A model generated the notes under the pieces. That model had not been told where the DNA came from. It searched no databases and saw only the letters and a program-made list of their open reading frames with translations. A stretch of 57,528 nt of DNA from a virus, in IMG/VR virus record IMGVR_UViG_3300027746_000023, positions 1 through 57,528 of that record; one strand, given 5' to 3'. Positions 1 through 57,528 of the stretch are shown here, piece by piece. A program made the translations under genes and the position numbers. Positions within the stretch are counted from its first letter, which is position 1; each line of letters starts with the position of its first letter.

Positions 1-343
1 CGACGCTGAAGGATGCTGCGCTTACTTGCTCCCCGATTCGGTTCAGCTCGGCGCTGAGTTCACCCACTCGGGAGAGGTCGATCGAGAACATAAAAGCGTC
101 GATGGCTTCATCCGATTTGCCTGTGTGAACGGCGCGCAAGACGTCGGCAATCGGCGCGCTTTGTAGCCAAGCGACGGCGGCGAGGTTGCGCATCTGGTCG
201 GCCTCGGAAAGCGTCCCATCGATGGTAATCCCAAGGCGCTGCATGAGGTGGAATGAGCCAATACTGAATGGCCGCATTTTTAGCCCGGCGACCTCAAGCG
301 TGTCGGGGCTGAGAAACATGTAGTCGGATTTTGGGTCGATCAT
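1..343 (-). CDS. Tail assembly chaperone (gpG-like), 3' end outside the window
   Basis: The first 114 codons are present, with an ATG at 343 overlapping the upstream stop as ATGA. It is nearly identical to the complete 128-residue protein at 38613-38999 of phage B. That protein sits in the position of lambda gene G and ends at a -1 slippery site. The role is inferred from position and the frameshift. If phage A is circular, the missing end is 38613-38656. Confidence 0.6.
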   Translation of the reverse strand, partial: MIDPKSDYMFLSPDTLEVAGLKMRPFSIGSFHLMQRLGITIDGTLSEADQMRNLAAVAWLQSAPIADVLRAVHTGKSDEAIDAFMFSIDLSRVGELSAELNRIGEQVSAASFSV

Positions 344-840
344 TTGAGGTAGGAGAGGAGTTTTGCTTTTTTGTCCTGAGGAAGCTCGGCGGGGATCGTG
401 ACCATGCGGTTGCCACGTCGGAGCACGGCGGCAGGAGTCATGGTGCGGATCTTGTCGCGCAGCTCGGAGAGGTGGCGGGCGCTCCACCGCATAAACGCAA
501 TCGGATGGTGTGAGTGCTCGAGGCACCACTGCTCGCTTTCGTAGCGGCTGCGGAATTCTTCAAAGTCAATTTCTTCGCGGCCTTCGGCGGTGACAAAAAG
601 CCCCTTGCTTGAGCCGTCGATGAACCACTCAATTTTGCGAAGTGGGCCTTTTTCCGTTTGCTCGACAGTGTCTCTGAATCCGCCAGTTTGAATGAGCCGA
701 AAGCCGCTCGTGAGCGCGTCGGCAATGAGCCGGGTGTTTGCTGCGTTGAGCGGGTTATTGCCGTATCGAATGCGTCCGTCGGCGTTTTTCTCACCGATGC
801 AAAACTCGGTGATGTAGTGGTAGCTGTCTCCTGATTTCAT
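340..840 (-). CDS. Conserved tail-module protein, 166 aa
   Basis: This lies between the tail-tube-like proteins and the tail chaperone and is about 95% identical to 38996-39496 of phage B. It has an aromatic N-terminus (SYHYITEF) and a His-rich centre (EHSHHP). No signal peptide or membrane segment is visible. The position suits a tail-terminator or tube-associated role, but I do not recognise the family. The start ATG at 840 and stop overlap at 340 (ATGA) fit a coupled operon. Confidence 0.75.
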   Translation of the reverse strand: MKSGDSYHYITEFCIGEKNADGRIRYGNNPLNAANTRLIADALTSGFRLIQTGGFRDTVEQTEKGPLRKIEWFIDGSSKGLFVTAEGREEIDFEEFRSRYESEQWCLEHSHHPIAFMRWSARHLSELRDKIRTMTPAAVLRRGNRMVTIPAELPQDKKAKLLSYLK

Positions 841-854
841 AATGTGATCGGTAA

Positions 855-871
855 GCAGACGACCGGTCTGC
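855..871 (-). terminator. Conserved hairpin after tail-tube gene
   Basis: GCAGAC pairs with GTCTGC across a 5-nt loop in the gap after the 892-1212 gene. Phage B has the same hairpin at 39511-39527. No U-tract follows, so it may be an mRNA stabiliser or partial terminator. Confidence 0.4.
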
Positions 872-891
872 GAGCGGGCGCGGTAGCGCGG

Positions 892-1212
892 TTAGGTAGC
901 TGATGGGTAGCCCTCGCCGGAATATTCCCACGATTCCCAGTCGTCGTTATTTGTCTGGTTTTTCACGGAATTGATGATGACCTTGCCGGAAACAGCCGTT
1001 GGCTTGCCTGTGCCAGTGTCGTTGAGTGACACTGGGCACGAGATGCCTTTACCGGAGACAGTGAAGGAAAATTTCGGGTCGTAAACGGCCGCTTTGGAAA
1101 ATTTGCCCGCCTTGTCCACAAGGATGGCGACCTCGCCTTGGGAAGTGACTTCCACACTTTGCGCGGTGGCTGTCGTGACTTGCGAAATTCCGATAGTAGT
1201 TGGTGCGGCCAT
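892..1212 (-). CDS. Small beta-rich tail tube-like protein, 106 aa
   Basis: Rich in Thr, Val and Gly with alternating beta pattern (FSFTVSGKG, KVIINSVKN), ending in an acidic aromatic tail (DDWESWEYSGEG). It is a close homologue of 39548-39868. The next gene, 1215-1523, has the same layout with a central GKG motif, so the two look like tandem paralogues. Position before the tail chaperone and tape measure suggests major tail protein. The family is not recognised. Confidence 0.6.
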   Translation of the reverse strand: MAAPTTIGISQVTTATAQSVEVTSQGEVAILVDKAGKFSKAAVYDPKFSFTVSGKGISCPVSLNDTGTGKPTAVSGKVIINSVKNQTNNDDWESWEYSGEGYPSAT

Positions 1213-1214
1213 GG

Positions 1215-1523
1215 TCAGTTTGAGGCGAATTGTTGATAGGTTACTTCATAATCTGGGAAGTCCTCAGCGGACTCGGAGAACTTAGCGGAGGTAATGACGG
1301 CGGTGGCAGTGACGTTTGCATTTGCAGTCACGGCTGGCGCGTAGGTACCCTTACCCTTAATCACTGTCTCCGTGGTCTTGACGCCTTTGAGCACGGCGAT
1401 TTTTGTGACGCCTGTCGTGTCGCGCACCGTAGCGATCTCGACGGACTCGGTTTTTGTCGTTTCCTGCACATACCCGGATGCCGGATCGGTGACGCCAAAA
1501 AGATCAATAGTTGCAAATGCCAT
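1215..1523 (-). CDS. Small beta-rich tail protein, 102 aa
   Basis: I place the start at the ATG at 1523, giving the N-terminus MAFATIDLFG shared with phage B 39872-40180; the open frame runs further upstream but overlaps the neighbouring gene. It has Thr/Ser/Val-rich beta strands and a GKGTYAPAVTANANV segment. It is probably one of two tube or minor tail subunits. Function is inferred from position only. Confidence 0.6.
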   Translation of the reverse strand: MAFATIDLFGVTDPASGYVQETTKTESVEIATVRDTTGVTKIAVLKGVKTTETVIKGKGTYAPAVTANANVTATAVITSAKFSESAEDFPDYEVTYQQFASN

Positions 1524-1524
1524 G

Positions 1525-1683
1525 TTATTCTTCGGTGGTGGTGGGTGCGGCTGGGATGACCAGCGTGAAATAAATTTCCTTCTTCGTGCCGCCTTCGACT
1601 GGCACAGAGCCGATGCCTGCAAAGGCTCCGGCGGCGTTTGCCTCTTCGACAAGGGCGGTGAGTTTTTCGAGAAGCTCGCTCAT
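1525..1683 (-). CDS. Small tail-region protein, 52 aa
   Basis: ATG at 1683 is preceded by TTTGACA with a 15-nt spacer. The stop lies one base before the next start. The N-terminal half is a short amphipathic helix (SELLEKLTALVEEANAAG) and the end is Thr/Glu-rich. Phage B has a 51-residue copy at 40183-40338. No known function. Confidence 0.65.
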   Translation of the reverse strand: MSELLEKLTALVEEANAAGAFAGIGSVPVEGGTKKEIYFTLVIPAAPTTTEE

Positions 1684-1705
1684 TTGCCTTGTTTTAGTTG
1701 TCAAA
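1681..1705 (-). promoter_or_regulatory. Start-associated sequence, TTTGACA-N15-ATG
   Basis: The motif overlaps the stop of 1701-2099 and precedes the 1683 start. One of the recurrent set described in the findings. Confidence 0.6.
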
Positions 1706-2099
1706 TTTCTCGGACACCGATGACGATATCCACCGTTGTGTGCAGGCGGTCAGTCTCGCGCGACTCCGACCAACTTGTGAGATGCCGCCCGCTGAAAACA
1801 AGCGTGGATGGAAAAAAATCGGAGACACCTGAGAGGTTAGCAGCAGCGCGAAGCGAGGCAGCAAGCGAGCGGTGCGTCTCCAGCGAATCCTCAATCACGG
1901 CAGGCGTGGAAAGCGTGATCTGCAAAGTGGCCCTGTAAAGCCCGGCAACAGGGCTGTCCGCGTTATCGCACGCCACGACGATGACCGGCATGTCTCCGGG
2001 GATTTCTCTCTCATCGCTGCTAGTGTGAATGCCTACGCCACCTAGTTCGGGAATGTCGTGCAGGTAATTCGCAACCGAATTTTGGATTTCAATAGTCAT
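1701..2099 (-). CDS. Tail completion/minor tail protein, 132 aa
   Basis: It lies between the head-tail connector-like gene and the tail genes, where siphophages encode tail completion (gpU/gpZ-like) proteins. The sequence shows an N-terminal helix (NSVANYLHDI), beta strands (MPVIVVACDNA) and a C-terminal VDIVIGVREI strand. Homologue: 40356-40754. The start overlaps the upstream stop (ATGA). Assignment is positional. Confidence 0.6.
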   Translation of the reverse strand: MTIEIQNSVANYLHDIPELGGVGIHTSSDEREIPGDMPVIVVACDNADSPVAGLYRATLQITLSTPAVIEDSLETHRSLAASLRAAANLSGVSDFFPSTLVFSGRHLTSWSESRETDRLHTTVDIVIGVREI

Positions 2100-2419
2100 A
2101 AAGTTGAGCCAGGTACAATCGTGGCGACATGCTCAAACGGTGTGCCGGTCTGCTCGCGCAGGGTGGCTACGGTGTAGGTCTTGCCATCGATCAAAATCTG
2201 CTCGCCACGCCGGGGAGCGGATTGCAATGAAGAGGCCAGAAAGCGCGCGGTGAACTCGCCGCCCTGCCGCAGGCCGCCGGTCTCAAGATCAAGACCGATG
2301 GCGATGGCGGACAGGCCGACCTTGATCGACTGCCCGCGAAAGGTTGCTGGCTTGCCAAGGAGCGTATTGCGCGCGGTGGCGGCGAGGTTTTCGAGGTGGT
2401 CTTTTTGCGCGGGCGACAT
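2096..2419 (-). CDS. Head-tail joining protein (gpFII-like by position), 107 aa
   Basis: Two helices are followed by a compact beta domain with RRGEQILIDGKTYTV, a turn often seen in head-tail joiner proteins that follow the capsid gene. Homologue: 40751-41074, over 90% identical. ATG at 2419 has TTTGACA 13 nt upstream. Placement just after the capsid and before the tail genes supports a connector role. I infer rather than recognise the family. Confidence 0.55.
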   Translation of the reverse strand: MSPAQKDHLENLAATARNTLLGKPATFRGQSIKVGLSAIAIGLDLETGGLRQGGEFTARFLASSLQSAPRRGEQILIDGKTYTVATLREQTGTPFEHVATIVPGSTL

Positions 2420-2439
2420 GCCTGTGCAAGGGTGTCAAA
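2417..2439 (-). promoter_or_regulatory. Start-associated sequence, TTTGACA-N13-ATG
   Basis: Upstream of the head-tail joining gene; there is no overlapping stop codon here, so the motif is not merely a stop-codon context. The same sequence occurs at 41072-41094. Confidence 0.65.
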
Positions 2440-2444
2440 AGCAG

Positions 2445-2475
2445 AACGCCCACCGGATTAGGTCCGGCGGGCGTT
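2445..2475 (-). terminator. Hairpin downstream of capsid region
   Basis: AACGCCC/GGGCGTT and CCGGA/TCCGG arms form a strong stem with one mismatch, between the 2506 gene and the connector gene. The phage B counterpart at 41100-41135 is a perfect 13-bp stem. A CTGCTTTTGACA tail follows on the minus strand, so it is probably a partial terminator lowering expression after the capsid gene. Confidence 0.6.
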
Positions 2476-2505
2476 GATGCCAGGAGGCGCAGAGAGCGCA
2501 GCGGG

Positions 2506-2751
2506 TTAGTTTTTCTTTTTGGGCTTTGGCGAGTCTTCTTGCACTTCAACAGGCGCGGGTGCGGCGGATGGCTTCTTCGCGTGGCGCTTGAGAGTATCGT
2601 TAAGCGATACAACGAGCGTCTCGTCTGCGGTGAATTCGCCGGCGACTTGCTTGGCCTTGAAGTCTGCGAGCTGCTCGCCGAGCGGGACGCTTGGCAGGTG
2701 CTTGACCTGCCAAGTGTCGCCGGTGCGAGTGAGCGTGATTGCGAGGCGCAT
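2506..2751 (-). CDS. Small protein after capsid gene, 81 aa
   Basis: Found only in phage A. An N-terminal beta segment (RLAITLTRTGDTWQVKHLP) precedes a Lys/Pro/Ala-rich tail (PKPKKKN) that looks disordered. It starts 5 bases after the capsid stop and ends 30 bases before a strong hairpin, so it is co-transcribed with the capsid gene. It could be a decoration or head-completion protein. No family recognised. Confidence 0.55.
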   Translation of the reverse strand: MRLAITLTRTGDTWQVKHLPSVPLGEQLADFKAKQVAGEFTADETLVVSLNDTLKRHAKKPSAAPAPVEVQEDSPKPKKKN

Positions 2752-2756
2752 GTGGC

Positions 2757-3662
2757 TTAGGCCGAGACGATGCGTTTGAGGGCGGCGGCGTGGCCGAGGG
2801 CGAAGCCGTAGTTGACCTCGATGACTGATTTGTCGGTGTCGGTGTCAGGATCGCCCCATGCACGGTATTCGATGGTCAGGTTGGTCTCTGGGTCAGTTAC
2901 AACTTCGTAAGCGCTCAGTGTTTTAAGCACGCGCTCGCTTGGCTGAATAGGCGAGAATGCGACCAGGAGTGCTTCTGGCAGTGCAACCATACCGACGAGG
3001 TTTTGGCTGTTGCCAGGGATCAAGTTGGTTCCGATGACATCGAAACCGGCGATCTGTGGGAGGCGTCCGTTCTGGATGGCGGATGCGCTTCCGACTGCGG
3101 CAGCGTTTTTGATGCCAGCGTCCTTGAGAAGTGCGCCTTCATAAGCGTTGTCGAGGATCATAAGGCGGCTGGATTTTGGCCACTTGGCCTGATCAAGCGC
3201 AGTCTTGATGTTGATCATGTCATCGCTGTCGAACGCAGAGGCTGCGCCGGTGTGGATCGGTGCTCCGTAGTTGGCGAGGGTCACGACCGAGAGGATGTCG
3301 CGAAGGATGTCCTCGGCGAGTTTGCGGCCTTTCAAGAAGCCTAACTGTTCAGGATTGAAGTAAGGCTGGCGGGCGGCTTCTGCACTAGTAAAGCTGAAAG
3401 GTTGATACTTGCGCTTATTGATAGTGATGTCGCGGCTGTTAATCGCGTTTGTGTCGCCGAAGTTATAGGTTCCGTTGAAGTCGCTCGTCGCGTCGGTGGC
3501 GAGAGGATAAAACTGAACAGATACTTTGTCGGTGCCTTGGAGCGGAACGCTGTTAAAGACAGTCGAGAAGGAGTTGATGGGAAGAAGGGATTCGCGCAGG
3601 GCGACGAGCGCGCTGTCGAGAACCACATTCAGTTTCAGTTCGGATGAGATGGTGGTGGCCAT
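2757..3662 (-). CDS. Major capsid protein, 301 aa
   Basis: The order protease/scaffold, this gene, head-tail connector is diagnostic. The sequence begins with a short helix, has an AEAARQPYFNPEQLGFLKGRK stretch resembling the extended arm and spine region, and ends with a beta-rich domain (SVIEVNYGFALGHAAALKRI). Length suits an HK97-fold coat protein. Phage B's capsid (41156-42007, 283 aa) is clearly diverged, so the head modules differ while the tails are shared. Confidence 0.85.
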   Translation of the reverse strand: MATTISSELKLNVVLDSALVALRESLLPINSFSTVFNSVPLQGTDKVSVQFYPLATDATSDFNGTYNFGDTNAINSRDITINKRKYQPFSFTSAEAARQPYFNPEQLGFLKGRKLAEDILRDILSVVTLANYGAPIHTGAASAFDSDDMINIKTALDQAKWPKSSRLMILDNAYEGALLKDAGIKNAAAVGSASAIQNGRLPQIAGFDVIGTNLIPGNSQNLVGMVALPEALLVAFSPIQPSERVLKTLSAYEVVTDPETNLTIEYRAWGDPDTDTDKSVIEVNYGFALGHAAALKRIVSA

Positions 3663-3704
3663 GGTGTTTTTTTAGGTGAGCAGTTGGATTCGGGTTTTCG
3701 TGAT

Positions 3705-4226
3705 TTATTGCGGTGTCAAATTTTTGGCCGCGATTTCGAGCGCCTTGCGGTTTGCGCGGAAGATGCGTGTCTTCTCTGCGCCTGTGGCGTTACGCCATTG
3801 TTCAAGGATGTTCTCTGCGTTCTGAGTTGGCAGGACTTCGGGGGTTTCGCGGGCGGCTGAGAGGCCGAGGCTGCGCTCGAGGCGGTCGAGTGATTCGCGC
3901 TCCACGGCGATTTCGCTGCGGAGGAATTCGATATTTGCGCTGGCTTCTTTGAGTCCGGCCACGGCTGCATCGCGCTCGGCGATGACGGCGTTGTATTTGG
4001 CGAGGATGGCATCAGCGGCGGCGAGTTTTGCCTGTGGCTCGGCGGGAGCTTCGACAACTTCGGGCGCGGGAGCTTCGACGGTCTCGGTTTCGACGACCTC
4101 TGTTTTATTGGTCGTTTCGACCATTGTCTCGGCAGGAGCGGATTCGCTCACGACGGTGGCGGTGATGATCTCAGCGGCTTCTTCAGCGACTTCGGCTGAG
4201 TAGGTGATGACTTCTGTTTGGTTCAT
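3705..4226 (-). CDS. Predicted nested scaffold protein, in frame with protease C-terminus, 173 aa
   Basis: An in-frame ATG at 4226 begins MNQTEVITYSAE. TTTTGACA lies 23 nt upstream, the only copies inside a gene being here and in phage B's protease. The product would have an acidic N-terminal region, a coiled coil (SILAKYNA-like repeat, then RSEIAVERESLDRLERS) and a basic C-terminus, the usual scaffold layout. Lambda Nu3 is the known precedent. Expression from this start is inferred. Confidence 0.5.
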   Translation of the reverse strand: MNQTEVITYSAEVAEEAAEIITATVVSESAPAETMVETTNKTEVVETETVEAPAPEVVEAPAEPQAKLAAADAILAKYNAVIAERDAAVAGLKEASANIEFLRSEIAVERESLDRLERSLGLSAARETPEVLPTQNAENILEQWRNATGAEKTRIFRANRKALEIAAKNLTPQ

Positions 4227-4838
4227 AGAGCTTGATGCCTTTGCGAATTTGTCAAAACGAGCCCGGAGCATTTCGGGGGTTGCGGTGGCTGCTGCGGCAA
4301 CGCCTTCTTCGATGGCGTCGGCGAATCCAAGGGCCACGGCTTCGACTGCATCGAGCCAGGTTTCTTCGTCCATCATTTTGGCGATCTCTTCGGCATCCAT
4401 GCCGGTCTTGCGCACGTAGGCGTTGACGAGAGTGCTCTTGAGCTTGTCGAGAAGGTCGGCTTCTTTGCGGAGGTCTTTGCTCTCGCCCATGGAGACGGTC
4501 CAAGGATTATGAATCATCAAGAGTGCATTATCGGCGATAAAGACCGGCGAACCGGACATTGCCACTACGCTCGCCATGGACGCAGCCAAGGCATCGATGT
4601 GGACGGTCAGACCGCCTTCGTGCCTGCGTAACGAATTATATATCGCAGTCCCTTCAATGACACTTCCGCCCGGAGAATTGATGCGGAGGTGGATGTGTTG
4701 GCCTGAGAGTTTGCCGAGGTTAGAGAGGAATTCTTTGCTGCCTGCGCCAAAAGCACCGATCTCGTCGTAGAGAGTGACGGTGGTTTCGTTGTTGCCGGTT
4801 TGTTCCAAAGCATAAAATTTCGGGGTGGGTGTGGTCAT
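3705..4838 (-). CDS. ClpP-like prohead protease with C-terminal scaffold domain, 377 aa
   Basis: Residues 1 to about 190 match the ClpP/S49 (clan SK) fold: RINSPGGS at 52-59, AASMAS with candidate nucleophile Ser87, and LLMIHNPW with candidate His110. Residues after about 205 are an acidic Glu/Val-rich stretch followed by a coiled coil and a basic end, typical of scaffold. It cleaves the scaffold during prohead maturation. An internal start at 4226 (see next entry) would give scaffold alone, like lambda C/Nu3. The start overlaps the portal stop. Confidence 0.85.
   Translation of the reverse strand: MTTPTPKFYALEQTGNNETTVTLYDEIGAFGAGSKEFLSNLGKLSGQHIHLRINSPGGSVIEGTAIYNSLRRHEGGLTVHIDALAASMASVVAMSGSPVFIADNALLMIHNPWTVSMGESKDLRKEADLLDKLKSTLVNAYVRKTGMDAEEIAKMMDEETWLDAVEAVALGFADAIEEGVAAAATATPEMLRARFDKFAKASSSMNQTEVITYSAEVAEEAAEIITATVVSESAPAETMVETTNKTEVVETETVEAPAPEVVEAPAEPQAKLAAADAILAKYNAVIAERDAAVAGLKEASANIEFLRSEIAVERESLDRLERSLGLSAARETPEVLPTQNAENILEQWRNATGAEKTRIFRANRKALEIAAKNLTPQ
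4224..4256 (-). promoter_or_regulatory. Internal TTTGACA motif before nested scaffold start
   Basis: TTTTGACA with a 23-nt spacer to the ATG at 4226; the longest spacer accepted in the set. Support comes mainly from the equivalent internal site in phage B at 42521-42545. Confidence 0.4.
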
Positions 4839-6316
4839 GGTTGTGGCGTGGGTGTGGTGATTTCTTGCGGGGATGAGGGATCGACCGACGCTGTGTCGGG
4901 CGTGTGGAGCTTGTTCGGGAAGACCTCTTCAATCTCTAGGCCGAGGGCTTCGCATTTCTGTTTGCGGCGGACGTAGGTCTGAATGACATCCTCCTCCTCC
5001 TCCTCCGCGCGGAGTCCCTGCATGTTGTAAAAGCGCGTGGGCGAAAGATGCCCCTTGTCGAGTTGCTCGCTGTAGGCGCGGGCATCGCGGCCGCTGTCCA
5101 CGGTGATCTTGCGCGGGGCAAGCCATTCGTGGCGCCACCAGTCGTCACCGGGGTAATCCAATCGCCCGGCTTGGATCTCATGCCAGAGCCAGTATTTGTA
5201 GAAAGGGCGGCAAAACTGATCGATGACCATCTGCTGAAGCCGCTCGAGGAAGTTCTGTGTGACTTCCAAAACGGCGCGTTGCTCGGTGCCTGCCAATCCG
5301 ACATTCACCATCATGGCTTCTGGCGGCAAACCGATGGCGAAGGCGACATCCGATCGGAGGGCGCGCATCACGGCTTCGTAGGTCTGGCCAGGGATGTCGT
5401 TCTTAAAGGCTTCCAGCTTTTCGCCTGGCTTGAGGCGGGGAAGGAGGATGCCGTTCGGAAGGTCGGTGGTCTGGAGGTCGCCGACTTCGTTGGTGGTGGA
5501 TTTCAGTCCAGCACCGAGGCCGATCTTGGCGACTTCGGTGCTGGTCACCATGTAGCCAATCTGCGCACCTGCCTTGTATGCGCCTTTGACGAAGCCGTTT
5601 ATTTCCGAAATGTCGCGCAGGTGGGAGACTGCGGAGTGAAGCCACGAGACGCCGCGAGGCTGTCCGTGCCGGCGGATGTGCCGCATGTGCAGCACTTGGT
5701 CGGCGGATATATCTTTGCCGCCGATCGTGTAGGCTGCGGGCGCGCCGAATTGATCGAGGCGCACGCCGTCGTGCGTGAAGTCGTCTGTGTTGCCAAAGCT
5801 GGCAGATCCGCCGATGGCTTCGCCGCCGATGAAGCGCACACGGGCGGCATCTTCCTTTGTCTTTAAAAATTGCGCGAAGAAGTCGCCGTCGATGGCGACC
5901 TGTCTGAGAATGAGAGATTGCGCGGTGTAAAAATTAACCTGTGCGCCAGCATCAAAGGCCCATGCCTCGGCGCAGTTTCGATCCTCGAAATACTGATCGA
6001 CTTTCTTGTTCCACGCGGCGTTTGCTGTCTTCGGCTGAACCACAATGCCGGTGCCGATGGCGCGTTGTGCCAAGTGCTCAACGATGTATGTGGCCTGCGG
6101 CGCGTTGTTGTAGAGCCAGCGCGAGAGGCGCAGGATTTCCATGCGCGTGTAGGCCGTGAGTTCGCGCTTGGGGTCGGTGGTCGGCACCCATACAAGGCCG
6201 CGATTTAGCGAGGGTTGCGCGGCTTCAAATGCCGCTGCTTTGGCGTCGAGCTTGCGCGGGCGACCAGCTCCGGGGCGAGTTCCGCCCCAACTTGATTTTT
6301 TGATTTTTGACGGCAC
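4835..6316 (-). CDS. Portal protein, lambda family, 493 aa
   Basis: It forms the dodecameric DNA entry vertex. The Lys/Arg/Gly-rich start (SWGGTRPGAGRPRK), the RWLYNNAPQATYIVEHL helix, HVRRHG-type loop and QMVIDQFCRPFYKYWLWHEIQAGRL segment are shared with phage B's portal at 43519-44964 and are typical of lambda gpB-type portals. The start is GTG at 6316, 13 nt after TTTGACA. It overlaps the protease start (ATGA) and is preceded by the gpW-position gene. Confidence 0.85.
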   Translation of the reverse strand: MPSKIKKSSWGGTRPGAGRPRKLDAKAAAFEAAQPSLNRGLVWVPTTDPKRELTAYTRMEILRLSRWLYNNAPQATYIVEHLAQRAIGTGIVVQPKTANAAWNKKVDQYFEDRNCAEAWAFDAGAQVNFYTAQSLILRQVAIDGDFFAQFLKTKEDAARVRFIGGEAIGGSASFGNTDDFTHDGVRLDQFGAPAAYTIGGKDISADQVLHMRHIRRHGQPRGVSWLHSAVSHLRDISEINGFVKGAYKAGAQIGYMVTSTEVAKIGLGAGLKSTTNEVGDLQTTDLPNGILLPRLKPGEKLEAFKNDIPGQTYEAVMRALRSDVAFAIGLPPEAMMVNVGLAGTEQRAVLEVTQNFLERLQQMVIDQFCRPFYKYWLWHEIQAGRLDYPGDDWWRHEWLAPRKITVDSGRDARAYSEQLDKGHLSPTRFYNMQGLRAEEEEEDVIQTYVRRKQKCEALGLEIEEVFPNKLHTPDTASVDPSSPQEITTPTPQP

Positions 6317-6336
6317 GCCACTGGCGGCGTGTCAAA
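6314..6336 (-). promoter_or_regulatory. Start-associated sequence, TTTGACA-N13-GTG with hairpin
   Basis: CACGCC and GGCGTG form a perfect 6-bp inverted repeat around a 6-nt loop and the GTG start sits in the 3' arm. The TGA in TTTGACA is the stop of the previous gene. Confidence 0.65.
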
Positions 6337-6607
6337 CGGCGGTGCCGTATCGGGAGCGGTCGGCGATGGCGAAAAGCTGGCGCCCGTTCGGGCCTTCGCT
6401 CAGGATGTCTTCGACTGCCTGGAGCAAGAGCCACTTTGGGAAACTGATCTGCCCACCTGTGCCGGTGCCGTCGGATGACAGAGAGGTGATGACGACTTCC
6501 TCGGTGGCGCTGGCGAAGGTGGCGAGCGCCAGGGCTTCAAGTTCCTGCGTTGTCTTGGTGCGGCGCAGGTAGCTTTTAACGCCGGAGATTTTGTCGAGGT
6601 CGGTCAC
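6332..6607 (-). CDS. Head-tail connector-like protein at gpW position, 91 aa
   Basis: Lambda gpW lies between the large terminase and portal genes, and this gene does too. It is largely helical with a central VVITSLSSDGTGTGGQI loop that is almost unchanged in phage B (44980-45261). Start is GTG at 6607 with TTTGACA 13 nt upstream. gpW is shorter (68 aa), so this is a positional analogue and not a proven homologue. Confidence 0.6.
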   Translation of the reverse strand: MTDLDKISGVKSYLRRTKTTQELEALALATFASATEEVVITSLSSDGTGTGGQISFPKWLLLQAVEDILSEGPNGRQLFAIADRSRYGTAV

Positions 6608-6627
6608 GCCTCGGCGGGCGTGTCAAA
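6605..6627 (-). promoter_or_regulatory. Start-associated sequence, TTTGACA-N13-GTG with hairpin
   Basis: No upstream stop overlaps this copy. CACGCC/GGCGTG arms again enclose 6 nt and include the GTG start, as at 6314-6336. Confidence 0.7.
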
Positions 6628-7074
6628 ATGGAAATGCAGGAACGGTGTGCACTTCCTTTTCAAGCGTGGGCTTTCGGGAGTCTTGGGTCATAAATGACCG
6701 CCCATCCCACCGTCGTCAGTGTGCTTCTGCGAGAGGCCGCTTCGGTCGTATGTCCGCCTGCCTGCGTGGTGGCGGGCGAGTCAAAGTTTAGAATCTGTCG
6801 AGTTGTTCAAGCGTGGCTTAAGTTCGCTCGGCACTTTCTAAACATGAAAGAAATATTAGTGCTTTTTTCTTTCTAAACTTGTTGAAAAAACGACCCTGTT
6901 TTTTCAACGATACCCGATGAGATATACGGCAACGAAGATATACTTTGTTTATACCGGATGAGGTATAAGTCATAAAAATTGACTTAAAAAATTGTATGCG
7001 TTTTTCTGACGAAACATCAATTTCGTGACGCCACGAAAATGGTCGGCATCATATCGGCGACTCCACCGAATTGC
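6608..7074. promoter_or_regulatory. 467-nt regulatory gap with dyads and an AT-rich hairpin
   Basis: No gene is visible. The gap has a perfect 11-bp stem GTTGAAAAAAC/GTTTTTTCAAC at 6881-6908, a perfect dyad TTATACC-N6-GGTATAA at 6949-6968, a half-matching copy of it at 6910-6925 (ACCCGATGAGATAT versus ACCGGATGAGGTAT), and GAAAGAAA/TTTCTTTC arms near 6844-6872. This AT-rich island inside the late operon looks like a late promoter/operator region. Phage B has nothing comparable here. Confidence 0.55.
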
Positions 7075-7287
7075 TCAGAACATACCGAAGATTTTGCGAA
7101 GATCGTCCACGGATTTTGAGTCGTTTACCGGCGCGTGTTCGGATTCGTCTTCGCCTTCGTGAAAGGCAAAATCCCATGTTTGGTCAAAGAGCTTCCGCAG
7201 GCCGCGCGCGCTCATCGTGATGTTGCCGTCGCCCGCGAAGCTGGGATTTTTTGCGACATAGATTTTCCAGAGTTGGGATTTTTTCAC
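7075..7287 (-). CDS. Small hypothetical protein after large terminase, 70 aa
   Basis: GTG start at 7287 lies 3 bases after the terminase stop. It has a basic N-terminal part (KKSQLWKIYVAKNPSF), a helix (SARGLRKLFDQTWDFAF) and an acidic centre (HEGEDESEHAP). The position suggests a terminase- or cos-associated accessory. It is absent from phage B and no family is recognised. Confidence 0.6.
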   Translation of the reverse strand: MKKSQLWKIYVAKNPSFAGDGNITMSARGLRKLFDQTWDFAFHEGEDESEHAPVNDSKSVDDLRKIFGMF

Positions 7288-7290
7288 AGG

Positions 7291-8994
7291 TCAGTTTTTT
7301 AAGATGTGCCAGGCGACATGGCAGAGTTTTACGGCGTCCATGTAGTGATCCTGCGCGACGGATTTCCACACGAACTCTTGCCCGGTGGCGGTCTTGCGGG
7401 GCACGAGGCGCTGGCCGCTCATGCCTCGCAGGAAGTCCTCGGTCGTGTCGCGCGGGATGGCGAGCGGGGGCTTGGCGTTTCGGATGCGGTCGATGAAGAG
7501 TTCCGTTTTGATGGCGTGGTCCACGAAGGTGTAGAGCACGACGCCGGGGAAATCGTCGATGACGGTGCGCCCGATGCGGCTGCCGAAGGTTGCGCCAGAG
7601 CCTTTGGCGGCGTGGAAGAATCCACCGGAGTTCTGGCAGGCTGTGTAAACTCGGAAGGTGGCGTAACCGGAATCCAGCATGCCGCACTCGGGGCGGACTT
7701 CCTGCCCGCTGGGTGTGCGGTAGATGCGGCGGGGCGAGTCGGCGAGGAGATCCTCGATGGTGAGCGTGGTGCCGTAGTCGAGCACGAAGCTCTGGCCGTT
7801 GGCGTCGAAGGCCACCGTGGTCCAGTGCTGTTTGTCCTGACCGATGTCGGCGCAGGTGACGATGTGCGCTGGCTCGATGGGGCAGGTGCCGCGCGTGTAG
7901 TCGCCGCGCAGGCTGAGGATGCTAGCGTCGCCGATGCTGGTCTCGACCTGTTCCCACGGCATGGCCATGGTGCTGTTGGTGAAATCTTGCAGTCCGTTAA
8001 GCGTGTCCTTGTCGCGGAGGAATTTCACCGCGAGCGCGCCGAAAGTGCAGGAGCGCCACGGCGCGTAGAGGGAGTTCAGGTGGAAGCTGCGAAAGCCTCG
8101 CTGTGCGCTGGGGTTTGTGGCTTGCCACTTGCCGTCTTGGAGGGCTTCGATTTTCTGGCCGTCGTTCCACTCGCCTTGGCATCGCTGGCAAATGTAGCGC
8201 GCGGATTCCTCGACTCGCGCCATGTTCCACTTGCCGGCCACTTTCGCCTCGGTGTCCCACTTGACCTGCTCCCACAAAAGCTCGATGCGCTCGTGGCAAT
8301 GCGGGCAGGCGAGCATGAATTTTTCCTGCGTGCCTTTCTGGTATTCCTGCCAGATCGCACCGTCCGGCGTGGTGGGTGTGCTGGTCTTGACGCGAAGCGC
8401 GCCGACGAAGGACTTGGTGCGGTTCTCTGCGAGGAAAAGCGCGGAGGTTTCTTGGTCGGTCTCGCGTGCGAATTTGTCCACCTCGTCCATGAGCAAGAGT
8501 CCGGCGGGGCGGCTGGCGAGGTTTGCCGGGGAGTTGCTGCCGACGAAGACGAGCGAGCACCGCGAAAAATGCTGCTCGAGGTTTTTGAATCGGTGCCGGT
8601 CCGCTGGCTTCTGAGCGGCGAGCGTGGCGCTGTCGTCGAAGAGCGGGAGCCAGCGCGTCTCGGAGAACGATCGCGCGAGGCCTTCGGTGGGCATGACCCA
8701 AACGACCGGCTGCGGCTTGTTCACGATCCGCCAGGCCGTGCCTGCTTGCACCATCGTGGTCTTGCCGGTCTGCGTCCCAAAGACGAGCACGAGGTCGGAG
8801 ACATCGACATCGCCGAAACACTCAAGCGGCTCGCGGAGGTAGGGCGTGAGGCGGGTCGAAAATGCTCCCGGCATCTGCGTCTGCCGCTCGCTCAAGATGA
8901 CCTCGTCAGCGCACCACTCAGTCACGGTGCGCCGGTCAATCGGCGCGTAGATCGAGCGCAGGTGTTCGCGTAGGGCTTCGGCGGCGGGGGTCAT
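7291..8994 (-). CDS. terL: Terminase large subunit, GpA family, 567 aa
   Basis: ATP-driven packaging motor and nuclease. Walker A-like FGTQTGKTT is at residues 72-80 and Walker B-like LLLMDEVDKF follows. A zinc-binding region (CPHCHE ... ICQRCQGEW) lies mid-protein, as in lambda gpA. The C-terminal nuclease region includes CADIGQDKQHWT and GMLDSGY. The true start is ATG at 8994, overlapping the methyltransferase stop (ATGA); an upstream extension of the frame lies inside that gene. Phage B's terminase (45289-46995) is distantly related. Confidence 0.9.
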   Translation of the reverse strand: MTPAAEALREHLRSIYAPIDRRTVTEWCADEVILSERQTQMPGAFSTRLTPYLREPLECFGDVDVSDLVLVFGTQTGKTTMVQAGTAWRIVNKPQPVVWVMPTEGLARSFSETRWLPLFDDSATLAAQKPADRHRFKNLEQHFSRCSLVFVGSNSPANLASRPAGLLLMDEVDKFARETDQETSALFLAENRTKSFVGALRVKTSTPTTPDGAIWQEYQKGTQEKFMLACPHCHERIELLWEQVKWDTEAKVAGKWNMARVEESARYICQRCQGEWNDGQKIEALQDGKWQATNPSAQRGFRSFHLNSLYAPWRSCTFGALAVKFLRDKDTLNGLQDFTNSTMAMPWEQVETSIGDASILSLRGDYTRGTCPIEPAHIVTCADIGQDKQHWTTVAFDANGQSFVLDYGTTLTIEDLLADSPRRIYRTPSGQEVRPECGMLDSGYATFRVYTACQNSGGFFHAAKGSGATFGSRIGRTVIDDFPGVVLYTFVDHAIKTELFIDRIRNAKPPLAIPRDTTEDFLRGMSGQRLVPRKTATGQEFVWKSVAQDHYMDAVKLCHVAWHILKN

Positions 8995-10337
8995 GCGAGG
9001 CGCTTGGGTTCTTTGCCGGTGGCGTCGGCCCAACGTTGGATCGCCACGGCGACATAGGCGGGGCTGATTTCGATGGCACGGCATTTGCGGCCAAGCTGCT
9101 CGCACGCCATGATGGTGGTGCCGGAGCCGCTGAAGGGTTCGTATGCGAGGCCGGGCCATGCCGATATAATAAAAGCCGGAAGCTGTGGAGGGAAAATGGC
9201 TGGATGGTCAATGTCGTGGCCGCCAGTCATTCTGTTTATCCTGACAATGGAATCTGGTATTTTGCTTGATTGAGCAGACGCGTCAGGAGAAGAAAATTTC
9301 CGACATATGCCGTCCTTTCCGCGCATTGTAGATGCTCCTGTTTTTCTTGCTTTTATGTTTTCCGGCTTTTTGTCCAGAACCTTTCCAGCCCTGATTGCCG
9401 ACTTGTTGAAGTGGAAAATGAATTCATGCGAAGGCGCAAACCTGCCATTCCAATCTCCTGGCAGTCCGAATCCCTGATCCCACACATACCAACCGAACCG
9501 ACGCCACCCTTTATCACGCATCCAATCAATCCACTTTTCCCAATACGGAATCCACTCGCCCTCGCTGTGAATCAAACCAAGATTCACAAGCACCTGCCCA
9601 GCTTCAGACATAGGCAGCGCACCAAAGACGCCGCGCATCAGTTCGTCCCAATCAGAAACTTTTTCCGTCGCGGCGTCGCGGTAGTCGCGCTGCTGTCCGT
9701 AGGGCGGTGACGTAAAACAAATGTCCGCGCGCTCGCCTTTCATCAGCGCGCCCACATCCTTCTCGCTCGTTGAATCCCCACACAGCAACCGATGCTCGCC
9801 CAACTCCCAAAGCTGGCCCGTCTCCACGCCCCACTTGGCGCGGAGTTCTTCGGCTTTGTCGATCTGTGCTTCGGCGTCGGCGTCTGATTTTTCAGGTTCG
9901 TCCTCCATATCGAGGTCGGCAAGGTCTTCAGCGCCGAACCCAATCGCTTCGAGGTCAACATCCAGTTCTCCAAGGTCCGCCAGCTCGAGCTTAAGCATTT
10001 CTTCATCCCACCCACCGCCGATCTCCGCGAGGCGGTTGTCGGCGAGGATGTAGGCTCGGCGCTGCGTGTCGGTGAGGTGGCCGAGGCGGATGCAGGGGAC
10101 GGACTCGAGGGCGAGGGATTGAGCGGCGAGCACGCGACCGTGACCGGCGATGATGCCATTGTCCTTGTCGATGAGGACGGGGTTGGTAAAGCCGAATTCT
10201 TTTATACTTCCGCACAACTTTGAGATTTGAGCGGCGTCGTGCTTTTTCGCGTTATTTTTATATGGCGCCAAATCCGAAGGCTTCAAATGCTCAACAACAA
10301 TATTTGACAACGTTTCTTTTTTTGTGTTTTCTTTCAT
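8991..10337 (-). CDS. ParB-like domain fused to DNA methyltransferase, 448 aa
   Basis: Residues 1 to about 130 form a ParB/sulfiredoxin-like domain (NPVLIDKDNGIIAGHGRVLAAQSL). The rest is a beta-class amino-methyltransferase with catalytic CFTSPPYGQQRDY and a late SAM-binding motif EPFSGSGTTIMACEQLGR. Fusions of this kind are common next to phage terminases and protect or mark DNA. I start at ATG 10337; a TTG lies at 10346. Only 2 bases separate this start from the divergent HNH gene. The modified site cannot be predicted. Confidence 0.85.
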   Translation of the reverse strand: MKENTKKETLSNIVVEHLKPSDLAPYKNNAKKHDAAQISKLCGSIKEFGFTNPVLIDKDNGIIAGHGRVLAAQSLALESVPCIRLGHLTDTQRRAYILADNRLAEIGGGWDEEMLKLELADLGELDVDLEAIGFGAEDLADLDMEDEPEKSDADAEAQIDKAEELRAKWGVETGQLWELGEHRLLCGDSTSEKDVGALMKGERADICFTSPPYGQQRDYRDAATEKVSDWDELMRGVFGALPMSEAGQVLVNLGLIHSEGEWIPYWEKWIDWMRDKGWRRFGWYVWDQGFGLPGDWNGRFAPSHEFIFHFNKSAIRAGKVLDKKPENIKARKTGASTMRGKDGICRKFSSPDASAQSSKIPDSIVRINRMTGGHDIDHPAIFPPQLPAFIISAWPGLAYEPFSGSGTTIMACEQLGRKCRAIEISPAYVAVAIQRWADATGKEPKRLA

Positions 10338-10339
10338 AT

Positions 10340-11002
10340 ATGACAAATGGATTTTGTGAATGTGGGTGTGGTGGACAAGCCAATAAAGGAAAAAGGTTTA
10401 TTTCTGGTCACAACGGTAGAGGCAGAAGAAAAAAATATGCTGAGCATGAATGCAGAAATTGCGGCGGGATTTTTGCTACTCGGCCACATATTAAGCAGAG
10501 AGTTTTTTGCTCTATTGATTGTCGAGATGGGTTTAGAAAAAAACTCACTGGCAGCAAAAACCCGATGTATAACAGGGCCGAAATGCCATGCAAAAATTGC
10601 GGTAAGTCTATGCAAGTCACTTCCGCCTATTTGCAAGGAAAGAAGGTTGGCTATTGCTCTAAAGAATGCGGAAAAGAGGCATTCAAAAAAAAGCTGGCTA
10701 CAGTAAAACGAACAACTAACAGGAGTGGAAAGCAATCCGCAAGAATTAGAGACGGAGGCAAGTGTGTTATTTGTGGATTCTCCTTTGTCACGGCGGTTCA
10801 CCACATAATTCCAAAAAGGAACGGAGGAACAGATCGCGTTGAAAACCTTGTCACGCTTTGCCCGAATCATCATTACATGGTCCACGCGAACCTAATTCCT
10901 CTTGATGAAATTAAAATTTACGGAAAACCGTTTTCCTATCCAGAAGGGGAAGTTGTTTTGCTTCGGGAAACAGAGAGAAGCTCCGTGCGATTTAGGGGTT
11001 AG
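10340..11002 (+). CDS. HNH endonuclease with zinc-finger repeats, 220 aa
   Basis: One of few plus-strand genes. The N-terminus has several Cys pairs (CECGCGG, CRNCGG, CKNCGK, CSKECGK), followed by an HNH core: CVICGFSF, AVHHIIPKRNGGTDRVENLVTLCPNHH. The AT-rich codon use differs from neighbouring genes, suggesting transfer. It sits beside the terminase genes, where HNH proteins often assist packaging, but the opposite orientation and composition fit a free-standing homing-type nuclease. ATG at 10340 is chosen because the upstream extension overlaps the methyltransferase. Confidence 0.8.
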   Translation: MTNGFCECGCGGQANKGKRFISGHNGRGRRKKYAEHECRNCGGIFATRPHIKQRVFCSIDCRDGFRKKLTGSKNPMYNRAEMPCKNCGKSMQVTSAYLQGKKVGYCSKECGKEAFKKKLATVKRTTNRSGKQSARIRDGGKCVICGFSFVTAVHHIIPKRNGGTDRVENLVTLCPNHHYMVHANLIPLDEIKIYGKPFSYPEGEVVLLRETERSSVRFRG

Positions 11003-11007
11003 CATTT

Positions 11008-11664
11008 TCATATTGCTTTTCGGATGATGGTCGTGAGGTTGTCGGCCCACTCGGCGAGGGTGGCTTCGATGGTTTTCTGCGGTTGGCCGTGAAGCCGGGT
11101 GGCGAGGGTCTTGGGCATGACTTCGAGGAGCTGCTTGGCGGTGATGTGCGGGCGGCTCGTGATGTCGCGCGCTTCGTCGTAGAAGAGGGTGATGGCTTCC
11201 TGGCGTTGCCAGTCTTTGAAATCCTTCTCGGCCTTGATGCGGTTGTTCCGGCTGGCGATGTAGATTTGGTTCGCCTTGCGGATGTCTTCGACTGAGCCAC
11301 CGTTGCGCTTGCAGATGACGAGTTCGTTGTAGCCGACCTTCTCGGCAAGGCGGGCGCGGCGGAGGGATTGGCGGGGCGTGTTGTCCTCGTCGTCCGGCTC
11401 GGGTGCGCTGTCGTGAACCGGTTGTGGTGGAGGAACTGGCAGAGGCTCGGCAGGCTCTGACACTCTCGGAGGTTCGGCGACCTTTGGGAGTTTCGGCGGA
11501 GGTGGCGGTGTGCCGCGTTGCCCACGCTTGGCACGGGGCGGTGCGTTCGATTCACGCCACGCCTGGGCAGCGTCCACGGAGGTCGTGGGCATGCCTTTCT
11601 TGACGAGGCGCGATACGACCGACTTGTCGATGCTTAGTGCGTTGCTTAATTCCGTGATGCCCAC
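11008..11664 (-). CDS. terS: Terminase small subunit, Nu1-like, about 218 aa
   Basis: An N-terminal helix-turn-helix (ITELSNALSIDKSVVSRLVKKGMP) is followed by a long Pro-rich linker and a helical C-terminal part, the layout of lambda Nu1-type DNA-recognition subunits. I prefer the GTG at 11664, 14 nt after TTTGACA, over the TTG at 11670. It lies upstream of the methyltransferase and large terminase, separated by the inserted HNH gene on the other strand. Confidence 0.75.
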   Translation of the reverse strand: MGITELSNALSIDKSVVSRLVKKGMPTTSVDAAQAWRESNAPPRAKRGQRGTPPPPPKLPKVAEPPRVSEPAEPLPVPPPQPVHDSAPEPDDEDNTPRQSLRRARLAEKVGYNELVICKRNGGSVEDIRKANQIYIASRNNRIKAEKDFKDWQRQEAITLFYDEARDITSRPHITAKQLLEVMPKTLATRLHGQPQKTIEATLAEWADNLTTIIRKAI

Positions 11665-11685
11665 GGACAATGCAACGATGTCAAA
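11662..11685 (-). promoter_or_regulatory. Start-associated sequence, TTTGACA-N14-GTG
   Basis: Located before the small terminase start; it helps choose the GTG start at 11664. Confidence 0.5.
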
Positions 11686-11768
11686 CTATGCAACGCTCAG
11701 GAAAGCAACGAGCGACTGGCAAACTGCTTGGTTTGCTTGGGGTTATAGGATTCCTATGTGGGGGGGTA

Positions 11769-12701
11769 TTATGCAAAGCTGATCTGGTGAGTGGTTGTAA
11801 TCCTGTCGCCCTTTTTTCTGTTCTCTGTTTTGTAAAGGGGGCGCAGGTTTGTGAAGTGTGTTGCGATTAACTGTTGATCCATTCGTGAAAGATCAAAAGC
11901 AGATAAGGGAATGATGTGGTCTATCTCCCAGATAATACCATGATTGCTCCAACTCATTCCTGGTTTGAATTGCTTTTCGATATGTCTCTTGGCCTGCTCT
12001 ATTGTGCAGCCAAGATAGGCGCTTGTGTTGCGGGATTTGATCGTGCGTGACGCATTGCAAATACGGTAAACATGGTTTCGCAATTTGTTTTTGATTCGCA
12101 AAATGCTGTTCGGTTTAGATTTTTTCCATCGTTTTGCAGCGGCATCTCGACTGCGCTTTCTTTCTCTCTCAAGATTGTTTTGATAGTAAAGAGATTGGGT
12201 TGAAAGATCAGGGTTCTTCATCTTTGCAATGATGAGGAATGAGCACTTATCCCAATAGGTATCGACGACGCCTCCCCAGTTATCATTCCACCATTGCTCT
12301 CCCGCATCTCTTTGCGCCTTACCGTTTTTAATAGATGCCGCCTTTGTCGCTTGGGATTTTGATAGCGTTGGTAGTGCATTCTCTTTTCTGAATTGGCAAA
12401 TGGTCGCTCTATCCCTGTTGACCAAATCCCCTGACATCTTACCGGCCATGCCGATGATAGCGTGGCAGGTAGCGCATTTGCGCCACGGTGGGAGTTCTAC
12501 AAATGCTGGCTTTCCTTTTCTTGCCTTCCCAATCTGAATGACAGCGCAGTTATGAGAGCAATACTTTGCAGCGCTCCTTGGCTTGAATAGCACACCGCAG
12601 ACGGGGCATGGGGTTGGTTGGAGTCTGCTCCACTTACGGCGATGCGTAGGAAGCCCAGCAGATAGCTCGATTTGACACGAGCCTGTTGTCGTTGTTTGCA
12701 C
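11769..12701 (-). CDS. HNH endonuclease with zinc motif, 310 aa
   Basis: A CPVCGVLFKPRSAAKYCSHNC zinc motif near residues 30-50 and a second CATCHAIIG lie before a basic central region. The C-terminus has WEIDHIIPLSAFDLS and THFTNLRPLYKTENRKK, an HNH core of the His-Me type. GTG start at 12701 follows TTTGACA by 13 nt. It sits upstream of the small terminase. It may be a packaging-linked nuclease or an intronless homing enzyme; the AT-rich composition suggests recent arrival. Confidence 0.75.
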   Translation of the reverse strand: MQTTTTGSCQIELSAGLPTHRRKWSRLQPTPCPVCGVLFKPRSAAKYCSHNCAVIQIGKARKGKPAFVELPPWRKCATCHAIIGMAGKMSGDLVNRDRATICQFRKENALPTLSKSQATKAASIKNGKAQRDAGEQWWNDNWGGVVDTYWDKCSFLIIAKMKNPDLSTQSLYYQNNLERERKRSRDAAAKRWKKSKPNSILRIKNKLRNHVYRICNASRTIKSRNTSAYLGCTIEQAKRHIEKQFKPGMSWSNHGIIWEIDHIIPLSAFDLSRMDQQLIATHFTNLRPLYKTENRKKGDRITTTHQISFA

Positions 12702-12721
12702 GACAACGGCCGGGTGTCAAA
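12699..12721 (-). promoter_or_regulatory. Start-associated sequence, TTTGACA-N13-GTG
   Basis: Outside the head operon proper, which shows that the motif is not restricted to structural genes. GACA/TGTC arms flank the spacer. Confidence 0.6.
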
Positions 12722-12795
12722 TTGAGGAGTCATCTTAATTTGCTCCCGGCATTTTCTTTTTCAACTGCGACAATTTCAAAGTGCGACAATTCATT

Positions 12796-13122
12796 TCACT
12801 TTTTGCAAGGTTGTGTGGAGCGCCACCTTTTCAAAGTGTCGGCAATTCTTTCGGATGTTTCACTTAATGAAAAACTGTGAGAGCCAAGGCAGTGCGAGGC
12901 TATTACTGCTAGGTCGTGGGCGATCTTCCGCGCCTCGTCGCGCTCGCGCTCAGTTTTCACGCCTTTCTCAATAATGGAATTCCTCGTGGATTTTTCCGCT
13001 GCGAGTAATGCGGCCAGCTCGTCGCGTTCGCGCTCCAGCCGCTGCGCCACCACACGCAGCACTGGCGACCAGTTGCCACCGGCTGCGATGACAGCGGCAT
13101 CTGTCTCTGATGTGTCGCTCAT
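12796..13122 (-). CDS. Coiled-coil protein, 108 aa
   Basis: Central residues form a long charged helix (RLERERDELAALLAAEKSTRNS ... ERERDEARKIAHDLA). The start overlaps the upstream stop (ATGA at 13119-13122). No catalytic motif is visible. Similar short coiled-coil proteins are common in phage early operons with unknown roles. Confidence 0.65.
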   Translation of the reverse strand: MSDTSETDAAVIAAGGNWSPVLRVVAQRLERERDELAALLAAEKSTRNSIIEKGVKTERERDEARKIAHDLAVIASHCLGSHSFSLSETSERIADTLKRWRSTQPCKK

Positions 13123-13550
13123 TGCTTGTTAAGTAGTTCCCTCACGCGCTTTGCCTCGCGCTCCATTGGCTCGAGGAGATCGAGAGCGCGGGTGAGTTTG
13201 TCCTTGTCCCATTGCTGGATCTCGTCCGACATCTTGCGCTGCCACAAGATAAACGATTGCGACAAGCCCTCGATGGTGACAATGGCCTTTGTCTTGTCGG
13301 CAGGGTTGAGGGCGGGCTTGGCTTCAGGGAAGACGAGGCCGAGTTTAAGCTCTAGTTGTGCTTCTGTGTCTGCTGTGAACTCAATTCCCCACCTGTCGTT
13401 GCTGTAGTCGCGGGATTGTTGAAGCCACTTGGATGCGGCGCGCTTACAGATCAGGATGTCTCTATGAATATGTTTCCATTCGTCTGTGGTGAGGTTTTCT
13501 GGTAAGTTCATCCCGGCGAGGGTGAACATGGCTTGGTCGATTAGTTGCAT
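13119..13550 (-). CDS. Conserved early protein, 143 aa, homologue in phage B
   Basis: The C-terminal half (VTIEGLSQSFILWQRK ... LLEPMEREA) matches the C-terminal half of the 230-aa protein at 52441-53133 in phage B. This one lacks about 90 N-terminal residues present there. In both phages it is next to the helix-turn-helix protein that carries QAEVARELGVTRAL. Function unknown; conservation as a pair suggests joint action. Confidence 0.7.
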   Translation of the reverse strand: MQLIDQAMFTLAGMNLPENLTTDEWKHIHRDILICKRAASKWLQQSRDYSNDRWGIEFTADTEAQLELKLGLVFPEAKPALNPADKTKAIVTIEGLSQSFILWQRKMSDEIQQWDKDKLTRALDLLEPMEREAKRVRELLNKQ

Positions 13551-14071
13551 GATGTTTTCGTGGTTTGTGTTTTCAGTTTTGCGATTGCCGCCGCTTTTGC
13601 GGCAGTAAATGGGTCAGTTGCCTTGGCGCGGAATGTCTCGCGGCTTGCTTGGGATTTGCGGAATTTGGTGCACTCGAACGAACTATCCTTGCCGCTCAGG
13701 ACATCGCGGACGCCTAGCGTGTAGTGCGAGAGAAGCGCGCGGGTGACGCCCAGCTCGCGGGCGACTTCCGCCTGGGAGCGTGCGCCGTTGAGTTGGTCAA
13801 GACCGGATGCAAATGCCAGAGCGTGAGCCATCGCTGGCAGGTTGCTCGCTTTGAGCAAAAGGCCGATGACCTTGCCGAGGATAAGCGCTTGGTTCTTTCG
13901 CACTTCATTTTCCACATGTAGCAGGACAAGGCGCGCGGCGTTCACGCTGATGCCCAGCGAGTCGGCCAATATCTCTTCGGGGCTATCGATTTCGTCGGCG
14001 ATGTCTGGCCAATAAACGCCGCCGTTCTTTTCGAAGAGGCGGGCTGCTTCTGCGGGTGAGGCTGAGATCAT
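13541..14071 (-). CDS. Helix-turn-helix regulator, 176 aa
   Basis: A clear HTH, RSQAEVARELGVTRALLSHY, lies at about residues 105-125. The phage B protein at 53979-54551 has the same HTH and the preceding LATGLAELNG-type helix. The C-terminus is basic (TKFRKSQASRETFRAKA). It may bind DNA in the replication or late-switch region. The start overlaps the zinc-ribbon gene stop (ATGA). Confidence 0.75.
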   Translation of the reverse strand: MISASPAEAARLFEKNGGVYWPDIADEIDSPEEILADSLGISVNAARLVLLHVENEVRKNQALILGKVIGLLLKASNLPAMAHALAFASGLDQLNGARSQAEVARELGVTRALLSHYTLGVRDVLSGKDSSFECTKFRKSQASRETFRAKATDPFTAAKAAAIAKLKTQTTKTSCN

Positions 14072-14262
14072 GTGAGGTGTTCGCTGATTATGGTTTTGAG
14101 GTTGTTATATTTGGAAATCTTGTCGAATTCGTCGCCGTGGATTTCGTAGGTGGTCCAGGCGTGAGCGCACTTGTTGCACTCGCGGCGGCGGTAGGTGTGT
14201 TCGTTGTTTTGGCGGCTGTCTAGGACGTGGCTAGTGTTGTGGCATTTAGGGCAGGGTTTCAT
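14068..14262 (-). CDS. NrdR-like zinc-ribbon protein, 64 aa
   Basis: CPKC near the start and CNKC about 26 residues later, with VLDSRQ and RRRECNKCAHAWTTYE, match the N-terminal zinc ribbon of the NrdR repressor (CPxC ... DSR ... RRRxC ... FTTYE). The ATP-cone of NrdR is absent. It is probably a small nucleic-acid-binding regulator. ATGA overlaps join it to both neighbours. Confidence 0.75.
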   Translation of the reverse strand: MKPCPKCHNTSHVLDSRQNNEHTYRRRECNKCAHAWTTYEIHGDEFDKISKYNNLKTIISEHLT

Positions 14263-14447
14263 TCGTCAAATTGGCTGGTCAGGTGGTAGTTGTTGCAAAC
14301 TGGGCAAAAATAGACGCGCAGCTTGCGGTTCTTGTTTCGCCTGGCGGTCAGCAGTATTTTCAGATTGCTCTTGGCGGCTTTGAATGTCTTGAACCGGCGC
14401 TTGGACCAGCACATTTTCCACGCGATGAATGGAGGGACGGCTGTCAT
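14259..14447 (-). CDS. Short zinc-finger protein, 62 aa
   Basis: A basic helix (CWSKRRFKTFKAAKSNLKIL) leads into the CxxCxxxHLT motif YFCPVCNNYHLT. Phage B 54548-54715 ends with the same motif (YKCPHCRNWHLT). In both phages it lies just upstream of the HTH-protein cluster. It probably binds zinc and nucleic acid; the role is unknown. Confidence 0.7.
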   Translation of the reverse strand: MTAVPPFIAWKMCWSKRRFKTFKAAKSNLKILLTARRNKNRKLRVYFCPVCNNYHLTSQFDE

Positions 14448-15709
14448 TTTGCCTCCTCAAATCTGGCGATATGTCCGTGCATTCTGACCGGAATCGCCTT
14501 GTCGCGTTCTCCGTTGCGGTTCTTGTCTATGCGTAACACCTTGCCTTCTTCGCCTTTGGCGATGATCCACACATGGTCGGCATGGTGGGAAATGGCGCGC
14601 GATTCGCGGAGTCGGCCTTCGTCGTTGAGTTGGGACGCCGTGCCGACGGCGATGTCGAGTTGCAGGGCCAAGCCTTTGAGCCTGCGGGTGATCTCCGAGA
14701 CATGCTGCTCGCGCGTCTCGTTCTTTCCGAGGGTGCGCAAGGCAATGAGCTGGATGTAATCGACGATGAGCAGGTCGAGTTGACCTTTGCCGTGTGCCTC
14801 GCGGGCAGAGGCTTCGATGGATTCCCAGTCGGCAAAGTCCGATTCGATGCGGAGATTAGTCCGTTTAAACGCCGCAAGCGCCTGGTGCATGCGGGCGAGG
14901 TCTTGCTGGAGTATGCCTTCGGCTGCCGTCTTCACGCGATGGCCCGTAAAGTTCGACAACATCCTGCCAAAGACCTGCTTCGCCGGCATCTCCAGGCTGA
15001 ATAGGAGCACATGCTTGAGCTTTTCCGCCGCATCGAGGGCCACCTGTTGCAGGATGATCGATTTGCCGCCACTTGTCTCGGCCGCTACAACGAAGAGTTC
15101 GCCGCGCTTAGGTCCGCCGCCGGTCAGGGCGTCCAGTGACGGCAGGCGCGTCGAGAATGCCTCGGGCGGCTCGGTGCGCTCGATCTCGGCGAGCCACTCG
15201 TCCATCGTTTCGGCCAGCGTCTTGCGCGGGCGGTCCACAAGGGCCGAGATTTCAGCCAGTTCGCCCGAGAGCGCGGATATGTCGCCTTGCATCGTTCTAA
15301 ACGACACAGCGGCCTTGCTGGCGCAATCTTGGGCCTTCCTGTATCGGGCAGCGGTCAGGAGTTGCTCACGATACCAGAGCGCGGTTTTCGGGTCACCGGT
15401 AGGGAACACGCTAAGGATCTCCATCAGCGCCTGCGGTCCGCCAGCCGCGTCAAGTGTCCCGGCTCTCTCCATTTCGGAAAGGATCGTGAGTGCGTTAGAT
15501 GGTCCGCCGGTCTCGTGGCAACGCTTGGCCGCGGCCAAGATGATTTTGTGGGATTCGGAGAAAAACAGGTCGTCAGGCCAAGTCGTCAGGTCGAGCGTGC
15601 TCAAGTGCTGAACGATGCAAGAGAGCACGACACGCTCTGCCGTGTCGTTTCTCGGGACCGCTGGCGGCATCTGGATGATTCCGGCTTTTTCGGGTGTATA
15701 TGTCGGCAT
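14444..15709 (-). CDS. Replicative DNA helicase, DnaB-like, 421 aa
   Basis: The N-terminal DnaB domain (residues 20-130, TAERVVLSCIVQHL) and RecA-like core are present: Walker A AAETSGGKS near 209-217, LLIVDYIQLIAL as Walker B, and EITRRLKGLALQL with a DHVWII segment near the end. It unwinds the phage replication fork. The gene just upstream (15716-16174) has the look of a helicase loader/initiator. Phage B has a different helicase. Confidence 0.9.
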   Translation of the reverse strand: MPTYTPEKAGIIQMPPAVPRNDTAERVVLSCIVQHLSTLDLTTWPDDLFFSESHKIILAAAKRCHETGGPSNALTILSEMERAGTLDAAGGPQALMEILSVFPTGDPKTALWYREQLLTAARYRKAQDCASKAAVSFRTMQGDISALSGELAEISALVDRPRKTLAETMDEWLAEIERTEPPEAFSTRLPSLDALTGGGPKRGELFVVAAETSGGKSIILQQVALDAAEKLKHVLLFSLEMPAKQVFGRMLSNFTGHRVKTAAEGILQQDLARMHQALAAFKRTNLRIESDFADWESIEASAREAHGKGQLDLLIVDYIQLIALRTLGKNETREQHVSEITRRLKGLALQLDIAVGTASQLNDEGRLRESRAISHHADHVWIIAKGEEGKVLRIDKNRNGERDKAIPVRMHGHIARFEEAK

Positions 15710-15715
15710 GATATT

Positions 15716-16174
15716 TTAGAGGCAGCGTTGTGGTTCGCGATTGGGAGTCGAAGACTCCCTATTATTCTTCTCTTCTCTGGTTACGGACTTGTTACGCTCT
15801 GAGCGTAACTTTTCCGTAACGGCATCGTGACCGCGTTTTTTGGCCATTCTTGCGCCTGCAAGCGCCCTATCTTTAGCGGTTTGGCTGTTGTGTCGGTCGA
15901 AGTTTGTGAACTCGATTTTGTCGCCTTTTATGCGAATCCATCCGCAAGTTGCCATCGCTTCGTCGAAGACTCCGCAGCCAGTAATTTCTCGGATGACACG
16001 CAGCGCCGTAACACTTGTTACGCCGTCAGCGTAACAATTCCGTGACGCCCACGCCCAAACTTTCAGAAGCTTCCCGACCACCGTGTCGATGTCCATTTTG
16101 GTCTGGTCAGCAATAGCCGCCACCTCGATCTTTTCGTGCAGGTGGTTTTCCACCTTTATCCATTCTCCAGCCAT
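15716..16174 (-). CDS. Replication initiator/helicase-loader-like protein, 152 aa
   Basis: An N-terminal winged-helix-like segment (WIKVENHLHEKIEVAAIADQTKMDIDTVVGKLLKVWAW) resembles lambda O/DnaD-type phage replisome organisers that have no catalytic motif. A DRHNSQTAKDRALAGARMAKKR segment and a basic disordered tail follow. Immediately upstream of the DnaB gene, which supports an origin-binding or loading role. Confidence 0.65.
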   Translation of the reverse strand: MAGEWIKVENHLHEKIEVAAIADQTKMDIDTVVGKLLKVWAWASRNCYADGVTSVTALRVIREITGCGVFDEAMATCGWIRIKGDKIEFTNFDRHNSQTAKDRALAGARMAKKRGHDAVTEKLRSERNKSVTREEKNNRESSTPNREPQRCL

Positions 16175-16177
16175 AAG

Positions 16178-16435
16178 TTATTTCATCCTCCTGCGTTCCC
16201 AGCGTTCCACCCTGCGTTCAAATTTCGTCCAGCGCATGTATTCCATGTCTGTCATAGCTCCGTCTTTGTGGAGCCAGTGCGCGAATGCCGATGCCTGCGT
16301 CGCCATGCTCCAGCCGGTTGTGTCAAGGTGGTGCCTGGACTCAAAGACCTCGCACGGCCATTGTTTGAGACGCTGCCGCCAATAGCGGTGCTTTTCCTCG
16401 TTTGGGAGTTTGCCAAAGAGATCGAGTTGAATCAT
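16178..16435 (-). CDS. Small early protein, 85 aa
   Basis: Starts MIQLDLFGKLPNEEKHRYWRQRL; such LDLF starts can be clamp- or replisome-interaction peptides in phage proteins, which is only a suggestion. It ends in a basic run (RRVERWERRRMK). Coupled by ATGA to the upstream gene. No family recognised. Confidence 0.6.
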   Translation of the reverse strand: MIQLDLFGKLPNEEKHRYWRQRLKQWPCEVFESRHHLDTTGWSMATQASAFAHWLHKDGAMTDMEYMRWTKFERRVERWERRRMK

Positions 16436-16854
16436 TTCAGCGCCTCCAGTCGCATTTTGTCCGCAGGCAGGCCGATGCCTGAGCAGTCTCCGAGTGCTTT
16501 GCAGAGATCGCGGTAAAAATTAGAGTTTAAGAATGCAATCGCGGTGCGTTGGTAGCGTTCGCGGTTGTTTTTGAGATTGTTCCGCAGGTAGTCGCGGTCG
16601 TTTTTCGCGTCGAGCACGGCTTGGCGGATCATGGCGCAGAGCAGCCGCCGGGTATACATGAGTTCGTTGTCTACTTGCTCGTCAGGTGAAATTTGTGGCA
16701 AATCGGGCATGCATATCTTCGCAGACTCTTCTTGCGGTTGCGGCGGGCGAGCCGCACTTCGGCGAGCTTGAGCGCGACCGTGCGCTCGCTGGGGTATGCC
16801 TTCTTTGATAGGCACATGTCCCATATTGTTTCTGGTGCGTATTCTCTCACTCAT
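16432..16854 (-). CDS. Hypothetical early protein, 140 aa
   Basis: The N-terminal 60 residues are Arg/Pro/Gln-rich and likely disordered. The C-terminal part is helical (ELMYTRRLLCAMIRQAVLDAKNDRDYLRNN) with aromatic residues (FLNSNFYRDLC). ATGA overlaps at both ends. No function assigned. Confidence 0.6.
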   Translation of the reverse strand: MSERIRTRNNMGHVPIKEGIPQRAHGRAQARRSAARPPQPQEESAKICMPDLPQISPDEQVDNELMYTRRLLCAMIRQAVLDAKNDRDYLRNNLKNNRERYQRTAIAFLNSNFYRDLCKALGDCSGIGLPADKMRLEALK

Positions 16855-17042
16855 TTCGTTTTCTTCCCATGGTGGGTCTCGATGTATTTGCGGACGCGCT
16901 CCATATCAGCCTCCGCCTGTTGACGTTCCTCCAGCGCGTAAGTGTGCTGGTAGGCAGGCAACGGCACGCCGCGCTCAAGCCTCGGGCCGATAGGGCAGGC
17001 GTTGGCGCAGATTGCTAGGCGGAGGGTGATTTCAGGGAGCAT
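16851..17042 (-). CDS. Small early protein downstream of the repeat array, 63 aa
   Basis: I start at ATG 17042. The open frame continues upstream through the GCCNN repeat array, but that extension only encodes low-complexity Ala/Arg/Gly sequence whose frame follows from the repeat. The protein has a CANACPIGP motif and a helical, charged C-terminus. The unusual array lies directly in its leader. Confidence 0.6.
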   Translation of the reverse strand: MLPEITLRLAICANACPIGPRLERGVPLPAYQHTYALEERQQAEADMERVRKYIETHHGKKTK

Positions 17043-17083
17043 TCTTAGATATTGGTTTTTTGTGTTTTGTGATTTTTTGCATT

Positions 17084-17403
17084 GGTAAACTGCGGCACCC
17101 CGTAAGATGCCGTGTGTTTGCCATGCCCCGCCAAGCCGCGCCCCGCCTAGCCACGCCCCGCCGGGCCTGGCCGCGCCGCGCCGCGCCAAGGCAAACTTCT
17201 GCACCTCCAAAGAGATGCAGTGTGTTTGCCAAGCCTCGCCGCGCCATGCCTTGCCCCGCCGCGCCTTGCCATGCCTCGCCAAGCCGTGTCGAGCAAACTT
17301 CTGCACCTCCGAAGAGATGCAGTGTGTTTGCCATGCCGCGCCGTGCCTTGCCACGCCTCGCCTTGCCATGCCTCGCCGCGCCCCGCCGCGCCTCGCCGCG
17401 CCA
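17084..17403 (-). repeat. GCCNN pentanucleotide array with three covarying hairpins
   Basis: On the plus strand the block reads hairpin (17084-17122), about 14 GCCNN units, hairpin (17190-17230), about 12 units, hairpin (17293-17331), about 15 units. Each unit keeps GCC and varies the last two bases freely. The hairpin stems pair GGCAAAC with GTTTGCC and CTGCA with TGCAG; in the first copy the inner stem is CGGCA/TGCCG and the outer is GGTAAAC/GTTTGCC, so base pairing is kept by compensatory change. The 5-base period rules out a conserved reading frame. It lies between 17411-17971 and the 17042 start. Confidence 0.85.
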
Positions 17404-17410
17404 TGAAAAA

Positions 17411-17971
17411 TTATTGCCATTTAACCGTGTAGCGGCCAAAAATTGGGCGAAAGGTTCCAAGCCCCAAGATTCCACCTTGATCCAGCATGGTTTGGAGGCA
17501 TGCCGCTGTGAGTAAGGTGTTTTCTTGGTGTGTAAGTTGCAGTTTGATTTGCCACCCAGGCGGAAGCATTGGCCTTTCTTTTGGGTTAGGCACTCCGTCC
17601 TTAACTCTTGCGACATGCTGCATGACTTCGATTCGAGGGTCTTGCAAAGTGTAAGGTTTTCCTTCTGCGTCAAGTATTTGAGCGTTAAGTGTATCGTCTC
17701 CAATTGCCTCGATTGAGACGAATGACATGACTCCGAGAGCAACATCACGCGCCTGCTTTCCGTAAAAACGCTTGGCCACCGATGGCGTGTTTTGTGCTGC
17801 CAGTAGTGAATAAATGTTGAGGACGGGTATTACCAAATGGCCCGACGGTGTGGTGTAGAATTTTTCCATCACCGGCAGTTTGGTTTTGTTGTCTCCCGCG
17901 TAGCGGTCGAACATGATGGGCCGGATGCCGCGAAGCGTGGCCGTAATTGTAGTTGTTTTGATTTCCTTCAT
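17411..17971 (-). CDS. Hypothetical protein with Gly-rich C-terminal loop, 186 aa
   Basis: Begins with a beta strand (KTTTITATLRGIRPIMFDRYAG) and ends GGILGLGTFRPIFGRYTVKWQ. The initial strand plus a glycine-rich terminal loop recalls RAMP (Cas7-like) folds, but sequence alone is not enough to claim it. It lies between a GIY-YIG frame and the repeat array in a recombination/replication operon, so an RNA- or ssDNA-binding role is plausible. No homologue occurs in phage B. Confidence 0.65.
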   Translation of the reverse strand: MKEIKTTTITATLRGIRPIMFDRYAGDNKTKLPVMEKFYTTPSGHLVIPVLNIYSLLAAQNTPSVAKRFYGKQARDVALGVMSFVSIEAIGDDTLNAQILDAEGKPYTLQDPRIEVMQHVARVKDGVPNPKERPMLPPGWQIKLQLTHQENTLLTAACLQTMLDQGGILGLGTFRPIFGRYTVKWQ

Positions 17972-18239
17972 ATTTTTTTATCGTTTCTAGTGCCTCACTG
18001 CGTGAGAGTTTGAACCACTCGCCATTACCGCTCGGTTTCACGAGCCGCAGGTGGGCAAGAGCGAGGTGGATTTTTTTTTCCACAATGGCCTTTTCTCCTG
18101 GCTGGGCTTGCACCCATCCAAGGATTTCAAGCGCCCGAGGTGACCAAACATGAGCTGCCCACAGCCTGCGCCGTAAGTCGTTCTCAGTGCAGCCGATCTT
18201 GCACTCGTTGCCATTGTGAAAAAAATAAACCCGGTCCAT
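17745..18239 (-). CDS. GIY-YIG-like nuclease domain protein, frame overlaps next gene
   Basis: The first 85 residues fit a GIY-YIG/T5orf172 domain: VYFFHNGNECKIGCTENDLRRRL and a helical EKKIHLALAHLR. After that the frame runs 227 nt into the next gene. At the junction a run of seven A's precedes ATATGA; one extra A would end the protein at a TGA overlapping the next ATG, as most genes here do. So the natural end is probably about 17970, reached by a frameshift, or there is an indel in this copy. Confidence 0.6.
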   Translation of the reverse strand: MDRVYFFHNGNECKIGCTENDLRRRLWAAHVWSPRALEILGWVQAQPGEKAIVEKKIHLALAHLRLVKPSGNGEWFKLSRSEALETIKKYEGNQNNYNYGHASRHPAHHVRPLRGRQQNQTAGDGKILHHTVGPFGNTRPQHLFTTGSTKHAIGGQAFLRKAGA

Positions 18240-18250
18240 TTGTTTTGGGG

Positions 18251-18691
18251 TTAAAACGGAATCTCGTCGGACTCTTGCTTCTTGGTGGGCTTGGCTGCGG
18301 GCTTGGCGGGTTGCTTGGCTTCGATCCAGCGCTCGATGGTGTTGAATCGCGCGTTCGGATTGGTGCTTCCGGCTTCTTCGCCTAAGACCACCCATGCCGA
18401 CATGCCGACAAAATCCTCGGCCTCGATGGTGACCTCTTCTCCTGGCACTACGGCTTGTCCGAGGGCTTGGCGCACTTGGTCAATTTTCCAAGCGGCTTTG
18501 GCCGTAAAGGTCAGGTGCTCGTTAATTTCTGGCCCGTTGGTGCCGTCTGGCATTTTCACTCGGCAGGTGAGCTTGATCATCGAGTTCCCAGCTTGGGATG
18601 TCTTCTCGACGCCATTGGTGATTTCGACTTCGTATTTTCCCGGCTCGACGAAATAGGTCTCGCGGGGTTCGGTTTGTGTGTAGGTTGGCAT
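18251..18691 (-). CDS. SSB-like protein (DUF669-like), 146 aa
   Basis: A beta-rich domain (KYEVEITNGVEKTSQAGNSMIKLTCRV, VTIEAEDFVGMSAWVVLGEE) is followed by a Lys/Pro/Ala-rich linker and a final ESDEIPF. That ending closely matches the acidic DDDIPF tip by which bacterial SSB binds partners. Neighbouring recombinase-type ATPase and exonuclease genes fit ssDNA handling. The DUF669 assignment is from pattern and context. Confidence 0.7.
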   Translation of the reverse strand: MPTYTQTEPRETYFVEPGKYEVEITNGVEKTSQAGNSMIKLTCRVKMPDGTNGPEINEHLTFTAKAAWKIDQVRQALGQAVVPGEEVTIEAEDFVGMSAWVVLGEEAGSTNPNARFNTIERWIEAKQPAKPAAKPTKKQESDEIPF

Positions 18692-18783
18692 ATTTTAGTA
18701 GTTGATTAGTAGTTTGGTCCGCGTTTTTTGGGATGCGCGGCCCCCCTTTGCCCCTGCTTTGGCTTTATGGGCCTGCGAGGAAA

Positions 18784-19797
18784 TTATTTGGTTTTGTTGG
18801 TGACTTGGCGCATTTGCTTTGTGCCGGGTGCTGTCTTCACAAACTGGTATGGGTTTTCGATTTGCAGTTCTTCGGCGAGTTCAAGAAACTTCTCGGCACT
18901 CATCTTCCCGCCGCCTATTAGGAAAGCCCGACCGGCATCAAGCTTTGATGCCGTTTCAACGGCTGTATTAGCTTCGATGTATTCCTTTTCCTTCGGGTTG
19001 GTGAGCTTCCAGCCGGGAATCTCCTCTTTGGCTTCAAGCCGCGCTCTGAGTGCATCCAGAACAGGCTCGGCGATGTGCTTCTCTGCGGTCTTCCAATTTG
19101 ATGCAAATACGCTCATCTGAATCGGATCGGCCATTATTTCTGCCAGCATCTTGTCAACGCTGAGGCCGTCCGTTTTGACCAAAGCCAAGGCGCCCTCTGC
19201 CTGACGCACGATGGCTTTGCAGGAATTGAAATTGGCGCACCAGCCGCAGTATTCATTCGGCGTTGGCTTGGCGTCCTCGCTCGTGGCCTCGGAGATCCAT
19301 CCCTGCGTAATCTGCTCGGCTTCTGAGCGGGTGAAGTCGTAGGACCGCACGAGCCGCTGATCTATGTAGATCACATGCGCAGTCCAAGACTCTGCGAAAT
19401 GATCCTCCATACAGGCAAGGGCGTATGCTGCGAGCTGCTGGCGGTAATTTCTGACTTGGCCGCTTTTTACATCTGCCACCCAGCGCTTGCGCTTGCAAAG
19501 AGCGTCAGAGGTGCCGAGCTTCGAGAGTCCCGGCACTGCCATGGCGAGATACTCTTCGCGTGTCTCCACATGCTCGCCACCAGATAGCTTGTGGAGCGTG
19601 CGAATGCCCCAAGCGGCAGATTCTTGGTCGGCGATAGGCAACTGATGCAAATGTGACTCATCGCCATCCATTGCAAACCGAAGCGCCTTATCAATAGCCG
19701 TCCCACGCTCGGCAGCGGCCGACGCACCGGATGCGCCGACGAATACGGCACATTCCGCGAGTTTCGGTGCCATGGAGGGGGTGAGTTCTTTACTCAC
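18784..19797 (-). CDS. PD-(D/E)XK exonuclease (Cas4/RecB-like), 337 aa
   Basis: Nuclease motifs: a GTAIDKALR helix, GTSDAL with WVADVKSG (D-x-K core) and the following YRQQLAAYAL helix. A late CGWCANFNSC cluster could bind an Fe-S or zinc centre as in Cas4/AddB-type enzymes. A DUF2800-type phage nuclease is the likely family. It overlaps the ATPase gene (ATGA) and probably works with it and the SSB-like protein in recombination. Confidence 0.75.
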   Translation of the reverse strand: MSKELTPSMAPKLAECAVFVGASGASAAAERGTAIDKALRFAMDGDESHLHQLPIADQESAAWGIRTLHKLSGGEHVETREEYLAMAVPGLSKLGTSDALCKRKRWVADVKSGQVRNYRQQLAAYALACMEDHFAESWTAHVIYIDQRLVRSYDFTRSEAEQITQGWISEATSEDAKPTPNEYCGWCANFNSCKAIVRQAEGALALVKTDGLSVDKMLAEIMADPIQMSVFASNWKTAEKHIAEPVLDALRARLEAKEEIPGWKLTNPKEKEYIEANTAVETASKLDAGRAFLIGGGKMSAEKFLELAEELQIENPYQFVKTAPGTKQMRQVTNKTK

Positions 19798-20732
19798 GCT
19801 GCCTCCTTCAACTCAGTAGCCTTGGCAATCAATGCCTCAGGCCGGTCCACGATGTTCGCGCGGAGTTTCTCCGAGACATCGCGCCAGGTTTGCCCTGGCT
19901 TGATGCTTTTGTTGGAGATCAAGAAGGCGTTGACCGCATCCTCGTTGGCCTCAAGCATCTCGAAGGCCCGCACATGCTCGGCACCGACCACGACCACCGC
20001 CGGTTCGGCTTTCGCTCTTGGCGTTGCGTTTGTGGCGAATAAATGCGCCACCGACTCCCACTCCATCGGGAGTTCTTCAGCCAGTCCGCTGCGTGTCTTT
20101 GCGTCGTATGCTGCCGAGTGCGTTGTCAGGATGATGCGCTGCTTGCCGCCGGTGCCCTTGGCCTTGCCGTTCTCTGACTCAACAACTTTCGTCTTGAACC
20201 GGAAGAACCAGAGTTCGTCCGCCCATTCCTTCACGAGCGGCGATGACTGCTTGCTCATCTTTAGCTCGTAACGGTCGTATGCCGTCATAAGGTCCGGCGG
20301 CTCGACGCGCTGAACCTTGCTGTGAGCGAGTAAAACGACGTGTTTGCCATTCGCGATTAGCGAATCCAAGGCCGTCAGCATCCGGCTCATCCGCTCGGCC
20401 ACCATCACCCATCCTTTGCCGTAGCCATAATCCTCAATGCTGGCCTTCTTGGTGCTGGCGAGCAGGTCTTCCACGCATAGGCGCTCTGCCCAGTCTGCCG
20501 AATCAATGATGACCGTCTGGTAGTCGCTGGCTGCGACCTCCTTCAGTGCGCCGTTGAGTTCCGCCCAAGAATTGATCTCGCAGCGGTCGGTGTTGAGATG
20601 TGCCGTGCCTCCCTCGATATCGAGGAACAATGGAGTCGGGAATTGCGCGGCAAATGTCGTCTTGCCAACCGATTCCACTCCGTAAATGACCACGCGCTGT
20701 GGCCGTGTCTGCTTTCCTTTTAGTATTTTCAT
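19794..20732 (-). CDS. RecA-like ATPase (AAA_24/Sak4-type), 312 aa
   Basis: Walker A GVESVGKTT lies at residues 18-26, Walker B-like TVIIDSADW near 85, and a HVVLLAHSKV strand follows. This architecture is typical of phage-encoded Sak4-like single-strand annealing ATPases. I start at ATG 20732 because the upstream stop TAA overlaps it (TAATG). It forms an operon with the exonuclease and the Hjc-like nuclease. Confidence 0.8.
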   Translation of the reverse strand: MKILKGKQTRPQRVVIYGVESVGKTTFAAQFPTPLFLDIEGGTAHLNTDRCEINSWAELNGALKEVAASDYQTVIIDSADWAERLCVEDLLASTKKASIEDYGYGKGWVMVAERMSRMLTALDSLIANGKHVVLLAHSKVQRVEPPDLMTAYDRYELKMSKQSSPLVKEWADELWFFRFKTKVVESENGKAKGTGGKQRIILTTHSAAYDAKTRSGLAEELPMEWESVAHLFATNATPRAKAEPAVVVVGAEHVRAFEMLEANEDAVNAFLISNKSIKPGQTWRDVSEKLRANIVDRPEALIAKATELKEAA

Positions 20733-21097
20733 TAAGAATGCGGCAGATTGGTGCTGTCCGTGGTGCCGCAGTCCACAAACGAGCTTTCCCGGATGATCCG
20801 GAAAAATGTTTCGGCAGGCAGAATTGCCAGCCATTCAGAGTCATTGCGCCGGTGCAAAACGACCGGCAGTTTGTAGCCAGCATCGCGTTTAGCCTGTGCC
20901 ACCCAGTTGTAAGGGTTGCCGGACTCCACGCGCTTCACCTCAAAATGAAGCGCCGGTAATGCCTCACACACGATGTCCGGCGAGTCCTTGCCGCCTGAAA
21001 ATTGTTGGCCGCGGCGTGCAGGGAATCCCTCGGCTGCCAGCATCTTGCTGGCTTCCAATTCACCTCGCTTACCCTTCTGACGAGAATTAATCCTCAT
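20732..21097 (-). CDS. Holliday-junction resolvase-like PD-(D/E)XK nuclease, 121 aa
   Basis: GKRGELEASKML, DSPDIVCE and LHFEVKRVES form the E ... D ... E-x-K signature of Hjc-type resolvases and related small phage endonucleases. Length agrees. It lies at the head of the recombination gene set. An alternative is a general VRR-NUC-like nuclease. Confidence 0.75.
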   Translation of the reverse strand: MRINSRQKGKRGELEASKMLAAEGFPARRGQQFSGGKDSPDIVCEALPALHFEVKRVESGNPYNWVAQAKRDAGYKLPVVLHRRNDSEWLAILPAETFFRIIRESSFVDCGTTDSTNLPHS

Positions 21098-21236
21098 CGT
21101 CGAATTCCTCCCAGCGGCGCCGGCGCTCGCGGTGGTCTTTTATTTCATCCCACATGGACCGCCTTCCGATGTGGTAGCTGGCGAAGCAGCTCCCGATGGA
21201 TAGAACTGCAAGCACTATTGCAAAAGTGGCCGTCAT
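21087..21236 (-). CDS. Small membrane protein with charged tail, 49 aa
   Basis: One N-terminal membrane segment (FAIVLAVLSIGSCFASYHIG) is followed by HRERRRRWEEFDDED. Phage B 55145-55294 has the same design and the same ERRRRW motif. ATG at 21236 overlaps the DUF551-like gene stop. A conserved early membrane peptide of unknown function. Confidence 0.7.
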   Translation of the reverse strand: MTATFAIVLAVLSIGSCFASYHIGRRSMWDEIKDHRERRRRWEEFDDED

Positions 21237-21424
21237 TTTTGTCCCTCCGGTGGATTCGGAAAAGGCATCCAATGAGTAACGGGAATTTCAATGACTCCAG
21301 CAGAGAGCCATCTCCAGTCGATGCCGTCGTGGAAACCAGCTTCCACATGGCCGTCCTCTGTAGCGACAATGACATCCGTATCGGAGTCCGGCATGGCCTC
21401 GCCTACATGGGTCCACGCGCTCAT
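21233..21424 (-). CDS. DUF551-like protein, 63 aa
   Basis: Pattern W-x(n)-MPDSDTDVIVATEDGHVEAGF ... W ... VTHWMPFPNPPEG matches the DUF551 family of phage early proteins. Phage B has a homologue at 52247-52444, placed elsewhere in its early cassette. Function unknown. Confidence 0.75.
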   Translation of the reverse strand: MSAWTHVGEAMPDSDTDVIVATEDGHVEAGFHDGIDWRWLSAGVIEIPVTHWMPFPNPPEGQK

Positions 21425-21675
21425 TCCTTCACCTCCACGAGCACGGTCTTGAGCGTCGTCTTTGCAACCGGCTTCACCTCGGCCACCTGTTCAACGATGA
21501 GCCAAGTTCCCGACCAGTCGTCGTCTCGGTCAGACAACGGAGATTCGCTTTGGTTCCAGACCTCCTCAAAATCGCGGCGGATGCACGCCTCGGCAGCGGC
21601 CCTCGTGTCGAAAGGTCCGCGCACTTCCTTCATGCTGCCGTCCAGGCTCTCGGTTTCGATTACCCAGAATTTCAT
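21421..21675 (-). CDS. Conserved early protein, 84 aa
   Basis: Starts MKFWVIETESLDG, then RGPFDTRAAAEACIRRDFEEV. It shares the FWVI ... GPF ... LSDRDDD ... TWLIVEQ pattern with phage B 55291-55554. It may be a small beta-alpha fold. ATGA-coupled on both sides. No family recognised with certainty. Confidence 0.7.
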   Translation of the reverse strand: MKFWVIETESLDGSMKEVRGPFDTRAAAEACIRRDFEEVWNQSESPLSDRDDDWSGTWLIVEQVAEVKPVAKTTLKTVLVEVKE

Positions 21676-21797
21676 CGTGCCTTCTCCCCCCAGGTTGAAA
21701 CCCAGAAAGTCGCCGCTGCCAAAATGGCAACCGGCCCGATAGCGCGGATGAACTCCCACGCGAATTGTATGTTTCTTAGCAGTTGTTCGTGTTCCAT
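21672..21797 (-). CDS. Very small membrane protein, 41 aa
   Basis: MEHEQLLRNIQF precedes one hydrophobic segment (IRAIGPVAILAAATFWVSTW). A positional and structural counterpart of 39 residues lies at 55551-55670 in phage B. Stop and next start overlap (ATGA). Confidence 0.6.
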   Translation of the reverse strand: MEHEQLLRNIQFAWEFIRAIGPVAILAAATFWVSTWGEKAR

Positions 21798-21800
21798 AAA

Positions 21801-21953
21801 TTAACGCTCCAAGGAGACATGCGTGGCCTGCACGCGGTGCTTGATGAAAAACTTGGTTCGGGCGTCGCCGAACCCGGATGCTTCGACCATCCAGCGGATG
21901 GGTCCGGTGAGGCGGCAGTAGCCCTCGCAGAGGTAGAGGCGGGCGGGCTTCAT
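21801..21953 (-). CDS. Conserved early protein, 50 aa
   Basis: MKPARLYLCEG ... IRWMVEASGFGDARTKFFIKH ... QATHVS aligns along its length with phage B 55667-55822 (MKRPRPYLCEG ... GFGDAKTIFFKTHG ... QATHIT). This shared frame confirms it as a real gene. Function unknown. Confidence 0.75.
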   Translation of the reverse strand: MKPARLYLCEGYCRLTGPIRWMVEASGFGDARTKFFIKHRVQATHVSLER

Positions 21954-22153
21954 TTGGCTGGCCTCCGGTTCGAGGTCGCACCGATCTGGTCGCTCATCCA
22001 GTTCTGGAATGACGCCTGAAAAATCCGCCAGCCGCCTTTATTTGCGAGCGGCTTGCAGGCGGAGAAACTTCCGCGCCGAATGTGGCGAAGGATTGTTTCT
22101 TTATGCGCTCCGGTTTCCTCGGCGGCTTGGCGAACGGTCATCGTGCCTTTCAT
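21950..22153 (-). CDS. MerR/excisionase-type HTH protein, 67 aa
   Basis: TVRQAAEETGAHKETILRHIRRGSFSACKP is an excisionase-family helix-turn-helix, followed by GGWRIFQASFQNWM, the usual wing. It probably aids excision with the integrase at 22766-23791, or acts as an early regulator. It is ATGA-coupled to the ribbon-helix-helix gene. Confidence 0.75.
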   Translation of the reverse strand: MKGTMTVRQAAEETGAHKETILRHIRRGSFSACKPLANKGGWRIFQASFQNWMSDQIGATSNRRPAK

Positions 22154-22320
22154 TTCGACGCCCTCGTGTTGTTGTTTTTTTGCCGATCCATTTTTTCTTT
22201 CACGGCTTGAGCGATGATCCGGGAGACCGGCATCCGGCCTTCCGCTGCGGCTGTCTGCTTCAGCCAATTTAGCATGTCGCTCGGCATACTGACGCTTGTT
22301 TTTACGAATGCGTTTTGCAT
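22150..22320 (-). CDS. Ribbon-helix-helix regulator, 56 aa
   Basis: VKTSVSMPSDMLNWLKQTAAAEGRMPVSRIIAQAVKEKM is a typical RHH (CopG/Arc) fold. It is divergent from a second RHH-type gene at 22480, with dyads between them, so the pair resembles a lysis-lysogeny switch. The phage B counterpart is 56024-56200. Confidence 0.75.
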   Translation of the reverse strand: MQNAFVKTSVSMPSDMLNWLKQTAAAEGRMPVSRIIAQAVKEKMDRQKNNNTRASK

Positions 22321-22479
22321 GGCGCATTTCTTACTACCAAGTCGTAAACGGTAGCAATATTTTATTAGTAGATCACCCCATGGGTGAATGTTATTTTTTA
22401 GTTGACATCCGCATAAACACTAGGTTTGCGGGCGAAAATATTTTTTTGCTTTAGTAGTAATTTATGCTACTATTGAAAT
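22321..22479. promoter_or_regulatory. Divergent promoter/operator region of phage A
   Basis: AT-rich gap between two divergent RHH genes. Inverted repeats: TTACTACC/GGTAGCAA at 22331-22357 and TAGTAG/CTACTA at 22452-22472. These flank both starts and are probable repressor sites. A plus-strand TTGACA near 22401 is a possible -35 element without an obvious -10. Confidence 0.6.
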
Positions 22480-22737
22480 ATGAAATCAGATTCCTTGTGC
22501 AAAAAAGTCAGCGTTTCTTTGCCTGCAAAACTTCACGAATGGCTTATTCAAGAAGCCCAAAAAGAGAGCGAAAATAGAGGGTCAAGGTTGACCGTTTCCG
22601 CGCTGATTCAGGAAATCATTAATGATTGGAAAAAGGGAAAAGCGCAGAATGCCGCTGCCGATGTGTTGAAACCACACAAGCGTTCCGTTGGTGGGTCCTC
22701 AACAGCTACAACGGACGATTTCCGCAAGATTGGATAG
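22480..22737 (+). CDS. Ribbon-helix-helix repressor-like protein, 85 aa, with conserved -1 extension to 22769
   Basis: KKVSVSLPAKLHEWLIQEAQKESENRGSRLTVSALIQEIINDW is an RHH domain. The zero-frame tail is Ser/Thr-rich and ends at 22737. In the -1 frame, FRWWVLNSYNGRFPQDW continues to a stop at 22767-22769 and is conserved in phage B with synonymous changes, so that frame is translated. A frameshift near GGAAAAAGGG (22628-22637) or a separate TTG start at 22626 could express it. Probably a regulator of the divergent early genes. Confidence 0.7.
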   Translation: MKSDSLCKKVSVSLPAKLHEWLIQEAQKESENRGSRLTVSALIQEIINDWKKGKAQNAAADVLKPHKRSVGGSSTATTDDFRKIG

Positions 22738-22765
22738 CCAATATCCACGACCTAACAGAAGAACC

Positions 22766-23791
22766 CTAAACGGCCCACCACGCCCGCCAGTCCGCACGGC
22801 GCGATGGCACGGCGTAGACCCCTTTGACCATGGCCGTCGTCGAGTGTCCAAGCTGGTGAGCGGTCTTTCCCGCATCCTGCCCACGACCCAAATGATAAGT
22901 GGCGAACGAATGCCTCAGAGCGTTCTCTGGAAACTGCGACCACGGCACCTTGCCCGCCTCGTGCAGCCTCCTGATGAGCGCCTGGCGCTCTTGATAAATT
23001 CGCAGAGAGGCCGGTGGCAAAATCAAACCTGTCTTTTTATGGTCTTGAAAAAACGCCGCCCGCTTGGTCAGCGGCTCGGTGAAGTCCACGATGCGCTCCG
23101 GCATTCCGGTGGATTGTTTGGAAACCTCCCGCCTCACCTCGATCTCTCCCCGTGCCGCGTCAATATCTTCCCAGCGCATCCGCCGCACCTCGATGGACCG
23201 AAGCCCCGCAAATCCACCCAGTAGAAACCACGCTCGCAACTCGTCGCTCATCTCCTCGGCCAAGATCGTCGCCATCTCTGCCGCTGTGACGAGCGACCGC
23301 TTCGCCTCGGCCTTTGGCGGGCGAATCCTCCGCAGCGGATTCCGATCGATCAACTCCATATCGACGCACCACGCGAAGAACCCGCTCGCGTAGCGATGCC
23401 ACCCCGCCCGTGTCGTCGGTGATCCTTCGATGCCGTCAAACCACTTGCCCGCCTTTATCGGCGTCACATTGGCAACCGGACCGTTAAAAGCCTCCAGCAG
23501 CTTGCCGCAAACCCTCTCGACCTTTGATTTGTGCTCCTCCGAGGATTTGGCCTTTGTCGCAACATAATCCCTCAGCGCGGATCTCATAGAAAGCCCACCC
23601 TGATCCTTTTCCCGCAGTCCATCCGTTCCCGACTTCTGAAGAGTCTCCAAAAGCGAAGGCCCAGCCGCCCAAGCCTCCGCCTCCGTCGCAAAAAAACGCC
23701 TGATCCTGTTGCCCGAAACCGCCGCCGGAATCTCCAGCTTCCAAGTTCCGGGTCTAGATGCGTTGGGTGAGACAAAATATCGAGCCTTCAT
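22766..23791 (-). CDS. int: Tyrosine-type integrase of phage A, 341 aa
   Basis: N-terminal arm-binding and SAM-like domains precede the catalytic part: AGLRSIEVRRM (Arg near 200), NALRHSFATYH (His-x-x-Arg near 290) and the nucleophile Tyr326 in VKGVYAV. It integrates at the tRNA-Leu core in the adjacent attP. The start lies next to three GTTGCCCG arm repeats. Its stop overlaps the stop of the opposing -1-frame RHH extension. Confidence 0.9.
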   Translation of the reverse strand: MKARYFVSPNASRPGTWKLEIPAAVSGNRIRRFFATEAEAWAAGPSLLETLQKSGTDGLREKDQGGLSMRSALRDYVATKAKSSEEHKSKVERVCGKLLEAFNGPVANVTPIKAGKWFDGIEGSPTTRAGWHRYASGFFAWCVDMELIDRNPLRRIRPPKAEAKRSLVTAAEMATILAEEMSDELRAWFLLGGFAGLRSIEVRRMRWEDIDAARGEIEVRREVSKQSTGMPERIVDFTEPLTKRAAFFQDHKKTGLILPPASLRIYQERQALIRRLHEAGKVPWSQFPENALRHSFATYHLGRGQDAGKTAHQLGHSTTAMVKGVYAVPSRRADWRAWWAV

Positions 23792-23793
23792 GT

Positions 23794-24041
23794 GTTGCCC
23801 GAACTGTTGCCCGTGTTGCCCGAATCTTCAACTAAAAACGCTTTTGCAAGTATTGACAAATCGCACAGAGTAGCGACAACAAAAACCCGCAGACCAGCAC
23901 CCACAGCGGCAAAGAAGCCCTCCCACCCAGTGCCGGCGGCGGGACTCGAACCCGCACACTCCTTTCGGAATAAGGGATTTTAAGTCTAATCTGAGCGTTT
24001 GTAAATCAACAACTTACAAGGCCGTTGCCCGCCGTTGCCCT
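23794..24041. other. attP of phage A
   Basis: GTTGCCCG repeats at 23794, 23806 and 23815 on one side, and at 24024 and 24034 (last base changed) on the other, flank a core containing the 3' part of a tRNA-Leu gene. Arm sites on both sides mean that the site is not split by host DNA. The neighbouring integrase supports this. Confidence 0.7.
23930..23985 (-). tRNA. 3' part of tRNA-Leu(UAA), integration core
   Basis: The minus strand reads an anticodon loop CTTAAAA (anticodon UAA), a variable arm with CCTTATTCCGAAAGGAG, a TpsiC arm GCGGGTTCGAGTCCCGC and a GCCGGCA acceptor strand, without encoded CCA. No 5' acceptor or D-arm precedes it. A phage copy of the attB core that restores the host tRNA upon integration is the simplest reading. 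Confidence 0.75.
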
Positions 24042-24043
24042 GT

Positions 24044-24322
24044 TTATTGTCCTTTTGGCCGAAAAAATAATAACTGTCTTACCTGAGTTTTGCGGACAAC
24101 CTTGGCGCTTTTGCGCTCAAACCTTCCAGCTTGAACTTCAGATTCGAGCTTTCGCTGCATGTATTGGCGGTCGCGTCCGCAGGACTCGGCAAGTTCGTAG
24201 ACATGCCGCCAGCCTTGGCGCTTCAGGTCTTCAATGTCTTCGACTTTGGAGTCTTCAAATACCTTCGCCCAGGCGTCGGTTATATTGGCAGAAGCCACGG
24301 TTGATGTTTTTGTTTTTCGCAT
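24044..24322 (-). CDS. Small helical protein at phage A end, 92 aa
   Basis: Includes WRHVYELAESCGRDRQYMQRKLESEVQAG, a helix-turn-helix-like stretch, and a basic end (KSAKVVRKTQVRQLL). It is the last gene before attP and overlaps the phosphoesterase by 43 nt. A possible regulator or lysogenic-conversion gene. Start choice is uncertain. Confidence 0.5.
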   Translation of the reverse strand: MRKTKTSTVASANITDAWAKVFEDSKVEDIEDLKRQGWRHVYELAESCGRDRQYMQRKLESEVQAGRFERKSAKVVRKTQVRQLLFFRPKGQ

Positions 24323-25014
24323 AAGTTTACGCTGGTTGAGTTTTCGGTGTAATACCCCCACGCGAAGCCGGCCGAGTGAGCCAATGAGGCGCGTCTGCTG
24401 GAGCTATATTCCATGTCGAGATTGCAGATGGCTCCGAGGCAGTAGCCTGTAGGCGAATCGATACGGCGGCCGCGTTCGATGCCTACGCGGTGAAGGTGCG
24501 CCATCAGAACCTTGCCGTATGTCTCCGCATGGTCACGGATGGCAGAAACATTGCAGCTATAACCATGAACCATGGCGAGGTCTCCAAGGCGGTGGACGCC
24601 CTTGCTGTTGTGGTATGGGTATATTTTTGCTTTTAGCTTTTTGGCGCAGTCACCGAGTTCGTTCAGCACGGTCTGAGCGGCGTGCGCGTGAACGGCGTTT
24701 GGCGAATCCGACATGAGGCTCAGTCTGGCTTCGTGGTTGCCGAGCATGATCACATTTGGTGCAAATTCGTAGAGGAATGAAATGCCTTCGCTGACATCCT
24801 GGGCGATGTTCCGCGCGCGGTCCTTGCTGTCTACGTTGGAGGACACGCCGCCGCGCATGGCGGCAAGGTCAATGAAGTCACCGAGATGCGCTTTGAAGTC
24901 CGGCTTAAATTTCTTGGCAAAATCCAGAACGGCCTTGCGGCTTTCGGGGCAGATGAGTTCGCCGTGCGAGCAACCGACTGCCATCCATCGCTTCCATTTT
25001 TTTACAGGTGTCAT
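24280..25014 (-). CDS. Calcineurin-like metallophosphoesterase, 244 aa
   Basis: HLGDFIDL and MLGNHEAR match metallophosphatase motifs II and III, with VHGYS and AHLHRVG as later His motifs. Motif I, normally D-x-H, reads CSH (VGCSHGEL), so one metal ligand is changed and activity may differ. It lies beyond the lysis genes next to attP, a common place for accessory genes. In the circular model it belongs only to phage A. Confidence 0.8.
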   Translation of the reverse strand: MTPVKKWKRWMAVGCSHGELICPESRKAVLDFAKKFKPDFKAHLGDFIDLAAMRGGVSSNVDSKDRARNIAQDVSEGISFLYEFAPNVIMLGNHEARLSLMSDSPNAVHAHAAQTVLNELGDCAKKLKAKIYPYHNSKGVHRLGDLAMVHGYSCNVSAIRDHAETYGKVLMAHLHRVGIERGRRIDSPTGYCLGAICNLDMEYSSSRRASLAHSAGFAWGYYTENSTSVNLCEKQKHQPWLLPI

Positions 25015-25021
25015 GGTAGGT

Positions 25022-25279
25022 TTATGGGAGGTCAGGGATTTCGTTATCTTTTCTGAGTTCCCAAATGTAGGAACGGACTTTTTCGAGCGTGTGCTCGCAC
25101 CCAGAATGCGTGTCACCTGCTTCGCCACGCCATTGCCGGAATTTGCCGCCTCCATGTTTAAGGAACGAGCGGATTTCGTTAAGCAGGTCGTCCAGTATTA
25201 AAATTGTATCCATGCCCTTCACCGCGCATATGTGCTCGGTGCGTTCTTCGGGAAGGGTGAATTCGAGAGTGGCCTTCAT
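25022..25279 (-). CDS. Small conserved siphophage protein, 85 aa
   Basis: MKATLEFTLPEER ... DTILILDDLLNEIRSFLKHG ... LEKVRSYIWELRKDNEI is a pattern that I recognise from many phage early or late hypothetical proteins. An N-terminal strand is followed by two helices. Coupled to the preceding gene by ATGA. Function unknown. Confidence 0.7.
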   Translation of the reverse strand: MKATLEFTLPEERTEHICAVKGMDTILILDDLLNEIRSFLKHGGGKFRQWRGEAGDTHSGCEHTLEKVRSYIWELRKDNEIPDLP

Positions 25280-25527
25280 GCTTCGGCCTCCTCTTCTTCG
25301 TCGTCTTCGTCAAATGGCCACAGGATGCACTCGGCGTCTCCTGCGAGGCTTCGGCAGGCGTATTCGTTGCCGTGCTTGGTGTGCATGTGAAATGTCTCCG
25401 CGCTGTCCTCCCAAGAGACGATGACGATGCCGCAATCAAAATGTTCGGCGAGGAGCTGCCGGACTTGGGACAAGATTTCAGTGCGGTCTGGCGGCGGAGT
25501 GGCTTTTGCTTTGGGCTTGCGGCTCAC
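25276..25527 (-). CDS. Small acidic-tail protein, 83 aa
   Basis: I place the start at GTG 25527, 15 nt after TTTGACA, giving MSRKPKAKATPPPDR. A TTG at 25548 would add seven residues. The middle is beta-rich (CGIVIVSWEDS, TFHMHTKHG) and the end is poly-acidic (DEDDEEEEAEA). It lies downstream of the endolysin gene. No family recognised. Confidence 0.6.
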   Translation of the reverse strand: MSRKPKAKATPPPDRTEILSQVRQLLAEHFDCGIVIVSWEDSAETFHMHTKHGNEYACRSLAGDAECILWPFDEDDEEEEAEA

Positions 25528-25549
25528 AATGTTGGTGGCGCCTGTCAAA
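25525..25549 (-). promoter_or_regulatory. Start-associated sequence, TTTGACA-N15-GTG
   Basis: Lies in the lysis region between the endolysin stop and the 25527 start. Confidence 0.5.
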
Positions 25550-25554
25550 AGAGA

Positions 25555-26031
25555 CTAGGCGAGGATGTCTACTTTTTCGGCCACGCGCCGGCGTAGGCTG
25601 GCGAGCATTTCGGACTCGGTCATGCCGGTGGCCCATGGCGGGCGGAATTGGTAATGGGGTTTATCGACGATCTTTTTCCAGCGGCCGCCCCACTCGAGGC
25701 CGAGGCTTTCGCCAAGGGGGCCGAGTTCGTCGTAGAGCGGGTGGTCTTCGAGGTAGGCTTTGCCTTTGAAGACGCCGATGTCGACGGATAGACCGAAATT
25801 ATGATTTGAGTGGCCGGCACGGGCGTGGGTGACGATGCGGCCTGGCGTGCTCCTGCCTTGCGCGTAGATGGCGTCTTGCTCCGCGTAGGAACGGAGCGCT
25901 GAGATGATGCGCACATCGAGGCCGCGCGGCTGGGCGAGGTTCTTTGCCGCGCTGATGAAAGTAGCGACGCGCTTCTGGATGTCGGGATGGAGCGTGGCGA
26001 GGTTGCGCTCGCTGCGGTCATCGAGGGTCAT
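25555..26031 (-). CDS. Endolysin, M15-family L-Ala-D-Glu/VanY-type peptidase, 158 aa
   Basis: Zinc-site motif HSNHNFGLSVD gives ligands His77 and Asp84; HYQF supplies His126. This is the core of M15 endopeptidases such as CwlK and PLY500. ATG at 26031 overlaps the holin stop. A second, slightly diverged copy begins phage B at the right edge. It cleaves peptidoglycan peptides for release. Confidence 0.85.
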   Translation of the reverse strand: MTLDDRSERNLATLHPDIQKRVATFISAAKNLAQPRGLDVRIISALRSYAEQDAIYAQGRSTPGRIVTHARAGHSNHNFGLSVDIGVFKGKAYLEDHPLYDELGPLGESLGLEWGGRWKKIVDKPHYQFRPPWATGMTESEMLASLRRRVAEKVDILA

Positions 26032-26435
26032 TTGGCGTTGACTCCTTTGATTTTTTCGAGGGTTCGGAGGGTGCCGAGGCCGAGCATTCCTAGGAGGGTT
26101 GTCATGAGCATTTCGGTCGGGAGTTCGACAACTGGAGCGGGCTGTTTTGTGATCAAAACATAGGTCCACGAAAAGAGCGGTTGTCCGAAACAGATCCACG
26201 CAAAAGCGAACCCGCAGGCCCATCCCACGAAAGGACGCCACCCCGAAACAAAGAGGGATGGATGGTTGGCTTCGGCTGTATTTGTTGCGGATTGCTGGGT
26301 GGCTTCTTGGGCTGCTATTTCCAGCACGCGGAGTTGCCAGGCTTCTTGTGCCTTTCGCTTCGCTTCGGTATCGGGAACGACCTTATCGAGTATCTCGAGG
26401 CCGGTCTTGACCATTGCTGGTATGTCCCAAGTCAT
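26028..26435 (-). CDS. Holin of the 3TM (GTA-type) family, 135 aa
   Basis: HPSLFVSGWRPFVGWACGFAFAW and the terminal GMLGLGTLRTLEKIKG are hallmarks of the 3TM holin family. Three hydrophobic stretches occur after residue 60, with an amphipathic helical N-terminus. It makes membrane lesions that release the downstream endolysin. Confidence 0.85.
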   Translation of the reverse strand: MTWDIPAMVKTGLEILDKVVPDTEAKRKAQEAWQLRVLEIAAQEATQQSATNTAEANHPSLFVSGWRPFVGWACGFAFAWICFGQPLFSWTYVLITKQPAPVVELPTEMLMTTLLGMLGLGTLRTLEKIKGVNAK

Positions 26436-26689
26436 CGGCGCTCGATGGCTCTCAGCCTGCCTTCGTGGTCCGCGAGGAGAATGTCGTGGCGCTTGTCGGT
26501 TTCGGCGTTGGTCTCCATGCGAATCAAGACGGCCTCAATTTTTTCAACGCGCCCGCTGAGTTTTTCGGAGGCTGCTTCAAACTCACTGCGGGACACGAAT
26601 TGGCTTTGCAAAATTATTACCACAAGTATCCCGATGGGAGTGACCCACCGGGATGCAATGTCCAGAGTTTTGGTGACGCTCTCGCTCAT
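26432..26689 (-). CDS. Membrane-anchored coiled-coil protein, spanin-like, 85 aa
   Basis: One membrane segment (WVTPIGILVVIILQSQFV) is followed by a coiled coil (EFEAASEKLSGRVEKIEAVLIRME). The position beside holin and endolysin suits an inner-membrane spanin or lysis regulator. No lipoprotein partner is visible. Overlaps its neighbours by ATGA and TAATG. Confidence 0.6.
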   Translation of the reverse strand: MSESVTKTLDIASRWVTPIGILVVIILQSQFVSRSEFEAASEKLSGRVEKIEAVLIRMETNAETDKRHDILLADHEGRLRAIERR

Positions 26690-27873
26690 TAGCTGTTCGC
26701 TTGGGCGATGAGGTTGCCGACGATGGCCGTGGTGGCCACATTGGCGAGGCGCTCGGTGTTGAGGGCGTCGGTCTTGGCTTTGACCGAATCGATCTTCGAC
26801 GCTTCGCTTGCGGCCATGCGGCTACTCACGGAGGCATCCAACTTCGTGGAGTTTGCGTCGATCTCCTGCCTGATCTGAATGGCTGTTGGTCCGCTCGATG
26901 TGGTGAGCGTGCGGGATGCGTGGCTCCATATGTCGCTTGGCGTGACGGATGCGGGCGCGTTGGTCAGATTGGTGACGGTCGCAAGCGTGCCGGATGGCGC
27001 GAGGCGGCTGCTCACCGAGGCATCAATGCGCCCGAGTTCTGTTGCGAGTTCTGTTCGCACAGCTCCGGCCACTGTTGATGCGGATGGAGCCGAAGATGTC
27101 GGGATGCTGTCGATCTTGCCGCCGGTGCGCTCAAGGTCGCTGCGGATCGCGGCAACAATGGCGACTTGATCCACATTGCTGTTGCCAATCGCTCCGACGA
27201 TGGCGTTGAGCACGGCTTGGCCGTCACCTTCGTTGAGTATTGATGACTCAACTGCGGTTGCAATGGCAGTGCGCTCGGCGCTGGTGAGTGAGTAACCTGT
27301 TTTGTCTGCTGCTGCCCAAACGGCAGAGGCGATGGCTGAAGCGCTGGCTGGTGTTGGAATCGAAATCGCTGAAATCGCGGCTTCGACGAGGCTTTGGTCA
27401 GCAGGATCGCTCGGCAGGTTGTCGGTTTTGCTCTTGATGGCCGCGATATCGGAGTTTGCTGGTGCGGTGTAGGCGCTGCCTGCAAGGCGGGTGCTTGTGG
27501 CAACGTCCACGCGGGCCAATTCTGTGGCCAATTCCGTTCTCACTTGGCTGGCTATCTGGCTCGGCGTAGGCACGGTTGGCGCGTTGGTCAATGTCGTGAC
27601 CGTTGCCACGGTGTCGCTTGCAGGGTTAAAGGTGCTTGCTGGCACTTCGGCGGTGCCGCTCCAAACAATGCTGCCGCTGCCGACATTGGCTCCAGATGCG
27701 AGGAAGGCGACTTGGTATGTTCCGGCTGCGCCAGTCATGTTGCCGCTGTAAAAACCTGTCGAGCCTGTTTCCGGGCAGGAGATGGCGGAGCCGACGGCGG
27801 CTCCGGCTTGGTAGCGTTGGGCGGTGACGGTGAGGCCGGTGGTGGCGAGGGCGATGTTAAGTTCGTTTGGCAT
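26689..27873 (-). CDS. Tail fibre/appendage protein with repeats, 394 aa
   Basis: The N-terminal 100 residues are a beta domain (NELNIALATTGLTVTAQRY ... GTYQVAFLASG). The rest holds repeats of VRTELATELxRxDxxxSTRLA and SAVWAA-type helical units that suggest a trimeric shaft. Located in the shared fibre locus. Probably a baseplate or fibre component. Confidence 0.7.
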   Translation of the reverse strand: MPNELNIALATTGLTVTAQRYQAGAAVGSAISCPETGSTGFYSGNMTGAAGTYQVAFLASGANVGSGSIVWSGTAEVPASTFNPASDTVATVTTLTNAPTVPTPSQIASQVRTELATELARVDVATSTRLAGSAYTAPANSDIAAIKSKTDNLPSDPADQSLVEAAISAISIPTPASASAIASAVWAAADKTGYSLTSAERTAIATAVESSILNEGDGQAVLNAIVGAIGNSNVDQVAIVAAIRSDLERTGGKIDSIPTSSAPSASTVAGAVRTELATELGRIDASVSSRLAPSGTLATVTNLTNAPASVTPSDIWSHASRTLTTSSGPTAIQIRQEIDANSTKLDASVSSRMAASEASKIDSVKAKTDALNTERLANVATTAIVGNLIAQANS

Positions 27874-27888
27874 ATTAGTCGTGTTTGG

Positions 27889-28125
27889 TTAGTTGGCTGG
27901 AATCCACTGGCGCTCTACGCGGTCGGCAAACCAGACGAGGTTTGGTTCCCAGTTGCCGTTTTCGGGTTGCTCGATTTTGACGAGGGGGACGATCTGCGGA
28001 TCGACCCAATCTTCCGGGCAAGGATAGGGGCGAATGGTATCGATGCGTGGTTCGTCGTTTGCGTCCAGCACGATGCTGGCGAGTTCCTTGCGTCCGTCTG
28101 CAAATATAAGTCCGTATGTTCTCAT
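27889..28125 (-). CDS. Small tail-region protein, 78 aa
   Basis: Beta-rich N-terminus (RTYGLIFADGRKELASIVLDANDE), a YPCPEDWVDPQIVPLVKIE centre and a WFADRVERQWIP end. It lies between two fibre genes and may be a fibre chaperone or cap. No recognised family. Confidence 0.6.
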   Translation of the reverse strand: MRTYGLIFADGRKELASIVLDANDEPRIDTIRPYPCPEDWVDPQIVPLVKIEQPENGNWEPNLVWFADRVERQWIPAN

Positions 28126-28139
28126 GGTGTGGTTTTTGG

Positions 28140-29225
28140 TTAGTTTCCGAAGGCGATTTCGACGGCATCGACCGAGGCCACCCAGCGCCAGATTGTGGAC
28201 GCTGTGCCGGTTACGCTGACGATGAGGGCGTCTGACGCATCGCTCGCGGAGAGCGCGATGGATGTTCCAGCGGCGTTGTCTGTGCCGATGGTGACTGGCG
28301 CGTAAACCTCGCTTGTGGTGGCTGCAACATTCTTGAGCGCATACTGCCGCATGTAATGCGCGACTGCTCCTCCGGTGCTACTAATGCCACAGATGTTGAT
28401 TGTCAGAGCCAGAACCTTGCCAGACGGGATCGTGAGGCGGGTGCTGCTTCCGTCCAAAAAAAGCTCGACTGCGGAGTTCGTAGTAGTTTTGCAGCGAAGG
28501 ACAAACCTTGCGCGTTGGGCGTCGCCGCGAACTGCGAATTGACCCGCTGCATGGGATTGCATAGAATACCTGTCAGACAACGCCCTATATCCACCTAAAA
28601 TTGATGAAAGATTTCCTGTCGCTCTGTTATCATCTCCACAACCTATAAAAACAAAATCGTTCGACGCTTGATTATCTCTTCCTCCAACTACTGCGCTTGC
28701 TAAATTTGCAGCAATATTTAAAACTCCACTTCCAACAAACCCATAATCGCTGGAGCAAGTGTTTCCAACTCCTCCAGCAGCGCTTCCACCACCACATATA
28801 ACGGAATTTGAACCTGAAGCTAATGATTTAAATCCTCCACCAATGAAAGAGTTCACTCCGCTTGCTGTATTTCGATACCCTCCACAAATTACCGAGTATT
28901 GATTGCTGGCTACTTCCGTTGCAAGCGTGCGTGAAAGTTGTAAATCAACTGCATTTGCTCCCCTCGCATTCCCGCCGCTTGCTGCGCCATTTGGCTTCGG
29001 CCCTGCAATCAGCGCACCCGTGCCTTTCGGCGTGAGGACGAGCGCGGAGTTGGCCTGTGCAGAGTGCTGGTTCGTTATGGCAACATTTGCTTGAGTGGTT
29101 GTGCTAGCGTCGTCGATTACAATGTCGGAGTTTTGCAGTATGGTCCCACCCGTGCCGTCGGCGCGGAGGATGGCGTTGTCAACTGAGCCTGCGGTGAGCG
29201 AGCGAGGGAGTGCGTTTGCGATCAT
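28140..29225 (-). CDS. Tail fibre with YadA-head-like repeats, 361 aa
   Basis: Residues about 110-220 contain short repeats such as SGVNSFIGGG, SGSNSVICGG and ASNDFVFIGCGDDN, the left-handed beta-roll pattern of trimeric adhesin heads. A C-terminal beta domain follows. The repeat coding stretch (about 28560-28900) is visibly AT-rich compared with its flanks. Likely a receptor-binding fibre whose tip region was acquired by transfer. Confidence 0.75.
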   Translation of the reverse strand: MIANALPRSLTAGSVDNAILRADGTGGTILQNSDIVIDDASTTTQANVAITNQHSAQANSALVLTPKGTGALIAGPKPNGAASGGNARGANAVDLQLSRTLATEVASNQYSVICGGYRNTASGVNSFIGGGFKSLASGSNSVICGGGSAAGGVGNTCSSDYGFVGSGVLNIAANLASAVVGGRDNQASNDFVFIGCGDDNRATGNLSSILGGYRALSDRYSMQSHAAGQFAVRGDAQRARFVLRCKTTTNSAVELFLDGSSTRLTIPSGKVLALTINICGISSTGGAVAHYMRQYALKNVAATTSEVYAPVTIGTDNAAGTSIALSASDASDALIVSVTGTASTIWRWVASVDAVEIAFGN

Positions 29226-29228
29226 GTT

Positions 29229-29609
29229 TTAGCTGTATGAAAGGGTTTCTTTGGAAGACCACGCGCCGGTGGCGCTGGATTCGGATGATGTTGTGCCTGC
29301 TGAAGTGAAGATGGTTCGGACGATCTCCCATCCTTCGGCGTCATAGACGCTGCCGGTGTTGGGAAATTCTGAATACAGGAGAAAGCCGAGGAAGGTGGAG
29401 GTGCCGTCGGCGGATAGGTCGAAGGCCCAGACGCGATCGGGGGCGTCTTTGGCTCCCGCGAGTTTGTAGACTTCGCCAGTGCTGGGGTTGCGCGAATAGA
29501 GCCGCCTGTCTGTGTGGTTCACACAAATTTCTCCAAGTGCCAGGTCTGAAGAGGCAGGCACTTTCGACGCTACGCTCGAGGATTTGGGCTTGATGATGGG
29601 ATTTGGCAT
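29229..29609 (-). CDS. Fibre-associated protein, 126 aa
   Basis: SSDLALGEICVNHTDRRLYSRN resembles the short phage fibre motif (LxxGELAxNxxDxxLYxK) often found at N-termini of fibres. The C-terminal part (GWEIVRTIFTSAGT) resembles the end of 30893-32518. Probably an attachment domain of the fibre complex. Confidence 0.6.
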   Translation of the reverse strand: MPNPIIKPKSSSVASKVPASSDLALGEICVNHTDRRLYSRNPSTGEVYKLAGAKDAPDRVWAFDLSADGTSTFLGFLLYSEFPNTGSVYDAEGWEIVRTIFTSAGTTSSESSATGAWSSKETLSYS

Positions 29610-29639
29610 TGGCCTTTTTTATTCAGCGGATTTTTTAAA

Positions 29640-29683
29640 CTCCCCCCGCTTGGCGAGGCGCTATGTAGCGCCCCGCCGGGGAG
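29640..29683 (-). terminator. Nested hairpin after a fibre gene
   Basis: The minus strand forms outer CTCCCC/GGGGAG arms and an inner GGCGCTA/TAGCGCC stem, then TTTAAAAAATC. It sits between the fibre genes at 29696-30613 and 29229-29609. A rho-independent-type terminator or mRNA end. Confidence 0.55.
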
Positions 29684-29695
29684 TAGTTGCGGTGC

Positions 29696-30613
29696 TTAGT
29701 AGGTGCCGCCGTCGATGACTGTCTCGAGCACGGAGATACGGCTTTCGTGGTCGGCCACGTCGCTCTCGAGTTCGGTCAAGCGGCTGGAGCTGCTGACGTT
29801 CTCGAGAGTGGTGATGCGGTTCGACAACGATGTGTCGCTGGTCGCACGGGCGGATTCCTCGTTCGCCACACGGGTGGTCAGTGTGGTGGTGGCTGCGGCT
29901 CTGGCAGTCTGCTCGCCGCTGATAGCTGTCTGGCGGTTTGTGACTTCGGCGCTGATTGCAGAAGCATTGCTAACGATATCCGCCTCTGCGGCAGAAACTC
30001 GTGTTGTGAGCGAGGTGGCCGCTGAAACGACACCATCGATTCGAAGGCCCAAAGCTGTGTCGTTGGCCCCACGGGTGCTGATCTCGGAAGCGAGGGCGGC
30101 GTTGTTGGAGGTTACATAACCTGCGAAGGCTTGATCGTTCGTGGCGTCGACCGAATTGATGAGCGAGACGATTTCCGCGAAAGAATCGGAATTTGCCCCT
30201 GCGGCTGACAGGATGGCGTCCACACGATTTTTCTCAGTGGTGATCTTTGCGTCCAACGCATTGTCACCGGACACGCGTGAGGATGCCTCGGCTGAAACAG
30301 CGGCGGCGCGGTCGAGAAGCTCTTGAGCGAGGTTGGCTGCGATGACGCCTTCATCGGCGGTGGCCCGTGAAATTTCCGAATTCAGATTTGTGGTGAGTGT
30401 CGAATCCGCGCTGGAACGCAGGAGTGCCTCGGCTGCTACGGCGTCAGAAACGAAGGTCTTCTTAGCGAAGACATGCTCGCCGCCGATTGGCAGGACGCCT
30501 TCGGCTGTGCCGATGAAAAAGGATTTGTTTGTCGTGTCGAATGCAACTTCGCCGACTTGAAGCGAGACCGGCGTGCCGGAACCGCGTTTGATTTTGAGGA
30601 TGGGATTGGCCAT
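29696..30613 (-). CDS. Coiled-coil tail fibre protein, 305 aa
   Basis: The N-terminal phage-fibre motif (VSLQVGEVAFDTTNKSFFIG) is followed by a long Ala/Ser/Asp-rich region with RISxLE/TLTTRV heptads ending in SRLTELESDVADHESRISVLE. It is likely a trimeric shaft. Part of the shared fibre cluster. Confidence 0.7.
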   Translation of the reverse strand: MANPILKIKRGSGTPVSLQVGEVAFDTTNKSFFIGTAEGVLPIGGEHVFAKKTFVSDAVAAEALLRSSADSTLTTNLNSEISRATADEGVIAANLAQELLDRAAAVSAEASSRVSGDNALDAKITTEKNRVDAILSAAGANSDSFAEIVSLINSVDATNDQAFAGYVTSNNAALASEISTRGANDTALGLRIDGVVSAATSLTTRVSAAEADIVSNASAISAEVTNRQTAISGEQTARAAATTTLTTRVANEESARATSDTSLSNRITTLENVSSSSRLTELESDVADHESRISVLETVIDGGTY

Positions 30614-30659
30614 TTTGTTTTAGGTGTTGGTTGTTTGGGTTACTCTGGGTGGGAGATTG

Positions 30660-30896
30660 TCAAAAAGTTCCAGCATCGATGACCGGCAGGAGGAGTGCGT
30701 AACTGCTCGCGGCTTCGCTCCACCGCCAAGGGAGGCCCGTATCGAGCGCGACGTAGAGGCGCTTCGTGCGGCCGGTGCTGGGAAAGGCAGAGCGGTTTGG
30801 ATACTCGACGATGGCGTTCGTCTCTTCGGGCAGGACGAGCGTGAAGTTCGAGAGATCGAGCTGCTGGGAAATGTTGGATTCGGTGATCGTCGTCAT
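30660..30896 (-). CDS. Small fibre-region protein, 78 aa
   Basis: ATG at 30896 overlaps the stop of 30893-32518. The sequence has FPSTGRTKRLYVALDTGLPWRW, a fibre-attachment-type motif found in the neighbouring genes. Possibly an assembly or attachment subunit. Confidence 0.6.
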   Translation of the reverse strand: MTTITESNISQQLDLSNFTLVLPEETNAIVEYPNRSAFPSTGRTKRLYVALDTGLPWRWSEAASSYALLLPVIDAGTF

Positions 30897-32518
30897 GCGT
30901 AGGCCAATGTCTCCCGGTTGAGCCACGATCCGGTGGCGGTGGCGGTGGCGAGCACTCGCCCGGCGGCGTTGAGCGTGGTGCGGCGGATAGTCCAGCTTGT
31001 GGCGGTTTCTGGCAGAGCTGGCGCGGCGGGGCGGTTCGCGTTTAGCAGGCGCCCGCTGTAGGTGGTGAGGCCGTTGGCGCTTTGGTCGAAGGCGTAGATG
31101 TAGAGCGTGGGGTCGATCGGGCGCTCAACGGTGCGGAGGCCGAGGGCGGTGAAAACGATCTGCTGTCCGGCGGATGGATAGTCGTCGAAGATGATCTTGC
31201 CGGTGGCAAAGTTGACCATGTAGTCGGTGCCGGGCGACTGCGTGACGCCGTTCAGCGACACGAGGACATGCGATGGGTCTGCACTGGCGAGGCCGCTTAC
31301 GGAGTAAGTGTCCGTCAATCCGTCCGCGATGTGGGTGGTCGTGACGATCGAGATGCCGGGCGCGCTGGCGATGATGTAGTCTGAGAGTCCCGTGATCGCT
31401 GTCGCTGGGTGGGTGTGAGCGGATGGCGCAAAGGTTGCGGGTTTGCCTGTGAGGCTCGACCAATCAACAGGGGGTGAGACTTCCACGACGGCAGAGGCAA
31501 AGTCGGTGATGTCGCTTGCCGTGTGCGTGTGGATGGTGTCGGCTTTGGAAAGCTCAACCCAAAGTTTGAATGCTGGCGATGCGGCGGGATCGAATTCGGC
31601 CCAGTAGCTGGTTCCTGGAGGATAGCCGGGATTTGGTTCGCCAGTGCGGATGTAGAGTGCGCCGCTGTAGCTTACAACTTGTCCTGGGAAGTAGTCTGCC
31701 CCGTTGTTGTAGGATCCTCGGTAATCGACGGGCTGTGGCTGGAGAGCGGTGTCGGCCTTGGCACCTTGGGCGGCTGTGGCCTTGCCGTTGATCTGGGTGT
31801 GGAGGCTACCGATGCTGGCGGCGGCTTCGGCGATCGAATCGAGCGCGGCAGGGTCCAGATTTGCAGCGAGGAAATCGATGCGCTGGCCGAGCGCGGTGTC
31901 TGCGGTTGCAAGGAAGGCGAGGTCGGCATTCAGGCCGGTGATCTCGCTCTTAAGGTGCGTGTGGGCCGATGGCGCAAAAGTGGCAGGCTTGTTGAGCACG
32001 CTGGCCCATGTGGGAGGAGGAGCGAGCACTGCAATGGCTTGCGCGGTCCGCAGCGGGGTCATCCACTTTTCGTTCGAGGTGCCTGCGGTGGCTTCGGCCT
32101 GGGTGGCCTTGCCGTCTGGCACGGCTGCGGGCGTGCCTTCCGTGCCGAGGATGACCGAGTTCTGGATCTCGATGCCGAGGGTCGCCGTGCGGGTTGCCTC
32201 GCCTGTTCGCGTGTAGCGCACTTCGAGGAGGGCATCGGCGCTGGCGGTGCTGCCGGGGAAGAGGTCTTCGACCGGCTGCGTGTAGAGATCGAGCGTGCCG
32301 CTGTCGGCGATGGCGAGGAAATTGGCGTCTGAAAATTTGCTCTTCAGCGCAACGCGGATGCTGGCGCCTGATGGCGTGGCGACTGCGGCTCCGCGCTGCA
32401 CGAAGATGACCTCCACCGGCATGATGTCGCGGCGCTTCAACACCAGCGTCGGCAGCGCGGCACTGCTGGCTGCGCTCTTGACGAAACGCCGGGTCGAGAT
32501 GTCGATGAAAAGTTTCAT
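30893..32518 (-). CDS. Large tail/fibre protein with repeats, 541 aa
   Basis: An N-terminal beta domain (residues 1-130) is followed by two WASVLNKPATFAPSAHTH-type repeats (the second WSSLTGKPATFAPSAHTH) that occur in phage tail fibres. A C-terminal domain has LYIYAFDQSANGLTTYSG and a WTIRRTTLNAAGR segment. Probably a host-binding baseplate or fibre protein. ATG at 32518; TTTGACA lies 19 nt upstream. Confidence 0.7.
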   Translation of the reverse strand: MKLFIDISTRRFVKSAASSAALPTLVLKRRDIMPVEVIFVQRGAAVATPSGASIRVALKSKFSDANFLAIADSGTLDLYTQPVEDLFPGSTASADALLEVRYTRTGEATRTATLGIEIQNSVILGTEGTPAAVPDGKATQAEATAGTSNEKWMTPLRTAQAIAVLAPPPTWASVLNKPATFAPSAHTHLKSEITGLNADLAFLATADTALGQRIDFLAANLDPAALDSIAEAAASIGSLHTQINGKATAAQGAKADTALQPQPVDYRGSYNNGADYFPGQVVSYSGALYIRTGEPNPGYPPGTSYWAEFDPAASPAFKLWVELSKADTIHTHTASDITDFASAVVEVSPPVDWSSLTGKPATFAPSAHTHPATAITGLSDYIIASAPGISIVTTTHIADGLTDTYSVSGLASADPSHVLVSLNGVTQSPGTDYMVNFATGKIIFDDYPSAGQQIVFTALGLRTVERPIDPTLYIYAFDQSANGLTTYSGRLLNANRPAAPALPETATSWTIRRTTLNAAGRVLATATATGSWLNRETLAYA

Positions 32519-32544
32519 GCCGCTGCCTGCGGCAGGGTGTCAAA
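32516..32544 (-). promoter_or_regulatory. Start-associated sequence variant, TTTGACA-N19-ATG
   Basis: The longer spacer contains a perfect TGCCGC/GCGGCA stem just before ATG. A plausible extended member of the set. Confidence 0.45.
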
Positions 32545-32552
32545 TCACCGCA

Positions 32553-32939
32553 TCAGGAGCGGGACGGAGCGGGAAGGACGGGCTCCCACTTGCCGAGTGG
32601 ACAGCGCTCGGTGGCCATGCGGAGCTTTGCCCAAGTTGAGCATTTGCAAATGCGACATCGTCCTGTTCCACCCATTGCGGCGGCGTCCCACTCTGGACAG
32701 GCGTGGCAGGTGGCTTCGCGGGCGGCGAGCATTTCTGGCGGTGTGGTAGGTAGGCCGGAGGCGGTCCAGTTGACTACAGATTGGCCAAAGCTGCTGAGCT
32801 GATCCAAGAATGTGTTTTTTTCTGCGGTCCACTTTGGCTCTGGCAGGGGGCAGCTTAAATCTGGCTTTGCAATTTGGTTTGCGGTTTTGCAGGTGACATA
32901 GTCTTTGCAGCTTTTGCACGCCTGCAATCGGATTTGCAT
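32553..32939 (-). CDS. Cys-rich zinc-binding-like protein, 128 aa
   Basis: ATG at 32939. Two Cys clusters: CKSCKDYVTC near the start and CHACPEW ... CRICKCSTW ... RCPLGKW at the end. The RCPLGKW ending is one that I associate with small phage tail-locus proteins, without a known function. A structural zinc site is likely. Confidence 0.65.
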   Translation of the reverse strand: MQIRLQACKSCKDYVTCKTANQIAKPDLSCPLPEPKWTAEKNTFLDQLSSFGQSVVNWTASGLPTTPPEMLAAREATCHACPEWDAAAMGGTGRCRICKCSTWAKLRMATERCPLGKWEPVLPAPSRS

Positions 32940-32953
32940 AGTGGCGCTCGAGG

Positions 32954-34741
32954 TTATAGCTCCCATCCTGTCTTGGGGTTGAGTGGCACATTCATTTTTC
33001 TTGCCCACTGCACATCGACTCCCGAAAGGGTGAACAAATTGTGAGTCGCTTGGTCTTCCTCAAAGACCTTGTATTCGATGCGCGTATTGCTCGATGGAGC
33101 TGAGATGTCGGTTGTTTGTTCTTTGTAGGTTTCTCCAGCGGCAAAATCGAATTTGAACTTTTCCTGAACCACTGACATTTCTCCGGTGAGCGTATTTGTG
33201 GTTCGTTTTCTCACCACGGCATCAAAACTTTGAGCATCTGAAAAAGCGTAAGGAATACTCAGGCTCACAAACAATTCGGCTGATTTTGTTTTGGAGATAT
33301 ACAGGTCGTGTTCCGTTGCGCTGTTTTCAAAATAGCCAGCTGAGTAGGTGGATTCGGAAGCCAGATATTCGTTTAGTTCCGACTGTAGAGTCCCGCTTGT
33401 GACTTCGTCGCTTAGGTTGACTTCGATCTTATGCTCGACATCTTGCCCGCCACACTTGATGACGGATTTCCAGACTCGTTTGGTTTCAGTCTCTTCGACT
33501 AATGGCGGGAGATTCATTTCGCTGGCGTATACTTCCCATCGATCTGGGAATTGCCTAAAAATAGGATAATAGGTTGGGCAGAAAACATTTTCAATAAAAC
33601 CAAATCGCTCGCTTTGAATTGCTAACAGTTGCCAATAAAGCGGCGAGTTAGCCGTAAAGGTATTGCCGTAATTCCTCGGATCGATGTTCAGCTCTGGGCA
33701 CCCTGCAAATTGCCCGGTCACTTCGGCTTTTTTAAAAAAACGAGGCGCGTTCGAAGATTGTGTAAAAGCGGGAAAGCCAAATTTTGTGATGCTGGCCGAT
33801 TTGTAGGACAACCCCACTGTGGCTGAAGCGCGCGCTGGCAGGCCGACCACATCGACAACCGTGTCGATTTCAGCAGGCACATCGATGAAGTATGTTTCTG
33901 AGCGTCCGTAAAGGACAAGAAAACCTTCTTCTGGTTCTCCTTCAGGAAAAGTAATTGATTCTTCAAAATCCTCGTAGGTTGTTTCGGGCTCGCCTACAAT
34001 CGCGCATTCCTCACGAGTGAAAACTCTGGTGCGCTGCCGCCACTTTACGATTACCGGACCGTCATTAGAGCAGTAACCGATGGGCCGTTCTACGACGATT
34101 CGGTATTGCATTTTTTGAGCCGACGCAGAGGCTTTGTTCGCTGAACGATTAAAATTAAACCCCGCGTCGTGGCATTGGAGTTCGTAGGTGGCTTCGTAGC
34201 AATGTTGCCCTCCGGGTATGGGAGGATTTGGCGCAAGTCTTACATACTCTACCTTGCGATTTTCACCAAATTCGATGGATTCAAAATCGCATACAGTGCT
34301 TTGAATCCGGCTTTCTACTGTTGAAAGAAGCTGCGCGGGTGTGTGCTCGTTGCTGAGTTGAATTGTGAAAGTCCATGTGCCTCCCTGTGGCGGAGCTTTT
34401 GCCGTGTAAGTCTGAGATGTTGGAGTTGTGACTATATCAAAACCGCCAAAGTTTACTGGAAGCCAGGGAGAAATATCACCTTCCGCCTCGGCTCCATCGC
34501 CATAGACTACTTTTACGCAACCGCTCTGAGGGTCGGTCGTTACATTTGTGTTTGCACCCCCAGAAGAAGAACTAAATGTTTTATTAAGGTAAAATTTCGC
34601 CGCACATCCTGTGGGTTGAAATTCTTGAAACCCATACATAACCGCCTCGGCGGAGATTATTTTTGTTTCAACTTCAAAAGCAAACCCCGGACAGCATTCG
34701 GCGCACGGCAGCGTGCGGTCAGGATCGTTGCATTCCGGCAT
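32954..34741 (-). CDS. Large tail protein, 595 aa
   Basis: Starts with a Cys-rich segment (DRTLPCAECCPGF), then long beta-rich sequence without membrane segments. Codon usage is more AT-rich than in the head genes. It lies between the tape-measure-proximal tail genes and the fibre genes, so it is probably baseplate hub or tail-tip. No family recognised. Confidence 0.6.
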   Translation of the reverse strand: MPECNDPDRTLPCAECCPGFAFEVETKIISAEAVMYGFQEFQPTGCAAKFYLNKTFSSSSGGANTNVTTDPQSGCVKVVYGDGAEAEGDISPWLPVNFGGFDIVTTPTSQTYTAKAPPQGGTWTFTIQLSNEHTPAQLLSTVESRIQSTVCDFESIEFGENRKVEYVRLAPNPPIPGGQHCYEATYELQCHDAGFNFNRSANKASASAQKMQYRIVVERPIGYCSNDGPVIVKWRQRTRVFTREECAIVGEPETTYEDFEESITFPEGEPEEGFLVLYGRSETYFIDVPAEIDTVVDVVGLPARASATVGLSYKSASITKFGFPAFTQSSNAPRFFKKAEVTGQFAGCPELNIDPRNYGNTFTANSPLYWQLLAIQSERFGFIENVFCPTYYPIFRQFPDRWEVYASEMNLPPLVEETETKRVWKSVIKCGGQDVEHKIEVNLSDEVTSGTLQSELNEYLASESTYSAGYFENSATEHDLYISKTKSAELFVSLSIPYAFSDAQSFDAVVRKRTTNTLTGEMSVVQEKFKFDFAAGETYKEQTTDISAPSSNTRIEYKVFEEDQATHNLFTLSGVDVQWARKMNVPLNPKTGWEL

Positions 34742-34744
34742 TTT

Positions 34745-35359
34745 TTAAGACTCTGTGGATGGAGCAAACCACGCCCACTGGCGAGATTGACTGGTGCAGT
34801 TGTAAGCGCCCATGACCATTGCTCCTGAGACATAGCCTCGAATCACCTGAAAAATCTGCGTGATTGCGTCATCCACTACCACCACATTTCCAATCGTGAG
34901 ATAGACTTTTGCAGGTCGCAAACCTGTTTCTGCTGCGGGGGTCGTGCCTTTTTTCACCACATGAGAAACCACGCTGGCATAGCCGCCGTCTTCGGAATAG
35001 GTCAATGTCGCCTCGGCGTAAAAGTTGCAAGATTCAGAGCAAACAAACTCTTCGTTGAGGTTGCCTTGTATCCTATTATTGATAATTCCTTGCCGAACTT
35101 TTACTTTTAACTTCTGATCCTCTGGCGCGCTACCTGTGCCGAGATATGGGCTGTTGTAAATTTGCCACGGGAATATGTTTTCCACAGTGCCGCCGCCTGC
35201 CAAGCGCTGGGGCTTTAGCGAGACCACCGTGCCATTGACCGTCTCGGTGAGTTTGATGCCGACGCCTGGGAGGACTCGAGCGCGTCGCACCGAGTCCATG
35301 GCCAAGTTCAGGTCAGCGGCTGCAAGCGGCGCGCCTTTTTGGAAAGTGGGAATAACCAT
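34745..35359 (-). CDS. Tail-tip region protein, 204 aa
   Basis: Begins VIPTFQKGAPLAAADLNLAMDSVRRARVLPGVGIKLTETVNGTVVSL, an N-terminal module that I have seen on phage fibre/tail-tip proteins. The rest is beta-rich. Function inferred from location. Confidence 0.6.
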   Translation of the reverse strand: MVIPTFQKGAPLAAADLNLAMDSVRRARVLPGVGIKLTETVNGTVVSLKPQRLAGGGTVENIFPWQIYNSPYLGTGSAPEDQKLKVKVRQGIINNRIQGNLNEEFVCSESCNFYAEATLTYSEDGGYASVVSHVVKKGTTPAAETGLRPAKVYLTIGNVVVVDDAITQIFQVIRGYVSGAMVMGAYNCTSQSRQWAWFAPSTES

Positions 35360-35362
35360 TGC

Positions 35363-36007
35363 CTAAGTGCCGTAGATGTCGGCATTCCACCCGCCGGGGC
35401 CGGAGGAGATGTATTCGCGTGAGACTTCCCAGTTGTTATCTGCATCTGGCGAGGCATCAATGCCGGTCAAGAGCCAGTTTGATCCATCGCTTAAACCTGG
35501 TGCTCGTGCCGGATCTGAAATTTTCCCAAGCTCAGTGATGGTCGGTTCGCTCGTGCTGGCGTCTACCAATCGCAACGTGAGGCGCGGCTGAAGGTAATCC
35601 GTGAAGCCTTTTAAATAGAGTTCGATAAATTTTTGAAAGCCGGTGCTGTAAGTCGTGAGGGTTTGTGTGGCGATGTCGGTGCCTTCTTTCTGCCACTTAT
35701 CCCATGTCTTCCACTCGGAGTCTGTGACGGCCCATTTTCCGTTAGCTTGAAAATAGGGATGAGTAGCCAGTGGCTCCTGGGAGGCCGTGCCGGTGAGGGA
35801 GTAGGTATCGCCGACCGTGCTATCCACGATGTCGTATTGCAAAGTGGCACGTCCATCGGCCAAAGATTTTCGGACATTACGAATACTGCTGCCGGACGGC
35901 TTTGCAATCGCGTCTTCGGTCGTTGCGCCGATTTCTTCCAGCGTCACGGTGGTAACGCCTCGGTTGCGATTGTTTACGGTTTTTTCGCGGCGGGTTTCGA
36001 CGGCCAT
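35363..36007 (-). CDS. Tail-tip/distal tail protein candidate, 214 aa
   Basis: First gene after the tape measure, where siphophages usually encode distal tail proteins. The sequence has mixed alpha/beta character (KTWDKWQKEGTDIATQTLTTYSTGF, LTLRLVDASTSEPTITELG). No motif confirms the role. Confidence 0.55.
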   Translation of the reverse strand: MAVETRREKTVNNRNRGVTTVTLEEIGATTEDAIAKPSGSSIRNVRKSLADGRATLQYDIVDSTVGDTYSLTGTASQEPLATHPYFQANGKWAVTDSEWKTWDKWQKEGTDIATQTLTTYSTGFQKFIELYLKGFTDYLQPRLTLRLVDASTSEPTITELGKISDPARAPGLSDGSNWLLTGIDASPDADNNWEVSREYISSGPGGWNADIYGT

Positions 36008-36010
36008 AGT

Positions 36011-37606
36011 TTAAGCGAGGACAGGGGTTGAGTTGCCGCCAATGCGAGCCGCAATCTGGCGGAGGAATTGGGTTTGCTTGCGCGTCTCATCGAGCAGCGC
36101 GGTGGGCGCACCGGCAATGCCGCCGCCACCACCGATCTTTGCCAGGCTGCTGGCAAAGAGTGGCTGATTGGAGGCTTGTTTACCTTGGTCGGCCTCCCCG
36201 CCAAAGTTGCCGAGTGCCGGGAGCTTGGTGCCTCCTGGTGTGTTAATAGCTGGCAGGGCGGCTTGGGCTTTGGTTTTGAGAGATTCCACGGTAGTCCCGA
36301 GGCGGGCAAAAGTTTCGTCCAGATTGGCCTGCACGCCGGAAACATCCACGGCACTACTGGCTCCGTCGAAACCTTGCTGGAATCCATTTCCTGCGGCGGC
36401 GAGTGTCGCGCCGATGCGTTGCTTGGCGGCGTCCATGAACGGCGTGAGCTTGTCGGCTCCAGAGGCGAGATTGGAGTCGGCGCTGCCTTGGAGAGATTGG
36501 CCAGCTCCTTTGATTGCCGCCATTGGTTTTTCAAGCATGCCGGCGAGGCCAGGGATTTTTGAAAACAGCGACAGAGCCTCGGCAATGATACCCAGTAGCT
36601 TTGCTCCAAACGCTTGAGCAGCGCCAATCAACGCATCCAGCATGCCCTTCCAGAAATCCGGCTTTGTCACGAAGCCAAACATTGTGACGGCATTCTGCAT
36701 CAACTCGGGCAGGAGCGCGCCGAGTGCAGCCATGATTCCTTGCAGGCTAGCCCAAAGGAAATTCACAGCATTCCCCAGCGAGATTTTTATCGAGTCGCCC
36801 ATGATCGACCAGATCGAGCCATCTGTCATGGCGGTGATAAACATGGCGGCTGCGCTCCCGATCTGCTGGCCAAGTGCGGTGAAGTCCATTTTGTTGAACT
36901 CTTCCACGAGCGGCAGGATCGCGGGGGCGATGGACTCTGCCATGCCGACAAAGACACCTTGGAGCTTGGTGCTGGCTCCATTGAGAAGATCGGAGACGCG
37001 GTCGAAAACAGCGGCATTTTTGTCCATGACGCCAGCCTGCGACCCGAGCGTGTCCGCAGCAGTTGCCAGCGCGCCAGAGTCGCCGAATAGCGTGAGCATC
37101 TTGCCTCCGCTTTTGCCGAAGATTTCCATGGCGGTGGCGGCTCGGGCTGTTGGGTTCTCAATGCCATTGATCGCTTCGCCGATCTTCTTGAAAGCCTCGT
37201 CAGGAGACATGCTGGAAAGTTCTTCAGCGGACAATCCCACACGAGCCAGGGCATCTGCTGCGGGACCGCTCCCACCAGCAGCATCAGCCAGCGCTTTTTG
37301 CATCTTGTTAATGGTCTTCCCCACTTCTCCAGCACCGATCCCCGCTTGGTCAAATGCGGTTTGCAGGAGCATGACTTTGCCAGTTGTCATGCCGGTCTGC
37401 CCCGCGATGTCGGAGAGAGCGCCGCCTAGATCGAGGGCTTTCTTCACGCCTACGGCAGCCACGCCCAGCGCGGCAAATGCGGCGGCACCCGCAGCGGCCA
37501 CGCCGACCATGGCGGGTTTGAGGGATGCGACGGATGTCTGAGCTTTTTTTATCGCGGTCTGAAGACCTGTATCCTTGGCTCCCAGTGTGACTGTTACGTC
37601 GGCCAT
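36011..37606 (-). CDS. Tape measure protein, 531 aa
   Basis: A long helical protein with a hydrophobic Ala/Gly-rich stretch (MVGVAAAGAAAFAALGVAAVG) near residue 40 and further hydrophobic helices around residues 270-340, the usual design of a TMP. AKDTGLQTAIKKAQTSVASL at the start is typical. Length predicts a short flexible tail. TAATATG junction with the upstream gene. Confidence 0.85.
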   Translation of the reverse strand: MADVTVTLGAKDTGLQTAIKKAQTSVASLKPAMVGVAAAGAAAFAALGVAAVGVKKALDLGGALSDIAGQTGMTTGKVMLLQTAFDQAGIGAGEVGKTINKMQKALADAAGGSGPAADALARVGLSAEELSSMSPDEAFKKIGEAINGIENPTARAATAMEIFGKSGGKMLTLFGDSGALATAADTLGSQAGVMDKNAAVFDRVSDLLNGASTKLQGVFVGMAESIAPAILPLVEEFNKMDFTALGQQIGSAAAMFITAMTDGSIWSIMGDSIKISLGNAVNFLWASLQGIMAALGALLPELMQNAVTMFGFVTKPDFWKGMLDALIGAAQAFGAKLLGIIAEALSLFSKIPGLAGMLEKPMAAIKGAGQSLQGSADSNLASGADKLTPFMDAAKQRIGATLAAAGNGFQQGFDGASSAVDVSGVQANLDETFARLGTTVESLKTKAQAALPAINTPGGTKLPALGNFGGEADQGKQASNQPLFASSLAKIGGGGGIAGAPTALLDETRKQTQFLRQIAARIGGNSTPVLA

Positions 37607-37607
37607 A

Positions 37608-38387
37608 TTATTGTTGGAGGCCCGCCTCCTTGGTTTTCTGCTTGCGAATTGCGTGGTTCATCATGCTGAAAAATTTTCGACGGGCGAGGTTGACCGCAAA
37701 GGATTGGCCGTTTCCGGAAAGAGTTTCTCGAGCGTAGCGGACGCCGTTTTTGAGTTTGATTTCCCAAGAAAAGCCTGTGGCTTTACGGTCGTTTATAGAC
37801 CCTTTTGCTTGTGCCATGTTTCGCCGCACCCACGCTGGAATGCCGCGCAATGGTTGGCGCGTATCGGCTTTGCATGCGGCAGCCGCAATGCCCCACCCTG
37901 CTTTTGCAAGACCGACTTTTTTTAGCGTTTCCTTTAGATATTTCCGATAGGCGGCTTGCTTGATAATTCCGCGATCCAGCATTTTGAGCGCTTTAGTCGT
38001 CCCGTCAGGAGAGCGGTTTTTTTTATGAAATGTTTTAGCTGACTCAGCGCTTGCAATCGTTTCCTGTGTGTCACGCGCCCATACGATGCTCGACTTTGTG
38101 TGGACAAGCACTTCGCGCCCTTCTTTGCCCATATTCATAACGGCCCGCCACCAAGCGGGATTTACGATTGTAAAAATACTACGAAGATTTCTTGTGATCT
38201 TTTTTTCACCTCGTTTTTTTGCTGCTACGTTAGCCCCTTTGGGCGCTGTGTTTTTTGCAAGTTCAACGGCGCAGAGCCGCCCGGCGTTATGGACAAGTTG
38301 GCGAACTTCCTTGCCCACGACTTGCTCGTATTTACGCATCTTGCTAAGCATCTTCGCGTCGTCGATTTTTATGGTGGGCGCTGGCAT
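37608..38387 (-). CDS. Tail-locus protein between chaperone and tape measure, 259 aa
   Basis: Basic protein; I choose ATG 38387, which avoids overlap. Starts PAPTIKIDDAKMLSKMRKYEQVVGKEVRQLVHNAGRLCAVEL, reminiscent of HK97 gp10-type minor tail proteins. Unusual in lying between the chaperone frames and the tape measure. AT-rich codons in its central part. Confidence 0.6.
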   Translation of the reverse strand: MPAPTIKIDDAKMLSKMRKYEQVVGKEVRQLVHNAGRLCAVELAKNTAPKGANVAAKKRGEKKITRNLRSIFTIVNPAWWRAVMNMGKEGREVLVHTKSSIVWARDTQETIASAESAKTFHKKNRSPDGTTKALKMLDRGIIKQAAYRKYLKETLKKVGLAKAGWGIAAAACKADTRQPLRGIPAWVRRNMAQAKGSINDRKATGFSWEIKLKNGVRYARETLSGNGQSFAVNLARRKFFSMMNHAIRKQKTKEAGLQQ

Positions 38388-38388
38388 T

Positions 38389-38999
38389 TTATTCGTCGTC
38401 CTCGTCAATAGTTGGCAGCGAAGTCAAAAGCGAGGCGAGGTCGTGCTCGGCCGGGGCGGAGGGCTTGACGGTCCAGACGCCATGCGCGCGCAGGGCGGCG
38501 TGTTGGTAGGCCAGCGCGCGGTGCAGTGGAAGTTCCCATAGTATGTAGTGTTCGGGCCATGCGGTTTCTCGGGCCAGGGTGAAGACCATCGAGGCGGCCT
38601 GCCCTGGCTCAATTAGTTTGGGGGGATGTTTTCCTCTTTCTCTCCGGGCTTGGATTCGACGCTGAAGGATGCTGCGCTTACTTGCTCCCCGATTCGGTTC
38701 AGCTCGGCGCTGAGTTCACCCACTCGGGAGAGGTCGATCGAGAACATAAAAGCGTCGATGGCTTCATCCGATTTGCCTGTGTGCACGGCGCGCAGGACGT
38801 CGGCAATCGGTGCGCTTTGTAGCCAAGCGACGGCGGCGAGGTTGCGCATCTGGTCGGCCTCGGAGAGCGTCCCATCGATGGTAATCCCAAGGCGCTGCAT
38901 GAGGTGGAATGAGCCAATACTGAATGGCCGCATTTTTAGCCCGGCGACCTCAAGCATGTCGGGGCTGAGAAACATATAGTCGGATTTTGGGTCGATCAT
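38389..38999 (-). CDS. Predicted frameshifted tail chaperone gpG-T fusion
   Basis: The zero-frame gene ends EENIPPN-stop. A C CCC CCA heptamer at 38619-38625 (minus strand) is an ideal -1 slip site two codons before that stop. The -1 frame then reads KLIEPGQAAS into the downstream 66-residue frame at 38389-38589. Lambda and many siphophages make such G/GT products at a low ratio before the tape measure. The prediction rests on the slip site, frame and location. Confidence 0.7.
38613..38999 (-). CDS. Tail assembly chaperone (gpG-like), 128 aa
   Basis: Helical protein starting MIDPKSDYMFLSPDML, with PIADVLRAVHTGKSDEAIDAFMF, ending in a Glu-rich tail and the slippery site. It binds the tape measure during tail assembly, by analogy with gpG. 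ATGA-coupled to 38996-39496. Phage A's copy begins at base 343. Confidence 0.65.
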   Translation of the reverse strand: MIDPKSDYMFLSPDMLEVAGLKMRPFSIGSFHLMQRLGITIDGTLSEADQMRNLAAVAWLQSAPIADVLRAVHTGKSDEAIDAFMFSIDLSRVGELSAELNRIGEQVSAASFSVESKPGEKEENIPPN

Positions 39000-39496
39000 T
39001 TGAGGTAGGAGAGGAGTTTTTCTTTTTTGTCCTGGGGAAGCTCGGCGGGGATCGTGACCATGCGGTTGCCGCGTCGGAGCACGGCAGCGGGAGTCATGGC
39101 GCGAATCTTGTCACGCAGCTCGGAGAGGTGGCGGGCGCTCCACCGCATAAACGCAATCGGGTGGTGTGAGTGCTCGAGGCACCACTGCTCGCTCTCGTAG
39201 CGGCTGCGGAATTCTTCGAAGTCAATTTCCTCTCGGCCTTCTGCTGTCACAAAAAGCCCTTTGCTGGAGCCGTCGATAAACCACTCAACTTTGCGAAGCG
39301 GTCCCTTCTCCGTCTGTTCAACGGTGTCGCGGAATCCACCGGAGTCTACGAGCCGGAATCCGCTGGTGAGCGCGTCGGCAATGAGCCGGGTATTTGCCGC
39401 GTTGAGCGGGTTGTTGCCGTAGCGCACGCGGCCATCGGCGTTTTTTTCACCGAGGCAAAACTCGGTGATGTAGTGGTAGCTGTCTCCTGATTTCAT
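38996..39496 (-). CDS. Conserved tail-module protein, 166 aa (phage B)
   Basis: Homologue of 340-840. Differences from phage A are mostly conservative (for example LVDSGG for LIQTGG). EHSHHPIAFMRWSARHLSELRDKIR is unchanged. It lies in the same position between tube-like proteins and chaperone. Unknown function. Confidence 0.75.
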   Translation of the reverse strand: MKSGDSYHYITEFCLGEKNADGRVRYGNNPLNAANTRLIADALTSGFRLVDSGGFRDTVEQTEKGPLRKVEWFIDGSSKGLFVTAEGREEIDFEEFRSRYESEQWCLEHSHHPIAFMRWSARHLSELRDKIRAMTPAAVLRRGNRMVTIPAELPQDKKEKLLSYLK

Positions 39497-39510
39497 AATG
39501 TGATCGGTAG

Positions 39511-39527
39511 GCAGACGGCCGGTCTGC
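39511..39527 (-). terminator. Conserved hairpin after tail-tube gene (phage B)
   Basis: GCAGAC/GTCTGC stem with a GGCCG loop, the same as 855-871 in phage A apart from one loop base. Confidence 0.4.
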
Positions 39528-39547
39528 GAGCGGGCGCTTGTGCGCGG

Positions 39548-39868
39548 TTAGGTAGCTGACGGGAAGGCTTCTCCCGAGTATTCCCAAGACTCCCAGTCGT
39601 CATTGTTCGTCTGGTTTTTGATTGAGTTGATGATGACTTTGCCCGTGACGCCGGAGGGTTTGCCAGTGCCTGCGGCATTTATTGATACAGGGCAGACCGC
39701 CCCCTTGCCGGACACGGTGAAAGAAAACTTGGGGTCGAATACGGCGGCTTTTGAGTATTTCCCTGCCTTGTCCACTAGGATCGAAACCTCGCCTTGTGAA
39801 GTGACTTCCACGCTTTGCGCAGTGGTGTGTGTAACTAAATTTATTCCGATTGCGGTTGGTGCGGCCAT
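39548..39868 (-). CDS. Small beta-rich tail tube-like protein, 106 aa (phage B)
   Basis: Homologue of 892-1212. Variable N-terminal third (AIGINLVTHTTAQ) but conserved VEVTSQGEV and KVIINSIKNQTNNDDWESWEYSGE. Likely tail tube or related beta-sandwich protein by position. Confidence 0.6.
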   Translation of the reverse strand: MAAPTAIGINLVTHTTAQSVEVTSQGEVSILVDKAGKYSKAAVFDPKFSFTVSGKGAVCPVSINAAGTGKPSGVTGKVIINSIKNQTNNDDWESWEYSGEAFPSAT

Positions 39869-39871
39869 AGG

Positions 39872-40180
39872 TCAGTTCGAGGCAAATTGTTGATAGGTGA
39901 CTTCGTAGTCAGGGAAATCCTCGGCGGATTCGGAGGTTTTTGCCGAGGTGATGACAGCTGTGCCGGTCACATTTGCATTAGCCGTAACGGCCGGAGCGTA
40001 GCTTCCCTTGCCCTTGATCACGATTTCTGTGGTGGTCACGCCTTTCAGCACGGCGAGTTTTGTCACGCCACTCGTATCACGCACGGTTGCAATCTCGGCA
40101 GATTCGGTTTTCGTCGTTTCTTGAACGAAACCCGAAGCCGGGTCTGTGACGCCAAAAAGATCAATCGTTGCAAAGGCCAT
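39872..40180 (-). CDS. Small beta-rich tail protein, 102 aa (phage B)
   Basis: Homologue of 1215-1523 starting MAFATIDLFGVTDPASG. It shares the GKG-centred beta pattern with 39548-39868, which suggests a duplication predating the split of the two phages. Confidence 0.6.
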   Translation of the reverse strand: MAFATIDLFGVTDPASGFVQETTKTESAEIATVRDTSGVTKLAVLKGVTTTEIVIKGKGSYAPAVTANANVTGTAVITSAKTSESAEDFPDYEVTYQQFASN

Positions 40181-40182
40181 GG

Positions 40183-40338
40183 TTATTCGGTGGTGGTGGG
40201 TTCGGCTGGGACGACCAGCGTAAAATAAATTTCCTTCTTCGTGCCGCCTGCGACTGGCACAGAGCCGATGCTTGCAAAGGCTCCGGCAGCGTTTGCCTCT
40301 TCGACAAGGGCGGTGAGTTTTTCAAGAAGCTCGCTCAT
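40183..40338 (-). CDS. Small tail-region protein, 51 aa (phage B)
   Basis: Counterpart of 1525-1683, with one Glu fewer at the C-terminus and ASIGSVPVAGG in the middle. TTTGACA precedes the ATG by 15 nt, as in phage A. Confidence 0.65.
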   Translation of the reverse strand: MSELLEKLTALVEEANAAGAFASIGSVPVAGGTKKEIYFTLVVPAEPTTTE

Positions 40339-40360
40339 TTGCCTTGTTTCAGTTGTCAAA
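40336..40360 (-). promoter_or_regulatory. Start-associated sequence, TTTGACA-N15-ATG
   Basis: Same spacing and near-identical spacer as 1681-1705 in phage A. Confidence 0.6.
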
Positions 40361-40754
40361 TTTCTCGGACACCGATCACAATCTCGGCCGTCGTGTGCAG
40401 GCGGTCATTTTCCCTCGCCTCCGACCAACTTGTGAGATGCCGCCCGCTGAACGCGAGCGCTTGTGGAAAAAATGCCGAGACGCCCGAGAGGTTCGCACCA
40501 GCGCGAAGCGAGGCAGCAAGCGAGCGGTGCATTTCCAGCGAATCCTCAATGACGGCAGGCGTTGAAAGCGTGATCTGCACGGTGGCTCTGTAAAGGCCAG
40601 CAACAGTGCTGTTCGCGTTATCACACGAGACGACAACAACCGGCATGTCTCCGGGGATTTCTTTATCATCGGTGGCTGTGTGAATGGCTACGCCCTCCAA
40701 CTCGGGAAGGTCGTGCAGGTAATTTGCAACCGCATTTTGGATTTCAAGAGTCAT
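40356..40754 (-). CDS. Tail completion/minor tail protein, 132 aa (phage B)
   Basis: Homologue of 1701-2099 with the same AEIVIGVREI end. Diverged in the surface-like middle (TATDDKEIPGDMPVVVVSCDNANS). Positional assignment to tail completion. ATGA-coupled to the head-tail joiner. Confidence 0.6.
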   Translation of the reverse strand: MTLEIQNAVANYLHDLPELEGVAIHTATDDKEIPGDMPVVVVSCDNANSTVAGLYRATVQITLSTPAVIEDSLEMHRSLAASLRAGANLSGVSAFFPQALAFSGRHLTSWSEARENDRLHTTAEIVIGVREI

Positions 40755-41074
40755 AGTGAGGAGCCTGGAACGATGGTGGTGACGAACTCAAACGGCGTGC
40801 CGGTCTGCTCGCGCACGGTGGCAATGGTGTAGGTCTTGCCATCGATCAAAAGCTGCTCGCCACGGCGGGGAGCGGATTGCACGGACGAGGCCAGAAAGCG
40901 TGCGGTGAATTCGCCGCCTTGGCGCAGGCCGCCGGTCTCGAGATCAAGACCGATGGCGATGGCGGACAGGCCGACGCGGATGCTCTGCCCGCGAAAGGTA
41001 GCAGGCTTGCCGAGGAGCGTATTGCGCGCCGTGGCAGCTAGGTTTTCGAGGTGGTCTTTTTGCGCAGGCGACAT
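40751..41074 (-). CDS. Head-tail joining protein, 107 aa (phage B)
   Basis: Homologue of 2096-2419, differing at few positions (QSIRVGLSA, VQSAPRRGEQLLIDGKTYTIATV). Follows the capsid gene and a strong hairpin. ATG 13 nt after TTTGACA. Confidence 0.55.
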   Translation of the reverse strand: MSPAQKDHLENLAATARNTLLGKPATFRGQSIRVGLSAIAIGLDLETGGLRQGGEFTARFLASSVQSAPRRGEQLLIDGKTYTIATVREQTGTPFEFVTTIVPGSSL

Positions 41075-41094
41075 GCCTGTGCAGGGGTGTCAAA
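41072..41094 (-). promoter_or_regulatory. Start-associated sequence, TTTGACA-N13-ATG
   Basis: Spacer CCCCTGCACAGGC holds a small CCTG/CAGG palindrome. The motif lies directly after the capsid terminator. Confidence 0.65.
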
Positions 41095-41099
41095 AGCAG

Positions 41100-41135
41100 A
41101 ACGCCCGACCGGAAAAGGCTAACCGGTCGGGCGTT
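41100..41135 (-). terminator. Strong hairpin after capsid gene (phage B)
   Basis: Perfect 13-bp stem AACGCCCGACCGG/CCGGTCGGGCGTT with a 10-nt loop, 20 bases after the capsid stop. CTGCTTTTGACA follows on the minus strand. Probably a partial terminator or RNA stabiliser that sets the capsid-to-connector ratio. Confidence 0.65.
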
Positions 41136-41155
41136 TGCGGGTGCGGGATGCGGGA

Positions 41156-42007
41156 TTAGGCGGCTGGGACGATGAGGGACATCGTGCCGTCAGTGAGGCC
41201 AGCGGCGGCTCCGAACATCACTTCCAGGGATGCGATGAGCGAGCGAGTAGTTTTGTCGCTGTAGACATTGTAGGCCACGGTGAGGCCGATCTCGTCGAGA
41301 GTGACCGAGTCGGATATCATGTAGTCGTTATCCGCAAGAGCAGGAACGGCGGCGGCCATGACGAGCGCTTCGGGTGAGCAGGCGAACCCTTTGAGGTTAG
41401 CCTGGCCGCCGAATACGGTGGCGTAGTGAACCCCGTTCTCGAAGCCGTAAGCTCCATCACCGAGGTTCAGCGCTGTGGTGCTAGTCGGGATGAGATTCGA
41501 GTAGATGACGGGCGAGACCACGAGGCCTTTGCGCATGCTCTTGTGGACGGCTGCCCAGAGCTTGGGAAGAGCGCCAGAGTTTGCGTTGATGCCGGACTCG
41601 GCAGAGGTGACGGTGGCGGCGCCGAAATTGGCAACGGTCACAGGGGCAGTGGCGAGCAGCCAGATTTTGTCGGCAATGGCGTCGAGATTGATCTGGATGA
41701 GGCGCTCCAAGCGGTGTGCGGATTGGAGGTCGCTGTAGCTCAAACCAAATGGCTGATAAACATGGTCAAGAGTGACACTGGCTTTGCCGAGTGTCGTTCC
41801 GCCGATGCTGTTGAATGTGGTGGGGTTCACCGATGTGGCAGCAGTCGCAGAGGCAATGGCAACATGGACCGTGTCTTTTGGCTTCTTAACATCGGAGGAG
41901 AAATCCGAAGCGAAGAGGTTGAGAGCGCTGAGGCGCTTGCTAAGGATGGTTTTGGTTTGTGCGGAGATAGAATCCGCAACCAAGGATGAATCGAATGTAT
42001 TGGGCAT
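41156..42007 (-). CDS. Major capsid protein, 283 aa (phage B)
   Basis: Equivalent in position to 2757-3662 but strongly diverged. N-terminal helix, a VTLDHVYQPFGLSYSDLQSAHRLERL segment corresponding to phage A's KRKYQPFSFTSAEAARQ region, and a C-terminal beta region (VYSDKTTRSLIASLEVMFG). HK97-type fold inferred. Confidence 0.8.
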   Translation of the reverse strand: MPNTFDSSLVADSISAQTKTILSKRLSALNLFASDFSSDVKKPKDTVHVAIASATAATSVNPTTFNSIGGTTLGKASVTLDHVYQPFGLSYSDLQSAHRLERLIQINLDAIADKIWLLATAPVTVANFGAATVTSAESGINANSGALPKLWAAVHKSMRKGLVVSPVIYSNLIPTSTTALNLGDGAYGFENGVHYATVFGGQANLKGFACSPEALVMAAAVPALADNDYMISDSVTLDEIGLTVAYNVYSDKTTRSLIASLEVMFGAAAGLTDGTMSLIVPAA

Positions 42008-42049
42008 TTTGGTGGTGGTTTTGGTTGTTGGTGTCGGGTTCTCCTCGGC

Positions 42050-42523
42050 TTACGCTTTGGAAACTTTATTGCGGTGCGCCCAGATGGCGGCCTTGTGCTT
42101 GGCAAATAGGGTGGATGCGGCTTTGCGGTCGCCGGACTCGATGGCGGCGAGATACTCGGCCACGGGATCGGCGGCTTCTGGAGCGGCATTTTCGATGAGC
42201 GGGACGACGCGGGCGGGAGCCAAGCCGAGGCTGGCCTCAAGGCGGGCAAGGGCTTCGCGTTCGCGGGAAAGTTGGCCCTTGGCGGCGACGAGCTCGGCTC
42301 GGAGCGAGTCGCGCTCGGCGGAGATAGCGTTGTATTTTGCCAGGATGGAGTCGGCGGCGGCGAGTGCCACGGGAGCGGCAGGCTCTTCGGTGACGGGCTT
42401 TTGGGTTTCTTCCTCGCCGGCGGGTTGCTCAACGGGAGCGGATTCGCTCACGACGGTGGCCTCGGGGGTCTCGGTGAGCGCTGGCTCTTCGGCGATGATT
42501 TCGGGTTCGGATGGATTTTCCAT
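42050..42523 (-). CDS. Predicted nested scaffold protein, 157 aa (phage B)
   Basis: In-frame ATG at 42523 (MENPSEPEIIAEEPA) follows TTTGACA by 15 nt, the same spacing as ordinary gene starts here. The product would be acidic then coiled-coil then basic, a scaffold layout. The equivalent internal site in phage A strengthens the case. Lambda C/Nu3 provides the precedent. Confidence 0.6.
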   Translation of the reverse strand: MENPSEPEIIAEEPALTETPEATVVSESAPVEQPAGEEETQKPVTEEPAAPVALAAADSILAKYNAISAERDSLRAELVAAKGQLSREREALARLEASLGLAPARVVPLIENAAPEAADPVAEYLAAIESGDRKAASTLFAKHKAAIWAHRNKVSKA

Positions 42524-43135
42524 TTGCAGGGCGCGGGCTGTCAAATCGGCGGGAGCGTTGCGATACTTCGCCAGGGCGCGGAAATTTGCGGAGGCTGCGA
42601 GAGCCATGCCGTCGGTGATCTCATCCACAAAACCGGCGGCCTGCGCCTGCTCGGCGGTGAACCAGGTCTCGGCATCCATCCACTGCTCAATGAGCGCTGG
42701 CTCTTGGCCGGACTTCGCGGCGTAGGCGTTCACCATGTTTTGCCGGATGCGGTCGAGAAGCTCGGCCTGCTTGCGCATCTCGGAGGAGTCGCCAACGGCG
42801 GATCCCCAGGGATTGTGAATCATGTAAAAACCATTTTCAGCCATTCTCACGGGGCTACCTGCCAGGCTGATGACCGTGGCCATACTGGCCGCAATGCCCT
42901 CGATCTGGACCTCTACATTTCCTCTCCGCTGGAGCGCTGTGAAGATGGCATTGCCGTCGAACACCTCTCCGCCAGGGCTGTGAATCTTGAGGAGTATGGA
43001 GTGGTCGGCAGGGACAGCTTGCAAATCGCCGATGAATTGCTTGGCAGAGACGCCAAACATTCCGATCTCATCGAAAATGGAGATTTCGGTTTGCTTGAGC
43101 GCAGGTTTGTAAGAAAGGGCATACCAGGAGTTCAC
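42050..43135 (-). CDS. ClpP-like prohead protease with C-terminal scaffold domain, 361 aa (phage B)
   Basis: KIHSPGGEV at 50-58, IAASMATV with Ser84, and YMIHNPW with His107 give the ClpP-like catalytic set. After residue about 195 come an acidic Glu/Pro-rich stretch and the coiled coil SILAKYNAISAERDSLRAEL. GTG start at 43135 is 13 nt after TTTGACA. A second, internal motif precedes Met at 42523. Confidence 0.85.
   Translation of the reverse strand: MNSWYALSYKPALKQTEISIFDEIGMFGVSAKQFIGDLQAVPADHSILLKIHSPGGEVFDGNAIFTALQRRGNVEVQIEGIAASMATVISLAGSPVRMAENGFYMIHNPWGSAVGDSSEMRKQAELLDRIRQNMVNAYAAKSGQEPALIEQWMDAETWFTAEQAQAAGFVDEITDGMALAASANFRALAKYRNAPADLTARALQMENPSEPEIIAEEPALTETPEATVVSESAPVEQPAGEEETQKPVTEEPAAPVALAAADSILAKYNAISAERDSLRAELVAAKGQLSREREALARLEASLGLAPARVVPLIENAAPEAADPVAEYLAAIESGDRKAASTLFAKHKAAIWAHRNKVSKA
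42521..42545 (-). promoter_or_regulatory. Internal start-associated sequence, TTTGACA-N15-ATG
   Basis: Lies inside the protease gene and marks the nested scaffold start. Spacing matches 1681-1705 and 40336-40360. Confidence 0.55.
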
Positions 43136-43155
43136 GCCTCCGGTGGCATGTCAAA
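43133..43155 (-). promoter_or_regulatory. Start-associated sequence, TTTGACA-N13-GTG
   Basis: Overlaps the stop of 43151-43387. Arms CATGCC/GGCGTG enclose 6 nt and include the start; GGAGG also lies before the GTG. Confidence 0.65.
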
Positions 43156-43387
43156 AGGCGGGGCTGGATTTTCCAAAGAAAAACGAGTCGGTGCCGAAGC
43201 GGTGCTTGGCGACCTGGTATCTCTGCTGAATCTCACGCCGCTCGGCGGTGCGGCTCCAGAAATAAGCCTCGGCGCGCTCCATGTCCGCGCCCAACCGCGC
43301 GCACCAGGCAGACTCACGCAACTCAAGGCAGCCAGCGGATGTCTGGAGGTGGATAGCTTTGCGACCTCTCGTCCTACGTATTTGCAT
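43151..43387 (-). CDS. Small basic protein before protease gene, 78 aa
   Basis: Arg-rich start (IRRTRGRKAIHLQ), a CLELRESAWCARLG segment and a helical ERREIQQRYQVAKHRF region. It lies between portal and protease and is absent from phage A. It may aid head assembly. No family recognised. Confidence 0.55.
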   Translation of the reverse strand: MQIRRTRGRKAIHLQTSAGCLELRESAWCARLGADMERAEAYFWSRTAERREIQQRYQVAKHRFGTDSFFFGKSSPAF

Positions 43388-43550
43388 ATTTGCGGTGGCG
43401 GATGTAGTCGGCCAAGTTGAGTTGCACGGGTGGCTCTGGCTTAGGCTGCGGAGCAGGCGGCACGCTGTAGAGTGGACGCCCGAGCTTGGCGCGCAGGGCG
43501 TTCAGAAACGGAAGGTGCTCAGACTTGGGCTGAAGTGCGGGCGACTTCAT
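43374..43550 (-). CDS. Small Pro-rich protein between portal and protease, 58 aa
   Basis: Frame from ATG 43550 overlaps the portal end by 32 nt and the next gene by 14 nt. Contains FLNALRAKLGRPL then a PPAPQPKPEPP linker and LNLADYIRHRKYA. It covers the otherwise empty gap after the portal. An earlier ATG at 43565 is possible. Supported by fit, not homology. Confidence 0.4.
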   Translation of the reverse strand: MKSPALQPKSEHLPFLNALRAKLGRPLYSVPPAPQPKPEPPVQLNLADYIRHRKYANT

Positions 43551-44964
43551 GCGAGGGGAAGACATCGGCGGGGTTGAGGCCAAGGGCTGCGCATTTCTCC
43601 TGGCGGCGGAGGTAGCCAGAGATGATGGCGTCTTCGGTTTCCACGGAATTGATGCCATGGATGTCGCAGTAGTATTCCCACGACATATAGCCACTATCGA
43701 GGAGTTGGGCATACAACCTGCCATCCCTGCCGTTATCGACGGTGATTTTCTTTGGAGCGCGGAAGGAGCAACGCCACCAATCGTCTCCTGGGTAAGGAAG
43801 TCGGCCCGACTGGATCTCGTGCCACACCCAGTATTTCCAAAACGGCCTGCAAAATTGATCGACGAGCATTTGCTGCAAGCGCTCAAGGAAATTCTGCGCA
43901 ATCTCCAAGATGCCTCGAAACTCGGTGCCTGCGGCTCCAGTCGTAAGCATGATAGCCTCGGGCGGAAGGCCGATGCCTCGAGCGATCTCGCCCATGATTG
44001 TATTGATGAAAGGCTCGAAGGAAGTTCCGGGGTGCTCGTTTTTGAAACTCTGAATGGATTCGCCGGGGCGGAGCTTGGGGATTAGTGTGCCGTTGTAAAG
44101 GGTCTCGGTGGTGATGTCCTGCGGGACAACATCACCACTTTGAAGGCTGGAGAGGCCGCCGCCGAGGCGGACGGCTTCATTGCTGGTGATGGCAAACGCA
44201 ATTTGAGCGCCTGCTTTGGCAGAGCCTTTTTCGTAGGCGAGATACTCCAGAAGATCGTGGCAATTCACGATGGCGTTATGCAACCATGAGACACCGCGTG
44301 GGTAGCCCGAGCGCCGCACATGTCGGAAGTGGAGTATATCGGAGGCGGGGACATCCTGGTATTTCCCGGCCGATCTGTCGGTGATGACGCGGTAAGAGAC
44401 CGGCGCTCCATATTTGTCGAGAAGCACGCCATCAAAGGCTCGCTCGCTGGAATCGGCTGTGGAGCCTACAGTTTCACCGCCAAGAAAACGAACGCGAGCA
44501 GCACCGGCATCCGTCTTCAGAAACTGCGCGAAGAAGTCGCCATCGACCGCAACCTGGCGAATGATGAGGCTCTGCGCGCCAAAGAAATTGACCTGTGCGG
44601 AGGAATCAAAAGACCACGCCTCGGCACAGGCGCGGTCCAGAAATGCGCGCTCGGCGAGGCGATTCCACTCGGCATTTGCTGTCGTAGGCTTCGGGCGAAT
44701 GCCGGTGCCGACCGCTCGCTGTGCCAAATGTTCGATGAGGTATGAAGCGACGCCGAGGTTGTTGTAAAGCCAGCGACTTTTTTTCAGCAACTCGATGCGA
44801 GTTTGCGGCGGGGCCTCGCGCTTGGGGTCCACGGTATTAAGGACGATGAGGCCGCGATTGCGGGAGAACTCAGCGGCTTCGTAAGCAGCGGCTTTTGGCC
44901 GACCTGCACCGGGGCGAGCGCCGCCGCGATTTGATTTGTTTGAATTTTTTTTGATTTGCGGCAC
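43519..44964 (-). CDS. Portal protein, lambda family, 481 aa (phage B)
   Basis: Shares with phage A's portal the SNRGGARPGAGRPK start, SRWLYNNLGVASYLIEHLAQRAVGTG, HVRRSGYPRGVSWLH and QMLVDQFCRPFWKYWVWHEIQ segments. GTG start at 44964 after TTTGACA. It forms the portal ring. Confidence 0.85.
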   Translation of the reverse strand: MPQIKKNSNKSNRGGARPGAGRPKAAAYEAAEFSRNRGLIVLNTVDPKREAPPQTRIELLKKSRWLYNNLGVASYLIEHLAQRAVGTGIRPKPTTANAEWNRLAERAFLDRACAEAWSFDSSAQVNFFGAQSLIIRQVAVDGDFFAQFLKTDAGAARVRFLGGETVGSTADSSERAFDGVLLDKYGAPVSYRVITDRSAGKYQDVPASDILHFRHVRRSGYPRGVSWLHNAIVNCHDLLEYLAYEKGSAKAGAQIAFAITSNEAVRLGGGLSSLQSGDVVPQDITTETLYNGTLIPKLRPGESIQSFKNEHPGTSFEPFINTIMGEIARGIGLPPEAIMLTTGAAGTEFRGILEIAQNFLERLQQMLVDQFCRPFWKYWVWHEIQSGRLPYPGDDWWRCSFRAPKKITVDNGRDGRLYAQLLDSGYMSWEYYCDIHGINSVETEDAIISGYLRRQEKCAALGLNPADVFPSHEVARTSAQV

Positions 44965-44984
44965 GCATGCTGTGGCGTGTCAAA
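44962..44984 (-). promoter_or_regulatory. Start-associated sequence, TTTGACA-N13-GTG with hairpin
   Basis: CACGC/GCGTG arms with an 8-nt loop include the GTG start. The TGA is the stop of 44980-45261. Confidence 0.65.
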
Positions 44985-45261
44985 CAGGGGAGGCGTAGAG
45001 AGAGCGGTCCACAACAGCGCACAGGGAGCGCGGCGCGTTGCCTTCGGCATAGACCTCCATGATCACGGCGAGGCGGGCGGTCTTGGGAAGATCACTGACC
45101 TGCGCGCCGGTGCCGGTGCCATCTCCCGAAAGGCTGGTGATGATGGTTTCCTCGATGCCGGACTCCACCGCTGCGGCCATGGTAAGAAGCTCGGCCTTTG
45201 ATTTGCCGAGGGCTTTCAGATAGGCCTTGTAGCCTGCGCGTGCGGTGTCGGATGCGGTCAC
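44980..45261 (-). CDS. Head-tail connector-like protein at gpW position, 93 aa (phage B)
   Basis: Homologue of 6332-6607 through IITSLSGDGTGTGAQVS and the DRSLYASPV end. GTG start 13 nt after TTTGACA. Probably a connector, by position between terminase and portal. Confidence 0.6.
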   Translation of the reverse strand: MTASDTARAGYKAYLKALGKSKAELLTMAAAVESGIEETIITSLSGDGTGTGAQVSDLPKTARLAVIMEVYAEGNAPRSLCAVVDRSLYASPV

Positions 45262-45281
45262 AAGCGGATCGACCTGTCAAA
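45259..45281 (-). promoter_or_regulatory. Start-associated sequence, TTTGACA-N13-GTG
   Basis: Lies after the terminase stop with no overlap, so the motif stands independently of stop codons. Confidence 0.65.
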
Positions 45282-45288
45282 AGGGAGA

Positions 45289-46995
45289 CTATTTCAGAAC
45301 CCACCACGCAACTCCGTGGAGTTTCGAGCAGTCGCCGTAGTGATCTTCGGCGACTTTTTTCCAAAAGAATGGAGCAAGGCGAGAGTTTTTGTTTTGAAGG
45401 AGTTGTTGGCCACTATGGCCGGAGACGAAGTCTTGGCCAATGTCGGCAGGGAGGTGGAGCGGTGGGGGCATCTTTTTATTGATGCGCTCGAGGTAGAGCT
45501 CGAGCTTCGCGGTGTGGTCGATGTAGGTGACGAGGCGAAGGCCGGGGTAGCCGTTGATGGCGCTTTGGTTCCAAGTGCCGAAGGCGGCGGTGGAGCCTTT
45601 AGATGGAATGAAGAGGCCGCCGCTGCGGGAGCATATAGAGTAAACGCGCTCGGCACTCCATCCGGAGTCGATGAGGCCGAAGCTGGGGGTGAAGATTTTT
45701 TCGCCGAAGGCATAGCGGCGGGCCTCGAGGAACGCGGGGCTGATGAGATCCTCGATGGCGAGGACGGTGCCGTAGTCGATGACCCACGACTCGCCGCTCT
45801 GGATGCGGGCCTCGACGGTCCAGTGGGTCTGGCGTTCGCCGGGGTCGGCGCAAAGGGTAAGCACGAGTGGCTCGACGGGGAGCTCGCGGAGGCGGTAGTC
45901 GGGCGACCGAAGGGCGAGGATGGCGTCGTCTTTGACTGTTGCCGCGCGGTTTTCCCACGGCAGGCCGAGGAAGTTATTGTGGAAATCGTGTAGCCCTCCC
46001 GGGGTTTCTTTTTTCTGGAGGAAGATGCGGGCGAGATCGCCCCAGGAGATCTGTGGCGAGTAGAGCGCGGAGATGTGGCAGGAGATGTGGTCTGCGTGGG
46101 CGCGGGGATTTGAGGCGACCCACTCGCCACGGCGGATGATGTCGCTCTGCATGGACTGAGGCCAGCGGGCTTCGCATGACTCGCAAGCGTAGGTGGTATC
46201 GCGCTCGACCCCGGCGAGGTCCCACTGGGAGGCGAGATCGCGGTGATGCTCGGGCCACTTGAGTTGCTCAAATCGGAGGTGCTGCATGTGCAGACACTCG
46301 GGACATGGCACATAAAAGCGGTGCTGGCTCCCGGCAAGGAACTGCGTCCAGATCGCGCCGCTCTCGACGGTGGGTGTGGAGGTGAGGCAGGCCTTCGAGA
46401 CGCGACGGTAGAAATTCAAGCGCGCCATGGCGAGCTCGAGGGCCGGGGCCTCAAGGGAGGAGTCGTCTGGCCACTTGTCCACCTCATCGGCAAAGAGGTA
46501 GCGGATTGCGCGACTCGCCAAATTTCCCTCGGAACAGGCACCGACGAGTTTGATCGTGCACGTGGAGAAGTGCATCTCGGTCTTGCGGAAATCGTCATCG
46601 TTTGAAGGGAGCAGATGCTTGATAGCTTGGCAGGAGCGCAGGCGCGGATGGAGCTCGCGCTCAGACCAGGACTTGGCGTTTTCGTTGGTGCTGGTCACAT
46701 ACAAGATCGGGCCGGGGTCTTCGCTGATCGCCCACATGAGGCAGTTCGCCAACCAGGTGGTTCCTCCGACCTGAGCGGACTTCACAAAAGTGAGTTGCCG
46801 GATTTTCGTATCCGAGAACCACAAGTGGAGCTGCCGGAGATAAGGCGTGTAATCGGCATCGTAGCGACCAGGTCGTGGCGAGAAGCGCTTGTCGAGGTGG
46901 ACATTTTCTTGAGCCCACTCCAAAGCGGAGGGACGCCGACCGGGGTCCCAGATGCGGTCGAGCTGTTCTTGGAGCTCTTCAAGCAGAGAGGCCAT
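45289..46995 (-). CDS. terL: Terminase large subunit, GpA family, 568 aa (phage B)
   Basis: FVKSAQVGGTT (residues 70-80) is the Walker A region and YLFADEVDKW the Walker B region. Zinc-type CPECLH and CESCEARW follow, and LCADPGERQTHW and GLIDSGWS mark the nuclease. Overlaps the small terminase gene by 17 nt. Only distantly similar to phage A's enzyme, so the packaging modules differ. Confidence 0.9.
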   Translation of the reverse strand: MASLLEELQEQLDRIWDPGRRPSALEWAQENVHLDKRFSPRPGRYDADYTPYLRQLHLWFSDTKIRQLTFVKSAQVGGTTWLANCLMWAISEDPGPILYVTSTNENAKSWSERELHPRLRSCQAIKHLLPSNDDDFRKTEMHFSTCTIKLVGACSEGNLASRAIRYLFADEVDKWPDDSSLEAPALELAMARLNFYRRVSKACLTSTPTVESGAIWTQFLAGSQHRFYVPCPECLHMQHLRFEQLKWPEHHRDLASQWDLAGVERDTTYACESCEARWPQSMQSDIIRRGEWVASNPRAHADHISCHISALYSPQISWGDLARIFLQKKETPGGLHDFHNNFLGLPWENRAATVKDDAILALRSPDYRLRELPVEPLVLTLCADPGERQTHWTVEARIQSGESWVIDYGTVLAIEDLISPAFLEARRYAFGEKIFTPSFGLIDSGWSAERVYSICSRSGGLFIPSKGSTAAFGTWNQSAINGYPGLRLVTYIDHTAKLELYLERINKKMPPPLHLPADIGQDFVSGHSGQQLLQNKNSRLAPFFWKKVAEDHYGDCSKLHGVAWWVLK

Positions 46996-47578
46996 CCAGT
47001 CTTATGTCTTTCGCCGCGCGCATGATCTCATCGGTCTCGGCGCGGACCTTGGATGCAATGTCATCGCCCACTTGCGGCAGCAGGGAGAGCAGCCGGTCAG
47101 GTAAATTTGTGACGGCAGCCGCGATGGCCGCCGAGTATTGGATAACGAGCTGGATGGCAACCTTGCGAGGCACCATGTCTCCTGACTCCCGTTGGATCGA
47201 GGGCGCGTCCTTTTCCAACCGGCGCAACGCCTCGGCATGCTGGAGCCACATGCGCCTGAGCGCCATCTCCGCATCCAAGTCGCCGGTGAGCTTGGCAAGT
47301 TCGGCCCGCTCGCGCAGGTCGGCCGTGGCCTCCTTCATCTTCCGCACCTGGTTGTCGAGGGCCAATTCCTCATCCGTCCACTCTCGTGCCGGTGCCGAGG
47401 TAGCCTGGGCCGGTGCAGCCGCCCCCATTGGCACCATCCCGGCGACCGCTCTGGCAGCCAGAAATCCATTCCAGCGCGGATCCGCCGAGTCGCGCCACTT
47501 GCGCACGGCACGAGTTGTCACGCCGTGCTTCGCAGCACATGCCTTGATGAGGTCCGCTTGTTCCCTTCCGTGACGCAT
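46979..47578 (-). CDS. terS: Terminase small subunit candidate, 199 aa (phage B)
   Basis: N-terminal HTH (ADLIKACAAKHGVTTRAVRKWRDSADPRW) followed by a helical oligomerisation region (DNQVRKMKEATADLRERAELAKL). Immediately upstream of the large terminase. ATG at 47578; TTTGACA lies 22 nt before. DNA recognition for packaging. Confidence 0.75.
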   Translation of the reverse strand: MRHGREQADLIKACAAKHGVTTRAVRKWRDSADPRWNGFLAARAVAGMVPMGAAAPAQATSAPAREWTDEELALDNQVRKMKEATADLRERAELAKLTGDLDAEMALRRMWLQHAEALRRLEKDAPSIQRESGDMVPRKVAIQLVIQYSAAIAAAVTNLPDRLLSLLPQVGDDIASKVRAETDEIMRAAKDIRLDGLSA

Positions 47579-48054
47579 AGGTGTTTACGGAACGGCAAAT
47601 TGTCAAACGGAACGGAAGCGGAACGGGTTCCGGTGTTCCGGTTCCGTATAGTTTCAAGAGCGTTCTCTCAAAAATTACGAGCGACCGATAAACTGCAGAG
47701 TCGAACCCCGCAAAAAGATTCCTTGCTTGCGGAACTTGGAGAACTCGAAGCGCAGGTGCGCAGGTAGAAAACTTTTCTTTCTGACGATACCCACACCCAT
47801 AAATAAAAAACTCAAAAGACCTATGCTACCTATGCCACCTTGCAGAACAGAAACGCACAAAACTCTTGGCAAACAACTTGTGAGCCAGCGAAAGAGACAA
47901 GGTCCTGCGTAGGTGCATAGGTCGCGTGCAATCTCTATCAAAAAGGGTGTGGGATGGGTGATGAAGAAGTGGAAGCGCGATGACCTGCGCATGACCTGTG
48001 CGGAAACAAAAAGGCCCGCCGAGCTGGCGGGCCTTGTGAGGTATGGAGTCGGGG
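47579..48054. promoter_or_regulatory. 476-nt gap with GGAAC-type repeats near terminase
   Basis: No gene is visible. Direct and inverted copies of CGGAACGG and CCGGAAC crowd 47588-47648, just before the small terminase gene, the usual place for a terminase recognition (cos/pac) site or operator. The rest to 48000 has no clear structure, except for short TATGCNACCT repeats near 47820. Confidence 0.5.
48011..48035 (-). terminator. Rho-independent terminator after helicase gene
   Basis: AAGGCCCGCC/GGCGGGCCTT, a perfect 10-bp stem with a 5-nt loop, followed on the minus strand by TTTTTGTTT. It ends the primase-helicase transcript. Confidence 0.85.
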
Positions 48055-49677
48055 TTAGTTAAGGACGGTGAGCGTGTAAAGGCGCTGGCGGTTCTTTCCC
48101 TGCTGGCCCCACTTGACCACACGGCCTGTAGGCAAAGTGAATTTCTTGCCGCCATACTGCTCGGCAAGCAGCTTACCAAACTTGCTCTTGGCCTTTGCCG
48201 TGAGCACATAATGGCGAGGCCCATCCTTCCCTTCACGCTCCTCTTTACCCTCGAGCATCCATGTGAATGAGTTGCAATCGAGGGCAGCCTGAACAACATC
48301 TTGGAATGCAAACTCGGCCACATCATCCACTCCTTTAGCCAACTCAGCCACCAGAGCCAGCATATCGGCGAGCTCTGAGTTGCCGGACTCCTCGACCGGA
48401 AGCGGCTCGATCGGATCTCCGAAACCAGCGAACTCCACCATTCCAGCAAATATTGCGCAGAATTGCTCATATCCACGCACCAGGCGATTAGCCTGTGGGC
48501 GGCCGGCCGCATCCCACTCCCTCACGATAGCCCACAAGGCAGCGAGAATTTGTCCTCGAACCTCTGGCTTCTCCAAGTGCTCATCTGAGATGACCTTTTC
48601 GATCTTGCGTGCCTGAGGATCCGATTCATCGGTCATCATCTTGCAATGCAGGAAACGTCGAGCGACGTCAACAGACACCTCGAGGTTGTTACCAGTCAGG
48701 AACACACTGGCGATCTTAGGCACTGCAAACTTCTGCTGGCTGTGCATTCGGCGGCCGCTCCATGTTGGAGCTGTGAGGAATGCGTTTAGAATCTGGCTTT
48801 TGAAAAAACCATTGCAGTCATCGAAGAGAATGTAAGGAGACCCAGCTAAGCTCTCAGTATCAAGAATCTTTCGCCATTCCTCCTCAGCCTGTGGCACCGG
48901 CTGCACATCGCAAGAGCCGATAGTCGTGATGATCGCCATTTGAGCCAGGAGAGTCTTGCCCGACCCCACCGAGTTTGAGCTGAACATAAAATTAAGCCGA
49001 CGCGCCGAAGGCCGCAACAGCGGAGCCGCATACAGCGCCAGCATCGCCGTCATCACGATAGCCTCATTCCTCGACCGGCCATCCGCCTTTCTGTCGCCAA
49101 AAGGGAACTCTTTCGTGAAATTCCGCAGGATCGTCTGCGCCTCATCGAGCGGCATATCCATCGCATACTCGACCCCGCTGTTTTGCGTGAATGTCTGAGC
49201 CTCGTGGTCGTATCCGTAGTCCAGTAACTCGATCCGGCCATCCTTTCTCTTCACCGGCTGCCGCACCGTGGCCACCCGCATCAGCTCCCGTTGTCTCGCC
49301 AAAAACTGGTCGCTCTCCAGAATCGTCGCGGCCGCCTCGACCGTCATAGTCTGTGGCTTCTTTTCAAAAACGTTCGGCTTCGGCATATCCCACTTGAAAG
49401 TCACCAGGTGATCCTCGCAGTATGTGCGGAATCGCCGTGCCGACATCTCTACCAATCGGCCATCCTGCGAGATAGTCATCGCCGAGCGCTGCCGAACGAA
49501 AACGCCATTGTTGCACAGCACCCCGCCGATCTCCCTCGCCATGTTCGAGATCACCGGCACGAGTTCAATAAAAGGCAACGCAGCCGCCTCAGTCTTTGTT
49601 TCGTTGTTGTCCTCTGGGGAAGGAACAATCCCATACTCAGCCAGTTTGCTGTTAATCGTGTCTGTCAGTTTGCTCAT
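48055..49677 (-). CDS. AAA+ replicative helicase of primase-helicase pair, 540 aa
   Basis: Walker A NSVGSGKTLLA, Walker B YILFDDCNGF and an SF3-like VFLTGNNLEVSVDVARRFL (sensor and arginine finger) lie mid-protein. The N-terminal half lacks known motifs; the C-terminus looks like a winged helix (GRVVKWGQQGKNRQRLYTL). Overlaps the primase gene by 26 nt. It replaces the DnaB system of phage A. Confidence 0.75.
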   Translation of the reverse strand: MSKLTDTINSKLAEYGIVPSPEDNNETKTEAAALPFIELVPVISNMAREIGGVLCNNGVFVRQRSAMTISQDGRLVEMSARRFRTYCEDHLVTFKWDMPKPNVFEKKPQTMTVEAAATILESDQFLARQRELMRVATVRQPVKRKDGRIELLDYGYDHEAQTFTQNSGVEYAMDMPLDEAQTILRNFTKEFPFGDRKADGRSRNEAIVMTAMLALYAAPLLRPSARRLNFMFSSNSVGSGKTLLAQMAIITTIGSCDVQPVPQAEEEWRKILDTESLAGSPYILFDDCNGFFKSQILNAFLTAPTWSGRRMHSQQKFAVPKIASVFLTGNNLEVSVDVARRFLHCKMMTDESDPQARKIEKVISDEHLEKPEVRGQILAALWAIVREWDAAGRPQANRLVRGYEQFCAIFAGMVEFAGFGDPIEPLPVEESGNSELADMLALVAELAKGVDDVAEFAFQDVVQAALDCNSFTWMLEGKEEREGKDGPRHYVLTAKAKSKFGKLLAEQYGGKKFTLPTGRVVKWGQQGKNRQRLYTLTVLN

Positions 49678-50845
49678 TGCCTTTCAATTGCCTTTCCAGT
49701 TCGCCCGCCGCGTCATGCAGCCAAGCGTCAAATTTGCCGTAAAATCGGCACGCCTGTGCCGTCCTCGCCGTATCCGGTTGCGGATACTTCCCATCCCTGT
49801 CTGCGGAGGCTGAGACCCGCACGGCCTGCGCCCGCCAATTCCTCAACACATCCCGCCGAGGCATGATGTCCTCGAGCGTCAAATCCGGTGCCGATGGGGC
49901 AAAATACAGGAGCTTCTGCTCCTTCTCCCCTCGCCAGCACGCAGGCAGGCGAGTCAACCGCACCGCCGAGAGCGCGCCCGGATCCGCCCCAGTCACCACC
50001 AAATTCATGATCGAGCGCTTGGCCTCATCCCACTCCCGCTTCGTCGAGGCATTGACTCGCACCAGAGCATGCACCGAGCGACCCCCAGAAGTCGTAACTG
50101 CCGCGATGTTAGGCACGAGCCGAGCCAAAGCGCCCAGCCACAACCGCACCGGAGCCTCATCGCTCTCGAGCACCATCCATCGCCAGGACAACACCGACTC
50201 CGCCGACCGGCGCGACATCTTCCCCAGGCGAGGATTTGGGCGCAACTTCCCATCCACCGGTTGGGCAAGAAACCAAATCCCTTCCGACCCCCGAGTTGGA
50301 ATCTTCTCCACAGGCCAGACCGCTTGCCCCTGCGATTTATACTCTGAAAAAACTACCACACGCTCCCCAGCCGCCGAATTATAGAGACGAGCGAGAAAAT
50401 CCTCAGCCGACACCGTCGCCGGATCCACCTCAGAGCGATTGGCGAGCCAAGGAAGATCAACCGACTCAGCGAGAACTCCAGCCACTCGCCGCAGCGCCTC
50501 CACATCGAACTGGGGCTTCGGCCGTGGTTTACTTACCGGCCGCTGCTCCAAGCGCTGCCCATGCGGAGCCTCCGCCCCTTGAAGCAAATACCCATCCGCC
50601 CCTGGTCCATTAACAGCCGAGCGCAACTTGTGCTCCAATTCACCCGTAGTCCACTTGTTAGCATTCCCCTGGTTCCAATCCTCGAGGAGAGCCAGCGCAT
50701 CCGAATGGGGAAGCAGAAAGCCCTTCACAAGAGCCTTTGCGACCAGCAAAGTATGGGTGTGCCCACCAGATCCAGAAATCGCCGGACCAATCTTCGAGAC
50801 ATACCGGCGCGCCCGCTCCACAACCGGAATTTTTTCCTTGCTCAC
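49652..50845 (-). CDS. AEP-type primase, 397 aa
   Basis: N-terminal RRYVSKIGPAISGSGGHTHTLLVAKALVKGFLL is a PriCT-like helical region, followed by GELEHKL. The core shows WMVLESDEAP (acidic metal site) and TTSGGRSVHALVRV (second motif with His), as in archaeo-eukaryotic primases. Coupled to the helicase downstream. Likely primes phage DNA. Confidence 0.7.
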   Translation of the reverse strand: MSKEKIPVVERARRYVSKIGPAISGSGGHTHTLLVAKALVKGFLLPHSDALALLEDWNQGNANKWTTGELEHKLRSAVNGPGADGYLLQGAEAPHGQRLEQRPVSKPRPKPQFDVEALRRVAGVLAESVDLPWLANRSEVDPATVSAEDFLARLYNSAAGERVVVFSEYKSQGQAVWPVEKIPTRGSEGIWFLAQPVDGKLRPNPRLGKMSRRSAESVLSWRWMVLESDEAPVRLWLGALARLVPNIAAVTTSGGRSVHALVRVNASTKREWDEAKRSIMNLVVTGADPGALSAVRLTRLPACWRGEKEQKLLYFAPSAPDLTLEDIMPRRDVLRNWRAQAVRVSASADRDGKYPQPDTARTAQACRFYGKFDAWLHDAAGELERQLKGNEQTDRHD

Positions 50846-50901
50846 AGACTCCTCCCCGTGCAGGGTGACATCCGTTGCACACCGGCAACCTCAAAGAAAT
50901 T

Positions 50902-51067
50902 TGTGGGAGTCGTGTGGGAGTCTCCCGCAAGTGCTTCAAAATTAAGACATAAACTTGCCCTGTGGTGTAATGGTAAGAATCTCCAACCCGCGTAAATTGT
51001 TGATTTGCAGCAATAGACTGCATCATTTTGCAACATTTTTATAGACGCATGTGGGAGCATGTGGGAG
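50902..51067. other. attP of phage B
   Basis: TGTGGGAG occurs at 50902 and 50913 on one side and at 51050 and 51060 on the other, 10-11 bases apart in each pair, beside the integrase start. The middle contains TTGTTGATTTGCA ... ATAGACT, which resembles TTGTTGATTTACA ... TTAGACT next to the tRNA-Leu core of phage A. Uninterrupted arms point to attP. The exact core is undetermined. Confidence 0.65.
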
Positions 51068-51076
51068 TTTGCCGAT

Positions 51077-52111
51077 ATGGCACACTTGGTTCGCAGCGAG
51101 AAAACGCGCTTTTGGGTTTTGAGGTATCGAGACCTTGATTCTGGGCAGTGGAAGGAGAGGTCGACGAAGTGCGATGCCGACGATGCGAAGGCGACCCGCA
51201 GAGCGCAGCGCATGGCTGAGGAGGAGTCGCGCCGAGAGGCGCAGGTCGCGCCGACGGAGAAGGGGGATTTTGTGGCTTGGGTTCCTGAGTTCATAGAGAG
51301 GCACTACACGAATAAGAGGTCAGTGAAGCGGTATCGGCTCGCCTGGGCGCGGATCGTTGAGTGGCAGAGATTGCGGCGGGTCAGGCATCCGGCCTCCGTC
51401 CGCTTTGAGCATGTGCAGGATTTTTTGGACTGGCGCACGGCACAGGGCGCTTCAAAGAATACCGCCAGACTCGAGATCAAGTTTTTCTCCAGCATCATGC
51501 AGGAGGCCATGCGCCGTGAGTTGACTGAGAAAAATCCCCTCGCCCTGGCGAAGGTTCCCCGCAAGGCGGCGAAGGTAAAAAAGGAGCTCACTTCCGAGGA
51601 TTTCATTGCCGCGCGCGCCGCATTCACCGAGCGCAGCGGCGCACCGTGGATGCTCACGGCCTTCGAGATCTGCTCGCATCTCGGCTGCCGATTCTCCGAG
51701 GCCGAGCTTGGCCGCGATGCCGTGGATTTTGAGAAAAAGATGGTCACTCTCGTGGACTCCAAACGAGACGATACCGACCCACGCAAACGCTTTTGCGTCC
51801 CATTGCCCGACACCCTCGCCACGCATCTCAAGGGCGTCTTCGACAAGCGCGACCGCACCACCCCTCCACTCGACAAAAGCGGAGAGCACAACCGCCAGTT
51901 TAATAAAACTCTCAAGGCAGCCACCGGAGCCACCTCCCATTCATTACGCGTCTCATTCATTACTCGATGTCACAGAGCTGGGCTCAGCGAGTCGCAAGCG
52001 ATGCGGTTGACAAACCACTCCACTCGCCTCGTCCACCTGATTTATTCGCGTCTGAATTTTGCGGATGCTCAGGCGGCTGCGGCATTGGTGCCCCCGCCTG
52101 GCGGGCTATAA
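51077..52111 (+). CDS. int: Tyrosine-type integrase of phage B, 344 aa
   Basis: I prefer ATG 51077 (MAHLVRSEKTRFWVLRYRD), since ATG 51059 lies within an arm repeat. Catalytic residues: Arg in SHLGCRFSEAEL, His-x-x-Arg in SHSLRVSFITRCH, later His in LTNHSTR and Tyr323 in LIYSRL. Unlike in phage A, it points away from attP on the plus strand and its 3' end overlaps the opposing excisionase-like gene. Confidence 0.9.
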   Translation: MAHLVRSEKTRFWVLRYRDLDSGQWKERSTKCDADDAKATRRAQRMAEEESRREAQVAPTEKGDFVAWVPEFIERHYTNKRSVKRYRLAWARIVEWQRLRRVRHPASVRFEHVQDFLDWRTAQGASKNTARLEIKFFSSIMQEAMRRELTEKNPLALAKVPRKAAKVKKELTSEDFIAARAAFTERSGAPWMLTAFEICSHLGCRFSEAELGRDAVDFEKKMVTLVDSKRDDTDPRKRFCVPLPDTLATHLKGVFDKRDRTTPPLDKSGEHNRQFNKTLKAATGATSHSLRVSFITRCHRAGLSESQAMRLTNHSTRLVHLIYSRLNFADAQAAAALVPPPGGL

Positions 52112-52250
52112 AATCCCGCACCCACCGCACCGTTGTCTTCCGACCGTAGAAGGGGCAACCTTTCGCCTTCATGTAGGCTATCTCCCGCAGAGAGAGCCCG
52201 ATCACCTCGGCGATCTCGCATGGAAAATAAAGTCGGTCTTGGTCCATCAT
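51984..52250 (-). CDS. Excisionase-like HTH protein, 88 aa
   Basis: PCEIAEVIGLSLREIAYMKAKGCPFYGRKTTVRWVRDFI is an excisionase/MerR-type HTH with wing. The 3' 128 nt are antisense to the integrase 3' end, an arrangement that would couple int and xis. ATG 52250 (or 52247). Confidence 0.65.
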   Translation of the reverse strand: MMDQDRLYFPCEIAEVIGLSLREIAYMKAKGCPFYGRKTTVRWVRDFIARQAGAPMPQPPEHPQNSDANKSGGRGEWSGLSTASLATR

Positions 52251-52444
52251 ACTTCCGGCGCCTCTGGGAATGGCATCCAATGCAGCACCGGCTCGGAGAT
52301 CGGATCGGCGGAAACGAAGCGCCACTGGCCCGCGTCGTGGAAGCCGGTCCAGACTTCCCCGCATTGCAGGTGAATGAGAACCGTCTGGTCATCATCCGGC
52401 AGGTCTTCATCGACACACCGCCATTGCATTTTGAGGAGGTTCAT
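52247..52444 (-). CDS. DUF551-like protein, 65 aa
   Basis: WRCVDEDLPDDDQTVLIHL ... WTGFHDAGQWRFVSAD ... VLHWMPFPEAP has the DUF551 pattern and matches phage A 21233-21424. ATGA overlaps join it to both neighbours. Function unknown. Confidence 0.75.
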   Translation of the reverse strand: MNLLKMQWRCVDEDLPDDDQTVLIHLQCGEVWTGFHDAGQWRFVSADPISEPVLHWMPFPEAPEV

Positions 52445-53133
52445 ACATGTCCCCCCTTCTCTAAAATTAGCACGCCGATGTCGGTGCGGATATTGGCCAT
52501 AGGCTCGAGGAGGTCGCGGACCATGCCGAGGCGGCGGGCGTCCCATTCGCCAGGGAATCCATCGTCCTCGCGCACCTTTTTGAGCCAGAGGTTGAATTGC
52601 ATGTGGACGCCCTCGATGGTCACGAGGCCCACGCTGCGGTCATTAGCGTTGAGGCGGAATTGGTCTTGTTGCAGGGGCTCACGCACCACTTCACCGGCCT
52701 TGATGGACATTTTCAGTTCCTTGGGCGTGAGATTTTCCTCTTCAGCGATCTTCAGCCACCGCTGGGCGGCCTCCTGCCATTCGGTGCGGGCTTTGCTCAG
52801 GCCGTCATCGGGCAGGGTCTTTGAGAGGGCGATGTGGTGCTCATCACTCAGAGTCTCACTGCGCATTTCCAGCGCCTCGAGGGCTTCTGAGGCCGCCAGG
52901 TCTTTGAACTCCAGTTGCAGGTGCCTGGAGAATTGATCCACCACGAGGTCGCCGAATTGCCGCCTGCCCTCCATGCGCCAGTCAGCCATCCACCGGAGCG
53001 AGGAGCCTCGGGCGGCGTGGACATAGCGGCCAATTTGCTCCCACTCGTGTTCGGTGGGAGTGCGGGTAAAGACAAGGGATCCTCTTGCAAATGTGCAAAG
53101 GCCGTCGGGTAGTGTGAGTTCGTTGTTGGTCAT
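52441..53133 (-). CDS. Conserved early protein, 230 aa
   Basis: The C-terminal 140 residues match phage A 13119-13550 (LVTIEGVHMQFNLWLKK ... VRDLLEPM). The N-terminal 90 residues, including GSSLRWMADWRMEGRRQFGDLVVDQFSRHL, are extra. Coupled to the DUF551-like gene (ATGA). Confidence 0.7.
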   Translation of the reverse strand: MTNNELTLPDGLCTFARGSLVFTRTPTEHEWEQIGRYVHAARGSSLRWMADWRMEGRRQFGDLVVDQFSRHLQLEFKDLAASEALEALEMRSETLSDEHHIALSKTLPDDGLSKARTEWQEAAQRWLKIAEEENLTPKELKMSIKAGEVVREPLQQDQFRLNANDRSVGLVTIEGVHMQFNLWLKKVREDDGFPGEWDARRLGMVRDLLEPMANIRTDIGVLILEKGGHV

Positions 53134-53978
53134 TTGATAAAAGCAATTTTTTCGCGGAAACCTTTGTTAATTTCTTCCAACATTCCTGTGCCCCACACGG
53201 TAGAGCCTCCAGATACAAAAAATGCCGAGGCTCGCTTTGCCGCATCAACAAGCCCTTTTGCCCCTATTTTCTTTATTTTTTGATAAATTCGTTTATCGTA
53301 AATCGTTTCAGAGGTATGGGTATGAATGTAATAAAGCCCGTCCAGAAGGATGTTTTGTATCGGCATGCTTTCACAGAGTTCAGCGGCCATGGATAAGACC
53401 TGTGAAAAAGCAACCCTATTCTCTGTGGCGCGTTTTATTGCCCAATCTAAGGCCTTTATCTCCTTAGGATTATTTGCAGTCGCTTTAGCTACTACGCCCA
53501 ATTCGTTAAATGTTTCTTGCACGAATCTTGCAATTTCATCGTCGGCAGCAAGAGCAGCGCGAAATTTATCGATGCTGGTGATCGGTTTGCGGCCGGTGTT
53601 TACATTTAAAAACCCCTTAGCTTCCTCTTGAACCGTGTAGGTATCAAAAACAAGACATGGGAGGCATTCTATGTCAGCTCTGCGCTTTGCCCCAAGCACC
53701 CGGTGCTGGCCATCGATGACCCAATATTGCCCTGCCCGGAGGCCAACAGTTATTGTTCCACAGGCAACCCATGACCAGTCTTGGGCTACCATTCTTACCT
53801 TATCCAAACTTACCTTTTCCCTCTGATATTCAGGAGAAATCAGTAACACGTTTTTATCGATAAGTAGATATTCCCCAGGCGAATCTTTGGTTGTCCACTT
53901 ATACCGCTCTACTTTTGATTGTTTTGATTGCCTTCCAAAGGAAAGCGCCATTTCTTCCGATTCATTTTTCGTTTTCAT
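53130..53978 (-). CDS. ParB/DGQHR-like protein, 282 aa
   Basis: YWVIDGQHRVLGAKRRADIECLPCLVFD is a ParB-like/DGQHR motif, with LLISPEYQREKVSLDKVRMVA before it and FLNVNTGRKPIT after it. Such domains bind nucleotides or DNA. AT-rich compared with neighbours. It lies next to the HTH regulator. Function unknown. Confidence 0.75.
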   Translation of the reverse strand: MKTKNESEEMALSFGRQSKQSKVERYKWTTKDSPGEYLLIDKNVLLISPEYQREKVSLDKVRMVAQDWSWVACGTITVGLRAGQYWVIDGQHRVLGAKRRADIECLPCLVFDTYTVQEEAKGFLNVNTGRKPITSIDKFRAALAADDEIARFVQETFNELGVVAKATANNPKEIKALDWAIKRATENRVAFSQVLSMAAELCESMPIQNILLDGLYYIHTHTSETIYDKRIYQKIKKIGAKGLVDAAKRASAFFVSGGSTVWGTGMLEEINKGFREKIAFIK

Positions 53979-54551
53979 TTAAGCCTTTCGTTTTGCCCAC
54001 GAGGTTTTTGCTGCTTCGCGGTAGATCTCCCGTGAGCTGGAGGCCTTGCGAAATTTGAAGACATTGATTTTAAGGAGGTCAGCCCAAGTCGTGACGTAGT
54101 ATGAGATGAGCGCACGGGTTACGCCGAGTTCACGGGCGACTTCGGCTTGGGAGTGGGTGCCGTTGAGTTCGGCGAGCCCGGTCGCCAGGGCGAGGGCGCG
54201 CACCAGGGCGCGGAGGTTTTTGGTGGGTTTTATGAGAAAAGAGACAATGAGGTTGAGCTGCTCGGCTTTCGCCCAATCCACTTCGCGGGCCACGGCGAGT
54301 TGGTGCCATTCCAGCACGCGGGTCGCTTCCTCGAGGCCGAGGTTCAGATTTTCGGCCAGGATCCACTCGGGCTTGTCCACATCGAAGGCATCCGGGTCAG
54401 GGAAGCTTTCCAGATACTCATCCTCAACCGTGGGCAGCGCGGCGACCGGCGCGAGGGCGGCAGATACCTCCTCGCGCTTGAGCGGCTTGAGGCCGTCGAG
54501 CCAGTTTTTGAGAAGGGCTTCCTGCTCGAGTTCTTGTGCAGTGGGTTTCAT
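53979..54551 (-). CDS. Helix-turn-helix regulator, 190 aa
   Basis: GTHSQAEVARELGVTRALISYYVTTWADLL matches the HTH of phage A 13541-14071. Start ATG 54551 is chosen because it overlaps the zinc-finger gene stop (ATGA). Acidic N-terminus, basic C-terminus (KTSWAKRKA). Confidence 0.75.
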   Translation of the reverse strand: MKPTAQELEQEALLKNWLDGLKPLKREEVSAALAPVAALPTVEDEYLESFPDPDAFDVDKPEWILAENLNLGLEEATRVLEWHQLAVAREVDWAKAEQLNLIVSFLIKPTKNLRALVRALALATGLAELNGTHSQAEVARELGVTRALISYYVTTWADLLKINVFKFRKASSSREIYREAAKTSWAKRKA

Positions 54552-54715
54552 TCTTTTTCTGTCGTGAGATGCCAATTCCGGCAGTGCGGGCACTTGTAGG
54601 GTTTTTGTTTCTTGTTCAGATTCTTTGCGATGTTTTGGGACTTTGCGACGGCGTCCGCGCGCAGCAGGAAGCGCAGCTTTCGAGACGGGCATCGTGGCAC
54701 CACTGGCAATCCCAT
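54548..54715 (-). CDS. Short zinc-finger protein, 55 aa
   Basis: CPSRKLRFLLRADAVAKSQNIAKNL then YKCPHCRNWHLTTEKE, the counterpart of phage A 14259-14447. ATG 54715 fits the homologous length. Coupled to the HTH gene. Confidence 0.65.
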   Translation of the reverse strand: MGLPVVPRCPSRKLRFLLRADAVAKSQNIAKNLNKKQKPYKCPHCRNWHLTTEKE

Positions 54716-54744
54716 ATCCTCCGTGCTCTCTGTGTCCTCTGTGG

Positions 54745-54933
54745 TTAATCCCTGAGCTGCTTGCGCAACTCGGCACATGCCTGAGCAACTTCCTCCGGTG
54801 TGCACCACCTGTCTCCGGCGGGCGGCTGCGGGGGCCATGTTTCGCGTTTTGGCGGGGTGGATGGCCTGCGAGCGAGGCGGTCCACGGCGGCGAGGTGTCG
54901 GCGGGCGGCGGCGAGGTGGGCGGAGAGAGTCAT
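54745..54933 (-). CDS. Small early protein, 62 aa
   Basis: An Arg/Ala helix (AHLAAARRHLAAVDRLARRP), a Pro-rich middle and a GDRWCTPEEVAQACAELRKQL end. Sits between conserved cassette genes. No family recognised. Confidence 0.5.
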   Translation of the reverse strand: MTLSAHLAAARRHLAAVDRLARRPSTPPKRETWPPQPPAGDRWCTPEEVAQACAELRKQLRD

Positions 54934-54947
54934 AAAGTTTTCAGAGT

Positions 54948-55145
54948 TCAGTTTTCAGTGGGTGGCTGTGAGGTGGCGGCGGCCCAGCGGAGGGCCACGG
55001 TGGCTCTGAGGGCGTGGGCGAAGCACTCGTGGCAGAGGGGCCCGAGGTCGCGGTCTTGCAGATCGGCGAGGGCATGGCCGTCGCCATCTCCGCAGATCTT
55101 GCAGAGGGTGCCTTGCTGGCACTCGGGCAGGTCGATGAGGTGCAT
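54948..55145 (-). CDS. Small Cys-motif protein, 65 aa
   Basis: ATG 55145 overlaps the preceding stop (TAATG). CKICGDGDG and CHEC form a zinc-binding pattern (CxxC ... CxxC). Part of the ATGA-coupled early operon. Function unknown. Confidence 0.65.
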   Translation of the reverse strand: MHLIDLPECQQGTLCKICGDGDGHALADLQDRDLGPLCHECFAHALRATVALRWAAATSQPPTEN

Positions 55146-55294
55146 TAGTCCTGGTCCTCCCATTCCTGCCAGCGGCGGCGGCGTTCTTGGTTGTCGCGTA
55201 TGTCGGAGCGCAGGCTCTCCCGCCCGAGATGGTAGCAGGCGATGCAGGAGCCCAGCGTGAGCGCGGCGATGCAGAGGGCGAGAGCGACGCTCAT
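55145..55294 (-). CDS. Small membrane protein with charged tail, 49 aa
   Basis: VALALCIAALTLGSCIACYHLG membrane segment and a QERRRRWQEWEDQD tail; homologue of phage A 21087-21236. Coupled to 55291-55554 by ATGA. Confidence 0.7.
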   Translation of the reverse strand: MSVALALCIAALTLGSCIACYHLGRESLRSDIRDNQERRRRWQEWEDQD

Positions 55295-55554
55295 TCTGTG
55301 ACCTCCAGCAGTGAGAATTTGGTGTGTGTTTTTCCAATCGGCCTGACCTCGGCCTTTTGCTCTAAGATGAAATAAGTCCCGCACGCATCGTCATTGCGAT
55401 CGGTGAGAGGCAAATCACTCGACAGCCACCAGCCTTTGAAGTCTCTAAGGATAAAACTCTCAGCGTCTTGCCATTTCTCAAACGGCCCGAAGACGAATTT
55501 TGTTTTAAGGGTTTCGCCTTGGGATTCCCTATCGATTACCCAAAACGCGCTCAT
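55291..55554 (-). CDS. Conserved early protein, 87 aa
   Basis: SAFWVIDRESQGE ... VFGPFEKWQDAESFILRDF ... LTDRNDDACGTYFILEQ parallels phage A 21421-21675. Unknown function; same neighbours in both phages. Confidence 0.7.
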   Translation of the reverse strand: MSAFWVIDRESQGETLKTKFVFGPFEKWQDAESFILRDFKGWWLSSDLPLTDRNDDACGTYFILEQKAEVRPIGKTHTKFSLLEVTE

Positions 55555-55670
55555 CGGGCAAGCCTCCAAGTTGCCCAGGCGAGACCGACGAGCGGCAGCA
55601 TGGTGGTGAGGTATTGGATGAAATAGCCGATCGAGCGGCAGATTGATTGCGGGTCGTTTGGATCTATCAT
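55551..55670 (-). CDS. Very small membrane protein, 39 aa
   Basis: MIDPNDPQSICRSIGYF then a hydrophobic segment (TTMLPLVGLAWATW). Counterpart of phage A 21672-21797 by position and design. ATGA overlaps at both ends. Confidence 0.6.
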   Translation of the reverse strand: MIDPNDPQSICRSIGYFIQYLTTMLPLVGLAWATWRLAR

Positions 55671-55822
55671 TGTTTTGCGGGTGTTATGTGGGTGGCTTGG
55701 ATGCCGTGGGTTTTGAAAAAAATGGTCTTGGCATCTCCGAAGCCGGCGGCCGTGATGATCGAGCGGATGCGGCCGCGCACGGGGTCGAGGCCCTCGCAGA
55801 GGTATGGTCGTGGGCGTTTCAT
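55667..55822 (-). CDS. Conserved early protein, 51 aa
   Basis: MKRPRPYLCEGLDPV ... IITAAGFGDAKTIFFKTHGIQATHIT aligns with phage A 21801-21953. Its conserved frame confirms it as real although short. Confidence 0.75.
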   Translation of the reverse strand: MKRPRPYLCEGLDPVRGRIRSIITAAGFGDAKTIFFKTHGIQATHITPAKQ

Positions 55823-56019
55823 ACCGGCGTCGGCTGGTGGGTGGAGTTGGATTGGAGTTTGGCGACCAGGGAATCCTGACCGCGTGCCGTGAGGCAGGCC
55901 GCTGCCGCGTCACGCAGGGCGGCGTAGGCCTCCTCGAGCGAGGCATCCCACAGCACCGAGGCGTGCTCGGCGGCGTGGTCCGCATCGACGAAGATTTTTT
56001 GGAGATCGGCGATTTTCAT
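55819..56019 (-). CDS. Small helical protein, 66 aa
   Basis: ADLQKIFVDADHAAEHASVLWDASLEEAYAALRDAAAACL is predicted helical. It takes the place occupied by the excisionase-like gene in phage A's cassette. No family recognised. Confidence 0.6.
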   Translation of the reverse strand: MKIADLQKIFVDADHAAEHASVLWDASLEEAYAALRDAAAACLTARGQDSLVAKLQSNSTHQPTPV

Positions 56020-56023
56020 TTGC

Positions 56024-56200
56024 TTAGGCGCGAGTGGAGACCAAGCCGTTGTCGCGGGCCTTTTCGGTATCGCGGGCGATGAGAAATTGGATATAGCTCG
56101 ATAGGCTGCGATGCTCTTGGGAAGCGCGTTCGCGGGCTTTCTCAAGCAACCAGGCTGGGATCGAAATCGACTTTTTGATCGTTGTGTTTTCGGTATTCAT
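56024..56200 (-). CDS. Ribbon-helix-helix regulator, 58 aa
   Basis: TIKKSISIPAWLLEKARERASQEHRSLSSYIQFLIAR is an RHH fold, counterpart of phage A 22150-22320. Its start codon lies at the edge of a perfect 11-bp dyad, suggesting autoregulation. Confidence 0.75.
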   Translation of the reverse strand: MNTENTTIKKSISIPAWLLEKARERASQEHRSLSSYIQFLIARDTEKARDNGLVSTRA

Positions 56201-56232
56201 TATTCCTACTTTTGCGCATTAGTAGGAATAAT
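56199..56232. promoter_or_regulatory. Perfect dyad operator of phage B switch
   Basis: ATTATTCCTAC and GTAGGAATAAT, 11-bp arms with a 12-nt spacer, overlap the start of the minus-strand RHH gene and lie before the plus-strand one (56304). A probable binding site for one of the two. Confidence 0.7.
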
Positions 56233-56303
56233 GCGGCATGGGGTCAATACCTTATTTCATCAAAAGTTGATTTTTTCTTACTTGGTGCGAAATATTCAGA
56301 AAT

Positions 56304-56687
56304 ATGCCAAAGAAAAAACCCGATTCAGAAAAAGCGAAAAAGGTGTCCGTATCTATTCCCAAGGCCGATTGGGAGCTTGTGGAAATGCGGTTGCTCGAGT
56401 GGAGATGCGGCCCGAGCGAATACATCCAGCGACTGATCCGCGACGATACTCAACCACTCTGGTTGGAAAAAAATGCGGCATCCATTTCTCCGTTAAAAAT
56501 AGCCGCCGAGACCCCGGAGAGCGTTGATCTGCCACAGGACAAAAATCAGGGAAAATACCAGACTGCCGCAGCGAAAAGGGCGGCAGAGCGTGCTGGTGTA
56601 AAGACTATCAGGCCATCGAAGAGTTCCGGTGGTTCGTCCTCAACTCCTACGACGGACCACTCCCTGAAAACTGGGTCGCAGAAGTGA
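56304..56687 (+). CDS. Ribbon-helix-helix-like repressor, 127 aa, with conserved -1 extension to 56713
   Basis: KKVSVSIPKADWELVEMRLLEWRCGPSEYIQRLI is an RHH-like domain, followed by a disordered linker. The -1 frame encodes FRWFVLNSYDGPLPENW up to a TAG at 56711-56713, matching phage A. It has no ATG, GTG or TTG in that frame after its upstream stop at 56525, so a frameshift near GCGAAAAGG is the likelier route of expression. Confidence 0.65.
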   Translation: MPKKKPDSEKAKKVSVSIPKADWELVEMRLLEWRCGPSEYIQRLIRDDTQPLWLEKNAASISPLKIAAETPESVDLPQDKNQGKYQTAAAKRAAERAGVKTIRPSKSSGGSSSTPTTDHSLKTGSQK

Positions 56688-56724
56688 TCGACCTCACAGA
56701 ACAGATCCAGTAGAGAAAATCGCC

Positions 56725-56982
56725 ATGCACAATTACCATGTGGAGTTTTTTAAGACGCGGCTTTTTAGCGGCACTGTGGATGCAAAGAGGCTTGAAGATC
56801 GTTTGAATAAACTTGGACAAGAGGGATGGGTGCTGGAACGCACGATTCACGAGCGCAAACGCAGCTTCCTTTTATTTTCCAGAGAGGTGCACATTTTGAT
56901 TTTCCGGCATTACGAGGCTGGGACGGAGGCGGAGCTGTTGCGCCAACTCCTGCGAGCCTACGGCCACGAGCCCCTGGTGTAG
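56725..56982 (+). CDS. DUF4177-like protein, 85 aa
   Basis: YHVEFFKTRLFSGTVDAKRLEDRLNKLGQEGWVLERTI with a VHILIFRH strand fits the DUF4177 pattern (a short beta-alpha-beta domain). Follows the RHH gene on the same strand. Function unknown. Confidence 0.7.
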   Translation: MHNYHVEFFKTRLFSGTVDAKRLEDRLNKLGQEGWVLERTIHERKRSFLLFSREVHILIFRHYEAGTEAELLRQLLRAYGHEPLV

Positions 56983-57074
56983 TAAAAAAACCTCGGGAGG
57001 CGCTGCTTCTATGCGGTTCCAGCGCTGTGGACTTGTTTGACCAGGCGAGACCCTCGCCCGCCGCATTGCCACGC

Positions 57075-57528
57075 TTAGGCGAGGATATCGATGCGGTCGG
57101 CCACGCGCTGGCGTAGGCTGGCGAGCATTTCGGACTCCGTCATGCCGGTGGCCCATGGCGGGTGGAATTGGTAGTGGGGTTTGTCCACGATCTTTTTCCA
57201 CCGGCCTCCCCACTCGAGGCCGAGGCTTTCGCCAAGGGGTCCAAGCTCGTCGTAGAGCGGGTGGTCTTCGAGGTAGGCTTTGCCTTTGAAGATTCCGATA
57301 TCGACGGATAGACCGAAATTGTGATTTGAGTGGCCAGCACGGGCGTGGGTGACGATGCGGCCTGGCGTGGTGCGGCCTTGGGCGTAGATGGCGTCCTGCT
57401 CTGCGTAGGAACGGAGCGCTGAGATGATGCGCACATCGAGGCCGCGCGGCTGGGCGAGGTTCTTTGCCGCGCTGATGAAAGTAGCGACGCGCTTCTGGAT
57501 GTCGGGATGGAGCGTGGCGAGGTTGCGC
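57075..57528 (-). CDS. Endolysin copy of phage B, M15 family, 5' end outside window
   Basis: The same HSNHNFGLSVD and HYQF zinc motifs as 25555-26031, with scattered differences up to 57402 and identity beyond. About 7 N-terminal residues lie past the window edge. In the circular model they are supplied at 26009-26031. Confidence 0.8.
   Translation of the reverse strand, partial: RNLATLHPDIQKRVATFISAAKNLAQPRGLDVRIISALRSYAEQDAIYAQGRTTPGRIVTHARAGHSNHNFGLSVDIGIFKGKAYLEDHPLYDELGPLGESLGLEWGGRWKKIVDKPHYQFHPPWATGMTESEMLASLRQRVADRIDILA

What the first reader, a model, noticed from the sequence alone, without database searches (positions are those of the whole stretch)
17084..17403. GCCNN pentamer array with three covarying hairpins
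About 41 consecutive units keep GCC and vary the next two bases almost freely, in three runs of about 14, 12 and 15. Each run is bounded by a hairpin whose stems are kept by compensatory change (CTGCA/TGCAG versus CGGCA/TGCCG). The period of 5 excludes coding selection. This is not a CRISPR, DGR or known phage repeat that I can name. On the operon strand it is a structured leader before the 17042 start.
Basis: seen in the sequence. Interest (0 to 1): 0.85.

Follow-up and report, generated by a model that had tools for sequence, protein, structure and literature searches.

The report
Phage VIPR guide-RNA array beside vipr
The odd GCCNN repeats are three guide RNAs of a recently reported phage weapon called VIPR, in which a small CRISPR-like protein uses the variable letter pairs to find and silence the DNA of rival phages; this is a new member of that system in an uncultured phage that probably infects Verrucomicrobia.

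Summary
In detail: on the minus strand there are 41 exact GGCNN units in three runs (15, 12, 14), each ending in a strongly folding hairpin. The array starts 8 bases after the stop of a 186-aa gene on the same strand. That gene's family profile matches the solved SUSP1 Vipr protein (E = 1e-30), and its predicted fold matches Cas7/Csm3 RAMP proteins. In 87 of 120 other viral contigs found only by the repeat pattern, a homologous gene lies within 1 kb of an array, in 86 of them with the same GGY sense. Everything fits the VIPR system (PMC13142463, preprint 2026): vrRNAs of 9-16 GGY/NN units plus a 3' tail, whose NN pairs specify DNA with one skipped base. So the array is three guide RNAs downstream of vipr, not a leader and not a new repeat class. 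[quoted passage not shown] Possible new detail: the four closest relatives all carry a GIY-YIG nuclease-type gene directly upstream of vipr, with an unusual out-of-frame overlap. Verdict: a new member of a known, very recently described kind.

The parts
17411..17971 (-). vipr gene, 186 aa (RAMP-fold protein with G-loop GGILGLGTFRPIFGRY near the C terminus)
   Evidence: Family profile against PDB: SUSP1 Vipr 36pp_D, E = 9.9e-31 with the 25-sequence profile A2 and 3.5e-7 with the 13-sequence profile A1; AlphaFold2 pLDDT 90.6, pTM 0.85; Foldseek best hits are Cas7 of type VII and Csm3 of type III CRISPR, prob 1.00
17328..17402 (-). vrRNA 1 guide tract, 15 GGCNN units (the last one runs into the tail)
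   Evidence: decoded NNx: [IM]A[DE]AGA[DE][IM][KN][DE]V[KN]TA[IM]
17291..17332 (-). vrRNA 1 tail hairpin: 7-bp outer stem, ACA/AA internal loop, 9-bp stem with UUCG loop
   Evidence: -22.0 kcal/mol, z -5.4
17226..17285 (-). vrRNA 2 guide tract, 12 exact GGCNN units plus two degenerate units upstream (TGCTC, GACAC)
   Evidence: decoded ST[FL][DE][IM][KN]AG[KN][IM]A[DE][FL]
17190..17230 (-). vrRNA 2 tail hairpin
   Evidence: -23.6 kcal/mol, z -5.8
17118..17187 (-). vrRNA 3 guide tract, 14 GGCNN units
   Evidence: decoded [FL]AAA[HQ]PGVYGA[FL]G[IM]
17084..17122 (-). vrRNA 3 tail hairpin (CGGCA/TGCCG variant, weaker outer stem)
   Evidence: -14.3 kcal/mol, z -3.1
17745..18239 (-). GIY-YIG (T5orf172/MUG113) gene, candidate accessory gene; the domain ends at the vipr start codon, but the ORF stays open 227 nt into vipr in another frame
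   Evidence: Pfam PF13455 E 4.6e-9 and PF10544 E 1.1e-7; same position in L035, L094 and L064

Best explanation
The array is three VIPR guide RNAs (vrRNAs) transcribed from the minus strand together with, and just downstream of, a vipr gene in the early region of a phage (between recombination/SSB genes and replication genes). Each vrRNA is a tract of GGC-NN units followed by a folded 3' tail. Copies of the 20-kDa Vipr protein, a RAMP of the Cas7 type, are expected to line up along the GGC triplets and hold the NN pairs out, so that these base-pair with double-stranded DNA in the pattern NNxNNxNN (one skipped base, usually the codon wobble base). The complex then blocks transcription of a gene in a competing phage or other mobile element. 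Shown here: array, tails, linkage to a Vipr-family protein, fold. Inferred from the published system: RNA processing, RNP formation, the skip rule, DNA binding, silencing of competitors. Not shown: the targets.
For: Repeat form and number of units as published (9-16 units of GGY/NN with a 3' structured tail; PMC13142463). Adjacent Vipr homologue by profile, by fold and by G-loop motif. Blind association: of 120 viral contigs fetched only by the repeat pattern, 87 carry a Vipr homologue, all within 1 kb of an array, median distance 30 nt, 86 of 87 with GGY on the vipr strand. The layout vrRNA - vipr - vrRNA(s) recurs in the 12 closest relatives. The same array occurs in a second IMG/VR record. 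Vipr-family proteins in Felix O1-like coliphages and a Pseudomonas prophage also have GGY/NN tracts beside them. Across 349 guides, NN units lean coherently to one coding strand within a guide (z = 3.7 against within-locus shuffles).
Against: No target was found. In IMG/VR there were no matches for 11-unit blocks of each guide; 9-unit blocks of guides 2 and 3 gave nothing and guide 1 gave 5 hits of 20-24/32, chance level; an 8-unit block of guide 3 gave two hits of 20-21/30. Guides 1 and 3 had no match with up to 3 mismatches in 286 Verrucomicrobia genomes. The codon test does not separate codon positions 1-2 from 2-3. The window Vipr alone matches SUSP1 Vipr only weakly (E 0.06). No expression data.
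Confidence: 0.93

Rival explanations
1. A structured leader or cis-regulatory RNA for the gene starting at 17042, perhaps bound by a TRAP-like ring protein that reads a triplet every five bases.
For: The array does precede the 16851-17042 ORF on the same strand; a period-5 triplet array resembles TRAP sites in form (own knowledge).
Against: The linked gene across 87 contigs is vipr, not the downstream gene; arrays also lie upstream of vipr and in many gene contexts. The published RNA of this exact form is a trans-acting guide.
Confidence: 0.03
2. A selfish or slippage-generated tandem repeat without function.
For: Low-complexity look; the copy number of units varies.
Against: The triplet is kept while the next two bases vary, at contig GC from 39 to 76%; strand and distance are tied to vipr in 86 of 87 contigs; the tails are conserved hairpins. 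Slippage would copy NN as well.
Confidence: 0.01
3. A VIPR locus, but with a different decoding rule or a nuclease output in this clade rather than plain silencing.
For: The clade is distant from SUSP1 Vipr (about 20% identity to the other groups in A2) and has a GIY-YIG gene directly upstream. No target was found with the 1-nt rule.
Against: NN units lean coherently to one coding strand, as a step of three bases predicts, although this is not decisive. The paper reports the rule experimentally only for type II.
Confidence: 0.2

Closest known systems
VIPR (Viral Interference Programmable Repeat), SUSP1 / P. fulva prophage systems, PMC13142463; PDB 36pp SUSP1 Vipr
   Same: GGY/NN pentamer tracts of 9-16 units, structured 3' tail, several vrRNAs flanking a ~20-kDa Vipr RAMP gene on the same strand, carried by a phage.
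   Different: Vipr sequence is distant; the tail here is a single long interrupted hairpin (no pseudoknot examined); all three vrRNAs are downstream; a GIY-YIG gene lies directly upstream. Type cannot be assigned because the paper's supplement was not readable.
Class 1 CRISPR Cas7 / Csm3 backbone proteins
   Same: Fold (RRM core, G-loop); Foldseek prob 1.00.
   Different: No CRISPR repeats or spacers, no other cas genes, no adaptation genes; guides are non-contiguous.
TRAP-binding (NAG NN) arrays
   Same: A conserved triplet every five bases in RNA, about a dozen units.
   Different: Different triplet, different protein, no trp genes; resemblance only, from own knowledge.

Membership tests
VIPR | RNA with 9-16 tandem units of conserved GGY and variable NN | tested here: met
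   15, 12 and 14 GGCNN units
VIPR | Conserved structured 3' tail after each tract | tested here: met
   three similar hairpins, z -5.4, -5.8, -3.1
VIPR | Adjacent Vipr protein (RAMP homologue, ~20 kDa) | tested here: met
   hmmsearch to SUSP1 Vipr E 9.9e-31 with A2; Cas7/Csm3 fold
VIPR | G-loop and thumb for RNA binding | tested here: inconclusive
   G-loop GGILGLGTFRPIFGRY conserved; thumb not examined
VIPR | Phage-borne locus | tested here: met
   terminase, portal, integrase, replication genes in the window
VIPR | vap accessory gene | tested here: inconclusive
   GIY-YIG gene directly upstream in the 4 closest relatives; whether it is one of vap1-6 could not be checked
VIPR | Targets in competing mobile elements by the 1-nt skip rule | tested here: inconclusive
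   no target found
VIPR | vrRNA expressed and bound by Vipr | not testable with these tools
   needs RNA sequencing and pull-down
CRISPR-Cas | Identical direct repeats with unique spacers and cas genes | tested here: not met
   no such repeats in the array; the only RAMP gene examined is vipr; PADLOC gives no hit for it

The most novel reading that the evidence does not exclude
A nuclease-armed VIPR carried by a phage. In this clade the GIY-YIG domain gene and vipr form one unit: the GIY-YIG ORF has no stop before vipr and stays open 227-296 nt into it, always in the same relative frame, in all four closest relatives, so a +1 frameshift could make a GIY-YIG-Vipr fusion that cuts rather than only silences rival DNA. 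The preprint's main text ties nuclease-bearing types to host defence, so a phage-borne one would be a departure.
Probability: 0.25. Interest if true: 0.75.

Novelty: new member of a known kind. Interest (0 to 1): 0.55.

Why it matters
It ties an apparently unexplained repeat to a newly described RNA-guided system that may be ancestral to CRISPR. The blind repeat search shows that the system is widespread in uncultured phages and can be found by the RNA pattern alone. The window adds a distant Vipr clade in a phage probably of Verrucomicrobia, with a recurrent GIY-YIG neighbour. If that partner acts with Vipr, this would be a compact programmable DNA-cutting complex used by one phage against another.

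Tried and rejected
Coding repeat: rejected; the frames through the array are open only because the unit rarely makes stops, and the array lies outside vipr. Known RNA family: no Rfam hit in the window. Host dispersed element: pattern absent from 3 Verrucomicrobia genomes. Literature under GCCNN/GGCNN spellings: nothing relevant; found under 'pentanucleotide repeat' + phage; only one paper on VIPR in the library. Target searches: see evidence against. All-against-all search of 352 guides on 1.2 Mb of fetched loci (both strands) with 0-3 skip: nothing above chance for any rule. Window Vipr by tblastn in phage and plasmid collections: none. GIY-YIG gene in 188 Verrucomicrobia genomes: none.

Full report
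Observation. The minus strand of 17084-17402 holds 41 exact GGCNN units in three runs of 15, 12 and 14; nothing similar occurs elsewhere in the window (longest run 3), and dinucleotide shuffles of the region reach at most 6. Each run ends in a hairpin GGCAAAC-ACA-CTGCATCTC-TTCG-GAGGTGCAG-AA-GTTTGC or a close variant. The identical array is present in IMG/VR record 3300009185_000138 (L016), 100% identical over the stretches compared.

What it is. A literature search led to the VIPR preprint: phage-encoded Vipr proteins, ancestral RAMPs, with guide RNAs made of 9-16 GGY/NN units and a structured tail, which recognise DNA through the NN pairs with one skipped base and silence competing phages.

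Tests of membership. The ORF just upstream of the array on the same strand (17411-17971, 186 aa) has no Pfam match but matches phrog_4652 and, weakly, the solved SUSP1 Vipr. Profiles built from homologues beside other arrays match SUSP1 Vipr at 3.5e-7 and 9.9e-31. The AlphaFold2 model (pLDDT 90.6) matches Cas7 of type VII and Csm3 of type III CRISPR complexes with probability 1.00. Among the 120 contigs found only by the repeat, 87 carry a Vipr homologue, always within 1 kb of an array, and in 86 the GGY sense is on the vipr strand. This linkage was not used to find the contigs and is the strongest single piece of evidence. As a control, Vipr-family proteins in a Felixounavirus and in Pseudomonas LESphi2 also have GGY/NN tracts next to them.

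Decoding. With NNx per unit, the three guides read [IM]A[DE]AGA[DE][IM][KN][DE]V[KN]TA[IM]; ST[FL][DE][IM][KN]AG[KN][IM]A[DE][FL]; [FL]AAA[HQ]PGVYGA[FL]G[IM]. They contain no obligatory stop and look like protein segments, but this is only suggestive. Over 349 guides the NN units of one guide lean to the same coding strand more than within-locus shuffles (z 3.7), yet codon positions 2-3 give nearly the same value. No target was found in the window, the fetched loci, IMG/VR or the sampled Verrucomicrobia genomes. The real targets may lie in unsequenced phages or differ by several mismatches.

Context. The locus lies between SSB/recombination genes (DUF669, PD-(D/E)XK nuclease, Sak4) and replication genes (replication initiation protein, DnaB) of an integrase-carrying phage. 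The neighbouring phage's primase relatives are in Verrucomicrobia genomes, and terminase relatives of the VIPR-bearing phage occur in 22 of 188 genomes of that class, so the host is probably there (inference).

Possible new detail. A GIY-YIG (T5orf172/MUG113) gene lies directly upstream of vipr in the window and in L035, L094 and L064, the four closest relatives. In all four the GIY-YIG ORF has no stop before vipr, and the vipr start is in the +1 frame relative to it. Under synonymous shuffling the GIY frame stays open as long in 3.5-12% of trials per gene, so the overlap is suggestive but was noticed after the fact, and L094 and L064 are near-duplicates. The preprint's main text mentions nucleases among accessory proteins of types III-V; whether GIY-YIG is among them could not be checked because its supplement was not available.

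Verdict. A VIPR locus with three vrRNAs; a new member of a known, very recent kind.

Noticed in passing
window 1-57528: The record holds two related tailed phages head to tail on the minus strand: two terminases (37% identity), two portals (54%), two Clp-type head proteases (41%); 1-2475 is 87% identical to 38657-41135, and 25556-26008 is 94% identical to the last 453 bases. Tandem prophages or a joined assembly.
   Followed up: partly
window 17745-18239; L035, L094, L064: GIY-YIG gene upstream of vipr without a stop before the vipr start; ORF open 227-296 nt into vipr in the same relative frame in four loci.
   Followed up: partly
L013, L021, L025, L031, L043, L049, L055, L100, L115 and others: 33 of 120 array-bearing viral contigs have no Vipr detectable with the profile; six of them have a DNA methyltransferase-like gene near the array. 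Could be solitary vrRNAs, more distant Viprs or chance coding repeats.
   Followed up: partly
L081 (6243, +) and L099 (4590, -): Guides of two different phages both decode to a GK[DE]ST-like stretch, which might be a shared target family.
   Followed up: no
L041, L056, L079: A calcineurin-like phosphoesterase-type gene lies next to vipr in three relatives; a weak Metallophos match also exists in the window at 24280-25155, away from vipr.
   Followed up: no
L130 1489-2016: A Verrucomicrobia genome (G130) encodes a Vipr-like protein (GIGDFRPKFGRF) with no GGY/NN array of five or more units in the fetched stretch.
   Followed up: no

What the first reader, a model, noticed from the sequence alone, without database searches (positions are those of the whole stretch)
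22480..22769. Conserved -1-frame C-terminus after the phage A RHH gene
FRWWVLNSYNGRFPQDW ... DLTEE in the -1 frame pairs with FRWFVLNSYDGPLPENW ... DLTEQ in phage B. Differences fall largely at third positions or conserve residue type in this frame (AGC/TCC Ser, CCG/CCT Pro, GCC/GCA Ala, CTA/CTC Leu), so it is under protein-level selection although the annotated frame differs. A frameshift at the A-rich GGAAAAAGGG or a TTG start at 22626 could express it.
Basis: seen in the sequence. Interest (0 to 1): 0.7.

Follow-up and report, generated by a model that had tools for sequence, protein, structure and literature searches.

The report
Conserved frameshifted tail on phage repressors
Over a hundred related temperate-phage sequences share a hidden protein tail that most of them could make only if ribosomes slip back one base, usually at a conserved GGGAAAA, while reading a small DNA-binding protein, so one gene would make two forms of a probable phage control protein.

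Summary
Behind the ribbon-helix-helix (RHH) ORF at 22480-22737, the -1 frame encodes a conserved module ending FRWWVLNSYNGRFPQDWIANIHDLTEE. Phage B and 111 distinct sequences in all (IMG/VR contigs, Chthoniobacterales MAGs) share the arrangement: always the -1 frame, never fused in frame, behind many different RHH-like heads. In 37 non-redundant loci GGGAAA lies in the RHH register 28 times (0.66 expected; none in other registers). The RHH-frame stop is also conserved (TAG at one position in 91/111), so two products are expected: short RHH, and RHH plus tail. The gene sits opposite a second RHH gene in 31/36 loci, often near an integrase, like a lysogeny switch. Heads and tails have been exchanged near the heptamer. 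About a fifth of members lack the heptamer, no general stimulatory RNA structure was found, slippage was not measured, and the tail's function is inferred. I found no previous report in the open-licence literature searched.

The parts
22480..22737 (+). Phage A RHH-like ORF, zero frame, 85 aa; predicted short product. The zero-frame TAG stop lies inside the module.
   Evidence: same stop position in 91 of 111 homologues
22635..22641 (+). Slippery heptamer G_GGA_AAA in the RHH register, predicted -1 shift site of phage A
22641..22769 (+). -1-frame tail of phage A including its stop; after the shift it adds SAECRCRCVETTQAFRWWVLNSYNGRFPQDWIANIHDLTEEP (42 aa) to the first 54 aa of the RHH protein
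22150..22320 (-). Divergent RHH gene of phage A, 56 aa, first gene of the leftward operon; partner in the proposed switch
   Evidence: weak RHH hits; divergent RHH in 31 of 36 loci
21950..22153 (-). HTH_17 protein (67 aa, excisionase-like by position), next gene of the leftward operon
   Evidence: PF12728, E 1.4e-8
22766..23791 (-). Tyrosine integrase, convergent with the RHH gene; its stop overlaps the stop of the tail frame
   Evidence: PF00589, E 8.3e-10
56304..56687 (+). Phage B head ORF, zero frame, 127 aa; predicted short product
   Evidence: no Pfam hit of its own
56549..56555 (+). Slippery heptamer G_GGA_AAA of phage B, with a hairpin starting about 7 nt downstream
56555..56713 (+). 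-1-frame tail of phage B including its stop (52 aa, ...CWCKDYQAIEEFRWFVLNSYDGPLPENWVAEVIDLTEQIQ)
56024..56200 (-). Divergent RHH gene of phage B, 58 aa
   Evidence: (RHH_5 E 8e-4, below cut-off)
56198..56233 (.). Palindrome CATTATTCCTACTTTTGC/GCATTAGTAGGAATAATG over the start of the divergent RHH gene; candidate operator
   Evidence: 18-nt arms, 89% complementary

Best explanation
A programmed -1 ribosomal frameshift at G_GGA_AAA gives two products from one phage regulatory gene: a short RHH DNA-binding protein, and a longer form in which the RHH head is joined to a conserved tail of about 40-50 aa (CxC...FRxWxLNSYxxxLPxxWIxxIHDLT). The conserved -1 protein, the conserved site and the conserved short stop are shown by sequence comparison; that ribosomes really slip there, and how often, is inferred. 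Most likely the protein is the lysogeny-side repressor of a divergent RHH/RHH switch, and the tail is a shared contact module (binding a common partner, or linking RHH dimers) carried by only part of the molecules. That last sentence is inference from position and conservation.
For: The module is always in the -1 frame of the head ORF, in 111 unique sequences, never fused in frame. GGGAAA sits in the head register in 28 of 37 non-redundant loci, 0 in the other registers, 0.66 expected; the codon before it encodes Q, K, E, S, T, P or L and always ends in G. 90 of 111 have no usual start codon in the -1 frame before the module, and in 21 of 88 the -1 frame opens within 15 nt of the heptamer. -1-frame pN/pS is 0.62 in the overlap and 0.27 beyond the zero-frame stop. 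The zero-frame TAG is kept by xTA codons that are rare elsewhere (31 of 37 against 7 of 177). G_GGA_AAG is highly shift-prone in E. coli and G_GGA_AAN sites serve phage g-t genes (PMC5009743). Divergent RHH gene in 31 of 36 loci, integrase next door in many.
Against: No measured product. No general downstream structure (mean z about 0) and no SD-like enrichment upstream. 23 of 111 lack the GGGAAAN heptamer, although their module is conserved. The head of phage A does not reach Pfam's RHH cut-off. Nothing directly shows what the tail does; no fold prediction was possible.
Confidence: 0.78

Rival explanations
1. The tail is a separate overlapping gene with its own start codon, such as the TTG at 22626 in phage A.
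For: A TTG exists at 22626 in phage A and a few close relatives; L092 and L093 have ATG codons in the -1 frame.
Against: 90 of 111 have no ATG, GTG or TTG before the module. Conservation of a GGGAAA in the head register is not explained.
Confidence: 0.05
2. The conserved stretch is a DNA or RNA element (attachment site, operator, structured RNA) and its -1 reading is incidental.
For: It lies next to an integrase gene in many loci, and several contigs end just after it.
Against: Variation follows -1 codon positions, pN/pS 0.27 where no other frame overlaps, no common fold, and the distance from heptamer to module varies in steps of three.
Confidence: 0.02
3. Frameshifting as in the best explanation, but the tail serves as an oligomerisation domain, as the C-terminal part of phage P22 Mnt does (own knowledge), so that the ratio of forms sets how strongly RHH dimers pair on DNA.
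For: Small RHH proteins bind as dimers and often need further contacts (own knowledge). One tail joined to many heads fits a general linker; aromatic and hydrophobic positions are the best conserved.
Against: No coiled-coil look; strong conservation of the surface-like motif NSY...LP..W...HDLT suits binding of a specific partner as well. Untested.
Confidence: 0.35
4. In members without GGGAAAN, the -1 frame is reached by single-tRNA slippage on A_AAA or C_CCC, or by RNA polymerase slippage on runs of 7-8 A.
For: Runs of 7-8 A in L012, L013, L040; A_AAA in the QKSSSKPS group; C_CCC or C_CCT in L232-L238 where relatives L219 and L227 have GGGAAAC.
Against: L014, L161 and L162 have none of these at the usual place. 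Untested.
Confidence: 0.5
5. Sequencing error or a chance frameshift mutation that split one ORF.
For: Overlapping frames often come from errors.
Against: Same arrangement in more than 100 contigs from different metagenomes and in MAGs, with both stops conserved.
Confidence: 0.01

Closest known systems
Lambda gpG/gpGT-type tail chaperone frameshift (PMC5009743)
   Same: -1 shift that adds a domain to a minority of the molecules; G_GGA_AAN type slip site in this class
   Different: Here the head is an RHH-like regulator near the integrase and early genes, not a tail protein; the head frame runs about 30-40 codons past the site before stopping
FseA (msi172-msi171) of ICEMlSym R7A (PMC10359603)
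   Same: Conserved frameshift fuses two reading frames into a transcription regulator of a mobile element; genes routinely misannotated
   Different: +1 shift, DUF6499 and DUF2285 domains; in FseA about 39% of homologues are single ORFs, whereas no in-frame fusion was found here
cro of Lactobacillus phage A2 (PMC5009743)
   Same: -1 frameshifting reported in a phage switch gene
   Different: Seen on decoding in E. coli, product 12 aa shorter, apparently irrelevant in the natural host
P22 immI Arc and Mnt (own knowledge)
   Same: Two RHH proteins in a phage control region, one with a C-terminal extension
   Different: No frameshift; Mnt's extension is in frame. Only weak Arc-family hits for some heads here
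Dual-frame or overlapping phage genes
   Same: Two proteins from one stretch of DNA
   Different: The second frame has no start of its own in most members and depends on a slip site

Membership tests
Canonical -1 programmed ribosomal frameshift genes | X_XXY_YYZ heptamer in the zero-frame register, conserved | tested here: met
   28 of 37 non-redundant and 88 of 111 unique loci; A and B both have it
Canonical -1 programmed ribosomal frameshift genes | Coding selection in the -1 frame without its own start | tested here: met
Canonical -1 programmed ribosomal frameshift genes | Downstream structure or upstream SD-like stimulator | tested here: inconclusive
   Mean folding z about 0; hairpin in B and L031 only; no SD-like enrichment; pseudoknots not modelled
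Canonical -1 programmed ribosomal frameshift genes | Measured fusion product | not testable with these tools
   Needs reporter or mass spectrometry
Ribbon-helix-helix (CopG/Arc) regulators | Curated RHH profile score | tested here: inconclusive
   Head of L039 passes RHH_1 (23.4 against 20.5 bits); head of phage A only weak RHH_5 (14.1 against 26); head of phage B no hit
Ribbon-helix-helix (CopG/Arc) regulators | Fold | not tested
Phage lysogeny switch | Two divergent small DNA-binding genes between early operon and integrase | tested here: met
   Divergent RHH in 31 of 36 loci; early operon and integrase; A
Phage lysogeny switch | Repression of the opposing promoter | not testable with these tools
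   Needs binding and reporter assays
gpG/gpGT tail chaperones | Place between tail tube and tape measure genes | tested here: not met
   Gene lies beside early genes and integrase
FseA | +1 shift, DUF6499 and DUF2285 | tested here: not met
   -1 shift geometry; no such Pfam or NCBIfam hits

The most novel reading that the evidence does not exclude
A phage lysogeny switch built from two divergent RHH proteins, in which programmed frameshifting sets the dose of a universal tail while DNA-binding heads are swapped between phages at the slip site. The heads would give each phage its own operator specificity, and the common tail would connect all of them to one shared partner.
Probability: 0.25. 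Interest if true: 0.85.

Novelty: new variant of a known kind. Interest (0 to 1): 0.72.

Why it matters
Conserved frameshifting in phages is known best from tail and head genes. Here it would act on a DNA-binding regulator in a large, mostly uncultured group of temperate phages (Chthoniobacterales hosts), with both endings kept by selection. It predicts a protein that ordinary gene calling misses in these genomes, and a testable link between recoding and the lysis-lysogeny choice. It also shows recombination near a recoding site, which lets heads be exchanged while the tail and its dose control stay.

Tried and rejected
TTG at 22626 and other internal starts: not conserved. Slippage at GGAAAAAGGG: overlaps, but is not the conserved site; an A_AAA_AAG run upstream in some heads (L009, L012, L013, L015) leads into a -1 stop. 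General downstream structure: no signal. Upstream SD-like element: none. Tail homology to known families: nothing credible in Pfam, NCBIfam, PHROGs or PDB sequences, nor in 50,697 GenBank phages or 72,556 plasmids. Phage B head as query: no relatives. Structure prediction was interrupted, then switched off. A first regex for divergent RHH genes was too narrow and was replaced by a profile. The 44 aligned heptamer loci were chosen for having GGGAAA, so their 100% conservation was not used as evidence. The A-B pair alone does not separate the frames. G509 (L101) is a marginal match (E 9.8e-4) and looks unrelated.

Full report
What is there. In phage A the + strand ORF 22480-22737 encodes an 85-aa RHH-like protein beginning MKSDSLCKKVSVSLPAKLHEWL. 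The -1 frame is open at 22626-22769 and ends FRWWVLNSYNGRFPQDWIANIHDLTEEP. Phage B has the same pair at 56304-56687 and 56528-56713. There are no other copies in the window.

Homologues. A search with the A head found 11 viral loci; ten carry the module in the -1 frame and L011 has the head alone. A search with an alignment of the -1 peptides found 103 IMG/VR stretches, 80 of which were kept, and two MAG contigs, Terrimicrobiaceae and Chthoniobacter. Two further scans widened this to 114 unique module sequences, 111 with a usable zero-frame ORF upstream. The relation is always module frame = head frame -1, and no in-frame fusion was seen. One copy, L100, has no RHH head. The upstream sequences fall into 8 clusters by blastp, one of them the headless copy. 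In cellular genomes the module occurs in 4 of 213 genomes of the order; samples of the phylum and class added no convincing new case. It is absent from GenBank phages and plasmids.

Selection on the -1 frame. Over 37 non-redundant loci, entropy by -1 codon position is 0.79, 0.52 and 1.14. pN/pS in the 17-codon overlap is 0.62 in the -1 frame, 1.00 in the RHH frame and 1.18 in the third. In the 7 codons after the usual RHH-frame stop it is 0.27. The values are near saturation and pairs are not independent, so the ranking matters more than the numbers.

The slip site. In the RHH register, G_GGA_AAA precedes the module in A (22635-22641), B (56549-56555) and most others. Among 37 non-redundant loci GGGAAA occurs in this register in 28 and never in the other two; 0.66 are expected from dinucleotide shuffles. 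It is the most frequent hexamer of the whole upstream stretch. The preceding codon encodes Q, K, E, S, T, P or L, always ending in G. In the set of 111 there are 75 GGGAAAA, 10 GGGAAAC, 2 GGGAAAT and 1 GGGAAAG. The site lies 45-75 nt before the FR anchor in the loci. In 21 of 88 the -1 frame opens within 15 nt of the heptamer, and 90 of 111 have no ATG, GTG or TTG before the module. The predicted A fusion is 54 + 42 aa, the B fusion 84 + 52 aa (from and the coordinates). A review states that G_GGA_AAG is highly shift-prone in E. coli and lists G_GGA_AAC and G_GGA_AAG among halovirus g-t sites (PMC5009743). How well G_GGA_AAA works in these hosts is not known.

The short product is also kept. 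The RHH-frame stop is a TAG at the same place in 91 of 111. It is made from the -1 codon after the conserved W. In 31 of 37 loci this codon is ATA, GTA or TTA, against 7 of 177 for other I, L and V codons in the module, and the next base is always G; CTA adds one here and eight elsewhere. ATA and GTA are rare in the window's genes, 7% of Ile and 5% of Val codons. I infer that both ends are selected and that two products are made.

Members without the heptamer. 23 of 111 lack GGGAAAN. Most of the QKSSSKPS group keeps A_AAA in register; L012, L013 and L040 have A-rich heptamers; L232-L238 have C_CCC or C_CCT where relatives L219 and L227 have GGGAAAC; L014, L161 and L162 have no obvious site at the usual place. 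Their module is still conserved. This is unexplained.

Stimulators. Folding of the 55-85 nt downstream gives mean z near 0; B and L031 have a hairpin about 7 nt downstream. There is no SD-like enrichment upstream. Pseudoknots were not modelled.

Mosaic joint. A and L006 are 100% identical over 150 nt upstream of the heptamer and 71% downstream. L045 and L062 are unrelated upstream and 90% identical downstream. L091 joins a head like that of L066 to a tail like that of L077. Heads and tails are thus exchanged with a joint near the slip site.

Context and mechanism. In 31 of 36 loci a second small RHH gene is read away from the frameshift gene. In A it heads a leftward run of genes with an HTH_17 protein and an AAA_24 protein, and a tyrosine integrase converges from the other side. 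In B an 18+18 nt palindrome covers the start of the divergent RHH gene. This is the layout of a lysogeny switch, with the frameshift gene in the repressor position (inference). Most likely working: most ribosomes make the short RHH form; a minority slip and make RHH plus tail; the tail changes what the repressor can hold on to, either a shared partner or another RHH dimer. Shown: conserved -1 protein, conserved slip site, conserved short stop, divergent pair. Inferred: that slippage occurs and how often, DNA binding, repressor role, tail function.

Comparison. It meets the sequence criteria of -1 recoding genes, but expression was not measured. It is not a tail chaperone (location) and not FseA (+1, other domains; PMC10359603). 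Frameshifting in phage A2 cro is the nearest switch-gene precedent, judged apparently irrelevant in its host (PMC5009743). Searches for frameshifting together with RHH proteins, or with phage lysogeny, found no report of this; the library holds open-licence papers only.

Verdict. Observation confirmed, interpretation partly right, and the finding is larger than stated: a conserved frameshift-encoded tail on probable phage repressors.

Noticed in passing
L007, L008, L009, L014, L018, L023-L027, L083, shortly after the module: Long G runs, often followed by TAAC, just after the DLT motif; absent in A and B. Several contigs end within about 5-130 nt of the module (L018, L020, L062).
   Followed up: no
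window 1-38.6 kb and 38657-57528: The record holds two related phage segments (1-300 and 38657-38956 are 98% identical) with two different integrases (22766-23791 and 51059-52111): tandem prophages or a joined assembly.
   Followed up: partly
window 17083-17388: Three GC-rich repeats of about 100 nt built from TGCCNCGCC-like units.
   Followed up: no
L039, L042, L056, L075, L079, L089, just after the module: Tandem repeats reading SHQPPATSHQPPA in the -1 frame; repeat number differs between loci.
   Followed up: no
L100: A module copy without an RHH head, with an ATG shortly upstream; perhaps a remnant.
   Followed up: partly
L011 5001-5200: An RHH head of the MKSDSL type without the module.
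   Followed up: no
window 56198-56233: 18+18 nt palindrome over the start of the divergent RHH gene of phage B; A has no equally strong one.
   Followed up: partly

What the first reader, a model, noticed from the sequence alone, without database searches (positions are those of the whole stretch)
42050..42545. Start-associated sequence inside the protease gene marks a nested scaffold (phage B)
The only in-gene copy with standard spacing (15 nt) precedes an in-frame ATG at 42523. The resulting protein has an acidic, then coiled-coil, then basic layout. Lambda C/Nu3 has the same nested arrangement.
Basis: partly seen in the sequence, partly recalled or inferred. Interest (0 to 1): 0.7.

Follow-up and report, generated by a model that had tools for sequence, protein, structure and literature searches.

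The report
Hidden start signal inside phage protease gene
In a family of freshwater phages a seven-letter signal that normally sits just before genes is also kept, nearly letter-perfect, inside the capsid protease gene, where it most likely makes the phage produce a second, shorter scaffolding protein from the same stretch of DNA.

Summary
TTTGACA (42545-42539, minus strand) lies 15 nt before an in-frame ATG (42523) in a ClpP-type head protease gene (43135-42050) and opens a 157-aa nested frame. TTTGACA is among the two most start-associated 7-mers in an unbiased scan of related phage contigs (85 of 463 ORFs, 6.4 expected). At the protease/scaffold junction it is kept with the in-frame ATG in 64 of 64 relatives that span the site. 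In 23 dereplicated relatives its two codons (TTG, ACA, both uncommon) are the only single-codon columns among 56 aa-invariant columns of four- or six-fold degeneracy. The window's second phage module and its 80 relatives keep TTTGACA at the same junction in another codon phase, so the nucleotides, not the amino acids, are held. The nested product is predicted as an acidic disordered tail, one long helix and a small basic helical end, just before a short capsid gene. Best reading: a nested scaffold like lambda C/Nu3, but on a ClpP-family protease and marked by a phage-lineage start signal that is not Shine-Dalgarno. No protein or RNA data exist; what reads the signal is unknown.

The parts
42539..42545 (-). 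Start-associated sequence TTTGACA inside the protease gene (phage B), read as ..T TTG ACA (Leu-Thr)
   Evidence: conserved 64 of 64; only single-codon columns among 56 four/six-fold aa-invariant columns
42521..42523 (-). In-frame ATG, proposed start of the nested scaffold
42050..42523 (-). Nested ORF, 157 aa, proposed scaffolding protein (acidic disordered part, long helix, basic helical end)
42050..43135 (-). Full-length protease-scaffold ORF, 361 aa, GTG start
   Evidence: PF00574 1e-31; head maturation protease PHROGs
42611..43099 (-). ClpP-type protease domain (residues 13-175; S84 and H107 invariant in 41 aligned proteins)
42230..42367 (-). Long predicted helix, residues 257-302
42059..42166 (-). 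C-terminal predicted helices, residues 324-359, basic end
43149..43155 (-). TTTGACA 13 nt before the GTG of the protease; its TGA is the stop of the upstream 78-aa ORF
44978..44984 (-). TTTGACA 13 nt before the portal GTG (44964)
45275..45281 (-). TTTGACA 13 nt before the 93-aa ORF (45261-44980)
41088..41094 (-). TTTGACA 13 nt before the 107-aa ORF (41074-40751), weak Phage_attach match
40354..40360 (-). TTTGACA 15 nt before a 51-aa ORF; its TGA is the stop of the 132-aa ORF
41156..42007 (-). Putative major capsid gene, 283 aa, no TTTGACA at standard distance
   Evidence: 26% identity to the phage A capsid protein
3705..4838 (-). Phage A protease-scaffold ORF, 377 aa
4250..4256 (-). TTTGACA inside the phage A protease gene, read as TTT GAC A (Phe-Asp-x)
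3705..4226 (-). Phage A nested ORF from the in-frame ATG at 4226, 173 aa
6330..6336 (-). TTTGACA 13 nt before the phage A portal GTG
6621..6627 (-). TTTGACA 13 nt before a 91-aa ORF of phage A
2433..2439 (-). TTTGACA 13 nt before the 107-aa ORF of phage A

Best explanation
The protease gene carries a second, in-frame gene start. Translation from the GTG at 43135 gives a protease-scaffold fusion (ClpP-type protease plus scaffold); initiation at ATG 42523, marked by the phage start-associated sequence TTTGACA, gives the scaffold alone in extra copies. The scaffold would co-assemble with the capsid protein, the fusion would carry the protease into the prohead, and the protease would then clear the scaffold. 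Shown here: the motif, its general start association in these phages, its nucleotide-level conservation at this site in two codon phases, the open frame, and the predicted ClpP fold. Inferred: that the start is used, that the product is the scaffold, its excess over the fusion, and that the signal acts in translation.
For: 64 of 64 B-family loci covering the site keep TTGACA + 15 nt + in-frame ATG. In 23 dereplicated sequences the motif codons TTG (7.3% of Leu codons) and ACA (18.7% of Thr) never vary, the only such columns among 56 of four/six-fold degeneracy. 81 of 81 A-family sequences (80 loci + window) keep TTTGACA in another codon phase with an in-frame ATG 14, 20 or 23 nt on. TTTGACA is start-associated in these phages generally: 85 of 463 ORFs, 6.4 expected. 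The start falls in the disordered linker right after the ClpP domain; the product is a disordered acidic tail, one long helix and a small helical end. The capsid ORF follows at once and is 281-301 aa in 26 of the 28 loci where one was found. Three prophage-like contigs, two of them in MAGs labelled Chthoniobacter/Verrucomicrobia, keep the arrangement.
Against: No protein or RNA evidence. In a more distant set of 73 loci, 10 keep TTTGACA at the junction without an in-frame ATG within 25 nt and 35 lack it (some contigs repeat earlier ones). A-family spacings of 20 and 23 nt are unusual. The capsid gene itself, presumably highly expressed, does not use the signal at standard distance (none of the 28 upstream stretches of 44 nt printed has it). 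The nested product matches no PHROG at E 0.001, and the 50 PDB rows shown by Foldseek are all ClpP.
Confidence: 0.8

Rival explanations
1. The conservation is at protein level: Leu-Thr, or Phe-Asp, plus a Met are needed at the end of the protease domain, and no internal start is used.
For: Both motif residues and the Met are invariant within each family; in the A family the test is weaker because TTT is a third of Phe codons and GAC most Asp codons.
Against: In the B family codon choice is frozen at exactly these two four/six-fold sites and nowhere else; the two families encode different residues from the same heptamer; L391-type relatives encode it as ALFDT where B encodes ALLT.
Confidence: 0.08
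2. TTTGACA is a DNA element: a promoter part or a protein-binding site such as a stoperator, and its place before starts reflects transcription control.
For: TTGACA equals the sigma-70 -35 consensus (recalled). In phage P8625 five annotated genes have TTGACA 36-41 nt upstream of the start, four of them at -36, three of those with a -10-like element next to the start. Cluster A stoperators are a precedent (PMC3203893 passages).
Against: Only 5 of 148 sites with 13-15 nt spacing have a 4-of-6 TATAAT match at -10 distance, against 4 in the control stretch 100 nt on. Spacing is fixed to the start codon, and at 115 of 245 sites the TGA of the motif ends an open upstream frame.
Confidence: 0.2
3. 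An internal start is used, but the product is not the scaffold; it could act as a protease regulator or capsid-lining protein.
For: No homology to a named scaffold was found.
Against: Gene order portal-protease-capsid, disordered/helical layout, no room for another scaffold gene between protease and capsid.
Confidence: 0.12

Closest known systems
Bacteriophage lambda C/Nu3 (protease-scaffold gene with an internal start; Shaw and Murialdo 1980 seen only in the reference list of PMC8508860, the rest recalled)
   Same: Portal of the lambda family (PF05136), gpA-type terminase, protease and scaffold in one frame, in-frame internal start giving the scaffold part alone.
   Different: Protease is of the ClpP family (PF00574), not the lambda gpC family (recalled as S49); the internal start is marked by a phage-lineage TTTGACA.
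Start-associated sequences (SAS) of Cluster K mycobacteriophages (PMC3203893, passages read)
   Same: Short non-palindromic sequence, mostly in one orientation, just before starts of unrelated genes, sometimes holding the upstream stop codon, practically absent from the host; proposed role in translation initiation.
   Different: Their 13-mer GGGATAGGAGCCC contains a Shine-Dalgarno core, typically sits 3-7 bp from the start and is restricted to the non-structural half of the genome; TTTGACA has no Shine-Dalgarno core, sits 13-15 nt away and includes structural genes and an in-gene site.
Herpesvirus UL26/UL26.5 (recalled; a search-listing entry, PMC2949831, names both)
   Same: In-frame nested scaffold inside an assembly protease gene.
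   Different: Unrelated protease fold; recalled to be made from a separate transcript.
Pseudomonas phage MD8 gp5 (PMC8508860, passages read)
   Same: ClpP-like protease and a proposed scaffold region in one gene.
   Different: There the major capsid protein is fused too; no internal start is reported in the passages read.

Membership tests
Nested protease-scaffold genes of the lambda C/Nu3 type | Protease and scaffold-like region in one open reading frame upstream of the capsid gene | tested here: met
Nested protease-scaffold genes of the lambda C/Nu3 type | In-frame internal start at the domain border, conserved | tested here: met
Nested protease-scaffold genes of the lambda C/Nu3 type | Free scaffold protein made from the internal start | not testable with these tools
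   needs mass spectrometry
Lambda gpC protease family itself | Same protease family as lambda gpC | tested here: not met
   PF00574 ClpP and ClpP-only rows among the structural matches shown; lambda gpC's family is recalled
Cluster K SAS | 13-bp consensus with AGGAG core 3-7 bp from the start | tested here: not met
   against PMC3203893
Cluster K SAS | Repeated, one orientation, before starts of unrelated genes, absent from host starts | tested here: met
   two host-family genomes show next to none (0 of 305 and 1 of 202 ORFs); MAG G002 shows a weak excess (4 of 170, 0.2 expected)
Shine-Dalgarno start signal | Complementarity to the 16S 3' end | tested here: not met
   No exact complement TGTCAA in four 16S genes of the host family; their 3' end reads CACCTCCTTTCT

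The most novel reading that the evidence does not exclude
TTTGACA is a phage-lineage translation start signal that works without Shine-Dalgarno pairing and is read by an unknown (perhaps phage-encoded) factor; placing it inside a gene, in either codon phase that avoids its built-in TGA stop, is enough to create a nested gene.
Probability: 0.45. Interest if true: 0.78.

Novelty: new variant of a known kind. Interest (0 to 1): 0.62.

Why it matters
Nested scaffolds are usually guessed from gene position. Here the internal start is visible as codon-level conservation across many wild phages, so it can be tested directly. It also gives a clean handle on a start signal that is not Shine-Dalgarno: the same heptamer occurs before genes and inside one, where its effect can be separated from promoters and gene borders. 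Of the three codon phases, the one that would put the built-in TGA in frame is the only one not seen at this junction in the loci examined, so one base separates a nested gene from two coupled genes.

Tried and rejected
Host-wide ribosome binding signal: rejected for two genomes of the host family (0 of 305 and 1 of 202 ORFs carry TTTGACA within 35 nt upstream). In MAG G002 there is a weak excess (4 of 170, 0.2 expected), and pattern counts in five MAGs exceeded the reversed-pattern control, but by my own rough estimate the G002 count of 27 is about what uniform composition gives.

Hairpin between motif and start: the 13-nt class has a consensus inverted repeat (CACGCC..GGCGTG, spanning the GTG) and lower folding energy than spacer shuffles (-5.88 against -3.37), but paired cells do not exceed independence at any position beyond one cell or so, and the 14/15/20/23-nt classes, the nested starts included, show no clear excess. 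Not claimed.

Pairing with 16S rRNA: no exact complement. Sigma-70 promoter: no -10 partner. P8625 as a member: its protease lacks the internal motif. Vibrio phage K303 has a 240-aa protease and a 391-aa capsid gene, another arrangement. Family scans of 20 further window ORFs named no RNA polymerase or RNA-binding factor.

The list of internal ATGs printed was out of phase by my error and is not used; its TTGAC rows are sound. Searches put a gap inside the B-family motif; anchors the motif instead.

Literature: no paper found on a phage TTTGACA start signal in this library nor on a nested scaffold in a ClpP-type protease gene; subscription journals are mostly not held.

Full report
Observation. 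On the minus strand of the window, TTTGACA lies at 42545-42539, 15 nt before ATG 42523, in frame with a 361-aa ORF (43135-42050) whose N-terminal part is a ClpP-type protease (PF00574, 1e-31; head maturation protease PHROGs). The gene sits between a lambda-family portal gene (PF05136) and a 283-aa ORF with 26% identity to the phage A major head protein. The nested ORF is 157 aa. The window holds 20 TTTGACA against 7.5 expected, 18 on the gene strand.

Is the motif start-associated? I took 57 dereplicated relatives of the two protease families in the window (35 A, 22 B), called 463 ORFs of at least 90 aa and ranked all 7-mers in the 60 nt around the longest start against coding interiors. The two best were TTGACAC (71 ORFs, 3.4 expected) and TTTGACA (85, 6.4 expected), peaking at -19 and -20. 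Of 322 TTTGACA in these loci plus the window, 245 have a start 8-25 nt on; spacing 13 nt in 134, 14 in 33, 15 in 31; in 115 of 245 the TGA inside the motif lies at the end of an open upstream frame of 60 codons or more. These counts include homologous genes in related phages; in the window alone the motif precedes clearly different genes: a 91/93-aa ORF, portal, protease, the nested ORF, a 107-aa and a 51/52-aa ORF. No Shine-Dalgarno hexamer is comparably enriched in these phages or in MAG G002.

Is the in-gene copy selected? One search gave 80 relatives of the phage B protease. Of these, 64 cover the site and all 64 have TTGACA + 15 nt + in-frame ATG; 2 end before it; the 14 most distant lack it. 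One of the six search peptides (QMENPSEP) includes the start Met, none includes the motif. In 23 sequences below 95% identity, anchored on the motif, 94 aa-invariant degenerate columns exist, 4 use one codon only, and among the 56 with four- or six-fold degeneracy only the two motif columns do (TTG 23 of 23, ACA 23 of 23), although TTG is 7.3% of Leu codons and ACA 18.7% of Thr codons in these genes. In the A family all 80 loci and the window gene have TTTGACA at the same junction, read as Phe-Asp-x, with an in-frame ATG 14, 20 or 23 nt on; TTTGACA is one of only two invariant runs of 7 nt or more in 36 sequences. The A-family codon test alone is weaker (16 of 139 columns single-codon). The phases used are those that keep the frame open; the third phase would read TGA.

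Limits. A wider search gave 80 loci; 73 were examined (L364-L368, L395 and the already held L108 were not). 28 have the motif with an in-frame ATG 12-23 nt on, 10 have the motif without one within 25 nt, 35 lack it at the junction (counted by eye); several lie on contigs already counted. In L391-type relatives the motif is present in a third protein context (ALFDT) but the first in-frame ATG is much farther away.

Who carries it. Genome contigs: I examined 11 of the 80 loci, plus P8625. L167 (MAG labelled Burkholderiaceae), L168 (Chthoniobacter flavus MAG) and L171 (Verrucomicrobia MAG) have it; P8625, L169, L170, L173, L172, L175, L176 and L178 do not, and L192 has a TTGACA 23 nt before an in-frame ATG at another place in an otherwise different protein. 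A verrucomicrobial host is therefore likely but inferred. Host-family genomes G008 and G019 show no start association; G002 shows a weak one.

The product. An AlphaFold model from 41 sequences (mean pLDDT 75.6) has the protease fold to about residue 182, disorder at 199-255, a helix at 257-302 and three short helices at 324-359. Foldseek against the PDB lists only ClpP chains in the 50 rows shown. The nested start (residue 205) is at the head of the disordered linker. Net charge of the first 60 nested residues is -14. The capsid ORF follows within about 60 nt and is 281-301 aa in 26 of 28 loci (383 and 386 in L066 and L069, which was given 30 loci and found a capsid-sized ORF in 28), which leaves little room for an HK97-like 102-residue delta domain (size from PMC8508860 passages).

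How it most likely works. The long product carries the protease into the prohead; the short one, from the TTTGACA-marked ATG, supplies most of the scaffold. In the window the protease start is a GTG and the nested start an ATG, which fits more scaffold than protease, but other relatives start the protease at ATG, so I do not lean on it. What reads TTTGACA is open: no 16S complement, no -10 partner, no covarying hairpin.

Known or new. Protease-scaffold nesting is known from lambda; start-associated sequences are known from Cluster K mycobacteriophages (PMC3203893, passages). New here is their combination: a non-Shine-Dalgarno phage start signal held inside a ClpP-type protease gene in two codon phases. 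No paper on this was found in the searches named in Tried and rejected.

Noticed in passing
window 2000-10000 and 37600-47600: One 57.5-kb virus record holds two related but distinct head modules (terminase, portal, protease, capsid) on the same strand; contig IMGVR_UViG_3300027736_000079 also has two A-type protease genes. Tandem prophages or an assembly join are both possible.
   Followed up: no
window 41156-42007 upstream; capsid genes of L006-L171: Capsid genes lack TTTGACA at standard distance and instead have long A/C-rich leaders (CCAACCAACAACCCAAC...); ACCCAAC-type 7-mers are also start-enriched.
   Followed up: partly
window 6336-6314, 44984-44962 and 43155-43133: The 13-nt class shows an inverted repeat CACGCC..GGCGTG spanning the GTG start; no covariation support.
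   Followed up: yes
L491 (P8625) 5448, 10772, 15594, 22442: In Verrucomicrobia phage P8625 TTGACA stands 36 nt before four annotated starts, three of them with a -10-like element next to the ATG: promoter-like sites that would give leaderless or nearly leaderless mRNAs.
   Followed up: no
window 3714-3720: A further TTTGACA at the very 3' end of the phage A protease gene, kept in many A-family relatives, not at standard distance from the capsid start.
   Followed up: no
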